A DNA stretch of 64,000 nucleotides. Source: Hydractinia symbiolongicarpus. Taxonomy: Eukaryota > Cnidaria > Hydrozoa > Anthoathecata > Hydractiniidae. This document shows positions 1 through 64,000 of this stretch, in pieces. A program made the translations under genes and the position numbers. Location of the stretch: the NCBI RefSeq assembly GCF_029227915.1, contig NC_079889.1:4092001-4156000 (forward strand), given 5' to 3'. The first letter of the stretch is position 1; every line of letters starts with the position of its first letter. The notes beneath the pieces were generated by a model. It did not search any database and had not been told where the DNA came from. It saw only the letters and a program-made list of their open reading frames with translations.

Positions 1-3000
1 ATTTTGCTTCGAATGAATCTCCTTTTCTTTTGAATAACAATTTTGATCAATTCTTCTTCGTACATCTATTAATGTAGCTTTCACTCGAACTTGCTTAGTG
101 GTTGAACCTCATTAATTATTTATGTGCATTTTTGCGCATAGATAACTCATAAGCCTGATATTTTGCCTGCGTTCAAAACATATTTCTAAGTGTTGCCTTA
201 TTTGATGAATATTAACACGGGGGGTTGGTTAGTAGAAGCAGATTCTCTTTCCGTGTCTTTTTATCGCGTGCTCTTTTCTAAAACAGTAAGATTACAGGAA
301 CTAATAAAACACAAATTTAAAAAATCATACATATTTACGCTAAAATTTCAAGCTTTACCAATTAAGCAACTTTTGTTGAAAAATTATTAGAATTTAAGAG
401 TTTAAATTACCCCCGTAAAATTATTATGCCGAAAAATTGAATAGGAGCGTCCAAACCTGAATGTGCATACAGAGAATATTATTTAGGGCGTTGGAAATAT
501 TGTATAGGCTATTGAAGAACCGATCAAGAATTTATTTGAAATATCGTATAAACAATTTAATGTTTTGAAGCCAGCATTAAAAATTTAAACGCCGCTACCT
601 TAGATCTTAAAAGTGGTGGTTTTTAAGCTAAAAAAACGCACGCTTTTAGTTGCTAAAATCTACACATTTTGCCACAATTTAATGCCTGCTAAGAGCTATT
701 TCAATTCCTGAATGATGTCTTTTTTCCCCCATTTGCATTGCCTTGAAGAATTTTATAGTGCTCAGTGGTTAATCCCAATTGATTATCAACTTTAACACAA
801 CTAAAATTATGGTGTATTTAATGGGGAGAAAAAATTTAGAAAAATATTTTTTTAACATTAAAAGTGGGAGTGGCATCTATCGTTCAGCATTTTTCTCATT
901 TTCGGTATACTTTTTCACAGTTATTTGCTCATGCTGTGCATAAGAAGAGTAAATGACGTGCGCTAATGTCAGTGGAGGTCGATATGGTTGAATACGTCCA
1001 CGGTTTATTTACTAACAATTCTGAATAGAGTGTGAATTGTTCAACTGTTCTTAGAATAAACAATACCTCTTCATGAATACTTGTTCGAAAGAAAAAACAG
1101 ATTTTTTATGAATACTTTGTTCGGGAAACAAAATAACCTCCTTCTAATGCTGAACGTTTCAGTATAAATAAAATTGCTATTTAGTTTCGTTTATTGAAGC
1201 TATTATTTTCTCTTTACATGTTCTTCTCTCATTTAATCAATTGTCTGCATGATTTAATCTTAAAAGCTATTATTTTAGGAGTATGGGCTATATTTGGCCC
1301 AGTGATATAATTCATAAATTTTACACGACTTTTTTTAGCCTATACTTATTTTAAATTTTCTTGATTACGATAATTCTTCGTAGCTTTTCTTACAAACTAA
1401 ATATCGTATTGGAATTAAACAATCAACTAGAAAGTCCTGGAAACGAATTAGCTAAGTTGAATTCGTTTTAACTCATATTTAACCACAAATTTGATTGTAT
1501 CAACCTAAACACCAGACTCCCTACCATTGACAGTTTAAAATTAAAGTTTTAAATAATCTCTAAAAGTTGCATTATTATATGAGGCTATCTTTTTTCGAAG
1601 AACCAAAAAAGGGTATATACTTCCCATATAAGGTTAAGAGCACCATAAACAAACAAGATTTCTGAATTTGCTTATTATGACAAAGAATTTTACAGTTTCT
1701 CTCGTCATCCCTCCTCACTCTTACTATCTCACTAAACCAAAACTGTGACGAATTTCCCACTGTCCGGATGATGAAAGCGCACCTGTAGTTACCTGGTTGA
1801 ATTGACGGTCGACATTTTGTAAACCTGACTTGCCCGCCGTCAAACAAAATGGTAGCTTAAAATGTAAACAAGAAAGAAAACGCAACATTTTCGTAAAATA
1901 TTTGAAGATCTATTTCAAACGATACAATATGTTGATAAGAATATTACGCTGGGGTTTCAGGTCAGAAACAATAGGTCTGCTGTTTAAAACAATGGAGAAA
2001 TAAGAATAATGACCAGCCTGGTTAGAATCTTATATTGTCATTTTAATTCCTCCATGAAAAAAATGCATTCCTTATGAAAATATTCATGATAACATATAGG
2101 TTAAAAAAAAATTTTCTACAGAAATTTTGATGGCAAAAGTAGCAATCCAAATTCAAATTGAGATACTAAGTTAGACACTCTAAAAAAAGCAAAATCTGTC
2201 AGGTATTTTTATATATAAATTTTCGTTGTCAAATAGCGCGTCAAGAAGAAACAAAGAAATTTCAACAAAAATTGTTACCATGGAAACCGGTGACTAGGGT
2301 GACAACCGTAGAAAATGGGTAAAATATCGCAGAATGAGGTTAAGTTGAACTGTGATTTGAGTTGAAAGTTTTTCCTCGAGAGAGCATAAAATATTAAATA
2401 ATAAAAAAGGTGCAATATGTACCATTATATAAAACTAGAATGACGCCACGTTTTCAAATCCGTCAACTTCAGTCATTTCATAAATTATGTTATTAACTTT
2501 TAGGCTACATATTCTGGCGATCAACAAATTCAAATATGAACAATTTGAATAACAATGGCCAGTGTGAAATAAGTAAGTTTATGGCAACACCCATTCTTTG
2601 CTGCCAAGATAGAGTATTCTTGGTAATTGATCAAACACAAAGAAAAAATGGCTGTATTCTTGACAATCTGCAATTTTTACAAGATATTTGTAGTACTTTG
2701 AGGTAGAATTTAAGCTGTTTAAAATCGCGCAGCTATATTTTACAATCTGGGCAGTTGCAGCTACCCATGGGAAGTACACGATCATAAAAAAATCGTATAG
2801 CTATGCGTGTTTTAAACAGGTTGTTCAAACAGGTTTTAATTTTCGGAAATTGATATTTTCCAATTTCACAAAAAAATGAGACATTTTTACCATAATAAAT
2901 TACTTTAAAAAAAGTTATAGCTACAGAATATATATAAAATAATTTAAAAATTTACATATACAAGAATAATGCAAGATATAAGTCTGACAAAAATATTTGA

Positions 3001-3209
3001 AAGCAAAGAGTAAAAATAGATGGTAACTTTAAAAATAAAATTAAACAAAAGATAGTAGATTTATCTTTTAGATTATTGTCAAATTATTTCAATTTTTTTC
3101 GTTTTTTTATCTCCTTTTTTTCTGAAGAACACAAAATTGATTAAATTAAGAACAAACTCAGATAATTGAAATTATAAATCAACATAAAAAAACATAAACA
3201 ACGAAAACA
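1..3209. other. Non-coding flank, no supported gene
   Basis: AT-rich sequence. I see no reading frame with recognisable protein content on either strand. The longest minus-strand frame (about 1575-1847) has no family signature. The right end should contain the 3' UTR of the giant minus-strand gene whose stop codon is at 3210-3212, but I could not pick a convincing polyadenylation signal. A short first-exon-like ATG followed by a GTAACT donor on the minus strand near 1800-1835 is noted but not supported. Confidence 0.6.
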
Positions 3210-6200
3210 TTAAACTTCGGGATTCAAATCCTCTAAACTTATCCATGTCTCTTTATCTTTATGTCTTCTTTGCTCGCGGATGCTTTCGTTACCTTTGTTT
3301 TTCCGATTTTTTAGCGGCAATAACCGTCTCTTTCCTCTGACTAATGTATCTTCTTTATCTGTTTCTTCTAACAGCTCATCTAACGTTGGACGATGTTTAC
3401 TTTCTGTAAGCCGTGAGCGAATTCTCCTAATTTCTTGTTCGTCTTCTGAGTAATTGATTTTGTCTTCCATACGAACCCTGGGATTCCTTTTTAATTTTTT
3501 TCTTCTAATTGGAACATAGTCGTACAGATAAGGTTCTGTGAACTTGTACTCGTACGGTTTATATGGATGATGTCGACGTCTTACCTCGATTTCTCCGGTA
3601 TCAACGTCCGGTAGTCGCCGTTTCTTTTTTGGTAAAGTAACTTTTTCTAGGTTGACTCTATACTTCTCTCGTCTTTTATGTTTCGATTGATGTTTTACTT
3701 TGGCATTTAAATATGATATTGGAGATGGTTTCCCCAGTATTTTTTGAATAGCTTTTCCCTTTCCCTTCAAAATCGCCTTCACTTCTATTGATGACTCGCT
3801 ATCGTACTTCCTTAAAGTGGAAGATGCTGATGTAGATATCTCACTTGCTGAATCAGCGAGCTCAATAACTTCAATAGGTTTCTCTTCCTTGCGTTTACGA
3901 TGTTTTCTAATTAGAGGCATTGAAACAACTTTTCTCCGCTTGTGTAACCTCGGTAATAATACAGAACGCCTTGGACTTTTTATAATTGTTGGTTTTAAAG
4001 GAATTGCAATTGGAGCTGATGAGTGACGATGATGACTTGGTTGTACGTACCTTTCATAATATTCTGGAAATAGAGTCTTTCGAACGATACGCGCTTTTCT
4101 TGGAGGTGAATATGGTGGCGGTGGTCCTGTGGGAATAGCTGGTAGTCGCAGATGACGGCGGGTAGCATGGTCTTCGTGTCTGTGACGTAAGCTTCTACTG
4201 GAGTTAGATTGGTGTACTGATCGCATATGAGAGTTGTGTTGTGTATCATGATCAATCTCATGGATTGTATATGACGTTGTCACTGGAGCACTGACATTTA
4301 ATTCTTTTTTTCTTCTCGAAGAACGCAGTGACCGATTTCTACTGGTTTGAAATACTTTCTTATTTCTTTTGATAGGTTGAGCATATAGCTCTGAAATGTG
4401 AGATGGCCTCCTAGAGCTTTGGACAGACATCATGTTAGACGGAGATCGACTTCTTTGGTTTTCATTCTCTAATAATGGAGCAAACATGGAACTGGATCTT
4501 CCTTCTTGGGCTTCTTGCATCTGAATTGGTGCAATTATAGAAGATATTGGTTTCTCAGGATCATCTTTGACTATGGGTAATACCCCTCCCTCAACTGGAA
4601 TAGGTGACACATCCCAACTCTGTTTTGCCATCGGTTTTACATCGCCAAAAACAGGCGTTACTGAAACAATATCCTCTGGGATGCTTTCATAGGCTTTAGC
4701 AATTGCTAAAGGTCCGTCTGCTTGATCGAAATCGTCAACATGGTAGACCTGTGGCTTTTCCTTCTTTACTCCACAGCAACATCTGTAACAACATCTACAT
4801 ATGTAGAAGCATAAACAAATTGCCAGCAACATAAAGGCTAAAATAAATAGCGGTAGCATGTATAAAAACCAGTCCTCGGAGGATGTAAACCTGCCAACTG
4901 ATGGTGGTGGTACAAATGGAACTATAGTTGTTCCATTAGTATCATTGCATCTTTGATTTGTTACTGTATCAGACGTTATAAAGTAAAATGGTTTGAGCTT
5001 TTGCTTGTAACTCTCCAAAATTGTTCCATTGTTGTAATCAAAAACAACATCGTACAATCCACTTGTGATATTTTCAAAACATGTTTTATTAGTAAAAGTT
5101 TTATTTGTGTAAGTTATTCCTGTTTGTTTTTCATCTGCTTCCACGACAGATACAATTCTCAGCTCATCTTTTACATCATTGTGTATTGGTGCACTTTGTA
5201 AGGTTTTATAGTAATTATAAATGTATTTATTGTTATGGGAGACATTTTCATAAGAAATATTATTAGTTGTCTTTATGTATATGCAGCAGGAAACGGTTTC
5301 TTTAATTTCCAAAAGTGAAAATGAATCCATGACAAAGTTGCCATCACGATCTGTTGCTTTGACGAATAACACTTTATCAGTGACCACTTTATGACAGTTA
5401 TCCACAGATACAAAAAAGAAAAAATCTTTAGTCTCCGTATAAAACTCCACGTAAGATTTTCTGAGTTCTCGTCTGTCTTGGTCAAGAATTGTGAGATTTA
5501 AGTTTGAAGTTGTGCCATCTTGTTCGTCATAAAAGGTATTTTCAGCAATCACATACCTTAATGGTATGCCACAGGTAATGGTTATTACTGGTATGCTATT
5601 AATGACACGTGGAACTTGCACAATTGGAACGGCAACAGATGATGAAACTTGGATACTTCTAGTGGGAGTTGGCATGACAGCTGTCGTCGTCAATACTTGA
5701 TCAATAACAATATCATAAATTAAACATTTTTTGACAGTTTTATTGAAGACAATGCTTACGTTTGTAAGATTGCTATCACTGCAAGTGTAAAAGACAATAC
5801 TGATATTTAGGATTCTTTTTGCATAACTACTTAAGTGAATCTCATTTTTATTGACCTGTAATGTACTGGCCATATACTCTATAATGTCTATTATTGTACC
5901 TATCAGCGGAACATTTTGGTTTTCTTTGCAAGAAGCAGTTGCTTTCATTACTTTCCTTTTCCCATCAGAGTTTGAATCGGTCCTGTTTAGGAGGATAATA
6001 ATATACGTCAAAGCTTTTCTTCCACCACTATCAGTAGCCTGCAATACATACAGCCTAGTTTCCACTGAGAAGGCATCGTCGTTAGGGTAACCGTACAAAG
6101 TCTTGCTTGTGTCATTATATTGTATCCAGTATTGATTTGGTATGTTTTCACCAGTTGTGAATTTCAGTTTCATTTCCAATTTATTTATACCGCCGTCTTC

Positions 6201-9200
6201 AATGTCAAGGAACGTATCGTTTGCCAATACATAGTTAAAAGCACCGCATGATGTGATATTTATTGTAATGTTACGTGTTGAGACTGGTTTGGTGTTATTT
6301 GGATCAAGACATATGTTATCTTTGGCAATACCGGTCTCTGACGAAGTAAATCCTGGTTTCTTTTCACTTCCTTTAATGGCTTCAAATCTTCCTAAAGCGT
6401 CGACGTAGTATGGGTTGTAAACATCTGGTAGAACGTAAATTTTATTATAAATATAATCAATCTCTTTCTCGTCGCAGTTGTCACCAGTAACTGTACAATT
6501 TGTCCATTGTAGATCAACATTCTGTGGAAGGAATCCATTTCGTGAGAATCTGATAATGCTGATTGTGTTTTTTGTTGAATCTTTAAAATACCTGTACATC
6601 CTTGACAGAAAATTTGCAATTATATCTAAATCCGATAAGGTGTGGTCCAGGTAGGTTGTTGCTTTAAGGCTGATGATGTAATTGTTAATTATTCTTTGTG
6701 GCAATTTTACGTACACGAACGTATCAATACTGTTATTGTCAGAATCGGTGGCTTTTAAAATGAATGTTATTTTTGATGCCAATCCATATTTTATTAGATC
6801 GTTTTGGGTCAAATATCCAGATATGATTCTTGATTCTTGATCGTATTGAATTAAACTTGTTTTACCAACAACTGTTCCGTTTTGGTAGCAAAATTCAATT
6901 GATGTGCCAGTTAATTCGCCATCTCTGCTATCCATGAACAGACCATCCGGCAAGTTGTAATGCAACTGTTGACAAAAATCGATATGTAGCTCAGGTATAG
7001 CATCTGTTACAAAGGGTATTTCACTGGATATGTCTTTACATTTATTCATGTTTAAGCCCTCGACTTTCAGTAATTGAAATTCAGGAAGGAAGTTGTTCAT
7101 CGCAGCAGTCTTAATAACACTGGTATTACTAAGCAAGAAACCCAACAAAAGTTCATTTTGTTTTACTTGACAGAATTCTTCTTTTAAATTGCAATCGTAA
7201 ACGTCCACATATGTACTGCCTACAGCGTATGTCAAGTTAGCAATAGTTATGTGCTCATTGTCAGTAATTGATTTTAACTTTTCATCGAGCTTTCCATGCA
7301 GAATAAAGTTATTTATTGGTTTATAATTTAACGGTTTTAAGGTGACATGCATGAAAAAATTATACGTTCTAAGGTCGCCTTCAACGAGCAATGTAATATT
7401 TTGGGATATTGTATTTCCAACTACATCAATTGCTACAAGAATTAGACTATATCTATTGCTTGGATGGTCTATTATGGTTTGTAAAGTTGGTCTGGCCCTT
7501 AGAATCTGGGTTGTCTCATTAAATTGTATCCAATTGAATTCGTTTAAGTTCCTGAATTGCAAGCGTAAGTTTGAAGTGGATCCTTGTTCGGCATCCAGGA
7601 ATGCACTTTCAGGAATTTTGTAAGTGAGATGGTTACAAATACTGGTTTTTAATTGACCTATTACAGTACCAATTGTCGGCCTTGTGTCATTACACGCTTG
7701 GAGCTGTTTAATATTAACTTCTCTTATTACGACGATATCTAACAGGCTAGACACAAAGTCAAACTTTGGCTTACCTGTTGGTAAAATCAAAAGCGATTGA
7801 ACTCGAGTAAACTCTTTGTTGTTGCAACCATACCCAGTTAAAGAGCACGGTGTAAAAGTGACATTAAATCTTGTGTTTTGACTGGCTGTTTTAGACTTAT
7901 TCCTGCTGTATATGATAATACCATCCTTGAGTAATTTGAGATATGATTCGACTTTGTTAAAAAAGTATTCTATTAAGGTCTGCTTTGAATTAACTCCTGG
8001 GAAATATAACACGTCAGTTGTCACTTGATACTGTCGCACGTATGGTTTATCAAGCATGAACTTAACATTGGTGTAAGCTTGTAAATTGTCAGAATCTGTT
8101 GCAATAGCCTCGTACTCAATATAATTGTACTCTTCAAAGGCCTTCACTATAACAACTCCTTTAAGTGTTTGTGATGAAGTGTTATAAAAGAGAAAGTTAA
8201 TTTTTTCAGTAGGGTAAGTTTGTTTTAACGTCACGGTTAAATTACTTGTTCCACCATCCTTTTCGTCCGCAAACATGTCTTCTGGCAGTCGATATGACAG
8301 TTTCAGACAAGGGTTGATATACACGATGTTATTTTTTGTGGCATTTGGAGGGTATAAAGGTTGATTTAAACAGGGGCCGTACCTTTGAATGTCAAATATG
8401 GTGTTTGATTTTCTATATTCGTATTTAATTTTATCTATAATTAAGAAATTGCAGAAGTTAGCGCTCCTGTCGTCGTCACATGTTGTCCATGAAACTTTAA
8501 TAACTGATGATACTTCCTTCTTCACTATTTTAAAGGCAAGGATTTCTATTGGTTGATTAATTAGCCGCTTTGTTTTGTTCTTCCAATCAAACAACCACGT
8601 TGCTACACTATTTTGAGATTCCAGGGTGATATTTTCGCGTACAACAAATGTTATGTTTCTCGATGCAACATGAAACTTTAGGAAAAAGCTAACAGAGGCG
8701 CTTGCTAGTCGACTGTCCGTAGCAATTATCGTGAATTTATAACCATCAATTGGTTGCTGAACTGCTACTTCGTAGTTACTTGCAATAGTGAGTATTTTTA
8801 AAACACGATCTAGGTGTATCCACGATGTATTCTGTACCTCAAATCCATTTGAAGCATTTAGTAATGTTACTTTCAGGTTCTCTAATGGGCCATCTTCCAC
8901 GTCAGTTATAAAGTTTGACGGCAACTTCGTTCTAAATACGTCGCATGACGTTAAGTTAGGTAAAACAAAGGAGATGTTTTGTTTCGGCTTTTTGTTACTG
9001 GAGTCTAAGCATGGCGTATCTCTGCGCTTAGATAAATATCGCGGAATAAACTGCGGAAGCATGTGATTGTAGAATTCGCGTTTAACTGTTCCAGTTGATT
9101 CTTCTAATTGATGTAACATTCCATCCATACTAATATAATCACAAGGCTGGTATCGCATTGAGCAATTCATGACAATAACTTCCATAATTACGCTATCTGT

Positions 9201-12200
9201 GCCTTTTACGACGGACTTTATCGTTAACGAATTTGCATCTTTCAGGTATGATTTAAACTTTTCGAGTACTAATATTTTTTCTTTTAAGCATGATAAGTTC
9301 AGAGTAGGAGCAATTTCAAATAACACAACCAGCTCGAAACTAGACTGCGGGTACTGAGATACAGTAATGTTTACGGTTGTATTCACCATACTTCCTCTGG
9401 AATCAACAGCTGTTATTATTATTCTGTACCCAGGTACTGGCATGTCAGCTATGGCTTCCTTACTTACCATTGCATATAAAGTTTGTGATGTTGTATCAAA
9501 CTCCAGCCAGCAATTTTGTTTTGTTTGTAATGTCAAAGTTAAATTTCCGGTCCAGCCATCTTCTTCATCGTAAAAAGTTGTGTTCGGTATTTTATATTTC
9601 AAATAACCACATGAAGGAACGTCAATATCTGGTATTGGATTTATCAACATTGGTGGTTTGTTTTGCGAAAGCAAGCATATTTCCAACTTTTTTGTTCTTA
9701 TTTTTTCTATTAAACATTCAGGAAACATAAAGGTGAACAAATCCGCATTGATTTGTCCGTTACTTGAAACGAGACGGATTGTTATGTTTTCTATTTCTTC
9801 ATATTTGCACTGCATTCTTGATAAAGAATAATTCCCATATTCCACCATGATTGAATTATTCTGAAAAGTTTTATAATCGCTTACGACTAAGGTACTGTTT
9901 ACACCAAGAAAAGAATTCATCTTAGTAAGAAATGTATATATTTTAGCTACCGTGGGTGCATTGTAGTAAGATTTGTACTGCGCATGCACAATGAAATTCA
10001 AATTTGGGAACGGTTCAAACATTTCTACATACAAACTGATGTTCGCTGTTTTGTTACTTGAATCTTTTGCCACAAATAAAAACTGATAAACCAAGTTATT
10101 TTTAGTTTCATTAGTAGGTATAATGTAAATCTGCGATTTTTCTCGCACAAAACCAACCCAGTGGTCATCATGAACTACAGTTCCATTCGCGTACGTGAAG
10201 TATAAATCCAAGTTAGCCATCGATCCGTCTTCTTCATCATAAAACGCATCACGTGGGAAGTCGTACACGTTCATTTTTCTATATGAAGGGCTCACCCGGA
10301 TGTTACTAGTGTTTGCAATCGGCGGAAAATCACGATGAAATATAACATTGTCGTTTGAACATTCCAATGAAACTTGATATGACGACTCTTGGCTTTTGAA
10401 CCCAACTTCGTTTGATGAGCAATTTGCCCAAGTGATGTTTAGCTTGTTGTGGTTGCTCTCATATTTGACTAAAAAAGTTGAATTTAACGTTCCATCTGAA
10501 TATTTGTCTGATATGTTTTGCAAGATGTTAATTACAGTTGTGATTATTGACGTTAGGTTATTTACACATGTAAATGAGAGCGTGACGCTATTCTTATAAC
10601 TTGGTGTTTCTCCACATATCTTGATTTGCAACACTGTCTCAGCTGCTGCGCTACCAGTGTCGTAGGCAATTAATAAATACCTATAACCATTCTTTGGCTG
10701 ATTTCTTTTTACAACTTCGGTGGGCATACCATACAGAGTTTTAGTGGTCATGTTGTATTGTAGCCATAAGTCAGCAGGTAAAGGACTCCGATCGCCCTGA
10801 ACAACTTCGACAATTAAGTTTGGTGTATTTCCCTCTTCCGGGTCTACAAATGTTTCATCAGGTATTGTATATGAAAACAATCCGCAACTATTTGCACACA
10901 ACGTTTCAGGATGTTTCCCAACCGCCAGTACTTTGTGTTTTGAGCACGGACCAGATTTTTCATCCAGCACTGATACATTATAAAACTCTGGAAGAAGAAC
11001 ATTGGTAAGATTAGGATTTGGATTTGAAGTCGTCCCATTATATAACATTTCGGATATTTTGTTGATATTTACAAAATCGCATATTTCAGTTCGTAAGGAG
11101 CAGTTACTCCACATGATATAGCTTGGTGTGGTCACGTCACCACGGGAAAAATACACAACATTAATATTGCGATCATCCTTGCTTTTGAAGTAGGTAACTA
11201 TTTTATCGATAAGCGTTTGTATCAATTGAGAATCGCATACAGTCTTTGCGAAGGTTGTCTTAAAACTCAAGGCAACTTTGTAAGTAACATTAGGAACGTT
11301 GTTATCCAGATTCAAGGAAACAAAGGTTCGTGCAGAACTTCCTATTGCATTTGCAGCTCGAAGCAAGTACTTGTTAGGGGAATTTGGCTGGGACTGTGTT
11401 GGTATGCCGATAATTTTATTTGCATCTAATTGAATCCAAGAATTACAGGAGATTGGCAACCCATCTGTGTACAAGAGACTGTATATAAACGACTGTTTAT
11501 TTCCATCATATGAGTCGTAAAATATTCCATTAGGTATTGTGTGTTTAATGCTTCCACAATATGATACACCAATGGAAATATTATACAACGAACGAATAGT
11601 GTCTGGCACGACAATGCTTGATGAAGGCAGTATTTGGGAGGACAAGGTAGGCAATATTGTTACCTGACTTTCATTTATGCACGATTTATCATTCTTGATG
11701 ATTAAGTCCCGAACAGAAAATTCTGGTAGAAAGACAAAGGAAAATTGAGCACGACATTCCCCTTTTTCGTCCATGATGAAGTTTTGCATCCAACTTGCTA
11801 AATTTTTATCACATTTACCGCTATTTAAGGTACAGTTTGACCAACCAATCGAAACAAACATGCCATCCTTACGAAACTCGATAATATCAATATACCTTTC
11901 GTCCACATCGTTGTAAAACATAGCAATCCTCCGAACAATCAAACTTTCTAATGTATGGTTTGGTAAACGCAAATCAAAATTTAGGGTCAAATTTAGTGTA
12001 ATATTTTGCAGAATCGGGTAGTCATTATTTTCAACATTCACTTGTATATTCATGCTAACAGAATAACCATCGTTATCAGTTGCGGTCAACATAAACAAAT
12101 ATCCATTTGATGGTATCATACTGTTTTTAATTTTAATAGGTAAACCAGTTATCACTTGCTTTTTCTGATCAAACTGCAACCAAAACGAATCTAAAATAGA

Positions 12201-15200
12201 CTCACCGTTGATAAACCTTAAAGTGAGTTTTAATCGCCTTGTGTATCCGTCCTTATAATCATAAAAGGTATCGGGTGGTATTTCATAAAACAAGTGCGAG
12301 CATTTTCGTACTGTTAATGGTGGTATGTAACGGTTAATAAGTGGTTTATCGCTAGGAGATGGCGATGGCGTTATTGGATATGCGGTTGATGATGTAGTGC
12401 ACGGGGGTTTACGAATGATTTTTAAATCCACCAATGTGTATTGAGGTAAAAAAGTATTTTTAAAAGCAGCTTTCACATTTCCATTGGATTCTAGCAGCTT
12501 ACTTTTTAAAAAGTGTAAGTCATTCTCCGGACACGTGGTAAAATCAAAGCTGCAATTCGTCCATGTAAATAAAATCAGTCCCGGGTCAAGTCGTGCTTCT
12601 TTAAAATCAATCGATTTAACATTTGCAGGAGATTTGTCATTAAAATATTGAGAAATTTTGTTGATGATTTGAAATAGGTCGTTAACGTATGGATATTCAT
12701 CTACTAGGGAACATCGTATTTTCATTTCTACAAGAACACCGATCACAATGGGATCAGTTAGTTCTTGAAATGGTAATATTGTCGTTGCCGAAAGATTTTT
12801 AGAATCTGTACCTTGCAGAATAAATCTAAATCCGTTCCGAGGTTGTCTTAAAATGTCCGAAGTCTTCAATAAGCCATATGCAACTTGCAAGTTAGAATTA
12901 AATTGTATCCATGATGTTTTGGACAAGACCGTTCCATTTACGTCAAACAATTTTAAACTTAAAGCGGATGTCGTACCATCTTCGTCAATAAATATATTTT
13001 CTGGGATATGATATGCAAATGATTTGCAAAAGGTTATTTCAATCGGCGGTATTATATTTTGAACACGTGGTGGGTAGTTGATTTTAACGGTTGGAGTAGG
13101 CACTACAGAAAGCGACTTAGTAGGAGTGATGCTCATGTACTGTGTTGATGACCCCTGAGTACATTGGTTAGCTACATCCCCGGTTACATTTTTAACATGA
13201 TAATAAGGTTTCAAAACTTCTTGAAAGCTATCGTTTGGTCGTCCATCTGTAATAAACATGTTGACTAGCATCGCAACAACGTCTTTCTTGCATTGATGGC
13301 GTAGGGTACAATTAGACCATGACAAAGTCACTTCCTCTTCTGTTCGTTCAAAAGACAATACCAACACCTTCGTTACGTCACGGTCTCCTATATATGAGCA
13401 TATCTTACTCACTAAAAACAACTGTGCGGTTAAATCAGGTGTTTGGTAATCAAAAAATCTTCTTACTGTGACATTTAGTTGAAAGTTAATTACAGGCTTA
13501 GGCGGTAGCACTAAAGTAAGAACCGTCGTTACCGAGGCTCCTCTATGGTCAGTTGCCCGAAGAAGATAATTTAAGTAACTCTTTGTAGTTTTCATATCGT
13601 TGACTCGAGGATGTCCATAAACAACCTGTGTGGAACTTACAAACAACACCCATGACGTTTTTGGTAATTTTCTTCCATCAAAGGTAAGTAGATCCAATGA
13701 TAAATAACGCGTAAAGCCATCTTCCCTGTCAAAAAATGTATTGGCTGGAATTCGGTAACTGAATGAGGAGCATAAGGGTACATCAATGAATACCAACGGT
13801 TTTGAAACTACTGGAGGGGTATTTTTAATGGGTGTTGGCGTAGGTAAGATCACAGATGTAGCTGATATCCTTGATATACTTATTGATGAAGTTGGTATAA
13901 TAACGCTGATTACTGAAGAACATGTGACACCATATGAAAATTGAACAAATGTGACAATAAAGATAGGAGCAAGACTGGCTATAAATTCAGCGTTGATGAT
14001 TTTGTTGTAGTACAGTATTTTAGATTGGATAGTTTTTAATTTGTTAACATTACAGGTTGAAACTAAACTGCAGTTGGACCATTCAATATCGATGTAGTTA
14101 CCTTCAATTCTTGCTGATTTAATCATGATGGTATTAGTAGCTTCATCTCCATAAAATGCTGATATTTTAGATCTTAGTCCAGATAGCATTCCTAGTTTTT
14201 TCATGTTAGACGAATATAGGTACGAGCGAGCAAAAAATACATGACTTAGATGAGTGAAATCATCTACTAATTCAATGGATATGTTACTCCTTGCCATTGC
14301 TCCTTTAGAATCTGTGGCAATTAAACGAAATTTATTGTTCTTTCGGATGTTCTCTAAAACAATGATGCCATAAATTACTTGAGTTGTTTTGTTAAATTTG
14401 ACACATGAGTTTTCTTTGACCTCAGTACCATCCACATTTACCAAGTTTACATCCAATTTAGGTGTATAGCCATCTTCGTGATCATAAAACGTATTAGCTG
14501 GAATCTGATACCAGATGTCAGAACAGGGGTTTACTTTTACATATAAAGTTTTTATTAAGACTGTCGGTTGTTTGTTGGTAAGAATTACTGAAGATGATGG
14601 TTTGACTGATGTTGTTGCAGATTTACCACAATCCCTCTCGCTTTGTATTATACCTGATATAACCACAAACTCTGGTACCATTGCTTGGGTAAATTCAGTG
14701 TTCAAACTATTTTCGTGTGTAAATAACTTGGCCTTAACTTTCTTTCCTTGTTTATCGCTACATATATCATTAATGGAACAGAAGTACCACGATATAATAA
14801 TCTGGGGATATAAAACTGTAGACTTTTTGAACTTCGTGATCTGCATTTCTCCATCTGTATCGTTGCCAAGATACTGGAAAACCTTCTTAATCCAAAGCAA
14901 CTGTGTTTCAGCATAGCTCGATTGAGTTGTTGTATACACATAGCTTTGCATTACGATGCTATATACTGGGGCTTGTGAACTCCCGTCTACAATAATATGC
15001 AGACGTTGCGATACTGATGCTTTTTCGTTGTCTTGGCAAACAAGTAAATACGTCAGAACATTATTAACAGCACTTTCTATATCTGATTCTGTTATAATAC
15101 CATAGAGTTTCTGGGTTGATGGATTGAGATGAATCCAAGCGCTATCTCCTACACTTGTTCCATTTGTATACTGTAATTTAACTTTTAATTTCGGTGTATA

Positions 15201-18200
15201 TCCGTCCTGGCTATCAAAACACGTTTTTTCTGCAATGTCATATTCAAATTTTCTGCATCTTCTTACAGTTAAAACTGGTACAGGCTTGTAAATGATTGGT
15301 GGTGTGTTTAACGTGGGTGTAGGACTTGGAAGAAGTTGAATTGAACTTGTTGAGTAAGATGAAACTGACAACATACAAGTGTCATTATTTGAAATTGTCA
15401 CTGATGTTATAATAACTGTCGGTTTAATTAAAACAACAAACTTAACCTTTAAAACACCTTGCTGGAAGATAAGTGATTTCAGTTTTTCAATATCTCTCAG
15501 TCCGCATTGAAATCCACAAATTGACCATCTGAAGTTAATTTTCTTTTGTGAAGTTCCATACACTACAACTGAATGTAGTTTCAACCCATACCACGCAGGA
15601 TCCGCAGAAATAAAGTATTCGGAGAGACTTTTTGATAACAATATCTTTAACTGGCTTATTGATGTGTGTCTGTATAAAGAGCCATGAGTGTCTATGATGA
15701 TATCCTGTGCGCTGTTTCGTTGAGGTATTACATTAATCTGTAACGGTTGATGTATGGCTAATCCACCACTATCTACTGCCAGGATTCTGTATACGAATCT
15801 TTTCTCTTCCCTACCTTCAACATCCGGTAACACACCAATGAAAGTCTGCGTGGTTTTGTTAAAAGATATCCACGAGTTTTCAGGTAAAATATAGCCTTCC
15901 TGATTATGTATCTTTATTTTCAAACTTCTGGTTAAACCATCTTCTACATCAAAAAATGCATCCTCTGGCAGCTGGTAAGTAAACATACTACACGATGTAA
16001 CATTTTGCATTGGAATCCATTTTAAGATGGCTGGAGGTAGGTTCTGAGTCGGTGGAGTAATTGTCGGTGTTGGGGAAGGCTTCAACACTGTGCTAGATAT
16101 CATCGTTGATAATGCACATGGTCCTTCAAGTTGAAATGAAAATTGGCCAACGTTTACATCAGGATGCATAGCTTGAATAAAATCTGACTTAACATTTATG
16201 TTTTCCCAGAAAAATATGCTTTTTACATCTTTTATCTGTTTGTAATTGCAGTAAGTTGTCTCTACACTACAAGTGGTCCATGTTATTCTCATTAATCCAG
16301 ATTGGTATCGAGTAAAACTCAGTACTCGGACATTGTTTGTTGTCTGCATGAAGTTATTTAACTTTTGGCATAGTAACTTCACAACATAGACATCATAATC
16401 CAGCGGAGATTTCAAAACAAATACAAGGGAAAATGAGTGCGTCACATGTTTTCTGGATGGTAATTGAAGGGAGATAAATTGATAGCCGCTTAAGCCATAT
16501 TTGTTTTTGGCCAAAAGTTTAAATGTCGCTGTAGATTCTTGACTCTTAAGAATATCATCCGTAATCACTGCATGTATGACTTGTGTATTGCCATCTAACG
16601 TTATCCATGCTGAAGTGTTTAACAGTTTATTATGAGTGTTGACCAAATTTAATTGAAGATTCCTCGTAAAACCGTCCTGGGGATCATAAAACGCTTTGTC
16701 GGGGACTTGATAATAAAATTTACTGCATTGTATTAGGTTTAGCCTTGGTATAACATTTATTGGCATCGGGGGATATCTTGTTGGAGATGTAGTGGGACTT
16801 ACGGTTGTGCTTGAGGGCGAAGGTTTGAGGGTCATTGTTGATAACTTTAAAGTGGACTGAGTAAAAAATGTGCACGGTTCTAAAAACTCAACAGATACTT
16901 GATGTAGATTATATTCTGGCTTCATGGCATTTTTAAAAGAAACTGTGGGAACACCATTTAATACAATCTTACGGGTAATTTTTCTTAAAATATCCACAGG
17001 ACAAGGCGTGTACGGCAGTTGATATAACGTCCATTCAATCTCCAATTCTTGTTTGTCAACAATGCGCCTAAATGTTATGATTTGAATTTTGTACAGCTTA
17101 ATGTACTCAAATAACTTTCGTGTTATTAGGATCTGCTCGTTCACATCTGGTAAAGAAGGATCGTAAAATTGTGATATTTTCATGCTGAAACGTATGTTAT
17201 ATTGGATATGAAATGTAGGTAGAGTTACTGTTACTGCTGTGCTTGCCTTCAATCCACTAGAATCTGTTGCAACTAGCATATACTTGTAACCATTTGATGG
17301 TTGTTGTATGTAATCGGACAACTTTAAAAGTCCATAAATAACTTGCAAATTTTGATTCCATTGCAACCACGACTTCTTGTTCAAAACTTGACCGTCGATG
17401 AAAAATAATTCCAAGTGTAAATTCCTTGTGTTCCCGTCTTCATTATCCAGAAATGTATTTTGATCAATGTAATAGAATATCGCTTCTCCGTAATTTATCG
17501 TTATTGGTCTAACTTCAACTACAACATGAGGGGGGTGATTAGGAGTAACCGTCGGTGTAGGTGTTGGTGTGGTTTTGGTTGTTGCAGTGGATGTAATTTG
17601 GTCACATTTGCCATCCATTTTCACACTTGTTAAAGATATTTGGGGATGCATTGCTAATATTAGGTATGGATTAATGTAAATAGAACTTGTAAAGAGTTTG
17701 CTCATTACTTCTTTAAAGTAAGAAGTTCTGCAATTGCCAAGTGTCATTTTTGTATCTTGATATCCTATAGTAAACATACTAGGTGCTGGTTTGTCTCGAT
17801 TAAAGCGAGTAAACCCAGTTTTACTTGCAGGGTTGTTACCATATAGGTAGGAATGAAGCTTCTGGTGAATGTAAAATAAGATGTCTACGTTTGATGTATC
17901 TAACGACTGCAGGTACTGACCAGTAAAAGTGAAAGTAAAAGCATTCAAAGATAGTGTGTCCATTGCAGATATATGAATTATCATATCGACAAATAAGCCT
18001 TTAGAATTCACAGCACGAAGTATATATTGAAATACTTTCTCGTTACTGCCAGAAAGGTCATGTTGTGTTAAAATACCAGTTAAAATTTGCTGTGTCGAGA
18101 TTTGTATCCAAGAAAATTTGGAAAGAACAGTACGATCTTGCGAAAGTATCAGCAGCTTCAAATTTCTCGTAGAACCATCACTTCTGTCTGAGAAAGAACC

Positions 18201-21200
18201 TTCAGGGATGGCATATTGTAGTTTGGAACTAGTACTAGCATGTAAAAGCGGTATTTGTTGCTTTATCACTGGTCCTTGCGAAGGCGGTGGCGCTGGAGTT
18301 ACATGACTACAAAAGCCAAAGCTTTGCACTGTGACTTTATCAATTGTCATCTCAGGAAGAAACACCTGTATCAAAAACGGATTAGTGTTATGACCAAAAT
18401 AAGTCAACTTGTGTGTTACTGATTCAACTCTTGTGACGTTACACCTTTGATTTGAATTAACGAAATTATAAATAAACGACATTGATAAACGGCTAGGAGT
18501 TTCACTCGTTCTTTGAAATGTTTCAATTTCCATTCCTCCTCTCGAATCCATGTATTGGAAATATCGCTGCAAGAACAAAGTCAAAATTTGCAGATCATTC
18601 ATAGAGGAGCTAAAATATTCCAATGCAGTTATGGCAACATTAAGGCCACCTGTTGGCAGAGCTGCTCGGAAACAATCCAGAGTGATAATCATATTCGTGG
18701 TGCGTTTATACGAGTTTGTAGCCGACAAAATGAATTGAAACTTTCGTGTATTAGATCCTTGAAGAACATCAATATGCAACGAAGCATAGATTTCTTGTGC
18801 TGCCATATTGAACTGAATCCAGGAAGACCGTGACAGAGCAGTGCCATCAAGATTCCACATAGCTAGTTTCAAGTAGGGGGTATATCCGTCGTTTGCATCA
18901 AAAAATGTGTTGAAAGGTATTTTAAATCGATAGTAGGAGATCGAATATACTTGCAGAGCAGCGAGTCTGTTCAGTATGAGAGGACTAGTCGTAATTATCG
19001 TAGATGTCGTGCCTGGTGACGTGGTTGTAGATGATTGGCAGTTTTGATTAACGGAAGCAGTAATGTTTTTAATAATGTACTGAGGTGCAAGAAAGTGGGC
19101 AAAATTTGAATTAGCTATGTGGTTGTTTAGAACAACTTTTGATGATAAGGTTTTGACAGCTGCAATTGGGCATTTTAAAGAATCAGATAATGTGCAGTTT
19201 GTCCAAGCAAATGTTACTTGGTTTTGTTCTTCGTTTCTTGAGAAGGACAAAATATTTACCCAGGAAAATTTTGGTTCACCAAAATATGTGGACACTTTCA
19301 GCAAGAGAAGTAATTGCTCGTTAATATCTGGAGCATTTGAATCGTAGAATTTAGTTACGGTCATTGTTATTTGATAAAAAATTTGCGGTACCTTTTCTGG
19401 GAGTTGAACCTTGAATGGCAAATAGGTTTCTAACGCTAAAGAATTCCTTGCAACTAGATAATATATCTCTTCTTTCCCACCAGCTTTGATGTAATCACTA
19501 ACCTTTAGAAAGCCGTATAAAACTTGGATATCGGTATCTATTTGAAGCCATGATGTCTTATTTACAACTTGATAAGAGCCAGTTTGTAAAGAGAGGTTTA
19601 AATTTCTCGTGTTACCATCATTGATGTCATGGAAAAGATTCTCTGGGATTGGATACACAAAAAAATCACAAAAAGTTGCTAAAAAGGGACCAATTGCATA
19701 CATTGCCTTTGGACCTTTACCGTGCGTAGGTTGAGAAGCTGTTGGTGTTATTAATGATGCTGTTGATGGCTTAATAGTGGTTAGGACAGTGGTTTTTAAT
19801 GGTGGGTTGCTATTGATAGTGGTTTTAAATTGATTCGACATTGTTGGTGTCGGTATAACTGTTAAAGTCTGCATTTGATGCTGCGTATATTTTCCTTTTA
19901 TATCAGACACATATGGCAACATAAAATTCGCAAAGTCACTAGAAATATCATTACCATCATATAATTTTCTCTTAATTGCGTTAAAAGTGTTTAAATGGTT
20001 CCCAGGATCAAAAAAGTTGGAATAAGTCCAGTGAACCTTAACGTACTGAGGATACAGCCCTGTTCTGTAAAAATAAGTAACACTGATGTGTTCCATTGTC
20101 AACATAATTTTTAAGTACTCGCTTAATCTCTTTAAAAACGCCAGCAAGATATCTCCATCAGTTAATTCTCTATTGTAAAACGTGTTGAACTCGAGTTCAA
20201 ACGTAGCGTACGGAATTGAAAATACCATATGTGCTTGTATTTGAAATTCCAAACTTGTTTTTACTCCGCCGGAATCGGTTGCTTCTAACGTGAACCGTAC
20301 GTTTGAAATAAAGGGAGGTCTGTTCACCTGATAAATGTGTAACGCCATCCGGTCAATTATCACCATAAATATATTTTGTATCCCATCCGTGCTCACTTTC
20401 AGTTTTAAACTGCTTGTAAATCCATCTTCCGCATCATAGAATGTATTAACTGGCAAGTCATATTTTGTTGTTAAATAACGGGTTACGTTTAGGGTGGGAA
20501 TTGGGCAAAGTACGATGGGTTTCGAATTGCCACCACACTGTCGTTTGTCAACTGTCGTACCAAGGTATTTAAAATTCGGCGCGAACGTCTCAATGAATTT
20601 TGTATTTTGAGTTATTCTCCACTTGTTACTTATTGCCATCATATCACAAGGTTGACATTTAATAGCTTGATCAGTAAAGGATAAAGAAAACGTGTTCTTT
20701 TGCTCTAAGACATTTGAAAATTTGGTTACAAGAATATTTTTTAAGTTAGTGTCATTCAACTGTACCCGGATTAGATTTACTAAATCTACCAACACGTGAA
20801 TGTAAGGTGTGTTGCGATCCATTTTGCTTTCAACAATCAATACGAAGTGATGACAAGGCGGATGCAGAACATTATTTTTCACCGTTAAACGTAAATTAAG
20901 ACTGGCTGTGGCATTACATTGATCAGCAGCAACTAACTGAAAACTATACCCTTCTGGTGGCTGATTGATAAGTACTTCGTAAGTTGCCCAAGTATAAATA
21001 AACTGCAAGGCTGAACTAAATTGTATCCAATCGGACTTCGCTATTTCTTGACCGGATGACCATCTTAGTGATAGTTTTAAACGTCTTGTATTGCCGTCTT
21101 CTTTGTCAATAAAAAGATTCTCTTTCAGATTGATATGAGTAAATTCATTCGGTTGTATTTTAAGGGAAATTTGCGAATGATTATTCAATGGCGGAGTATT

Positions 21201-24200
21201 CGTGCGACAATCTGCAATGCTTGCTTGCCGAGGCGACTGCATTTGGGGTAAGTTAAAAAGGAAAGGTGACCTTCTTTTTCTTGAATTTGAAAGTCCAAAC
21301 ATAAAAAAATTTGATTCAGTAACATTGTCATATTGTGTGGAATTTAATGTCTTTGAAAGTTCTTTCAGACAATTGGATCTATAGTTGTTGGTCTCGTACA
21401 TTCTGACACCCGATAAAGCCACATACTTCTGAAGGAACATCAGTTTTAACAAATCATTGATTTTATCGCTGTGGCAATTTGTCTTTATTGATACGCAAAT
21501 GTTTCGTTTATGCCCAAATGTGTTTCCAGCTTCATAAACGATTTTCATTACCCTTGGTATCTTTCTGACGAGTTGGTAGTTTGGATACATCACTTCGATT
21601 GTTTCAAAAAACCTGATTACATTTTTAAAAGGTTGTTTCCTGACACTCTCCTTAGGTAACAATGACATCAGTATGTCTCCATCATCAGCCAACTTCTGTG
21701 GTTGTAATTTTAATATGGTTATACATTTCAATGTATCATTTGTATTGTCAACCAATGTAGTGAAAATGATTTGTTTTTCACGTCGAGAATGGTAAAGTGG
21801 CAGAATAACAATGGCTTTTAACCGGGAGATAAAGTAAATCCATTTTGGCAGGCTGCGTCTTGGTATCACCTAAAAGTAATTTTAAATATATAAGTAAGAA
21901 GGTATTGCTTATTGCAGCTATCAGCCGAATCGCGAAGGACTCTATTCCTTTTTCGTATAATACTATAGCATGGAGATTTCGTAGCTGAGGTTGAGTACCA
22001 CACAGATAAGTCAACCCAAGCTGTGCTACTCGTGCTCTACCTTGGTAGAGACTGGCCTCGAATTTAAATTATTGCCCTTGTTAATAATGTAACTTATTTT
22101 CGTAGTAATCGAGGCAAGTTACGCATGCGCCTGATAGCGCATGCTTAAATAGAACTTTCCCACCCATTTTTATTCACAAGTCAATTCTATTCGTACGGGT
22201 TAGACAACCCGCCCACCCTTCCCTGTAAGTTGAGGAAATTACTCAGAAAGTAATATTAAGATTGGCTGAGTGACATAGAATCTTATACCTATTTATACGG
22301 TTTTTCTGGAAAAATAGACGAAGTCATTCCCTTTGGCTCGGGATAACCGGAAGTTTTTATCCTGGAATCGGTATAAGACTCAAAGGTATAATCTCAGCAA
22401 GGTAACAAGTCTTAAAATGCTTACACGAGCTAAGAATAATTGTGCTACTATTAAGAAGTATAGACGGAAAATCCGTAAGAAATTGTTATTATTGTAACCT
22501 GAGTTGTGTTGTAATTATATAATATTGAGTATATTAGGAATTGTATATACGTACGAATACCGAAGATGACTCCACTCAAAGATGACTCCACTCACTAAGT
22601 TTTATTTCTCAAATAGCGTCCTAAGTCTTGAAGAGATTACGTAGACAATAAGGCTCTTATTTTCGATTGAACAAAGTGAATAAGAAAATAATACTAATAT
22701 TATGTAGTACTACTCTTCAGCCCGTGGAAAAATTTACGGGATCGCCTTCCTTTTTATACCTCATTGCGTGCGTCTCGCTACTTGCGCAGCTAAGCTACCA
22801 TTTTGCGTGACAAACAGGCATGCGGACAGATGTATACGGGTAATATAATATAGACTAGTCGTTAGCCCGTGGAAAAATCCATACCATTTTGCGTGACAGA
22901 GAGACGGACGGACGGACGGACAGACGTATCCCGTATACGTCTGTCCGTCCGTCCGTTATAATATAGCATATTTTTAAAAAATAACTATCCCGCAACAAAA
23001 GCTGAAATAAGAACACAGTTTACAAACCGTTTTTACTCCATCATAACAAAAACAATCGGTCAATATTATTTTATTTTGCAGAATAAGTCTCTGCGTAAAT
23101 TCAAAATTATTTGTGCAACCAGGTTGAACGTCTAGTACAGGCAAACAGCTTTGAAAACACTGATGGAACAATTAATGGTAGTCGTAAACTGTTGCACACG
23201 ATCAGGTGAAGCACTTTAGTACTGGTATACAGTATGTCGTAAATCAAGTGAAGCGCATACACCATTATAGTGTTGCGACTATTTTTTCAAAAAATAACTT
23301 TCCCGCAACGTTAGATGAAATAAAAACAGAGTTAAAACCGTTGTTACCCCATCAGGGCAAAAACAGTCGGTCAATTATTCCTGTGAAAGTAAAAAGATTA
23401 ATTGTGACACCAAGCTGACCGCTTACTTAGGCGTATCGGGATAATACCCTGTTGAAAAAACTTTATCGCAGAATCTGTTTAAATAAAAACAAACAGGAAA
23501 CAGTCCATTGTTAAAACCGGGCTGAGCAGTTAGTCCGGGTAAACCGTGTTGCACAACCGTACCGGCATGATTACCGAGAAAGTTTAAAACTTAATTATCA
23601 CAGTAGGCTGACCCCTTGGTACAGAAAAAAAGTCTGTTGTTAACACTGGGCTAAGCGCTTAGTACAGTTAAACATAGTTGAACAGGCATATAGGCGTAAT
23701 AAGCTTTTCCAAAAAAACTTCATTGCAACTATGGCTTAAATAAAAACACAGGGAACAGCCTGTTGTTAGCTACCTGTCCAGTTAAAACAATTGCTGAACC
23801 ATTTTATTTTCAGAAAAAGTGTTCAGAAAAATAATAAAAGGCACAGCCTTAACTTAAAAATAAATGTTGGCTAGGATAAAAATCTCTTATACCAAACAGA
23901 ATAGCAATAAGTGAGGCTCTAGCTAGCTAGCTAATCTTCGTTCCTAGCCAAACATCCTAAAACTGGTGCGTGTAAGATCTGTACGTGGCTAAAAAACGTG
24001 ACAATATATTTATCGTAACATTGAAAACAAACAGAAAACAAATATTACAAATATATAAAGCTGTTAGAAGATAAAAAAGTAAAACAGGCCTACAAACCTC
24101 ACACACTGACCATACACACGACCGTTACCAAAATCAAAATGACCTTCGTTCCGCGAAGATCTTGGATTCTGTCTGGTCGCGAAAATCTTTTTTCTTTAAA

Positions 24201-25757
24201 GAATTGGGCGTCGTGATTGGTATACTACGCGCGAGCGGTCAAAACAAAGTCGGTAAAAATATATCGCATTTGATATTGGTGCGCATTTTAAAAATTTCGT
24301 GTTTCCGTTACGGGACACGGCTTTCGCGGACACACAGACAGACAGACGGAATACGGCTATTAATAAAGAGATAGTAGATATCGTTGAGACATAAAAATTG
24401 CATAAAAAGAACTAAAGCTTAAAAATTGTAAAAGTTAAAAACATGTTAAGAAAATAATAAGACTTTGTAAACCTATTAAAGGTAGCTGAATGACTATATA
24501 TACAACATTTTACATGTACCACACCCTTTGTAGCAATTATCACCGAATTTGGTCGAGATAGTAAATTAAGCACAATTCAAGAAAAACCTTAAGGCTTCAA
24601 ATTGAAAAAGTAAAGAACATTTGAAGGCTTCCTTCAAGATGATCTTTTTACAAAAAAACACGTGTAGATTAGTGCACCAATCAAAGTCAAACTTCAGTTT
24701 TAAGAATCTTTGTCGTTGTATGAGGCTCCATGTAATAAAAAAAAAATTGCAGTTTTTATACGATCAGCTCTTTGTCCTTTTTATTAATTCATGGCAGGCT
24801 GGTTGTTGCTTTCATGTTGTTGTGGTTTTTTTGTGAGATTAAAGACTAAAGTAGTCTATAAGATGTTGCTTATAAAAAGAAAAGTGTTTTAATTACAAAT
24901 GGAGATTATTTGTTTTCCTACCCTTATGTAATTGGGACGCAGGGAAATCCATAAATCCATGTATAGAATAAAAAAATTTAACCTATAGTTGCACAGCCTA
25001 CTTCTCCTTTATAGCTTACACCAGTTTTGACACAAGATTTTGTTATTAAGGTCGGTTTCCACTAGGCATCTTAACCACTATATGTATGTCAACCGCGTTA
25101 ACCACTAACTGTATGTTAAACGCCTGAAACAGACGCTTATCTAAAAAATACCTGCTGACATCCACATTAAAAGCATTTTTGGCGTCAAAACGTCTTTTTT
25201 GTCTCTACATTGTGCAGAATATAATGCAGACGTATAAAGAAAACATGCAGAAAGATGTTGGCTTTTTTTAAGCCCGATATAAACGATGATTAGTCTGCTA
25301 AAAAATTATCAAAAAATTGATTTTAAAATAGACGTCTAATAGGCGTTTAATTGGTGTGTAATTAGCGTCTAACTCGCGATACTGGAACATTTTACGTTCA
25401 CACTAGGCGCTAGGGCGCTTTAAAAATCATACTCAGCAAGATTAACGCCAGTTAGACGCCTGGTGGGAACAGAACTTTAGTGCAATATAATGGGCAAAAA
25501 TAAAGACTTTGCAAACACGTTACCTCAACTTTACGTGGATATGGTAATTGATAGACAAACACTTTCCCCAACTTTACAAACACTTTGACTTCTTTTTCAA
25601 ATTGATTTGTAATGTTATTGTACCGAAATTCATTCCATGAATCTTCTTCAGTATGACGTTTTAATAAATCATTCTCAAAACGATCGTGTTTACTGCAAGA
25701 TGTTATGCAAATTATGTAGCCAATCAGAAACAAACAGCTTTTTAAATTATTAGCCAT
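3210..25757 (-). CDS. Giant multi-module dystroglycan-like membrane protein (2 exons, about 6,297 aa)
   Basis: Exon 1 is 25524-25757 (78 codons). Exon 2 is 3210-21869 (18,660 bp, ends TAA). The donor G|GTAACG and acceptor TTTTAG|GTG are both phase 0, and an in-frame TAG sits directly before exon 2, so the exon needs an upstream partner. Order: signal peptide (about 1-20); an N-terminal CADG fold split by the intron, then an S6-like stretch; RKRR at about 275-278; 23 repeats of a CADG domain (signatures F-x-D-x-x-D-G, SWIQF, ATDSxG) plus a SEA/S6-like domain (W-T/S-N-C...C); Thr/Pro linkers; one transmembrane helix; a tail of about 520 residues. Each repeat resembles the second CADG + SEA-like part of dystroglycan, for example IPANTFYDHEDG. 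Known dystroglycans are about 900 residues. Likely role, by inference: cell-surface receptor linking matrix or neighbouring cells to a dystrophin-type cytoskeletal complex. It is intact. The splice join is a prediction. Confidence 0.88.
3213..4769 (-). other. Cytoplasmic tail with PPPPY motif and basic NLS-like runs
   Basis: About 520 residues, rich in Lys, Arg and Ser. A PPPPY motif (4110-4124, within TGPPPPYSPP) matches the WW-domain ligand at the C-terminus of dystroglycan that binds dystrophin/utrophin, but here it lies about 300 residues before the end. A block near 4515-4570 (DDPEKPISS...APIQMQE) recalls the acidic DDSKPPPSS...LILQEE stretch of the beta-dystroglycan tail. PKKKRRLP (about 3609-3634) and HKRRK/RKHRKRK runs resemble monopartite nuclear signals. 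The canonical dystroglycan tail is only about 120 residues. Confidence 0.7.
4770..4871 (-). other. Transmembrane helix and cysteine-rich inner face of the giant protein
   Basis: The hydrophobic run starting WFLYMLPLFILAFMLLAI is followed by a cluster of seven Cys mixed with Arg (CRCCYRCCCG) and then KKEK. It is the only convincing membrane span after the signal peptide, giving type I topology. The Cys cluster is a likely palmitoylation patch (inference). Confidence 0.85.
5300..21125 (-). repeat. Coding tandem array of 23 CADG + S6-like modules
   Basis: The F-x-D-x-x-D-G hallmark recurs near 21100, 20425, 19615, 18885, 18175, 17435, 16675, 15935, 15200, 14470, 13715, 12975, 12250, 11500, 10835, 10235, 9560, 8895, 8250, 7580, 6925, 6195 and 5515, a period of about 640-800 bp. 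Each unit has about 100 residues of CADG (ending ATDSxG or similar) and about 120 residues of SEA/S6-like domain with a conserved W-x-N-C-S/T and a closing Cys. The first 13 units often have Thr/Ser/Pro linkers; the later ones are shorter and mostly lack them. Copies differ strongly in protein sequence, so the expansion is old. Module 10 replaces SW with SC, and module 17 has a shortened CADG. Confidence 0.85.
7215..7220 (-). other. Gly-Ser pair in module 20 at the dystroglycan autoproteolysis position
   Basis: Module 20 reads AVGSTYVDV before the usual W/Y-x-C strand, aligning by eye with the TRGSIVVEW segment where vertebrate dystroglycan is cut between Gly and Ser. The other modules I inspected lack a GS pair there, including the membrane-proximal one (ADEKQTGITYTNKT). 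Alignment is by eye. Confidence 0.4.
21270..21281 (-). other. Furin-type cleavage motif RKRR after the N-terminal module
   Basis: Codons for RKRR lie at residues 275-278 of the joined protein, between the first CADG/S6-like unit and the repeat array. Vertebrate dystroglycan has a furin site (RVRR, about residue 312) at the equivalent boundary that releases the alpha-dystroglycan N-terminal domain. Motif and position are seen; cleavage is inferred. Confidence 0.6.
22706..22853 (+). mobile_element. Short ACTAGTC/TTAGCCCGTGG interspersed element, copy 1
   Basis: About 148 bp: cagcccgtggaaaaat...acggg, then a CGTGCGTCTCGCT block, then gacagatgtatacggg. The same order of blocks recurs at 22854, and inverted at 45926-46032 and (degraded) 48340-48402. 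Non-coding, of MITE or SINE size; class not determined. Confidence 0.5.
22854..22975 (+). mobile_element. ACTAGTC element copy 2 with GACG-repeat hairpin
   Basis: Starts actagtcgttagcccgtgg, directly abutting copy 1. Its middle is shortened and its end is a perfect palindrome (about 22908-22956): a (GACG)n/GACAGACGTAT arm and its reverse complement around a 5-base spacer. This looks like a foldback rearrangement of the element's GACAGACG end. Confidence 0.5.
22975..23790 (+). repeat. Degenerate tandem repeat, monomer about 110-130 bp
   Basis: Recurring landmarks: ggctgagcgcttagtacagg, taaaccgtgttgcac, aactttcccgcaac, aaataaaaacacaggaaacag, ttgttaacactgggct. Copies of the gggctgag/gggctaag block sit at 23519 and 23648 (129 bp apart), with looser ones near 23118 and 23411. 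It is a worn satellite-like array inside the giant gene's intron; a related array lies at 27205-27960, on the other side of exon 1. Confidence 0.55.
24100..24374. repeat. Likely interspersed-repeat end with GACAGACAGACGGAATACGG
   Basis: Ends in a GACAGACAGACGGAATACGG block followed by ctattaat. The string aatacggctattaat recurs near 29901, so this is probably a dispersed repeat terminus. Class not determined. Confidence 0.3.
25524..25757 (-). CDS. Exon 1 of the giant dystroglycan-like gene: signal peptide and first CADG strand
   Basis: ATG at 25755-25757 opens MANNLKSCLFLIGYIICI, a classic signal peptide. The exon ends with a stretch containing KVFVKLGKVFVYQLPYP, which matches the first strands of a dystroglycan-type cadherin-like domain (V-x-x-G-x-x-F-x-Y-x-x-P). 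A GTAACG donor follows in phase 0. Exon 2 opens with RRSLPKWIYF, matching the LPxWLxF part of the same fold, so the two pieces rebuild one domain. The first 78 codons therefore belong to the giant gene rather than to a separate small protein. The intron is about 3.65 kb; splicing is inferred, not shown. Confidence 0.72.
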
Positions 25758-27204
25758 ACTGGCTCTTGCATACTGCTTCTATGTCCGAATTTTCCTTAAC
25801 CGCTAAAAGATAATATATCGTTCTATATTTTTATACCTTGAACAATTTTTATACCTTGAACAATTTATTTCGAAAAGCTTTCATCAAAAGCATTTCCTGC
25901 ACTTCATTGCAAGACATGTACAGTAACATTCAAATAACTTGCCCAAAGTCTACATTATCACTTATAAAAATTGTAAAGAGTACCTCTGTATTTGTGTTAT
26001 TTAGTATACTTTAAGCAAGTTAATTGACAGATGTTTTATTCATACTGGCAACGCTCGGTTGTTGAATTATACACTCTCGTTTGAATACCACGCTGTGAAA
26101 ATGCCTCATATTCTGAATGAAATCAAATAGTTGTTTTTTAAGTGGCTTTCAAAAAAAGCAATCGAACACTTTACATGTGCCACTTGTGACTATCTGTTGA
26201 ACTTACGATATTTATATTTATATATTTGACATTATTGTATGAATATGCCAGAAAAACAAACAGAGCTAGTTCTGATAGAACTTGTACATTTTTTTTGTTT
26301 TTAGCTTGGGTAAGGATTCAGAGTATCCTATGTAAAGAAATGATGTTGTATGAATAAAGGGATGTCCGAAGACGCAAGAACATAATCAGACGCACGGGTA
26401 TTGTTTTTTTACCGCTTTCTGCTCGGGTAGTGGGATCCATATAAAAAAATTAAAAAGCCCTTGCAGGCTAAAAGATTTCAGATTCTTGTTCGCGTGTAAT
26501 TTTTAATATTAGAAAAGAAAACCCAGAAATTTCTATTGACAGTACTGCAGACCCAGCAAGTAAGTTCTGTTGAAACTGAAGAAAGGATTGCAGAAAATGC
26601 TGCTGGTGCATTTTTGACATGTTTTAACTGACTGTGACATTGTATAAATGTTTCTTAAAAAAGACAAAAGTTAGAACAAACAATCGTGTTACTGTTAGCG
26701 GGCAAAGCAAAGGTCATAAGTTTAAGATGCCCGAAGCGGTAAAAAAAAATGCAAGCTGATCAGACTTTAGAATCAGATGCTTGTAAAAAATTAACCTGTG
26801 AAAATCATTACTTTAAAACAATGCTGGGCTATAATTACATTCATAAGAAAGACATGAGGACGTTTTGGCATATCAATTTATTAAATATTATTGCATGTGG
26901 TGTAGCGATTTTTTGGAGATGTTTTATTATACCTGAGATATAACTAAAATAGTTATTAAGTTTAAGATATCTAAGATTTGACCATAAAGTTGGATCCTAC
27001 AAGTTTAAAAACAAAAAAAGCAATGGAAGTAGGCGAAAGTAACAAAAAGGTTATGACTACGTTCATCGGTTTGGAATTACCAAAAGAAACTAAATCCAAA
27101 ATGCAATTCCGTGCTATTTGTATTAAGACTAGCCGAGTCGAAACGCCGGGTTAAGCCACAAGTAACTGTGTTATCCCGCGTTGAATGCCTGGAAAAGCGA
27201 ATAA

Positions 27205-27960
27205 TAAGAACTGTAAATTGTGCCACACATTTGGCGCTTTAGTATAGTATGTCATAAATCGAGCGAGGCGCACAACATTATGGTGTTTCCGGTGCAATAT
27301 ATTTTTCAAAAAATAACTTTCCACAACTTTAGCTGAAAAAAAGCACAATTTACAACTCGTTGCTACCCTGTCATAGAGCAAAAACAGTTTGCCAACTTTT
27401 ATTATTTTTCAGAGAATGTTCCCGCTAAAAGTTTAAAAATAAATATTACTTCGAGCTGAGTGATTAGTACAGGCAAACAATGTCGCATAGGAATAACACC
27501 ATTTTTTAAAAAAAATTTGTAAATTCGGTAAACAGAAACACAAGAAACAGCCATTATTAACATTGATCTGACTTCTTAGTACAGGTAAACCGTGTTGCAT
27601 ATCCATATAGGCGTCAAACCCCACAGCTTCAATTTAAACAAAACAACAGGAAATAATCTTATTGAAGAAGAACTACTTTGTTCATCACTAACATACTGCC
27701 AAGCAGCGAGCGGGATTGTTAGTGATGAACAAAGTAGTTCTTCTTTAATATGATTTGCACGCATTATAATCGCCCGTCATGATCAGAGGTCTGATCGGGG
27801 TGAAGCATTCTCTAGTGAGAATGAAATACGGATGTTCTATGATAAATATTCACCTATATGTAAGGAAATAATCTGTTTCTAACAATGGGCTATGCGCTTA
27901 GTACAGGTAAACGGTATTGCACGTGTGTTTAGACGCAATATCCTTATCCAAATAAAAAAT
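27205..27960 (+). repeat. Second array of the same degenerate tandem repeat
   Basis: It repeats the landmarks seen at 22975-23790: tagtatgtcataaatcgag, aaaataactttcc, cttagtacaggtaaac near 27453, 27562 and 27885, and catataggcgt. Two adjacent blocks are 109 bp apart. A 28-bp hairpin has been inserted within the array. Confidence 0.5.
27665..27745. repeat. Perfect 28-bp inverted repeat with 25-bp loop
   Basis: The left arm 27665-27692 (ends catcactaac) is the exact reverse complement of 27718-27745 (starts gttagtgatg). The loop is GC-richer (gccaagcagcgagcggg) than its surroundings. No flanking gene explains it. Confidence 0.8.
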
Positions 27961-28095
27961 TTTTTACAACTTTGCGCTCTAGCTAAAAAGCAATTTTATG
28001 ATGTTAAGCAAGTTTTTATAACATTAATAAAAGGTGTTGCCACCTAAACTGCATTTAGTAGCTATAAGGAATATTGATTAAAAACTTTGTTGTAG

Positions 28096-28279
28096 CTACA
28101 ATCATGGCCAAAACCTTATGAAATTCTACACAATATTGACATAATCTAGCTAGCCCCCTTCACCCAGCTACAAAGTTGATGTTGAAACAAGACCAGCTGC
28201 TTATATCAACTTTGTACATGGGGGAAGGGTCGAAAGGCAGATCTAACAGGAATTCCAAAGGTTTTAGCCATGATTGTAG
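28096..28279. mobile_element. 184-bp inverted-repeat element (MITE-like)
   Basis: The ends ctacaatcatggccaaaacc and ggttttagccatgattgtag are near-perfect inverted repeats, with a second inner inverted pair (acaaagttgat / atcaactttgt) flanked by cccccttca / gggggaagg. Too short to code; typical size of a non-autonomous DNA element. Confidence 0.6.
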
Positions 28280-28882
28280 ATAGCTAGCAAGCCAAACTGC
28301 ATTTGACTACTTTTACTCTTTACCCAGGTACCTAAAGAGCTAGCTAGCCACAATCCCAACATAAAAATAAATAATAATATAACCCAACTTTAAAAGAATA
28401 AGAATTAATAAGGCTAGGCACAGCTTAAGCAGAATGCTGCTTTGAAATCTACGTTTGTAGATAGCTAAAATCTTAAAATTGATTTGTTTCAGATTTACAC
28501 ATGACTAGAAAACGTGATGATATTTTCATCTTAATATGTGAAAACATAGACGCAATAAAGAGAATATCTTAAACGTTCATAGAACTGAAATTTAGGCAGT
28601 TAAATAATTGCACTAACCCAATCAAATATTTCTCTTCGCTTCAAAAAACTTCGCTTTGCTTGAACTCGGTCCCCGTTTAGTTGAACGAAATCCGCCTCGT
28701 TAAAAACATCTGGAAACGAAACTTTAAAAGAGTGTCAAGCATAGCTTATCAAATAATATTAAAATAACAATTTACAACAATATTTGTGATCAAATGCGTA
28801 GCGCAGTCTTCATTCTTTCCGATTATCAAGATAAACAAGTCAGGTCGGACTTTAAAAGCGGCAATCGGTTAAAAAATCGGTC

Positions 28883-29397
28883 GAAGAAGAAGAAGAAGAA
28901 GAAGAAGAAGAAGAAGAAGAAGAAGAAGAAGAAGAAGAAGAAGAAGAAGAAAAAGAAGAAGAAGAAGAAGAAGAAGAAGAAGAAGAAGAAGAAGAAGAAG
29001 AAGAAGAAGAAGAAGAAGAAGAAGAAGAAGAAGAAGAAGAAGAAGAAGAAGAAGAAGAAGAAGAAGAAGAAGAAGAAGAAGAAGAAGAAGAAGAAGAAGA
29101 AGAAGAAGAAGAAGAAGAAGAAGAAGAAGAAGAAGAAGAAGAAGAAGAAGAAGAAGAAGAAGAAGAAGAAGAAGAAGAAGAAGAAGAAGAAGAAGAAGAA
29201 GAAGAAGAAGAAGAAGAAGAAGAAGAAGAAGAAGAAGAAGAAGAAGAAGAAGAAGAAGAAGAAGAAGAAGAAGAAGAAGAAGAAGAAAAAGAAGAAGAAG
29301 AAGAAGAAGAAGAAGAAGGATGAAGAAGAAGAAGGATGAAGAAGAAGAAGGATGAAGAAGAAGAAGGATGAAGAAGAAGAAGGATGAAAAAGGATGT
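28883..29397 (+). repeat. GAA/TTC microsatellite, about 436 bp, with variant tail
   Basis: Near-pure (GAA)n from 28883 to 29318, with single interruptions (aaaaag) near 28950 and 29286. A minisatellite tail follows, with units gaagaagaagaaggat to 29397. All purines lie on the plus strand, so the tract can form triplex DNA. The apparent poly-Lys and poly-Phe frames across it are artefacts. Confidence 0.97.
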
Positions 29398-31057
<1,660 letters not shown>

Positions 31058-32306
31058 ATTCGGTTTTCAAGTAAGCAAAGAAGTGACAAAACGTTGGGCG
31101 TTTAACTCTGCTCTAGTAACTTCATGCTAAGTATTTCGTGTTAAGAAAACTTTTCATTGATGTTATTGGATCAGCATGTGAATTTTTACCGTGATCATTA
31201 ATGCGAATTATGTGTGTGTCTGAGGTTATCTTGAGATTACAGCTGGTATTTTACTAACTTCAGTTTATATATTATCTAAACTTACCCTTATCTAGGATTT
31301 CAAGTGGAAAATTTTACTTGTGACGTTATGGTATGAGTAGTCGCGTATTAAACAAGAATTTAGTAAAAAAAATTTTTTTTAGAAGTCGAAAAAATTCAAT
31401 ATCATATATTTAACGGACGCAGGAATGCATCTTTATAAATAACTAATTTTGTGATGTGTCGCGCATGTACTTACCAAGAACGGAATCGCTTGTTAAGGCG
31501 GGCACCTGCGCAGCAGAATAATCCATATTTTTGCGTGGAATGAATTAAAAACGATTTTATTTTTTTTTATTATTTATATAGATTCCACAAAATCTCCAAC
31601 TTTCTCGAGATCTCCAGATAACATTAGTTAATATTAAAGGTAAAAAAGATTAAGAAGGTAAGAACGTGTCAAAGTGGTCAATAAATCTTAAACGTTTTTC
31701 TCATAATTTGTTATCTCGGATCTTACAATCAGCAAATTAATACGAATATTCACTCATCACAAATACATATTAATTGAATTATCTTAGGATAACTCAATTA
31801 ATATGATTAATGTGGTTTTGGAATTCTATACACATACACCTTGATGATTTCTTCTATTCACTTAATTTTAAGTTAGCCCTCTTAATCATTAGTTAAGTAT
31901 CCACCCTGAATTAGGATTTGAATAATCACAGAGCATAACGCAGTACCTACGACACTTCCTTTTAGAAGAAATATACTTTTTATTTTAGCCTATTTCTAAA
32001 ATGATTTAAGGTATCGTGTTCTTCTTTTGTGTTTACTTTTTAAAATTACAAAAAAATGCTTTCGCCCGAAAAATGCAATACATCCTTCCTCCGCAAAGTC
32101 TAAAAACTTATCAGAAAATATTTTTATTTGCAAGCCCCAATAGAGCTTGGCAAAGTCACGGAATTTTAGCACCTAATCACGTGATAAACAAGAATATACC
32201 CAATCAGAGGTTGCGGACACTTTAATGCTATTTTATTTAGTTTTCAAAAGTTATTTCTGTTGAGAAAGTGCTCAATACCAACAGAGATGAAGTGGAGCGC
32301 GATGTT

Positions 32307-32455
32307 AAAATTCAATATATTCGAAAATAAGTTAAAAGTACATAACTGTCAGTTTCACGCTGGGCGATTATAATTATAAAGTAAATAAAAGTAATCGCTG
32401 AGCGTGAAACTGACAGTTATGAACTTTTAATTTATTTTCAATTATATTGAATTTT
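32307..32455. mobile_element. 149-bp foldback element
   Basis: The left arm 32307-32370 and right arm 32392-32455 are reverse complements with only a few mismatches. The core ataactgtcagtttcacgct is shared exactly, and a 21-bp AT loop lies between. A palindromic MITE is the simplest reading. Confidence 0.7.
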
Positions 32456-33496
32456 GCTATTTTATTTATATATTTTAAAATAGAATTTATATAAATAAAT
32501 ATTGGACACAGAGGAGTCCGCTCTAGGTCTGAATTGAATTTGTATTTTGTGCATCTCATGCACATATAACCCTTAAGATTAACTTATTTAGCTATTATCA
32601 AGTATACCGTGAAGAATTTTGAGATGATACATCTCTTTAAGGCGAATTCATTTATTGATAACATGTATCTATTACGTTTTTAGCAGTTCTTCCTCCAAGG
32701 TAGCAGTAAGAATAAGGAGAGGAAGAAGGGCTCTTACTTTGACAATTTTGATTTCTTTCAATCTCACTAAAACAAACATACATAACCAAACCAAACGTAT
32801 AAAAAAAGTCACACGTAGTCTTTCAATTGTTTTATCAGAGAAAGCTAGCCAAGCTAAGAGATAATACTAAAATTGGTGAAAATATGATTCCAGCGCCATC
32901 TTGGGCCATACAAATTAATTTAAGCGAGGAAAACAATCATGCAGTAAAAACATTTCAATGCTACTAAAACTTTTGTGTCCTGTTAAAAATTAGAGTCGAG
33001 CTTTTTGTGTTCTTTCTCTGTTAAAGGAACTATTGGTATCACACGAGCTTCTGAATAGATTAAAGTTTACAAAATATGGATATAATAGTCAGAAAAAAAT
33101 GTAGACGTATTTGCTAATTATGCCATTTTTGAATTTTTTTGGGAACAAGATAGACAATTCTTTCAATATACCCCAACTCAAGATTGTATAGGGGTAAAAA
33201 AGAGACAAACAAATTTTTAAGAGCTAAGTTTCAAGAAACTTGGGAAACCTGCGTTCAAAATTGATTTGCTTCTGTCATCTCTACTTCACATTAGCAATTG
33301 TACATAAAGAAGGACATTGTAACTTTATAACAGGTATGTTGCATGCCTTATTCTGCCACTGAGCTACTCCCTCGTAAAATATAGGAATATGAAAACACAT
33401 TGGAGCATCCGAATGCATATCTAGAAAAATATAAATCAAATGTAAGTTAAACAGGTCTGGTGAAATGAAAAAGTGTGCATAATAGAAACTGCAATG

Positions 33497-33578
33497 TCAA
33501 CAACAACAACAACAACAACAAACAACCACATTACACAACAACAACAAACAACAACAAACAACAAACAACAACATCACA
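33497..33578 (+). repeat. CAA/CAAA-rich simple repeat
   Basis: Runs of caacaacaacaacaa and caacaaacaacaaacaac. Low-complexity sequence with no coding content. Confidence 0.85.
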
Positions 33579-34396
33579 TAACGATGGGATTCTAAAAAAC
33601 TTAAAACACCAGTTGCATTGATCTCAACAAAGATTGAGCGTTTGGGAACATACGCTTAGTTTGATTAAACCTTTCATGATAAAAAACAAAGGTTTATAAC
33701 GGTATGGTTCATTAATTATATTGGTAATTACTCTAGTAGGAGTGCATACTTGCTTAATATAAAAACCTTTTTTAAATCATTTATTTGGGAGGACAAAATG
33801 ACACATATGTTTTATTAAGCAAGATATTTTTTTACCTATATGTCCTCTTATGGTAGAAAAACTCAAACTCAACCTAAGATTAATAACTAAAAAAGAAAAT
33901 TGTCTAAATAAATAAATGTCGAAAATATGATAAATAAACACAATTCGTTTATCGCAATAATATGCTACGCCTGGTTATTTGTAAAACGGATGTTATCACG
34001 TCCCATTTGCTAGCTACACGGCATACCATTATCTCTATGAAATTTTAATTTTCAATCAAATTCTATTCTTCGCTTGTGACCTATTTTATTCTTGCCTGAC
34101 GGCAAATGTAAACATATCTACCGATATAAAACAGGAAAGTTAAAAAAAAATCATCTATTGACGAGTCATTATCGAAGTCATCAAAATGTAATAATTATTT
34201 TATGTCTGCGTAAGTTGACTTGTCTCACGCTGTAAACCAATGCAACGAATAATTCCCGTAGATTTTTCTCTTAGTATTACTCATGTACATTTTTGCAAGT
34301 GTGCGACCAGTATATTAAACACCACAATAAGCAGCACAGGATAAGTACAAATCTTCTACAAATTTTTATCGACTTAGATATTATATACACACTTAC

Positions 34397-37300
34397 TGGT
34401 GATCTCTTTTTTCGAAATACTGGTTTCTATTAAAGGATGAATATTTTTCTTCAAAGATTGCTCATCTGAAATTTCAGCCCGTGGTGTATATCGACATACA
34501 AAGTGTATTTTCCTGCATGTTTTCCCTTCATGTTGCACCTCCTTATAAGCGCCGCCACAGCCCACTTCAGTGGTACTTGACCAGAGGAACTAAGATGAAA
34601 TATATAGATTAGAATATAGAAAATATTTCCCAAGAATGCAACATATGATCGTGCTTTGTGTCACCCTCTGTTAAAAAATATTTAAGACCTTTTTTAGAAC
34701 ATGTTAAACGACCACTATGTTTTTCATATCATCTTGTTGCCATTGATGTATGCACATATTCCTGTCTAATAGCGTCCACGCATGGTCGCTGGCGCCTATA
34801 CTTCGAAGCACTGCATGCAAGGTCATAGAATGAGAAAAATGTCTGAAAAATTCAACATCTTTCCAAAATCAGCATTGGACAAGACGTGTATTCAAAACAT
34901 TGATTAATTGCTAGCTGAATTGATGCTGTCCTTTTCTGCAATATTTAGCGATAAACTAAATTTCCAAGGAAATTCTGTAGGTATGTGCAATTTTTAACGT
35001 TGTCATTCAAGGGAAAACTTAACATTAGATGATGAGAAATTTCACAAATCACACATACCTGTATAGCTTTTTCGACTAATTCTTTTTTGTTAATCACCTC
35101 TGTGGGCCAATCTTTTTGATCGAAATGCACTTGGTTGATTTCACCGTACCTTTAGTAATTAAAAAGTTAAGGAACAAGAATTGGGAGTGTTTCATTGTTT
35201 CTCCTTTTCTTTTAATGGTATTCAGGCTGTGGGAGGGTGGGGATGCCAATCTGGCATACTTTTATTATGGTTAACGGAATGCCCCTAAAACCCTCTCAAT
35301 TTTTATCATTTTAAAAAAAATTAAAAGCAAGTGGCACGCCACGCCCATTTTAACTGGAACTATCCCGTATTTTTCTTTTTTTATTATTTAAATTTCTTGG
35401 AAAGTGCGCTTATTCTCTCAATTCTAAGAATGTGTGTTCCTACGCCCTTTGTTTATTTAACACCCAAAAATATATACGCCAAAAAAAATTGCACTCAAAA
35501 AATGCGCCATCTAAACACATTTATTTTTTCCTTAATTTAAGAGGAAAGCAAGAAAAATTTCCAGCCTAAAAAATTTATTGCTGGAGGTAGCCTGATTTTG
35601 TATTTATTAATTTATTTTATTATGTTATTATTATTCGCAAAATCGATTGTTGCAATTTCTAAACCTCGATAGATGTACTTATAATTGGATTGCACATCTG
35701 TTGACTGAAAATAAGTCTGAAGTTAATTTTTCTGGTTTCTTATAAGAAAGGTGCAATTATCATTCGATTCTAGTATAAAAAATTATGCAAAAAATGTTTT
35801 AGAGCTCAAATTGGATATAAATGGAAACAAGTCACATAAGGATTATAATTCACTTACCATTGGTCTATTGCTCTTGAAAACAAAACTTGTGGCTTTTCTT
35901 GATAGGCGCATGACAGTAATGTGTAAATATTCTCGCCTTGTTTCTTCTCTTTGGCGAAACACGGATTTATTTCTGGAGGTAGCCCGAAACTTATCATGTA
36001 TCTAGCACATTCTGCAGCATCGATACCTAAAGCCTTACTACCAGTCAGAGAAGGAGTGTCTTGATAAAGATGTCGTTTTTGGTTATGGAATTTTGCACTT
36101 TCTTCAGGAGCAACTATAAGAAAGCAAAAAAGTTGGTATGGCGTTGTGTAATCATAATACACAAAAGCTCGCTACCATGCTGTGATGCTTTGTTCTCTTG
36201 TTTGTTTGTTTGTTTGTTTGTTTTGTTTTTGTTATTCGAACTGAAAATCATCAAAGAGGTGTTATATACGGTATTTACTGGAATGAGGAAGACACCCTTT
36301 AAGGGAAGGCAACTATTTGCAAAATAAAGATGGCTCTGAAAAATTATTTGTTTTTTTATTTTGGTTTTATTATATAATTTTAAAGATAACCACCCCTTTG
36401 TGTGTTCTATCACATGGTCGCCCGCTTTATAAAGATGAAGGAAAGCTCATTCGAGAGAAGTTCCTATTCAGTATTTTTCCTTAAAAAGGGAACAGTCTGT
36501 AAATTAGAGGGCGCTAAATCAAGGGAGCTGTGCTCATTCGTTGTTGTTTTTTAATACAAAAAGGAACAGTCTGTAGACTGGTGGCGCTTAATTAAAGGAG
36601 GTGAGTTCATTCGTTATTTTTTACTAAAAAGGGAGCGCCCCTAAGAACAATCATTTAAAGTAAGCGCTTATTTAAGACCGTTCATTAAAAAGCGAACGAA
36701 TTATAGAGAAAAAGTGCTTATTTCTGGGAAGTGCTCATTCAGGATTTTTTAACCAAAAAAGGAACCCGAGGCGCCCATTCAAGCAAATACGATGGCACAA
36801 TATCCAGAAAACTAAGTTTTGGGGGAAACAAATTTAGTTAAGTAAGAAATCTCAATGAATTTGACTACTTCTTTTACAATAAAGAAAATAACTTACTCGT
36901 GAATCTGTTCATCGCAGCATCTAGTGGTGAAAAAAAGAATGAAATACTTACATAAAGGATCAGAAAAATGAATTAAATACAACAAAAATACATCACTTTG
37001 TCATTGTTTTTTGTACACTGTTGACGAATGCAAAGATTTTGTATAAAAAAACAAGAATTGTGTGCTTTCCATAAACTATTCTTGTTATTCACGAATTCAC
37101 ATTGAGAATTATATAGTAGCGCCCACTATATAATTCTTGTATTTACAAAACCTCGTAAATGCGTGAAAGATTTTCAGGACAGAAATTCTAATTCACAATT
37201 TATATATTTACTTAATGAAAAGTCAACAAACTGCAAAGATGTTTTTTATACCTGCCTATCTTGAGTAACTTGGGCAATTATTAGGACTAAACTGGAATTT

Positions 37301-38869
37301 ACACACTAAGCGGGGAATCTAGCTTCTAGGTTAGTTCTAGTTAGCCTGACTCACGTTTAATACTATATGGTATATCCTTTTTAGGCATTGAAAATACGGG
37401 AGGTATAAAGTATCGGTTGTCCACAACTTCTAACAGAGTTAAAGTTACGATATAAAATTTGGCGCATTTGTGTGGTGAAACACAGAAGAAATAAATTAAC
37501 ATTATACGTCAGCAAATTTTGTGCACGTCATCATTAATTTGAAAAGCGGAAAACATATTCCGGTTTTTAAGTATGGATAAGTGCTCACAACATCCAGAAA
37601 AAATCCGACATATTTTATTTATCGGAAAAGAATCTGGAAAATTCCAGGAAAACGGATTTGACATATGACAAAACTTAAATAAAAAACATAAACACCTTAT
37701 GAAACATTTATGCCCATATGACTATGATATCAGAAGTTTCCGTTTTCCGACTTCAATAAGTCGTGACGTCATAGATGGGTGTAGTTGGAATTTTTAAATT
37801 TTTCAATTATAAAAATATTAACAAAGTTTTATAACAATTAAGCAAGTATTTCAGAAGATAATAAAATCTGAATTTAACGCCAACAATTTATTCCACCCCC
37901 GCCCCTGCCACTCTCTCCTTATTAAATATGATTTAACCAAAGTAGCAAACTTGGGAGGATTAAATTCTTAACGGTGTTTAAATATCCCTACTGCAAAAAT
38001 AAGTAAATCAATAGTAGAAGACACAAAGAAATTCTTAAGTAAATTCGTAATATGTTACCATGGCAATATCTGATACAAAGACAAATTTTTTAAATCTTTA
38101 AAAAAAAAAATGATTTTTATGCTTTAGACAAAGGGAAATACATACTTATCTCATTTTTCTAAAGAAAATTATGTCCTTATTGTTACCTTTCGCAAATTGT
38201 AATTGGTCTCTTTGATAATAACACGTGCGTTAATATTACGCCTACTTTTGAAACCTATTAAAACGCCCAACCTGGATTACAAATAAAAATGCCTGCCAAT
38301 CTCTTTTGTACAAAAAATAATTTTCTCAAACAGAGTTGCTTTGGGAAATCAGATAATCTGTCATATTTATATGATAGGCCCTTGAACTTTTAAAGCAAAA
38401 TGTTGTGGAGAAGGGACTTTCCCAATGCTTAGTACTCTTTACCAGGGCATAAAAAATTTTCTTCTTATATTTGTGGTGACGTCTGTAATTTTTCCATATG
38501 TTTTTCTAAACTATTAAAAGTAACTGATGTTTTATTTTCGTCATTTTTTAGGACATTTTTTCACTAACAGTTAGAAATATATTAAAAGTAAAAAAGGTAA
38601 CAGAAACAGCATTTACGTTTAGAAGTTAGCCAGTTATGACAACGCAACTGTAATCTACCATCTAAGTGTGCTAAGCTACTATCCATAAATGACGTAAGAA
38701 TTTCCTGTATAGAATTCTTACATATTAAGATTTTTAGTTACACTTCATTAGATAACCAACAAGAAGTTATAATGCATGAAAACATACAAAATATTGTACT
38801 TTAAACAACAAAAAAAACCTCACTTGTAAGCTGAAATGTTACACTCAAAAATACGATCCAAATTTCCAT
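34397..38869 (-). CDS. CAP-C: divergent CAP-domain secreted protein, 3' end not found
   Basis: Predicted exons: 38824-38869 (signal peptide MEIWIVFLSVTFQLT), 36897-36920 (24-nt micro-exon), 35858-36113, 35059-35149, 34397-34589. All GT-AG junctions keep phases 1,1,2,0,1, exactly as in CAP-A and CAP-B. CAP marks kept: FHNQKR, KQGENIY, WYGE, FLWSSTTEVGCGGAY, FVCRYTPRAE. The GHVTQ strand that supplies the second His of the CAP tetrad reads EKAIQ here, so that His is lost. Exon 5 is longer (193 versus about 152 nt), with an extra Lys-rich end, and the ShKT exon was not found. Secreted, divergent paralogue or decaying gene; at least 203 residues. The signal and micro-exons rest on phase and position. 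Confidence 0.62.
36196..36780 (+). repeat. GTTT run and diverged gcgct-type tandem units in the CAP-C intron
   Basis: (GTTT)n at about 36196-36230. From 36470 units recur: aaaagggaacagtctgtaaa, gggcgctaaatcaagggag, gctcattcgttgtt, in two clear copies about 100 bp apart and several broken ones (gcgcccc, gcgcttattt, gcgcccattc). They lie between micro-exon 36897-36920 and exon 35858-36113. The related motif gtcgcactaaattagagga appears near 46500 and 46840. Confidence 0.55.
37112..37144. repeat. Short palindrome in CAP-C intron 1
   Basis: agaattatatagt and its exact reverse complement actatataattct, separated by seven GC-rich bases (agcgccc). Confidence 0.6.
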
Positions 38870-39807
38870 CTTTGACTTGTCGTTAAACGTCTTACCAATC
38901 AAAATAACATGCACCTTCTATGATACTATTATCTTCCTCTTTTATAGAGAAATCTAAGAAAAATTACCAGCAGCTGGTTCAAGGTGGTTTCTCACTTTAA
39001 AGCTGCGCCACTTAAAATTTCAAAAAAACCATTAATTATTACATCCCTTAACGATTTTGAATAATTTCTAATTTATAGATGTAGCCAAGTGAAAGATGAC
39101 ACATTTTATTGTCGATACGCCCATAATTAGACAAGCAATATGGAAGTACAAGGTGGTATATTTTTACAAAAATAGATATCTTTGTTAAGGAAAATAAACA
39201 AATTTTGAAGCATATTTATTGAATCTCTAACATTTCTCTGTCTCGATAGCTTGTTCGATTTCACCACAAAATCATAAGAAAAGCCGAAGTTTGATTTAAT
39301 TATAAACCGCGATATTTTAAAGTGCAACATTTTGAATACAACGATGTTAAGGAAAATATATCCTCACGTTTTTTATCCGTGCCCTCAAGTCTTAAAAAAC
39401 AAATTTTAGGATTGTGGCTGCTAACAAACAGCTGTAATAATGCTCTTCTGTCGAGATTTATATTCAGTTTTGGTAAAAATATTTTTATGCTATCTGGCAT
39501 TATCCTTATTTTTTTGTGCTGCATTCACCAATCCGGTTTTCACTAAGCTACAGCTAGGTTTGGACTACATCTCGCTACATAGCTACAACAGTTGAGTGCA
39601 ACTGTTGTAGCTATGTAGTTCCGTTAGAGAACGTTTTCCTTTTGTTAAATTTCGCTACACCTTTTTAAAATCTTGAGTTAAGCTTTAAGTTAATTTGCAG
39701 CGTTTTAAATTTCCCTTGTAATTGATTTCAGTATCAAAAAAATTCTGAGCGACTTTGTTAGCTATATTTGGAAACGACAAAAAGCCTTTGTTTGTGTGAA
39801 AAACTTA
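38870..39807. other. Flank between CAP-C and the candidate transposon
   Basis: No supported exon. Contains a perfect 19-bp hairpin (39575-39618). The promoter of CAP-C would lie near 38870-39000; I see no diagnostic element. Confidence 0.5.
39575..39618. repeat. Perfect 19-bp hairpin with 6-base loop
   Basis: The left arm ctacatagctacaacagtt (39575-39593) and right arm aactgttgtagctatgtag (39600-39618) are exact reverse complements around gagtgc. It may be a minimal foldback element. Confidence 0.8.
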
Positions 39808-39966
39808 CAGTGAAACCTCTCAATAGTGGACACCATCGAAACCTTAAGAAAGTGTCCCTTATAGAGAGGTGTCCGCTACATAGAGGTTCTTCCCAAAATT
39901 AGCTCAAATTTCTTCAAAACCCATCCCGGGGCTATTAGGGTGTATTGAAATCGACCGTAATCGCTG

Positions 39967-40101
39967 ATTGGTGAGTGTTTAAAATGCGTGAAAGAGCCAA
40001 CTAACAAAGTGGACACAAATGCAGTTGCTGTGGTTCGTACAAATTCTCATTGTACTAAAGAAGTGGTGGTTGGTCATGTGCCTAAAAGTATCTCGATGTA
40101 G
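39967..40101 (+). pseudogene. Remnant of a HIRAN-like domain
   Basis: One frame gives 44 residues containing KEPTNKVDTNAVAVV and VVVGHVPKSIS, the pattern of the HIRAN domain (E-P-x-N-x-x-D-x-N-A-V-x-V...VGH-V/I-P), followed by TAG and further stops. It is a decayed piece; its original gene and strand partners are not visible. Confidence 0.5.
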
Positions 40102-41144
40102 TTAAGGAACGTTTTGCCGCTTTTCCGCGCGACATAGGCGAATTTTTGAAATAATAAATAAGTCAATTAAATGACGTAAGAATCAAAAATCATGGTTGAA
40201 CTCGCCGACATTTTATTTTTCAACTTGTGATTTATTTATTTCGCGGGTGTTTGACCACGGCTGTTTGGTCTGGAATTTTCTGCCGTGAACAGTGAAGCAG
40301 TTTCTTCCACGAGGCAGTTTTTGTGAAAGTGGCTGACTGGCTTGGGGAAGTTATGATGAATTAAATGATTAAGGACTAAGGTATTCGTTTTATTTACTAT
40401 TTTTGTAAATATTTTTTTTGTATGCTGTGTCGATAGCTGGTGGCACTATGAAAGGTTTTGAAGAAATGATATAAAGCTCAGAGAATGCATAAGGCCAGCT
40501 AGAGAGGTGCTTCTGTAGCTAGCTAGCTAAAGATTAATGATTTTCATCTTTTTTATGGCATGTGATTGTTGGCTAGCTGCTTAATCCCTTCCTCCCTCTC
40601 CTTGGCCAAAAAGTTAGCTAGCTGGCTAGCTAGAGATATTTATAGCGTCAAGTCGTATAAGTTCGGCCCCAGATCTAGAATAGAAAATATCATGAGGGTG
40701 CCGATAAGCCGCATCCGTCGTAAAAACTGCAGACGTTTTCGGGCGAGTTCAGCGTTTTGAAAAAATTCAGTATTCGCCCGAAAAAACCCACATATGACAC
40801 AAACATTACTTCGGCAATTGCCGAGTGCCGAAGCGAAATTCGAAGGCTGCCACCCACAAAAATAAGATTCCAACAGTCACTACCGAGTCCAACACCATAT
40901 AATCAGGCAGGCAAATAACATACGCGTCAGCAATTTTTTGCTGACGTTAACAAATTTAAATTAGAAAGGCTGTATACTCAAAAGTAAACACAACAGCATA
41001 TGATAAGCTATTATATAATTGTTAATATGTAATGTTTTAACACCAAAATGAGATCAAAAATTATACACCAGAAAACTATAAATTTGAACTTGATGTAATA
41101 AATCTCATTGGAATTTCACACAATAAACCAGCTAACTTTCAAAA
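40102..41144. other. Non-coding interior of the candidate transposon
   Basis: No supported exon. Contains repeated gctagctagct strings and the 3' flank of the minus-strand zinc-ribbon gene. Confidence 0.45.
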
Positions 41145-43358
41145 TCATATATCAAAATGACAATTCAATTTTTGTAAAATTGAAAGTTTTTTTAATTTTC
41201 CATCGTATTCGGACTTAATTTCATCACCAATAATGGACATTGATCTGTTTTGTGCCAACTGTTCCCTCTCAATTTTTTTTATTTCATCCTTGAGATTGTC
41301 TCTAGCTGTTGCTAGTTTTATCTCTAACTGTGCTGACAATCGCTTTAGGTCCATTTCATACATGTGAGGAGAACTTTTATAAAGTTTCCTTAGGTGATTA
41401 TATTGTACAATCACGTCACATGGACCCAAGACCTTTTCAAGGAGACGTGCTGTATTCCCTTGATCAGTAGCAGGTATTTCCTTTTTTACGATAGTGATAA
41501 TATTGTTGCTGTTTTTTCTAGACAAACCAGTTGGTGTTCCATGTATTGTTACAGCTTTTTCTGCAATGGGAGTGCTTGTCATGAAATTTGAAACCTTGGC
41601 TGGAATTGGTGTATCTGGAATTGATATGAAAGGTACTTCATATGTTGATGTGGATGGTGATGCATATTCAGCTGTCAAATCAATGTCCATGTTTGCATCA
41701 TCTTCTGGCTCATTGATCAGCTTGGCAAAACTGAGAGTACTCAATTGGACAATTTTGGTACTGCCATTTGTGGATTCAACTTTCAGTTTTAATGCAGGTA
41801 TGCAGGTTTGTTGTTCCAGACATTTTTCCCAACACTGCTTCAGATATTCTTTTTCAGTCTGCATTGTGTTATTCCTGAAGTGATGTTTGCATTTTTTATT
41901 ATTCATCACATTTTCTGTGTCTGCAAATTCTACTCCGAAGTCTACTTCCTTCCAAAATCCTGGTATTAAGAGGTAATCCGCAATACGCTCTAAGTGTGCT
42001 TGGTATATCCACGGGTTTTTTTCAATAACTGTGTATGAAATAACCGTGTTACCCCGCTTCTCCAGTTCTTTACTATGTTTTGTGATTTTGCTTTCTATGT
42101 CCGACTTTATGTGATGCTCGTGAACATTGTCACGAACTTGTAGTCGGATGAAAGCATTGAATAAGACATTTTCAGGGTGATGGTTTGATGTATGTGTGGA
42201 TATTGTTTTCAAAAAGTTGAATGTTCTCTCCTCTTCTTCAGTGTTAGTTGTTGGTCCAGAAAAAAGACGGTACTGGTCTGGTGCATGGACAGTTAAAGCG
42301 TGGTAGTACTGGCCAAACATTTTCCGCTTTGTCAAGGAGATGGTGTTTTTAATAACCTCATTCAGTATCATTGCATGTTGGAATGACTGGTTATAAAGAC
42401 GTAAAATCGAAATCGGTGTTCTATTTTCTTCAGATTTATAAAGAATACCCTGCATTTCACAGGTTTGTTGTAGAATTTTGTAGACATTAGCATCTATTTT
42501 GTCCTTTAAAAACTTCGTGCAATCTATTAAACTCAGCCGATAATCTGCTGCACGTTTCGCCTCTTTTCCGGAAAATGACATAGTAACAGTGTTGTTAAAT
42601 ATTTTGCATTCTTCCCTTTCTAGATGGCGTGGCAACTCTTCATACAAATTTCTGATGTGTCCACTCACACAATGCAATGGTTCACAAGGCAAAACCTCGT
42701 AACCAGAGAGGTAACAATGTGTCAACGATGATGTAGGTGTATAATACAACAGGGCTGGCATCCGCTGACAACCTGCCAATTCGATGTCGATCAATTTTGA
42801 CAACGTGTCTTTCGTATTTTCGCACCGGAATTTAACTTCTCTTTCGTGCAAGTCGGTTATCAGGTCTGCCTTCGCCATGCCGTCAGTGTAGTGTAAACAC
42901 ATTTTGTTTGTCACAACTTTTCCATATGTCGAGGCCGTCATAGTATGGATTTTCGTTTCCAAAGATGTGTGTGGCAAATTAAGGACATGACTAAGGTCAT
43001 TTGATCTGGATGCCTTAATACCACATGACCAGCAAAAGTAGTGGCCTCCCTTTTGATGTCCAGCCTCGAACTGGCATGCTGGAGCATCGCCTAAAATAAT
43101 TATATAGATTTGTAATAAGTTATGTATTGTGTGCTGTTCTTGTTAAAAAAAACATTTTCGGATTCTTTTTCTTACCCTTAAAAATTCGTACGATGTCGTT
43201 CAATACTATGTCGCCAAATGTTGTTGTGCCACGGGAAATTTTCATTATATCCTCTAAGCGTGTGTCGCTGTACATAATCTGCCTGTCACTGGAAGGACAT
43301 CTTGCAAGCACATAGAGCTCGGGTTGCTCAACAGTAGTTTGAACATCTATTTTCAGTC
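41145..43358 (-). CDS. Unrecognised zinc-ribbon protein, two exons seen, possibly transposon-borne
   Basis: Exons 43176-43358 and 41145-43090 (stop TGA at 41145-41147) join in phase 1 (AAG G|GTAAG, TTTTAG|GC). At least 708 residues; an upstream exon ending in phase 1 is required and was not found. Visible parts: a Cys/His knuckle (CQFEAGHQKGGHYFCWSCG) at the start of the long exon; a conserved-looking block YEVLPCEPLHCVSGHI; a Ser/Thr-rich stretch; and a charged C-terminal coiled coil of about 60 residues. From memory, similar zinc-knuckle + CEPLH proteins are multi-copy in cnidarian genomes, which would fit a mobile-element gene, but I cannot name a family and see no clear DDE triad. Function unknown. 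Confidence 0.6.
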
Positions 43359-43639
43359 CTAAAATATAAATATTGTTATTGAACGTCTTTTTTTATAAGA
43401 AACATACTTTTTGAGTTCGGCCTGGATGTTTTAATTTTAAAGGAGATTCTCTGAAAATTTGTAAGAGCCATCTTTATACTTTTAAAGTGCTTATCAGCAC
43501 TCGTTCCCAGAGTTTTGCCTTCTCTTAACAATAAATATTTTTCATTCTTTTAAAAAAATATCAGAAAATATGCCAAAATGACCATAATTTTGAAGGAAGC
43601 TCATCCCCAAATAAAGTCAGCCACAAAATTTGTACGTTC

Positions 43640-43833
43640 TCAACCTCGCTCCTAGGGAATTTTTGCCTTTGATGAATTTGGCAGCGTCTCCGTAATAACG
43701 GTTCAGGGCCAAGGTACGAATTTTATCGGGAAAAAGGGGTTAAAGTTATTAATTTGGTCACAAATGCATAATTTTCACCAGGTCAAAAAACGCCTTTCGC
43801 GAAGGTAAGAGCCTTATTAGGCACGAGGTTGGC
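43640..43833. mobile_element. Small element with CAACCTCG inverted ends
   Basis: The left end caacctcgctcctaggg and the reverse complement of the right end, ccaacctcgtgcctaataagg, are imperfect inverted repeats. The related string acaacctcgtttccaggac occurs twice just beyond (43886, 44166). Likely a MITE family. Confidence 0.45.
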
Positions 43834-43879
43834 TATTTTTTCATCTCTAAAATGCAACCCAGGGTCGATAAAATCTAAG

Positions 43880-44191
43880 TTGGTTTACAACCTCGTTTCC
43901 AGGACTTGTATCGGACGGATCATCTCCGCGGCTTTTTTATTTCTCGACAATAGTTATTAAAAGAAAACACGATATTATTAAAACTACGCAGTTATTTTCC
44001 CGTTAAGGTAGGTAGGTAGGTAGTAGATAAAGCCTAAGAACACGTAAGCGGACCCGTTCGGTTCTAGTTTTGCATCCGAATTACCTTAAGGGAAGAAATT
44101 TTCGCAGACGAGAAGGTAAAAATGGGCGAATTTCGCGGAATTTAGGGTCTATAAAATAGTTGGTTTACAACCTCGTTTCCAGGACTTGTAT
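43880..44191 (+). repeat. 32-bp direct repeat pair
   Basis: The string beginning ttggtttacaacctcgtttc occurs identically over 32 bases at 43880-43911 and 44160-44191. The identical copies suggest a recent local duplication or two termini of related CAACCTCG elements. Confidence 0.75.
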
Positions 44192-44434
44192 TATTAGAGA
44201 AATTCTCTTTTTCTCTGAAAAACACAACAAACATGGAGAAATATCTGTCAAGTTATATGTAGAATAAAATATAAATATTTGATTGTTTTGTTTTTACAAA
44301 GAGTGCACAAGAAAAATTGAGCTGAATAAAGTTTTTAAATGAAAAATTTAACTAGAAATTGCTACACAGTGTTTCATGCTTTTTGCAATTAATTTTGACA
44401 AAATGATTTATAATATCCGCATAAAACGTGATCA

Positions 44435-44496
44435 GATCCAGGCAGGAGTTGAACCTGCTCGCCTTTTTGGTGTTTTTCCAAAGAGACATCTGGATC
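44435..44496 (-). other. tRNA-like fold without a D arm (62 nt)
   Basis: On the minus strand: a perfect 7-bp acceptor-like stem GATCCAG/CTGGATC, a 5-bp stem TTTGG/CCAAA with a 7-base loop, and a canonical-looking T arm GCAGG-TTCAACT-CCTGC. There is no room for a D arm, the loop position 33 is A rather than U, and no A box is present. Probably a tRNA relic or chance fold; an overlapping small frame also exists. Confidence 0.25.
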
Positions 44497-45925
44497 GTAA
44501 CTTAATGAAGTAGTGTGCATTCAGAAAGTACATCTACATCAGTACACTCGGACATCTTGTAACTTCGGACGGTAAACAAAATCTCAAAAACACCCAGAGC
44601 AAGGGGTCTGAGAATATAAACACCATCGCATCACAATGAAAGTCGTTGATTGAATTAAACTGTATTTTCTTACTAACTAGACTTTATTAACTAATTTAGT
44701 TACCATATTCCCTCCAGACACAGTAAAATATGTTCAGAGTTTAGTTTTCACAGTTTTCACAGTAGCCAGTAGCTAGCTAAAGCTATATATACTTTCCTTT
44801 CCTCAAATTAAAAACAGAAAATTGTCATTTTTTGCCGAGTCATGTGACAACGCGCCTGAGAGGATGCGTGACTGCTAAATTATATAATTTTATCTAGGAC
44901 AGCACTTGTAAATAGCTCTCTAGTCTAGCTGTATATATAGCTAGCTATATAGCTGCCAGAAGAATTTTCCAAACTTATATTAGCTAATTATGCTTCAAAG
45001 AAGCTAGACTTACAAATTAATGATTAAAGTAATGTATAGATATCTCACCTAAAGTCTTTTTCACCTTACTTCCAAAAAGCACAAAGTTTTAAGATGTTGT
45101 CATTTTTTCCGCCAAAATACCGCCATTATTAGGACTGTCCAAAGTCATTCTGTAATCTGATTGGCTGAAAAATGCCCGTCCGTTCTGGTCTGGTAATTAT
45201 CCTTTTACTGATTTTCCCTATGTTTGTTTTGATTCATTACCCTAGCCAACACATCATGTCTTTATTCATCTTTCGCATACTTATTTGCCACTAAACACAC
45301 ACAAATATTGTAATATTTGGAAAGAGCAGTAATTAGTTTATCAGTTTATGTAAAGTCTGCGGTGTTTATGCGCGTGTCCAGCAGAGAATGTAAACTTTTT
45401 GGTCCAAGGGTGACAAAAAAGTTTAATACTTTTGCATTTATTTCCTTGTCTAAGAGACAATAGCCCGCAGACTTTTTAGAAAATGATAACCCATCTTATT
45501 ACCCGTTTTACTTTCACTCGAATGACTCTAGACACTTTAATATAAGCGTGCGATTTTCCAAAAAACCCCTTAAAAGTATAAGCACTTTAAGGGAGCATAT
45601 CTCACGCTTATAAAAACCTTGAGTGTAACCCAGGCCTTAAAATGATCGTGGAAGAACTGTAAATCAGATATTACATCTTCTTATGGCTCCATGTACACTT
45701 CCGATTATCTACAAGAGCCAAAAAGTCCAACCTTTAAAAAAGCGGAAAAAGCGTGTATTTTGCAGATCCCCACCTTAACTACATCGAGATATCTAAAGTC
45801 GTGTTTATGTTTCTATCCCTCCCTTATTGTTCTATGGAAATTATAGTAATCGGGAAACGCATTTAAGGCCCTGAAAAAGCCATAAACTGGCTGAAAGATA
45901 ACATACAAAAGATTGAAGAACTATC

Positions 45926-46032
45926 TATATTATAATGCCCGTATACGTCTGTCTGTCACGAGCGAGACGCACGCGATGCGGTATAAAAAAGACGGGCGAA
46001 CCCGTGGATTTTTCTACGGGCTAACGACTAGT
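45926..46032 (-). mobile_element. ACTAGTC element, copy 3 (inverted)
   Basis: The reverse complement reads actagtcgttagcccgtaga...gggttcgcccgtcttttttata...cgtgcgtctcgctcgtgacagacagacgtatacgggc, the same block order as 22706-22853. It is inserted inside the right end of the candidate transposon. Confidence 0.55.
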
Positions 46033-46302
46033 TAAATAATAATGTAAAATATAGTCTTAAGTAAATATAAACAAATTCTTTACAAAAGTTTGTTTTGTAT
46101 GACCCATTTTTAAGCCTTTCTGCTGTAAAGAGGTTCAAGGGGGTAATGTCCTTGAAATGATGATATACCTTGAAATGATGTCCGCTACATGGAAGTTTTG
46201 TTGTGAGAGTGTAACCGTCGTTTCATCTGTTCCCAAGAAAAGTGTCCGTTGTAAAGAGGTGTCTTCTATAAAGGATGTCCGCTATAAGGAAGTTTCACTG
46301 TA

Positions 46303-48011
46303 TTTAGCAAAATAGAAAATCTCAGGCGACTATTTTTGCTAGAACATCATTATGATGAGCTCTCAATCAGAAAAAATGAATGTCCCGTTATTTCTTGACC
46401 GAAAAAATGAATCATTTTCAGGATGGCGCTAATAATTAGAGGAAAAAAATTATTCTCTTTTCAAAATTTTTTGTCGCGCTAAAAATTAAAGAAAAATTCG
46501 ACCTTTGTCGCACTAAATTAAAGAAGAAGAAATAACAACATTTTTTTTTTGAATATACACTATATTATATATATATATTTTCTTCTTCTTTTTTTTTATT
46601 GCTCCTTTTTTTCATCAGTGTTCGTTTTTTGTTGAACTGCTTTACCATTGTCTTTCTTCAACGCTTAGTTTGTCGAAATGTAATAACATTTGGCAGAAAG
46701 TCTCCCTGCTCCCTGCTTTTATACTGCTTTCTCCAAAATAAAAATGTAAATATTGATAAAGATAATAAAAGTAAATACCAAACAAAAATAGCAAAATATA
46801 CTTCTCTGATCTTACCGCCTCGCGCTATATTAGGGGAAAATTCGACCTTCGTCGCACTAAATTAGAGGAAAAACAAAAATCAGTGAAAAGAAGGTCCCGC
46901 TGAAAATTAGATAATAAATTAAGTTAGTTTAAAAAAAGACGTTTCAAGATGACAGCAAAATGACGGCAAGCGTTTAAATAACAGACAAAAAATTAATCCA
47001 TCGGTAAAAGCATGGTTAATATGTTCTATTAAATTAGTAGAAATGGTTATTCAAACGTGTCGCAAAAGCGTTCAATCAAAAGATTCGGCTTGATTAGCAA
47101 AGTTGACTTTAGTTGCACATGTAAATCGAATGATTAAATTTGTTAAGTAAGATCAGAAAGATGAACAATAACTATGGGAACCAAATAATAATCTTTGGAG
47201 TTTTAAAATAGAAATATTTGTAATAAGCTACATTTCAATACCTTTTGTTTTCAGAGAGCATGTCTATAAGTTACATACCTGTTGAATCTGTTTCCCCGAT
47301 TTTTCGGTTTTAATCCCACATCGGATTTTTCGGTATTTTACTAGTACTTATTTTCTCCATGAAAAAGATAATGGAAATAAAAGCCTGTATCATTGTGTAA
47401 CGTTACCACAATACATATGATATAATCATTTTAATCCTATTTAAGCGGCCTTTTAGAGGTCCATTTGCTTTTATTTATAGATTTTTTTATTTAAAACCAC
47501 AAGATAGCTGCATATCATTAATAGCAGCTGAATCGACAGGAATGAAGTTCTTTTGTTTATTGTTGAATTTCTTTACTACTTCATTTGATCAACTCCCAGA
47601 TGTCCTGGGAGCAGCTATTTTAAAAAGTGTTATAAAATGTTTTAGTCTTTTCTTAAGTGGCATTACTGTTTCATGACCTCGGGAGGCTTATTAAAGCGTT
47701 CACTTCTAAGGTTAGCTGAATCCCTCTTCAATTACAATAAAATTTGACAAGTTGCATTTTCCCTTCACATGCTTTGCTATTGAATATGCATGAAATTTGT
47801 TTTATAATATTGGTTCTTATCGGTTACACAGTTCAAAGTAAAACACTGTAAATTTGAATTTGAATCAGATTTTTTTAAAAGTTGAATCAATAATACAGCT
47901 TGGTAATGTAAGAAAAACATTTGTGTGATATGCTTTTTAATGTTTCATATGAAGCAATATGTAATTGCTTCAAAATATATGTAGTTTAAGAATAATTTTT
48001 ATTACGTTTAG
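46303..48011 (+). other. Upstream flank of CAP-A
   Basis: Contains a pair of related blocks (aaaattcgacctttgtcgcactaaatta near 46492 and 46838, about 346 bp apart), TATATATA near 46566, and otherwise AT-rich sequence. The promoter of CAP-A lies in the last few hundred bases but I see no clear core element. Confidence 0.45.
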
Positions 48012-51000
48012 ATGAGGTCATTTATCGTTTCGCTGTTATCAACATTCTTCGTCTGCCCTGTAGGTAAGTTACGTGCCATTAAATCGTTTTCTCACTTTTT
48101 GTGATTTTCGACATTGATGTTCCTGTGGATTGAAGTGCAAATTAATTAGCTGCTATTGTGGTCATTGATATATTCTATTAACCAGTTAACCAGCGTCCAA
48201 CAACAATCAAAAATAAAGCTTCTCGTAGTTTTTTACAGTTTCCGTGTTAATGAATTAGCGACAGTGATCTGTTTATCTCGATATTAATAATACCCATATT
48301 CCGTCTGCGTGCAAGAAAAAAATTCTTGTTACGGAAACACAACTTGTAATATACAAAGAACGGGCAAACCCCTAGATTTATCAACGGGCTACAGTCTAGT
48401 CTATTTACAATACTTGTCTGTCTTTTAGCCAAGGATGTGATATACATGAGCAGCGATAGGCGAATTCTAGTCTGTTTCAGTCTGCTATATTAACTAACTC
48501 TTTTTAATATATTTTTTGCCATTTATTTTGTTTAGATTGTATAATCGTGACAGAATCATGGACAGGTGAGTGTTATATTCATGAAAAACATTTATTCGCT
48601 ACTGAAATACGGTAGGAAATCTACATACTTATAAACAGGCGTGACTATTAGCCCTATTCGGTCCGGGGTTTTTTGAACATATTATGACCTGGGGGCGGAT
48701 CCCCCCCCCCCCCCCCTCCATCAATAAATTTCCATAGGCTTGTTCAAATTGAATCAAACTTGGCATACTTATAGTATGTCACAAAAGAAACAAAATAGTG
48801 GCAATAAATTTTTGCTTGCGTCAGCACATTTTCTGTGACGTCTTCAAAAGCTTGAAATTTGTTCAAAATTGCACTATCTGCTTAAATCTCAATGATTTTA
48901 GTTCTAGAGCGAATTTTTACATTCTGTTTGAAGTTTCTGAAATGAAAAGTTGTCAAAAATTGCCCGAAAATCCGGTTTTTCCGATTTTTGGGTAAAATCC
49001 AAAAAAAGCGGGAAATCGAATTAATCACGTGTTTAAGACATGGAAAATGTTTCCTCTTGATGAAAAAGTTGTGTTGTAAGTTTCAAGTTCTAAGGATAAT
49101 AATAACAAGAGTTATTATATTTTCCCCATTATAAGGGTTTCACAAAGATTTTTAGAAGTAGTTTCGAGTAATAGCCAATAACAAAGCCGCTGAAAGGCAT
49201 GGGACCTAAACATTTGGCATGAAGGTGTCTAATAGATCAATATTAAAACTAAGTAAGTATCATAGCCATGCAGCATAGCGTTAAGATATGTGGATACAAG
49301 ACCTTATTCACCAAAGAGTTTAATCGCGTTGTTGCTGATTATTTCTGGAGACGTAGAAAGTTGTCCCGGACCGAGATATACATGCCCAAATTGTACAAAA
49401 GTTATCCGAAAGAATCAAAAGTTTGACAAATGCCACAACTGTGCAAATCGTTGTCACCTAAAATTTTTTAAAGATGTTTACGAACAAGGAGAAGAACGCT
49501 TGTTTTGTAACTTATGTGGTACACACGACGCGAACGATTTAGAATCCGATCATTCGCTTAATCCTGGATTTATATCGTTTCTCAGTCAACGAGGAATGAA
49601 AATCATACATCAAAATGTTAATGGTTTATTCGAAAAATTGGATAGAATCAAGTTATTATTATCAGACTCGAAAAATCAGGTATCGATTTTTTGTATTACA
49701 GAGACACACTTGAACTCTTCATTAAGTACTTCCATACTTCACATTCCAGGATATATTGTTGAACGTAGAGACCGTAAAAATGGACCGCATGGCGGTGTTT
49801 TGATGTATATTCGTGAGGATATAAGTTACCAACGACGGTATGATCTAGAAACTGAAGGAATTGAAGGTATCTGGATAGAAATTCTTATTCCTAACACAAA
49901 ATCAATTTTATTGTGTTCAATATATAAACCCCCTGATAACTCAAAGTACATCGACATAAACTTCGACGCAAAACTTAATGACATGATAACAACCGTTACG
50001 GATGAAGGTAAAGAATGCTTAATTACCGGTGATCTAAATTGTAACTATTTGAAACCAAACGACCATGTCGATATAAAAGATATTTTTGCTACTAATGGTT
50101 TTAAACAAATGATAAAAGAAGCAACGAGAAGTATTAGTAAAACGTTAATCGATATCTTTTTGACAACAGATTCAACAAAAATATCAAAATCTTTTGTTGA
50201 TGCCAACTCCATCAGTGACCACGACCTTGTGGGAATTGTACGTAAAATGCATGTAAAGAAATACGCTTCTCGTAAATTGTTTACTCGTGATTATTCAAAA
50301 TTTAACAAGGATCTTTTTAAGGATGAACTTAGAAATGTGCCGTGGAAAAATTGCTTTGTTGAAGATAATATGAATTCATCATGGAACTTGTTCAAACATT
50401 ATTTGACAATTGTTATCAACAAACATGCACCATTAGTTGAAAGGAAAATTCGAGGTATGCAAAATCCTTGGATGTCGAGAGATATTAAAACGAATATGAA
50501 CACTCGTGATTATTATCTCCGTTGTGCAAAACGTACAAATAGTGAAAATGACTGGTCAAGTTACAGAAGAGTGCGAAATCTCGTGTCGTATCTCATTCGA
50601 CAAGCAAAAGCAAATCACATCCGCTCACTTTTTCGGGAGAACGGTACCAGCCCGAAAGACTTCTGGAAGCAAATCAAAAAGTCGTATCCTGTAAAAAACA
50701 ATGAAAGTGCATCTAGATCATTTAAAATTGGAAATGAAACTATCACAGATAAGAAGCTAATAGCTGATGGATTCTGCCACTTTTTTGCAACAGTAGGATC
50801 TACACTTGTAAATTCCATCCCATCTATCACGAATTTAACATGGTTGCCATTTAATGGATCCTTTTATCTAACTAACGTCAATCCGCAACATTTATCATTC
50901 AAATTCCAACATGTTGAAATTTCAGAGACGATCAAAGTGTTGAAAGAAATTAATTCATCAAAAGCTTCCGGTATTGACGATCTCCCAGCTTTACTTATAA

Positions 51001-54000
51001 AGGATGCAGCTGAGGAACTAGCAGCACCGCTATCATTTTTGATTAATCACAGTTTCAAATCTGGCATTTTTCCAACGATCGAAAAGACTGCCAAAGTAAC
51101 ACCTATATACAAGTCAGAAGCAAAACATTTGTTCTCAAATTATCGTCCAATATCCGTCCTCAACGTGATATCGAAAGTAGTTGAAAAAATTGCCTCTGAT
51201 CAACTATCACAGTACTTTGAATCGAACGGCCTCTTCAGTCCTTATCAATATGGCTTCCGTAAGAAAAGATCCACACAGCATGCTGTTACCAACCTAGTCA
51301 ACCATATACGTAATAACATGGACAAAGGAAACAAGACTGGAGTACTTTATATGGACTTTTCTAAAGCATTTGACACCGTACACCATTCATGTTTACTTCA
51401 CAAATTACCATACTACGGTATAACAGAGAATGAGCTATCGTGGATAAGTGACTATTTATTCAATAGATCCCAATTAGTAAATTTTGAAGGTACCAGTTCT
51501 AGAACGGAGAGTATCACTCATGGTGTTCCACAGGGATCCATTCTTGGCCCTCTTTTGTTCATCATTCTTCTGAATGATTTGCATTTTCGATTAAAGAACT
51601 GCTCTATTTTGAAATACGCTGATGACACAGTGTTGTACTACTCTCATAAAAACGAACGTCACATTGTATCCGTTATTAACAAAGAAGCTGATGTTGTACA
51701 ATCCTGGATTAGAGATAATTGTCTTATTCTCAACATGAAAAAAGGAAAAACCGAATTTGTTATGTATGGAAATAGATTGTCAAATGTGGATGATTGTAAT
51801 GTTGAAATTTTATCTACTACCATCAGCCAGTCTGATACTTACGAATATCTTGGTATAACGTTAGATTCTCATCTGAACCTGAACGAACACTACAGCAAGG
51901 TGTATAAGAAGATTTGCTCTCGTATATACTTATTGAAGAAATTACGACATCAGATTTCTCCTGTGGTAGCTAATTCCATATATAACGCGTTGATCAAACC
52001 AATATTTCACTACTGTTATCCTGTATATTGTAACCAAAGTAATTCTTGGAAAATGAAATTTGAAGGACTTCATAAACGTGCTAACACTATCATTCATAAT
52101 ACTGGAGAACATTCGATTTCTATTGAAAACGAACGTAAAAGAAAAGCTGTCACAGATGTTTTCAAGATTCTCCATAAAATTGATAACGTTAGCAATATTC
52201 AATACGAGCTGGTGAATCATAATATCAACACGAGAGGTAACAAGTCGCAGATAAGATTACCAAAAGTTAGAACAGAAGCTGGCCGAAAGACTACGAGCTA
52301 CTATGGTGCACAATTGTTCAATACACTGAACTTGGATGTACGAAATGAAAAATATTTTGTCAATTTTAAACGATATATTTCTAAGCACGAATGGTAATAT
52401 ATATTCATATGTGACTTATGTATTGTGCCTAGCCAATCATGATTTTCCTGGTAGTCTTTCTTTCATAACTTCAATCGGTGTTTCTATCACTTCTCACGCC
52501 TCTTTTGAAACAGTATCATTGTGTATGATGATGTCTGAACTTGTGCTTTCTTAGTAGTCTGTCATAGCATTTCACCTCAGTTGGTGTTTTAACAATTCTG
52601 ATGCCTCTTTCTGACTCAGTGTCTGAAAATTTTATTTATTTACTTGATTATTTTGACACATTTTAATATATATATAGTCACACATTCACACTTACGATCA
52701 ACTATGCCATTCTCCTTCACAGTGACTTATCCTGATACGTGCCTACTTGCTTACTCATCACTCGTCTTTATCCAAGAGTGCTACACTTACTAACTATGCC
52801 TCTTCGAAACAAAATTTTTATAGTATTTTTAGCTTTTACTTTCATTTATTTTTGTACAGGTCCTGCATTGATACCAGATATGTATATATTCTGACGTAGT
52901 CAACCTGTGTAAATATGAATAATAATAATAATAAAAAAAAAAAAAAAAAGGAGTTATTAAAAATAAACCGTCAGGAGAGGGGCGGAATTGCGCCCCCCCC
53001 CCCTTTTGCTCAAAGGTGGTCAAAAGTTTATGAGCATTGAGGAGAAACAACATTTTAAATCATCTTAAATATCATATTGAATATCTCAAAATAGCTAAAA
53101 AGGCAGAAATATTTCCTGTATACATAATTCATTCGATATAAGCAATATAATTGCTTTTAAAAAAACTTTCCGTGAGAAAATTTTTTAACTTTTTTAATCT
53201 GAAACCTTGTGCATAAAATCATGTCCAAAAACAGTCAAAGAACATATGTCTAGGGTTATTAGCTACCTAGCTATACCATAACTCCTTCAAAAATAATCCA
53301 TAAAAAATTTTTAAACAACGGAGAACAACATAGACCAACACAAACCTTCTTATGCAACAGTGAGATTTCATTGCTTTTCAATCGTATGCAGCAAATTTCT
53401 AAAATTAGTTTCAGGAAGCCAAGCATCAAATCTCCATAATGAGAAGCGTGCATTACATCTGGACACCCCTCCCCTTTCTTCCGACTTTTGGTTGGCCAAA
53501 AATGCAATGGATTGTGCTGTAAAAATGCTTGAGGAGAATCTGGACGCGAGTAAGCATCCTTGCAATCCTGGCAGCATTGGTGAGGGAGAAAATATTTATG
53601 TTTTAAAGACAAACGACTTATCATCTGCTGTTGTATATGATCTTGCTCCAGCTGTCAGACAATGGTAATTAAATATGTAATTGTAAAGTGCGACTTCTGC
53701 TTTTCTCAATATTGGACACGCTTAAGTTGTCAGTTTGCTTTGACACAAAAAATTGTAAAAGAAAGGGGGTGCATAGCCTCTCTACTTTTTTGCAAAGTTA
53801 TTCAAGGTGAAAGTAAAAATGATGCAAAGTCATTTGTATTTTTCTCATGACCTAATGCATTCAATTTCTGGATACACCATATAGAATGTTTCGAAGTTCC
53901 CTCGGAATGTATAGCAAAACGCCTTGGTAAATTAACTTTAAGCACAAGGCAAATACAGTTAAAGAAACTACGACCTGTTTATGTTCAGTTGGTGTAATAG

Positions 54001-56194
54001 CGTCAGACAATATAGAAATTTTATTTGAAGAAATTCTTAACAAATTTTTAGTGTCCTTTTTGGATATTAATTATTTGTTTCTATCGCGTCAACCTTTCCT
54101 GTTGGTTGATCACTGCAGACGGAAGACGTTTTAACGGAAACTTAAATAAAGCACAATATAATAATATTGAGAACCCAGGATTTTCTTAATAATTTATTTA
54201 CTATTTTTTTAAATATCCAGGTACTCTGAATACGATCTTCTCAATATTGATGATAATATGTGGATATATTCAGCTGACAGTAGAATAGTTGGTCACGTCA
54301 CACAGGTAGCTTCAGATTTCTGTTGTAGAATTATTGTCTGTTATATGTGCATTAAAAATGCATTAACCGTCCATAATCCATGTCGCTTTGCAGTAGTATA
54401 CGATATTGTAGCGATATGTAGGAAAAGAAATTATAATATAGATACCGTTCAGCTTTTCAAAATCCCTTAAATTATATAAACTTATTTTCTAAAATTAAAA
54501 GCACAGAGTCGCATTTTTGATGTAGTCTTCTATCTGGCCAATCTGTGTAGCGGTTGGCGTTATGAATATCCTTTTTGACCTATATATCTCTTAAATGCTG
54601 CGTATATAAGAAATATTTGTTTTATATACATTTCTACCATTTAGAAAATACTTCATAAAATTTTAGCCAATGTATAATTTTTAACAAACTAATTTTAAGA
54701 TTTTGGCTTCCAACCCACCTAGCTAGCTAGAGTTTTTTGTTTGTTTTTAATAGAATGCATTTCATTCTAATCGACGTTCTTCTTTCTTTTTGTCTTATCT
54801 TTTTGAGTTACATAAATAATTTGTTGATTTTAGTTGCTATGGAGCTCCACAACTCGCGTTGGATGTGGGGGTGCATATGGGGATGAAGCAGGGACTCGTA
54901 CTATTTACATTGTATGTCGCTACAGTCCACAAGGAAATGAATACTCCGGAAGTGCCCTTCTGGAAAATGTTCATGCTTTAAAAGAAAGTTAGTATTTTTT
55001 ACAGGCGTTGTTTTTGTCAATTTTGGATAACATTTCGGCATATAAAACTTTGGATTCGGATGATGATACTTCAGGTTTCGAAATATATTATTCAATTAAT
55101 AAATTGTTAGTCTTCGACTTACATATGAATTCTAGACCAGTTTATGAAAATCCGAAACTTATTGTTTCTTACAACCAATGAAGTGAAATAAAATATTTTT
55201 TCTAATACATAGGGGTTACTTCATTGTTTGGCGAAAAGAAAATTTTGTTTTTTGCAAAAAAGGCGTGATTTAAGGGGGGGTGGGGGTTGTGAACCGCGAA
55301 TTTTTTAAAAGTTTATATTTAAATACACTTTTACTTAATTTCAATATCGGTTGTTTCATGATAGATATTTCAAAACCTTTTTTGTCATCTGCGAAAATAA
55401 AGTTGCGCGAAACTGCCTAAAATTGCACAAAATTTCGCGTTTTTCCCGGATTGTAAAAAAATAATTTTTCGCAAATTTTCCTCACCATGAATTTGATAAC
55501 GTGGTAAACATTTTTGGTGCACTATTAAAGTGTTTCACATTTATAGCTTCTTTAAGCACAACATCAAGTTGATTTTTGTATTAGCATATGAATGTTTTTG
55601 TATCAACATGTCAATTTGCGAGTGGACATCCATGTTGTGCATAAGTAAGAAAAAACTAGGGAGATACAGGGAAATATAAATTTACCGGTTAAGGGCATAT
55701 TAGGTATATAAATAGGTCAGTTAAGGGATTGTTAAAGCGGAGAGGTGTGTAGGGTGGATATTGAATTGACAAGATGTCCACTATAGGAATGTGCAACGAA
55801 ATTATTATGCAAGACTACAGGTAATAAAACACAAGTGTACTCGTGTTCCAAAAAAGTTAACATGTGTTTATAAAAAATTTTGAAACTAAAAACAGGCAAA
55901 CAGGAAATCGAATCTCTCATTGCCTCTTTAAATCGATTCTTCATATATTAGAATATGTTGAAGAAAACTCATTCAAATACATTATTCATTCTTTAGCTCT
56001 ATTTTTCTGTTTATGTATTTCATTTTAAAGGACTTATTATTTATATTATTTGTCTTCTTATTTTTATTTTCTTCGTTATTTTAGCTCCATGCTTTAACGA
56101 ATTACCAGAGGAGTTATGTGCATTGGCTGATTGTACAGGCGCATATAAAGAAATGTATCTACGAGACTGTCGTATGACATGTCAAACATGTTAA
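48012..56194 (+). CDS. CAP-A: secreted CAP-domain protein with C-terminal ShKT domain (226 aa)
   Basis: Predicted exons: 48012-48063, 48536-48565, 53415-53664, 54221-54305, 54834-54987, 56085-56194 (TAA). All junctions are GT-AG and the phases 1,1,2,0,1 close perfectly. Residues 1-17 are a signal peptide (MRSFIVSLLSTFFVC). The CAP domain spans about 30-190 with HNEKR, EGENIY, WYSEYD, VGHVTQ, LLWSSTTRVGCG and VCRYSPQGN, keeping both His and both Glu of the CAP tetrad. Residues about 191-226 form a six-Cys ShKT domain ending CRMTCQTC. Intron 2 (4.85 kb) holds a same-strand LINE. CAP proteins are secreted and varied in role (defence, venom, development); here only secretion and fold are supported. 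Convergent with CAP-B. Confidence 0.85.
48340..48402 (-). mobile_element. Degraded ACTAGTC element fragment, copy 4
   Basis: The reverse complement keeps actagactgtagcccg and a diverged ggggtttgcccgttc. It lies in intron 1 of CAP-A. Confidence 0.35.
48700..48718 (+). repeat. Poly-C run of about 16-17 bases
   Basis: A cytosine run after ggcggat, in intron 2 of CAP-A. A second run of ten C lies at about 52995-53004, just beyond the LINE. Homopolymer length may be an assembly uncertainty. Confidence 0.7.
49118..52950 (+). mobile_element. Non-LTR retrotransposon (CR1/L2-like LINE), nearly intact
   Basis: A long ORF (49290-52399 region) is followed by a 3' UTR of about 510 bp and a tail of aataataataataataa plus poly-A ending at 52950. 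The 9-mer gagttatta stands at 49109-49117 and again at 52951-52959, a plausible target-site duplication that would set these ends. Inserted in sense orientation in intron 2 of CAP-A. The 9-bp match alone is weak in AT-rich DNA. Confidence 0.7.
49290..52397 (+). CDS. LINE ORF2: zinc finger, AP-type endonuclease and reverse transcriptase (1,035 aa)
   Basis: Order: a hydrophobic leader with a 2A-like motif (SGDVESCPGP, about residues 19-28); a PHD-like Cys/His finger (about 32-78: CPNC, CHNC, CH, CNLC); an exonuclease/endonuclease/phosphatase domain (IIHQNVNGL, ITETHL, GDLNCNY, ISDHDLVG, about 100-320); a reverse transcriptase (NYRPISVL, YMDFSKAFD, HGVPQGSILGPLLF, KYADDTVLYY, about 560-830); and a C-terminal region. 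It supplies target nicking and cDNA synthesis for its own mobility. No frameshift or stop interrupts it. The frame opens with a GTG after an in-frame TAG at 49263 and has no ATG until about residue 104, so the true start is mutated, non-AUG or upstream in another frame. Confidence 0.92.
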   Translation: MDTRPYSPKSLIALLLIISGDVESCPGPRYTCPNCTKVIRKNQKFDKCHNCANRCHLKFFKDVYEQGEERLFCNLCGTHDANDLESDHSLNPGFISFLSQRGMKIIHQNVNGLFEKLDRIKLLLSDSKNQVSIFCITETHLNSSLSTSILHIPGYIVERRDRKNGPHGGVLMYIREDISYQRRYDLETEGIEGIWIEILIPNTKSILLCSIYKPPDNSKYIDINFDAKLNDMITTVTDEGKECLITGDLNCNYLKPNDHVDIKDIFATNGFKQMIKEATRSISKTLIDIFLTTDSTKISKSFVDANSISDHDLVGIVRKMHVKKYASRKLFTRDYSKFNKDLFKDELRNVPWKNCFVEDNMNSSWNLFKHYLTIVINKHAPLVERKIRGMQNPWMSRDIKTNMNTRDYYLRCAKRTNSENDWSSYRRVRNLVSYLIRQAKANHIRSLFRENGTSPKDFWKQIKKSYPVKNNESASRSFKIGNETITDKKLIADGFCHFFATVGSTLVNSIPSITNLTWLPFNGSFYLTNVNPQHLSFKFQHVEISETIKVLKEINSSKASGIDDLPALLIKDAAEELAAPLSFLINHSFKSGIFPTIEKTAKVTPIYKSEAKHLFSNYRPISVLNVISKVVEKIASDQLSQYFESNGLFSPYQYGFRKKRSTQHAVTNLVNHIRNNMDKGNKTGVLYMDFSKAFDTVHHSCLLHKLPYYGITENELSWISDYLFNRSQLVNFEGTSSRTESITHGVPQGSILGPLLFIILLNDLHFRLKNCSILKYADDTVLYYSHKNERHIVSVINKEADVVQSWIRDNCLILNMKKGKTEFVMYGNRLSNVDDCNVEILSTTISQSDTYEYLGITLDSHLNLNEHYSKVYKKICSRIYLLKKLRHQISPVVANSIYNALIKPIFHYCYPVYCNQSNSWKMKFEGLHKRANTIIHNTGEHSISIENERKRKAVTDVFKILHKIDNVSNIQYELVNHNINTRGNKSQIRLPKVRTEAGRKTTSYYGAQLFNTLNLDVRNEKYFVNFKRYISKHEW

Positions 56195-57650
56195 ACCGTA
56201 TTGGTAAATTTATGCATATTCTAGAGTGTCAAATAACCTTTCAAAGTCTTCCTCTTCATTACATCCAGCCCACTTTCCCTCATCCCCGCCCCCACCCTCT
56301 ATTTCTTGAGCTTATCAAAGCATTTATTTCAAGCATCTAGCTAATTGACTTTTGACGGTAAAACATATTAGAGTACAAGTAGCTCTCCAACCTTACACTT
56401 GGGGAACGATTAAAAGTCTATGGGCAAGTTAAAATATTCACTAATTTCAACTTGCCGGGCATTTTCTGCTGACCAAAGAAACATATCTGAAGTTTCTAAA
56501 ATCAGCTTTTTAATGGGTAAAAAAATGTAGTTACAGTTTGATCATTAACGGGCTGCTTTCTGTTCTAAAATTGTTATTTCAAAAAGAAGCGTTTCTTTCA
56601 AAATAGCAGTTTACAAGTTTTAAAGAAACTTTTTCAAAAACAGTGATTTTATAATTTGCGTGAACCTTATTCTTTCTGGATTTTCTTGGAATAGAACTTG
56701 TCGTCTATAAGAGATTTCTATTAAAAAAAATTATAAAATATTGTTTGATAAACTAATTCTTTCTTTTTTTGTATTTACTCGTGTATATTTTTATGTGTGC
56801 GTCAAGTTAGTTTATAATATATTCTTTTGATTCGAAATACATGTTGGCAGTGCTCCCTCCACGTTCTGTATTATGTACATGTTCTTGATTTATATAAAAA
56901 TAACGTGCAGTTTGGGGTCAGGTCTGAAGTTGATATAAGGGTACAAGGTCTTAAACGGCAAGCTGGTTGCTTAAGACTGTTCGTTCAATATAATGTCATT
57001 AGCAAAAATGCTGACATTAGCAATTTATTGACCTAATTATTATTTAAGGGCTAGACAACAGCTGTGGTAGGTTTCATGTTTAACGAAAGACACCTTTAGA
57101 AATAACAAAGGGGGGAGGCAATCAAATCTTTCGCATTTTTCGTCAATCTTTACAACAATTTCATGAATGTTAGAATTTTAGTTAATGTTCGTAACTGTAA
57201 CAGCTTTGTTAAAATGTATTTTGGTTATTTATGCTTTTTACGCATCATAATTCTAGCACTTAATTAGGGAATTTACTGAAATTTTTTTGTTGGAATAATA
57301 CTCATTCAAATTCCTTGTTTTGAAAAAAAAAAATTTTTGCTGCTTGAATATTTCCCTCTTTTCCGTTAAATCCGCCTTTATTTTTAAAATAGCGAGACTA
57401 ATTTTGCGGCGTAAATAATAGAGTAGTATTTCCTGTAACATATCACTTCCAACTGCATTTTAGGGAGGTATTAAAAACGTTTCTTCCACAATATTCATTT
57501 ATAGAGATTGAAGACAAACTTGTATTTTATCTCAATGCTTTATTAGTAATACAAGGCTAATCCTACAATGCCAGATAAAGTGATTTCTGGTATTTCAAAT
57601 TGATTCTCTTGCATCGACAATTGTCTAACATTGTAAGAAAAATAACAAGT
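56195..57650. other. Gap between convergent CAP-A and CAP-B
   Basis: 3' flanks of both genes. No additional exon or repeat with clear boundaries seen. Confidence 0.5.
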
Positions 57651-60600
57651 TTAACATGCATTACATGTTGCAGGACAATTGGCTTCATTCAACGATCGGA
57701 ACGGTCCTCCGCAGTACTGTGCAGGATTCGTGGCAAGGTAACTACATTGCCCGATCGATTCAGCTCGATCAACGCACGACGAAGGAGAATCTGCAAGGAA
57801 AAAAACAAAATACAGGCTTTTCTTTTATAAGAACGTCTTAATTTTCAGGTAAAGCTGGATGTGCATTTTTCACACTTTTTCAGCCTGAAATGTTCTAGTT
57901 TGTGTTTTGCTAATAATAGGTATATATAGGAAACGTTTGACCAAACTTACGAATGACAAAATTAGTTAAAGGATTGGGAGGAACAGATTATTTTAATGTA
58001 TTTATATATGTACACATTTATATTACTAAAAAAGAAAGTGCTCGGGAATAAAAGTTTCTTAGTAATTCTAGAGTGACATTATTTTGTTTTATAATCAGTC
58101 AGGAAATTCAAGCTGAACACGTTTTTCATTTGTTCTTAGTTTTTCTCATCACAAACCTCAATAAAAGTTAGAAAAAGTCACAAAATTGTGGCGGACAGAA
58201 ACGGAAAAATTTTTAAGTGTAAGGGAAGAATTCCAAGGTAGCCGATCAAATTTTAGTATTTTTGTTATTCTGTTCCGTGTTGCTCTTGAGTAAAAAATTC
58301 AGCTAATAAATCTCATTGACTATAATTTTTTTTTCTACTTTTTGTCTTATTTTACTTACTTTTCAAGGGAAGCACATTTGCAAGGAGGGAAGCCCCATTG
58401 TAATCATTTCCTTGTGGAGAGTAGCGACATACGATGTATGTTCTTCGGATGCTGCCGATTTCTGCATACGCACCTCCACACCCTACAAGTGTTGTAGATT
58501 TCCATAATACCTAAAAACAATGATGTGTTTCTTGTATTCATTTTAAATCTAAAAGTGTTGCAGTCAAGCATTCGCTTCGAAATGCTTGATTTCATCCTGG
58601 AATTCTTTGTCTGCATTTAGTGTAGAACATATTTGTTACGCGCCAAAAAATTGTGAGTCGACTGCATATTCTTATGATAACACCCTAGTCTAGCGCAATA
58701 AAAAAGGGTAGCCTATGTCGTTGTTTAGGTAATAAGTTACCTAATTAGCATTACCTGTGTCACGTGACCGACCAATCTATTGTCAGCTGAAAACATCCAA
58801 TCACGGTTTTCCAAATTACCAAGTAAAGCCCATTCAGCATACCTAAATTTAACAAAAAAAATTGTACAAACGGGAAGGTCATTGTCTCAATTTAGTGGGT
58901 TGTTTTGTAGTAATTTTAAACCAAAGTTAAACAAAGTTTTCTAGGATAGGGGAGGCTATTTAGCTAGCTCACGTTTTAGCTTTCAATTATAATAATGATC
59001 TCAGGTAGCTAACGTTATAGAGACCAAGGACAAACCGCATAAATTAAGTCAACTAGATTTTCAATCTCATGAATGCATTTAATTCGTTTATGACTTTAGC
59101 TGTAAAACGAAAGCAACTCGGAATACCTTATCTTAACTGTGGATAGTTAAAAACAAGTTAGAAAGAAAGTAATACAAAAGTTTTAAAAGACATAAAAAAT
59201 GTAGCTATTCTTTGTCATTATACCTTGCTATGGTTTTGGAAAAGCTGGACGGGAGTTAATACGTCAAGTAAGATACGAATATAATGCTGTTTTAATTAAG
59301 TAAATCTTTCGTTTTCAAAGAAACTTGCGTGATTTCAGCACGCATACAGACAGAAAACGGTACTGTGACATCGAGTAGTCGTAGCCTGTAGAGATTTCCT
59401 GAATCACTATTACGGGTAACCTTGTTCCCCAGTTAGCATGATGTCACTGAATTACTCTGTGAAAGAGGGGGGAGTACTTAGCCTCAGAAAATCCTGCGAC
59501 AAACATCAGTGAATCCAAGGACGCACTATGGTTTAAAGAGTCCTTAAAAAGAAAGATTTGTTCCCACCCTCGCTATTGCCCAGACTGAGAAGTATTAAAG
59601 CCAGAATTATTACGAAGAATAATTTCACATAAGTTTTTTAAATTAAATTCTTCGTTTAGAAAAATAATAAAGCTTACCATTGTTGCATTGCTGGTCCAAG
59701 ATCACGTGCAATGCCAGATGATATGTCGGAACTACCAACATATATATTTTCACCCTCTTCTACACTTCCAGGATTACAAGGGTGTTGACTTGGATCAAGA
59801 TTCTCCCGGAACATTCTAATAGCACAATTTTTCGCATTTACGGCTTGTCTAAAGCCTTGTTTAAGGTCTGGAGTATCGATATGAAGTCTGCGTTTTTCAT
59901 TATGAGCATTCAATGTTTTAGCTGCCTCAACTAAAATTGAAAAAACATTTACATTGTGAGTTAAATGAGTAGATACTGTAATTAGCTATAATCAGGGAGA
60001 CCAAACCATAACATTAGCAAAAAAATATTTATTTTTGAAGCCTTCATACGTTACTGGTTAAATTACATAACGTCTAAAAGTCTTTTTTAAGGTCAAGATA
60101 TTCGGTATTGAATATGTAAAGACTTGAAAGATTCAAAGCTCCTTGTAAAAAAAATACGGAGTAATCTTTACGTTTTCGAATTCTTGAGTAAATATAAATC
60201 TCATTTTTTTAATTTTCGATCAATGTTTTTAGATACATATATTTCTTTTACGTTTTACTTATAAACAACATGCACTTTTTTGGAAATGAAAAAAACATGA
60301 CAGGACAGCTTCCGGAAAGGGCTCAAAATTCGTAAAAGAAGGTTTGTCTAAATATAATGTAATTAAACAAGAAATGCTAAGAATTGGCAGCATTTTCTTG
60401 ACCTAACTATTCATGATCTGATACAACTAAAATAAAAATGGGACAGAAGGAGATTGAAGATTTAGGAAAATCCAAATGTTCATTTTTTCGTCCAGGTATG
60501 AACTCTAGTGTTTAAGCGACATATGTGTTCTGCAATAAAGAGATGGAAATTAAAAAAAGGTAAAAATATATTTACTTATCCACGACTCTTTTTCCATAAC

Positions 60601-60840
60601 GCATTCTAAAGATAAGTAAAACAAAGTTAGAATATTATTTTTCAAAAACAGCACTTCGTTATTTATCCACAACTGCAAATCAAATATTTACCACTTTTAG
60701 CCTAACCTCATTTAATCATACGAGCCTACAGATTAATAACCTTATTCCACTGATTAGGACGAAAAAATTAAAACATAGTACTTACCAATAGCAGCAATGC
60801 AAATGAATGCATTTAAAAGTAAAGTGGTATAAAGTCCCAT
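57651..60840 (-). CDS. CAP-B: secreted CAP-domain protein with C-terminal ShKT domain (238 aa)
   Basis: Predicted exons: 60786-60840, 60576-60605, 59678-59930, 58755-58842, 58360-58510, 57651-57790 (TAA). Phases 1,1,2,0,1 match CAP-A, including the 30-nt exon 2. The signal peptide MGLYTTLLLNAFICIAAI opens the protein. The CAP domain has HNEKR, EGENIY, WYAEW, VGHVTQ, VLWKSTTLVGCGGAY and VCRYSPQGN, with the full His/Glu tetrad. The last 46 residues hold six Cys in ShKT spacing and end ATCNAC. Closest relative in the window is CAP-A, so the pair probably arose by local inverted duplication. ShKT domains occur both in channel-blocking peptides and in ordinary secreted enzymes; nothing here shows toxicity. 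Confidence 0.85.
58528..58740 (+). repeat. Short dispersed repeat, copy 1 (CAP-B intron 4)
   Basis: About 210 bp from ttgtattcattttaaatc to ggtaataagttac, nearly identical to 61848-62064. Contains a hairpin caagcat...atgcttg. Non-coding, lying between exons 4 and 5 of CAP-B. Confidence 0.7.
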
Positions 60841-61101
60841 CTAAAGAAAATTGCTGCATACAAGACTTTTTCTATTACAGACAATGCCGTAAGATGCAAT
60901 TGGGGTTATTAGGGGCAAACTATTCGTCCTTGTAAAAGGGGAGGAGAAAGCAACATTTCAAATGAAGTCTCTGGTCGTGGAACATTGTTGTTGTTGTCTT
61001 TTCTAGCAACATTAAAAAATGATGACAATTTGTTGTAAAAGACGTTTTTACAAGTAAATTCTTATAAAATATATGCTATAGAAATGACGCCAATCTTGTA
61101 A

Positions 61102-61789
61102 ACCGCATTCATATGTACGTAAATTTTTATATAAGGGCTTACGGACTGGCTGGTGTTCATTCATTTTCTTACATTACGTAAAATATTTACGTACATGTGG
61201 CATGTCTTACGAAAATTACGTAAACCCTTCCGGAATTCCGTAAGTGATTACGTGGATTTCCTTGCGTGAAAAACTTTTTGGATGTAAGAAACTGTACGTA
61301 AGCAAAAGGAAGAAAAAAATAAGAAAATATTGCGCAATAGCATTCGATTCTATAATCGAACGTCTACAATTTAAAATCTTCAAACAAAGCTTAATCAAAA
61401 GTATAATCAAAATGTCCTTGTATAAGGAGGAAAAGAGCTCTCGATTGTCGTTTATACATACGTTGTTCTTTTTGGTAAGAGCCACGCAGATTTTCACAGA
61501 AAGAACATAAAGAAGAATGGCTGGAAAGCAGTTGCGAATGAACTTGATTTAAAAGATGACGGCGCAGTTGATAAAATTGATATTTGTTGAAAAAACAAAA
61601 TTTTCAAAGAGATTTAGGTATATGTAAACAAAACAAAATTTTCGTGAGTGACAAAAGAGATTTACGTATATGTAAACAAAATTCTACGTAACAGGTGAAC
61701 AAAACCTCACGTAAGGAGAGACTTCTTACGTAAAATTTTCCATTAGCCCTTGCGTAAAATTATACGTGCATGTGGATGCGGCCTAAAAA
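61102..61789. mobile_element. ACGTA-rich inverted-repeat element (about 690 bp)
   Basis: The left end accgcattcatatgtacgt and the reverse complement of the right end, gccgcatccacatgcacgta, followed by aagggct in both, form imperfect inverted repeats. The interior is studded with ttacgtaa/tacgtaa motifs. Likely a non-autonomous DNA element. Confidence 0.5.
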
Positions 61790-62400
61790 ACTACAGAGTG
61801 TTTACGAACTGTGAGGGAGCAAAATACACTGTTCTCACGTGCCATTTAGTCTTGTATTCATTTTAAATCTAAAAGTGTTGCAGTCAAGCATCCGCTTCGA
61901 AATGCTTGATTACCGGTCTTCATCCTGGAATTCTTCGTCTGCACTTGGTGTAGAACATATTCGTTACGCGCCAAAAAATTGTGAGTCGACTGCAATTTCT
62001 TATGATAACACCCTAGTCTAGCGCAATAAAAAAGGGTAGCCTATGTCGTTGTTTAGGTAATAAGTTACTTGATTTAAAAGATGGTATAAGTCATTCCGTT
62101 GCTACGTGTTTCATTTCCTTTCTTTTTTTTTTTTTTTGACGACGAAGCAGTTGAAAAAAGTGATATTTGTTGATCGCTGCCATGCTGAATAAACCAAAAC
62201 AAAATTTTCAAAGAGATTTACGTATATGTAAACAAAATTCTACGTTACAGGTGAACAAAACCTCACGTAAGGAGAGACTTCTTACGTAAAATTTTCCATT
62301 AGCCCTTGCGTAAAATTATACGTGCATGTGGATGCGGCCTAAAAAACTACAGAGTGTTTACGAACTGTGAGGGAGCAAAATACACTGTTCTCACGTGCCG
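61543..62400 (+). repeat. Local direct duplication, units about 300 bp
   Basis: The segment acttgatttaaaagatg ... gcagttgataaaattgatatttgttg ... aaaattttcaaagagattta ... gttctcacgtgcc at 61543-61846 recurs at 62067-62400. The second part (about 180 bp ending in cacgtgcc) is almost identical. The copies are separated by an insertion (61848-62064) matching 58528-58740. Confidence 0.7.
61848..62064 (+). repeat. Short dispersed repeat, copy 2
   Basis: About 95% identical by eye to 58528-58740; differs by a few substitutions and an extra accggt. It sits exactly between the two duplicated segments, so it moved or was copied together with them. Confidence 0.7.
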
Positions 62401-64000
62401 CCTACGCACCCCTTGCTTCCTATTTCAAAACACTTATTGCTCATTCCCCTGGTCACGTAGAGACTATATTGTTTAACGAATTCAACTATCAGATTAAAGC
62501 AAAAAAGTAGAACTGCTAGCCCTACATTCCATATTTTCATATAGATATAACTAGCAGTGAGATAACTGGAAGTTATATCATCATCATCAAGAAAAAAGTT
62601 TTAACACAAGTGTTATTAGCACTGTTTTTTTTATACGTATTTTTTGAAAGATATTGTTTCAATAACGCGTTGCATTGATTGCAATGGATAATAGAATGTT
62701 GTTGATACTTTAAAAACGGTGTAATTTGAAAACTATTTACTGATTTCGTTGGTGGTCGAATTAATTATTATTAGTAATTAGATATTCTTTAGAGTAAAGT
62801 TACTTTCTGATAAAACCCCGTGTTGCTTTTTAATCTCTTATACTTCAATGCATTTTTTCCAAATAGTTAGTCTTTGAAATTCCATTCCATTTTAAATACA
62901 AAACAGGAAACATGTTCGTTCAATTATTTATTGGTATAAAAGCAAAATAATATATACACTAATATATTTATTGTTTTACTTAATAATATTCCCATTTGGA
63001 GGAGGAACAACATATAAATGACTGTAATATTAAAAGAAACATCTAAATGTAAAACCAACTGTACTGAGATCTATATATGATTGCAACATGTTTCTATAAA
63101 CACTATTAGTGGTTTCTTCCTGTTATCACAATATAAGTGAGGTAATACCCTTTATTTAATCGAGTGTTTTTGCTTAGTTGTTTTTGTTTTTAGTGCAAGG
63201 GTACGTTTTTTTAAGAAATAAAACGTGATGCATTGAGAGATAATGTTATAGTTGGTCCTGACTTTATTGAAACAATATATTCTGTTTGTGTGAATCATAA
63301 TTTTAATCATAAGGTAAAACTGCGTTTTTTTCCTGTCCGGATTCCTAAAAAAAATATCTCTAGAAAAACGGTAAGCGGCTTTTTTAAGTGACAATTATGC
63401 GCAAAACTCCTTTTTTCCCACCTCTGAAGTTACACCAAGACCTCACTAAAATTGGCTTTTATTTTAAGAAAAATACATACCCAAGATGATTTGTTTATTT
63501 AGGGCTTTATCCAAAAGAAAGGTAAATCCATACCCAAACGAAAACTTTATAATAATATTACTAATAAAAGCTCTGACCTTCAAGTTTGGGAACTCTTTCT
63601 TACAGGATCAAAATGTTTCGACCAACACCGACAGACACAGACCATCGACGAACAATGTTTTAAGAGTCGTGTTTCTGAGGGTTTATATTTTAGTTGTATT
63701 GCAAACAGTCGGACAAAAGACTTTTACTTTGGATTGGAAGCTCTCTGCAGGTGAAGGAAAAAATGTGTGGTTTTATCAAATATTTTGTTGAAAAAGGTGT
63801 AGCCTAAATTGTTTTTTAAACGACATGACAATTGGTTGCCAAGGAAATTTCAGGATATACAAAACTCTCGCTGGTATACTGTTGGTCTTTGTTTTGTTTT
63901 AATAAAAGAAATCCATGGTTTGTTATCTAGCAATCATGAGATAGAACGTTGTGACTCATAACAACCCAGAGAGATAACTCCATGTATTATGACGTGTATG
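62401..64000. other. No supported gene
   Basis: AT-rich sequence. The open frame at 63486-63791 has no recognisable domain and no convincing splice partners. Upstream exons of a gene beyond the window cannot be excluded. Confidence 0.5.

Follow-up and report, generated by a model that had tools for sequence, protein, structure and literature searches.

A dystroglycan-related giant protein with 23 IG2-SEA modules in the hydrozoan Hydractinia symbiolongicarpus and its place among two families of ordered module arrays

Dystroglycan, one of the main receptors for matrix and linked to several muscular dystrophies, normally has a single IG2-SEA unit, which is cleaved and lies next to the membrane. 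Orthodox DAG1 proteins (vertebrate DAG1, and P0024 from Acropora) have one C-terminal IG2-SEA unit (plus IG1-S6), Gly-Ser cleavage and a C-terminal PPxY, all of which differ in the Hydractinia symbiolongicarpus protein described here, although both share the module fold, the cysteines of alignment columns 190 and 234, the IG1 intron and a furin-type site.

Amplification of this module has been reported before: it is twofold in arthropods, in one hemichordate and in one placozoan, and sixfold in Nematostella, and longer ectodomains have been speculated to set the region that binds laminin at a greater distance from the cell (PMC4582122). Like the gene studied here, that of Nematostella vectensis has multiplied the same module in tandem (six IG2_MAT_NU; PMC4582122) and within a large 3' exon (PMC5216574). 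Its product, like P0023 from Actinia tenebrosa and our protein, is without the Gly-Ser maturation site, which is reportedly not conserved in nematodes either (PMC4582122), and P0023 resembles our protein further in its IG1-like start and its furin-type site. However, these sea-anemone arrays have six modules against 23, and P0023 retains an orthodox tail (RKTF..KRKPVVF, C-terminal PPAYVPP) and has the extra cysteine pair discussed below in none of its six modules. A Hydra dystroglycan, of at most about 800 residues judging by exon lengths, is also listed (PMC4582122, PMC5216574); in our own search for a hydrozoan orthodox dystroglycan Desmophyllum was the one named match among 35, so the orthodox Hydra protein rests here on those two papers.

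The nearest matches in architecture are giant proteins deposited as uncharacterised. Hydra LOC105846337 (P0007) and the partial Clytia P0004 have the same architecture and are collinear members of what we call family A, whereas Hydra LOC105844463 (P0022) and Clytia P0020, likewise of this architecture, belong to family B, in which the modules follow another order and the tail has no PPPPYSPP block. Given these records and the published twofold and sixfold arrays (PMC4582122), the statement in a sequence-only reading of the locus that it knew of no described family with this architecture has to be corrected. Our survey of the open-licence literature found no dystroglycan described as having over six modules, and the word dystroglycan is absent from the main text of the Hydra mesoglea proteome paper (PMC6079037). 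As far as we searched within that literature, the 23-fold array, the two ordered giant families, the loss of the orthodox tail as well as of the cleavage site, and the coupling of two cysteines are new.

The gene and its array

The window analysed is a 64,000-nucleotide stretch of contig NC_079889.1 (positions 4,092,001 to 4,156,000), and the gene occupies 3210-25757 of its minus strand, with the ATG at 25757 and the stop at 3210-3212. Exon 1 (25524-25757, minus strand; 78 codons, residues 1-78) encodes the start codon, a hydrophobic signal-peptide-like leader and the first half of an IG1-like domain, and is followed by a GT...AG intron (21870-25523, minus strand) of predicted phase 0. Exon 2 (3210-21869, minus strand) is a single 18.66-kb open frame comprising, in order, the second half of the IG1-like domain, the N-terminal region, the 23 modules, the membrane span, the cytoplasmic tail and the stop; the in-frame stop directly before it is the TAG of the splice acceptor. 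The predicted join yields 6,297 residues with one terminal stop, in agreement with the single gene of about 6,300 residues proposed earlier. Database protein P0002 has the same 23 modules, with 5,736 of 6,203 aligned residues identical (92.5%) and one internal gap of two residues. The locus is confirmed as a genuine gene of an animal, encoding a giant protein of the cell surface.

The IG2-SEA (CADG plus S6-like) array spans 4908-21221 on the minus strand (residues 295-5732). A module profile, seeded with 16 motif matches and then iterated, found 23 modules with domain E-values of 4e-50 to 5e-82, which is the number first read from the sequence; a six-frame profile scan of the window returned the same 23 plus two plus-strand matches no better than chance (E 0.2 and 0.36), and no second giant gene. 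Homology of the repeats to dystroglycan, asserted in that reading too, is borne out by sequence matches and fold: the representative module 12 (12366-13100, minus strand) matched dystroglycan 8yt8 in phmmer with E 3.8e-17 (query 12360-13100) and Pfam DAG1 above cut-off. When eight modules were compared with Pfam DAG1, two scored above cut-off, three below it and three had no match, and an NCBIfam scan gave nothing near any cut-off. The IG2 plus MAT/SEA module of the dystroglycan (DAG1) family is therefore present. Since the other 22 modules are only 19-36% identical to module 12, the array is neither a recent duplication nor a collapsed assembly repeat, an explanation that the module order common to other proteins also contradicts. 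Tandem Repeats Finder covers periods of up to 500 bases and is uninformative for units of about 700.

Module cores average 216 residues. In the distal array (modules 3-13; 11640-19742, minus strand) the Ser/Thr/Pro-rich linkers between folded cores have 13-37 residues, except for the one of 55 that precedes module 3, and in the proximal array (modules 14-21; 6324-11597, minus strand) the linkers have 6-15; along the chain, linkers measure 13-55 residues after modules 2-13, 6-15 after modules 14-20, and 23 and 31 after modules 21 and 22. Serine, threonine and proline make up 52% of all linkers together, against 22% across the array region. The protein has no single central mucin-like region, but these Ser/Thr/Pro-rich linkers of 6-55 residues instead; the mucin-like regions of Hydra and Nematostella dystroglycans have been reported to be unusually short (PMC4582122). 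Overall, the distal array resembles a row of folded beads on glycosylated spacers, and packing looks tighter toward the membrane. In a model of a module pair, for which at least one alignment row was out of register (the 100% row), linker residues 229-254 had pLDDT below 50 (disordered) and pTM was 0.47, the relative orientation of the modules not being fixed by the model; a rigid filament is on these values unsupported. The TPTP linkers that the earlier reading counted as canonical do occur here, three times against 0.13 expected by shuffling, but P0003, P0005, P0007 (Hydra) and P0019 have none, and because the motif is missing from both Hydra P0007 and its close relative P0019 it is no feature of the family. 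Matriglycan multivalency through TPTP linkers is accordingly a weak candidate, the linkers being Ser/Thr/Pro-rich anyway and four relatives doing without the motif.

The start of the protein bears a weak but above-chance resemblance to IG1. The orthodox N-terminal profile was uninformative, four of its six rows being open frames without an N terminus, and direct shuffles were used instead: the score against Actinia was 59 versus 31.5 ± 4.6 (0/1000 shuffles), and Hydra P0007 gave 1/1000 against Actinia and 6/1000 against Acropora, whereas the comparison of the 23-module protein with Acropora (424/1000) counts against the resemblance; a profile comparison reached only 14% probability. The intron lies at the conserved IG1 intron position of dystroglycan genes: as predicted, it precedes V-I-P-R-R-S-L-P-K-W, and the human intron, conserved between residues 95 and 96 (PMC5216574), precedes V-S-A-A-G-K-E-A-L-P-S-W, the positions matching within two residues. 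The furin-type site RKRR (21270-21281, minus strand; residues 275-278) ends the N-terminal region; the strict furin motif is absent from Hydra P0007. For an S6 half after IG1 there was no Pfam or PDB sequence match, and a single-sequence model of the N-terminal region was too poor to use (pLDDT 38.6).

Elsewhere in the window, an unbroken non-LTR retrotransposon-like frame of 1,043 residues (49266-52397, plus strand) contains a reverse transcriptase (PF00078, E 1.1e-38), with an endonuclease match that falls just short of its cut-off, and a 665-residue open frame (41145-43142, minus strand) with no Pfam match at E 0.01 may belong either to a mobile element or to a host gene. Two long, near-perfect triplet runs, (GAA) at 28883-29382 and (TAT) at 30313-30808, have about 165 copies each. 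Three short open frames (35854-36171, minus; 53315-53668, plus; 59674-59985, minus) have a common N-KR-LH-DTP-like pattern that, to our eye, recalls CAP/SCP secreted proteins, for which a Pfam scan of the three gave no support.

Lost cleavage motif, second cysteine pair and altered tail

The Gly-Ser autoproteolysis (maturation) motif occurs in none of the 23 modules, the membrane-proximal one included; a looser scan places Gly-Ser near the right position in module 20, where P0002 has Asp-Ser. Across 24 proteins the motif was found in 6 of 437 modules, one of the six belonging to the orthodox Acropora P0024. The comparison set (P0023-P0059 plus a PDB fragment), which is biased in consisting mostly of matches to a motif-bearing query, has it in 36 of 38 rows, the misses being Actinia P0023 and the truncated P0057.

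Columns 190 and 234, which we take to form the known dystroglycan disulfide, are both cysteine in all 36 usable orthodox modules and in all six of Actinia. The giant proteins have a second pair, one cysteine per domain, in column 25 (IG2) and column 183 (SEA, past the lost cleavage site), neither of which is cysteine in the 29 usable orthodox modules (of 38) or in the six Actinia modules. In family A together with P0008, 94 modules have both, 34 neither and seven one (135 usable of 146, 11 being dropped for gaps), and the corresponding counts in family B are 187, 54 and four (245 usable of 282, 37 dropped). Of 103 giant modules, 7 were mixed, where shuffling gave 42.9 and never fewer than 29; these shuffles ignore relatedness, so the better guide to the coupling is parsimony on the module tree, which gave one joint gain, 12 joint losses and six single changes. 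Control pairs in family A (25/190 and 25/234) were unassociated (p 0.75 and 0.34); in family B, 25/190 (p 8.5e-6) and 183/190 (p 1.2e-7) were weakly associated, mainly in the opposite sense, and columns 190/234 did not co-vary (p 1). Module 23, adjoining the membrane, carries just one cysteine of this second pair, columns 25 and 183. Paired gain and loss is what a disulfide predicts, and from this co-occurrence we infer a bond between the cysteines of columns 25 and 183 that would join both sides of the former alpha/beta boundary.

The transmembrane span (4800-4856, minus strand), a 19-residue hydrophobic window from residue 5750, is followed by a Cys-rich juxtamembrane stretch and a cytoplasmic tail that exceeds 500 residues and abounds in basic stretches. 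PPxY motifs bind WW domains; here the motif PPPPYSPP (4101-4124, minus strand; residues 5994-6001) lies within the block LRLPAIP-GPPPPYSPPR, which is nearly invariant in P0005, P0007 and P0019 despite diverging flanks, and P0003, of family A, is without the PPPPYSPP block. Its tyrosine stands 299 residues ahead of the C terminus, and a profile comparison with two anthozoan orthodox tails gave a match confined to the membrane span (probability 7%) and none to the rest of the beta-dystroglycan tail. Hence the canonical order claimed at the outset holds in part: the signal-peptide-like start, furin-type site, membrane span and PPxY are all present, but the Gly-Ser motif is gone, the PPxY is internal and the tail is orthodox only in its membrane span.

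Two families of giant relatives

The sequence-only reading had proposed looking for the same array in other cnidarians, and a search with exon 2 residues 218-1700 indeed recovered 21 giant relatives of 3,488-7,450 residues and 10-32 modules, several of them fragments, with two each from Hydra vulgaris and Clytia hemisphaerica. Families were defined from an all-against-all comparison of 23 proteins, each of at least six modules, by their reciprocal best module pairs. Family A (the 23-module gene, P0002, P0003, P0004, P0005, P0007 and P0019) and family B (14 proteins) each have a conserved module order and together take in 20 of the 21 relatives, P0008 and Actinia P0023 being unlinked; no A-B pair among the 23 proteins passed collinearity. 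The order of the 23-module protein is conserved against five diverged relatives (P0003, P0004, P0005, P0007 and P0019) besides the near-identical P0002, P0003 linking only to it and to P0002 and not to the other four of family A. Hydra and Clytia have one protein of each family, and the records suggest that P0003 (A) and P0015 (B) sit on one contig. The 23-module protein belongs to a family that is conserved among hydroids and related animals but undescribed.

P0008 is partly collinear with the 23-module gene (6/7 pairs, shuffle p 0.008) and carries PPPPYSP; its modules 7-9 are almost identical to one another (tree distances about 0.1), so module duplication is ongoing in some relatives. P0014, of family B, has 7,450 residues and 32 modules, against 23 in the window protein, and a second hydrophobic stretch at residue 6331, so that a merger of two genes is possible.

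A weakly resolved tree built on 116 modules of 14 selected proteins sets seven orthodox modules (PDB fragment included) apart from the giant modules in one split (0.856), makes the six Actinia modules a clade of their own (0.999) and groups the last modules of A and B (0.949). The separate Actinia clade indicates that the hydrozoan arrays were probably amplified independently of the sixfold sea-anemone array, and families A and B probably descend from a common ancestor.

Proposed function and alternatives

We propose, with a probability of about 0.6, that the 23-module protein is a dystroglycan-derived giant single-pass receptor, a single-chain, disulfide-reinforced tether that docks WW proteins. 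The N-terminal region would be trimmed at the furin-type site, the chain would stay whole, without alpha/beta cleavage, and in most modules the cysteine pair would lock IG2 to SEA by a disulfide. The ectodomain may act as an extended tether, a glycosylated string of beads measuring a few hundred nanometres as estimated by residue counts, that brings its ligand-binding distal end through glycocalyx and basement membrane, and the tail may dock WW-domain proteins via PPPPY and so couple the tether to the cytoskeleton or to trafficking. In Nematostella the mesoglea is about 0.5-1.5 µm thick and the basement membrane 70-130 nm (PMC12549020); the estimated length exceeds the latter and falls short of the former, which favours a tether through glycocalyx and basement membrane over the mesoglea-spanning filament suggested earlier, an idea that the disordered linker of the pair model does not favour either.

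Three other explanations have to be weighed against this tether. The gene could instead be an ordinary orthologue, in which case it would be the one dystroglycan of the species, lengthened in its ectodomain, alpha/beta-cleaved and bound to laminin via matriglycan and to dystrophin via its tail. Its dystroglycan modules, IG1-like start, IG1 intron position, furin-type site and PPxY would all fit, but a protein with no Gly-Ser motif in any module, a tail matching the orthodox one in the membrane span alone and modules that the tree separates from the orthodox ones, in a group where Hydra is reported to have an orthodox dystroglycan (PMC4582122, PMC5216574) besides the two giant proteins found here, makes this quite improbable. 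Somewhat better placed, yet still unlikely, is homophilic or allorecognition-type adhesion, in which arrays on neighbouring cells would pair with each other like cadherins and not with matrix; the module order kept in each family over deep divergence runs counter to what rapid turnover would give. That the array is divided among several genes, or is a silent relic, seems to us very improbable indeed: the splice is predicted, from DNA alone, but exon 2 is unbroken, P0002 is intact, and an NCBI Hydra protein named 'isoform X1' has 18 modules, the membrane span and the PPPPYSPP tail.

More tentatively, and at somewhat less than even odds, we suggest that hydrozoans, perhaps medusozoans, derived giant single-chain tethers in two ancient paralogous families, autoproteolysis having been dropped and the IG2-SEA disulfide gained once, before or during multiplication. 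A non-covalent alpha/beta receptor would thereby have become a covalently joined cable able to bear load, equipped with a WW-docking tail of its own and working alongside an ordinary dystroglycan. Long arrays of an apparently uncleaved IG2-SEA unit, with their order kept and a second cysteine pair added, amount to a natural experiment on the mechanics of this unit. Hydra and Clytia are both genetically manipulable, and these arrays offer in them a testable disulfide and an undescribed class of adhesion receptor.
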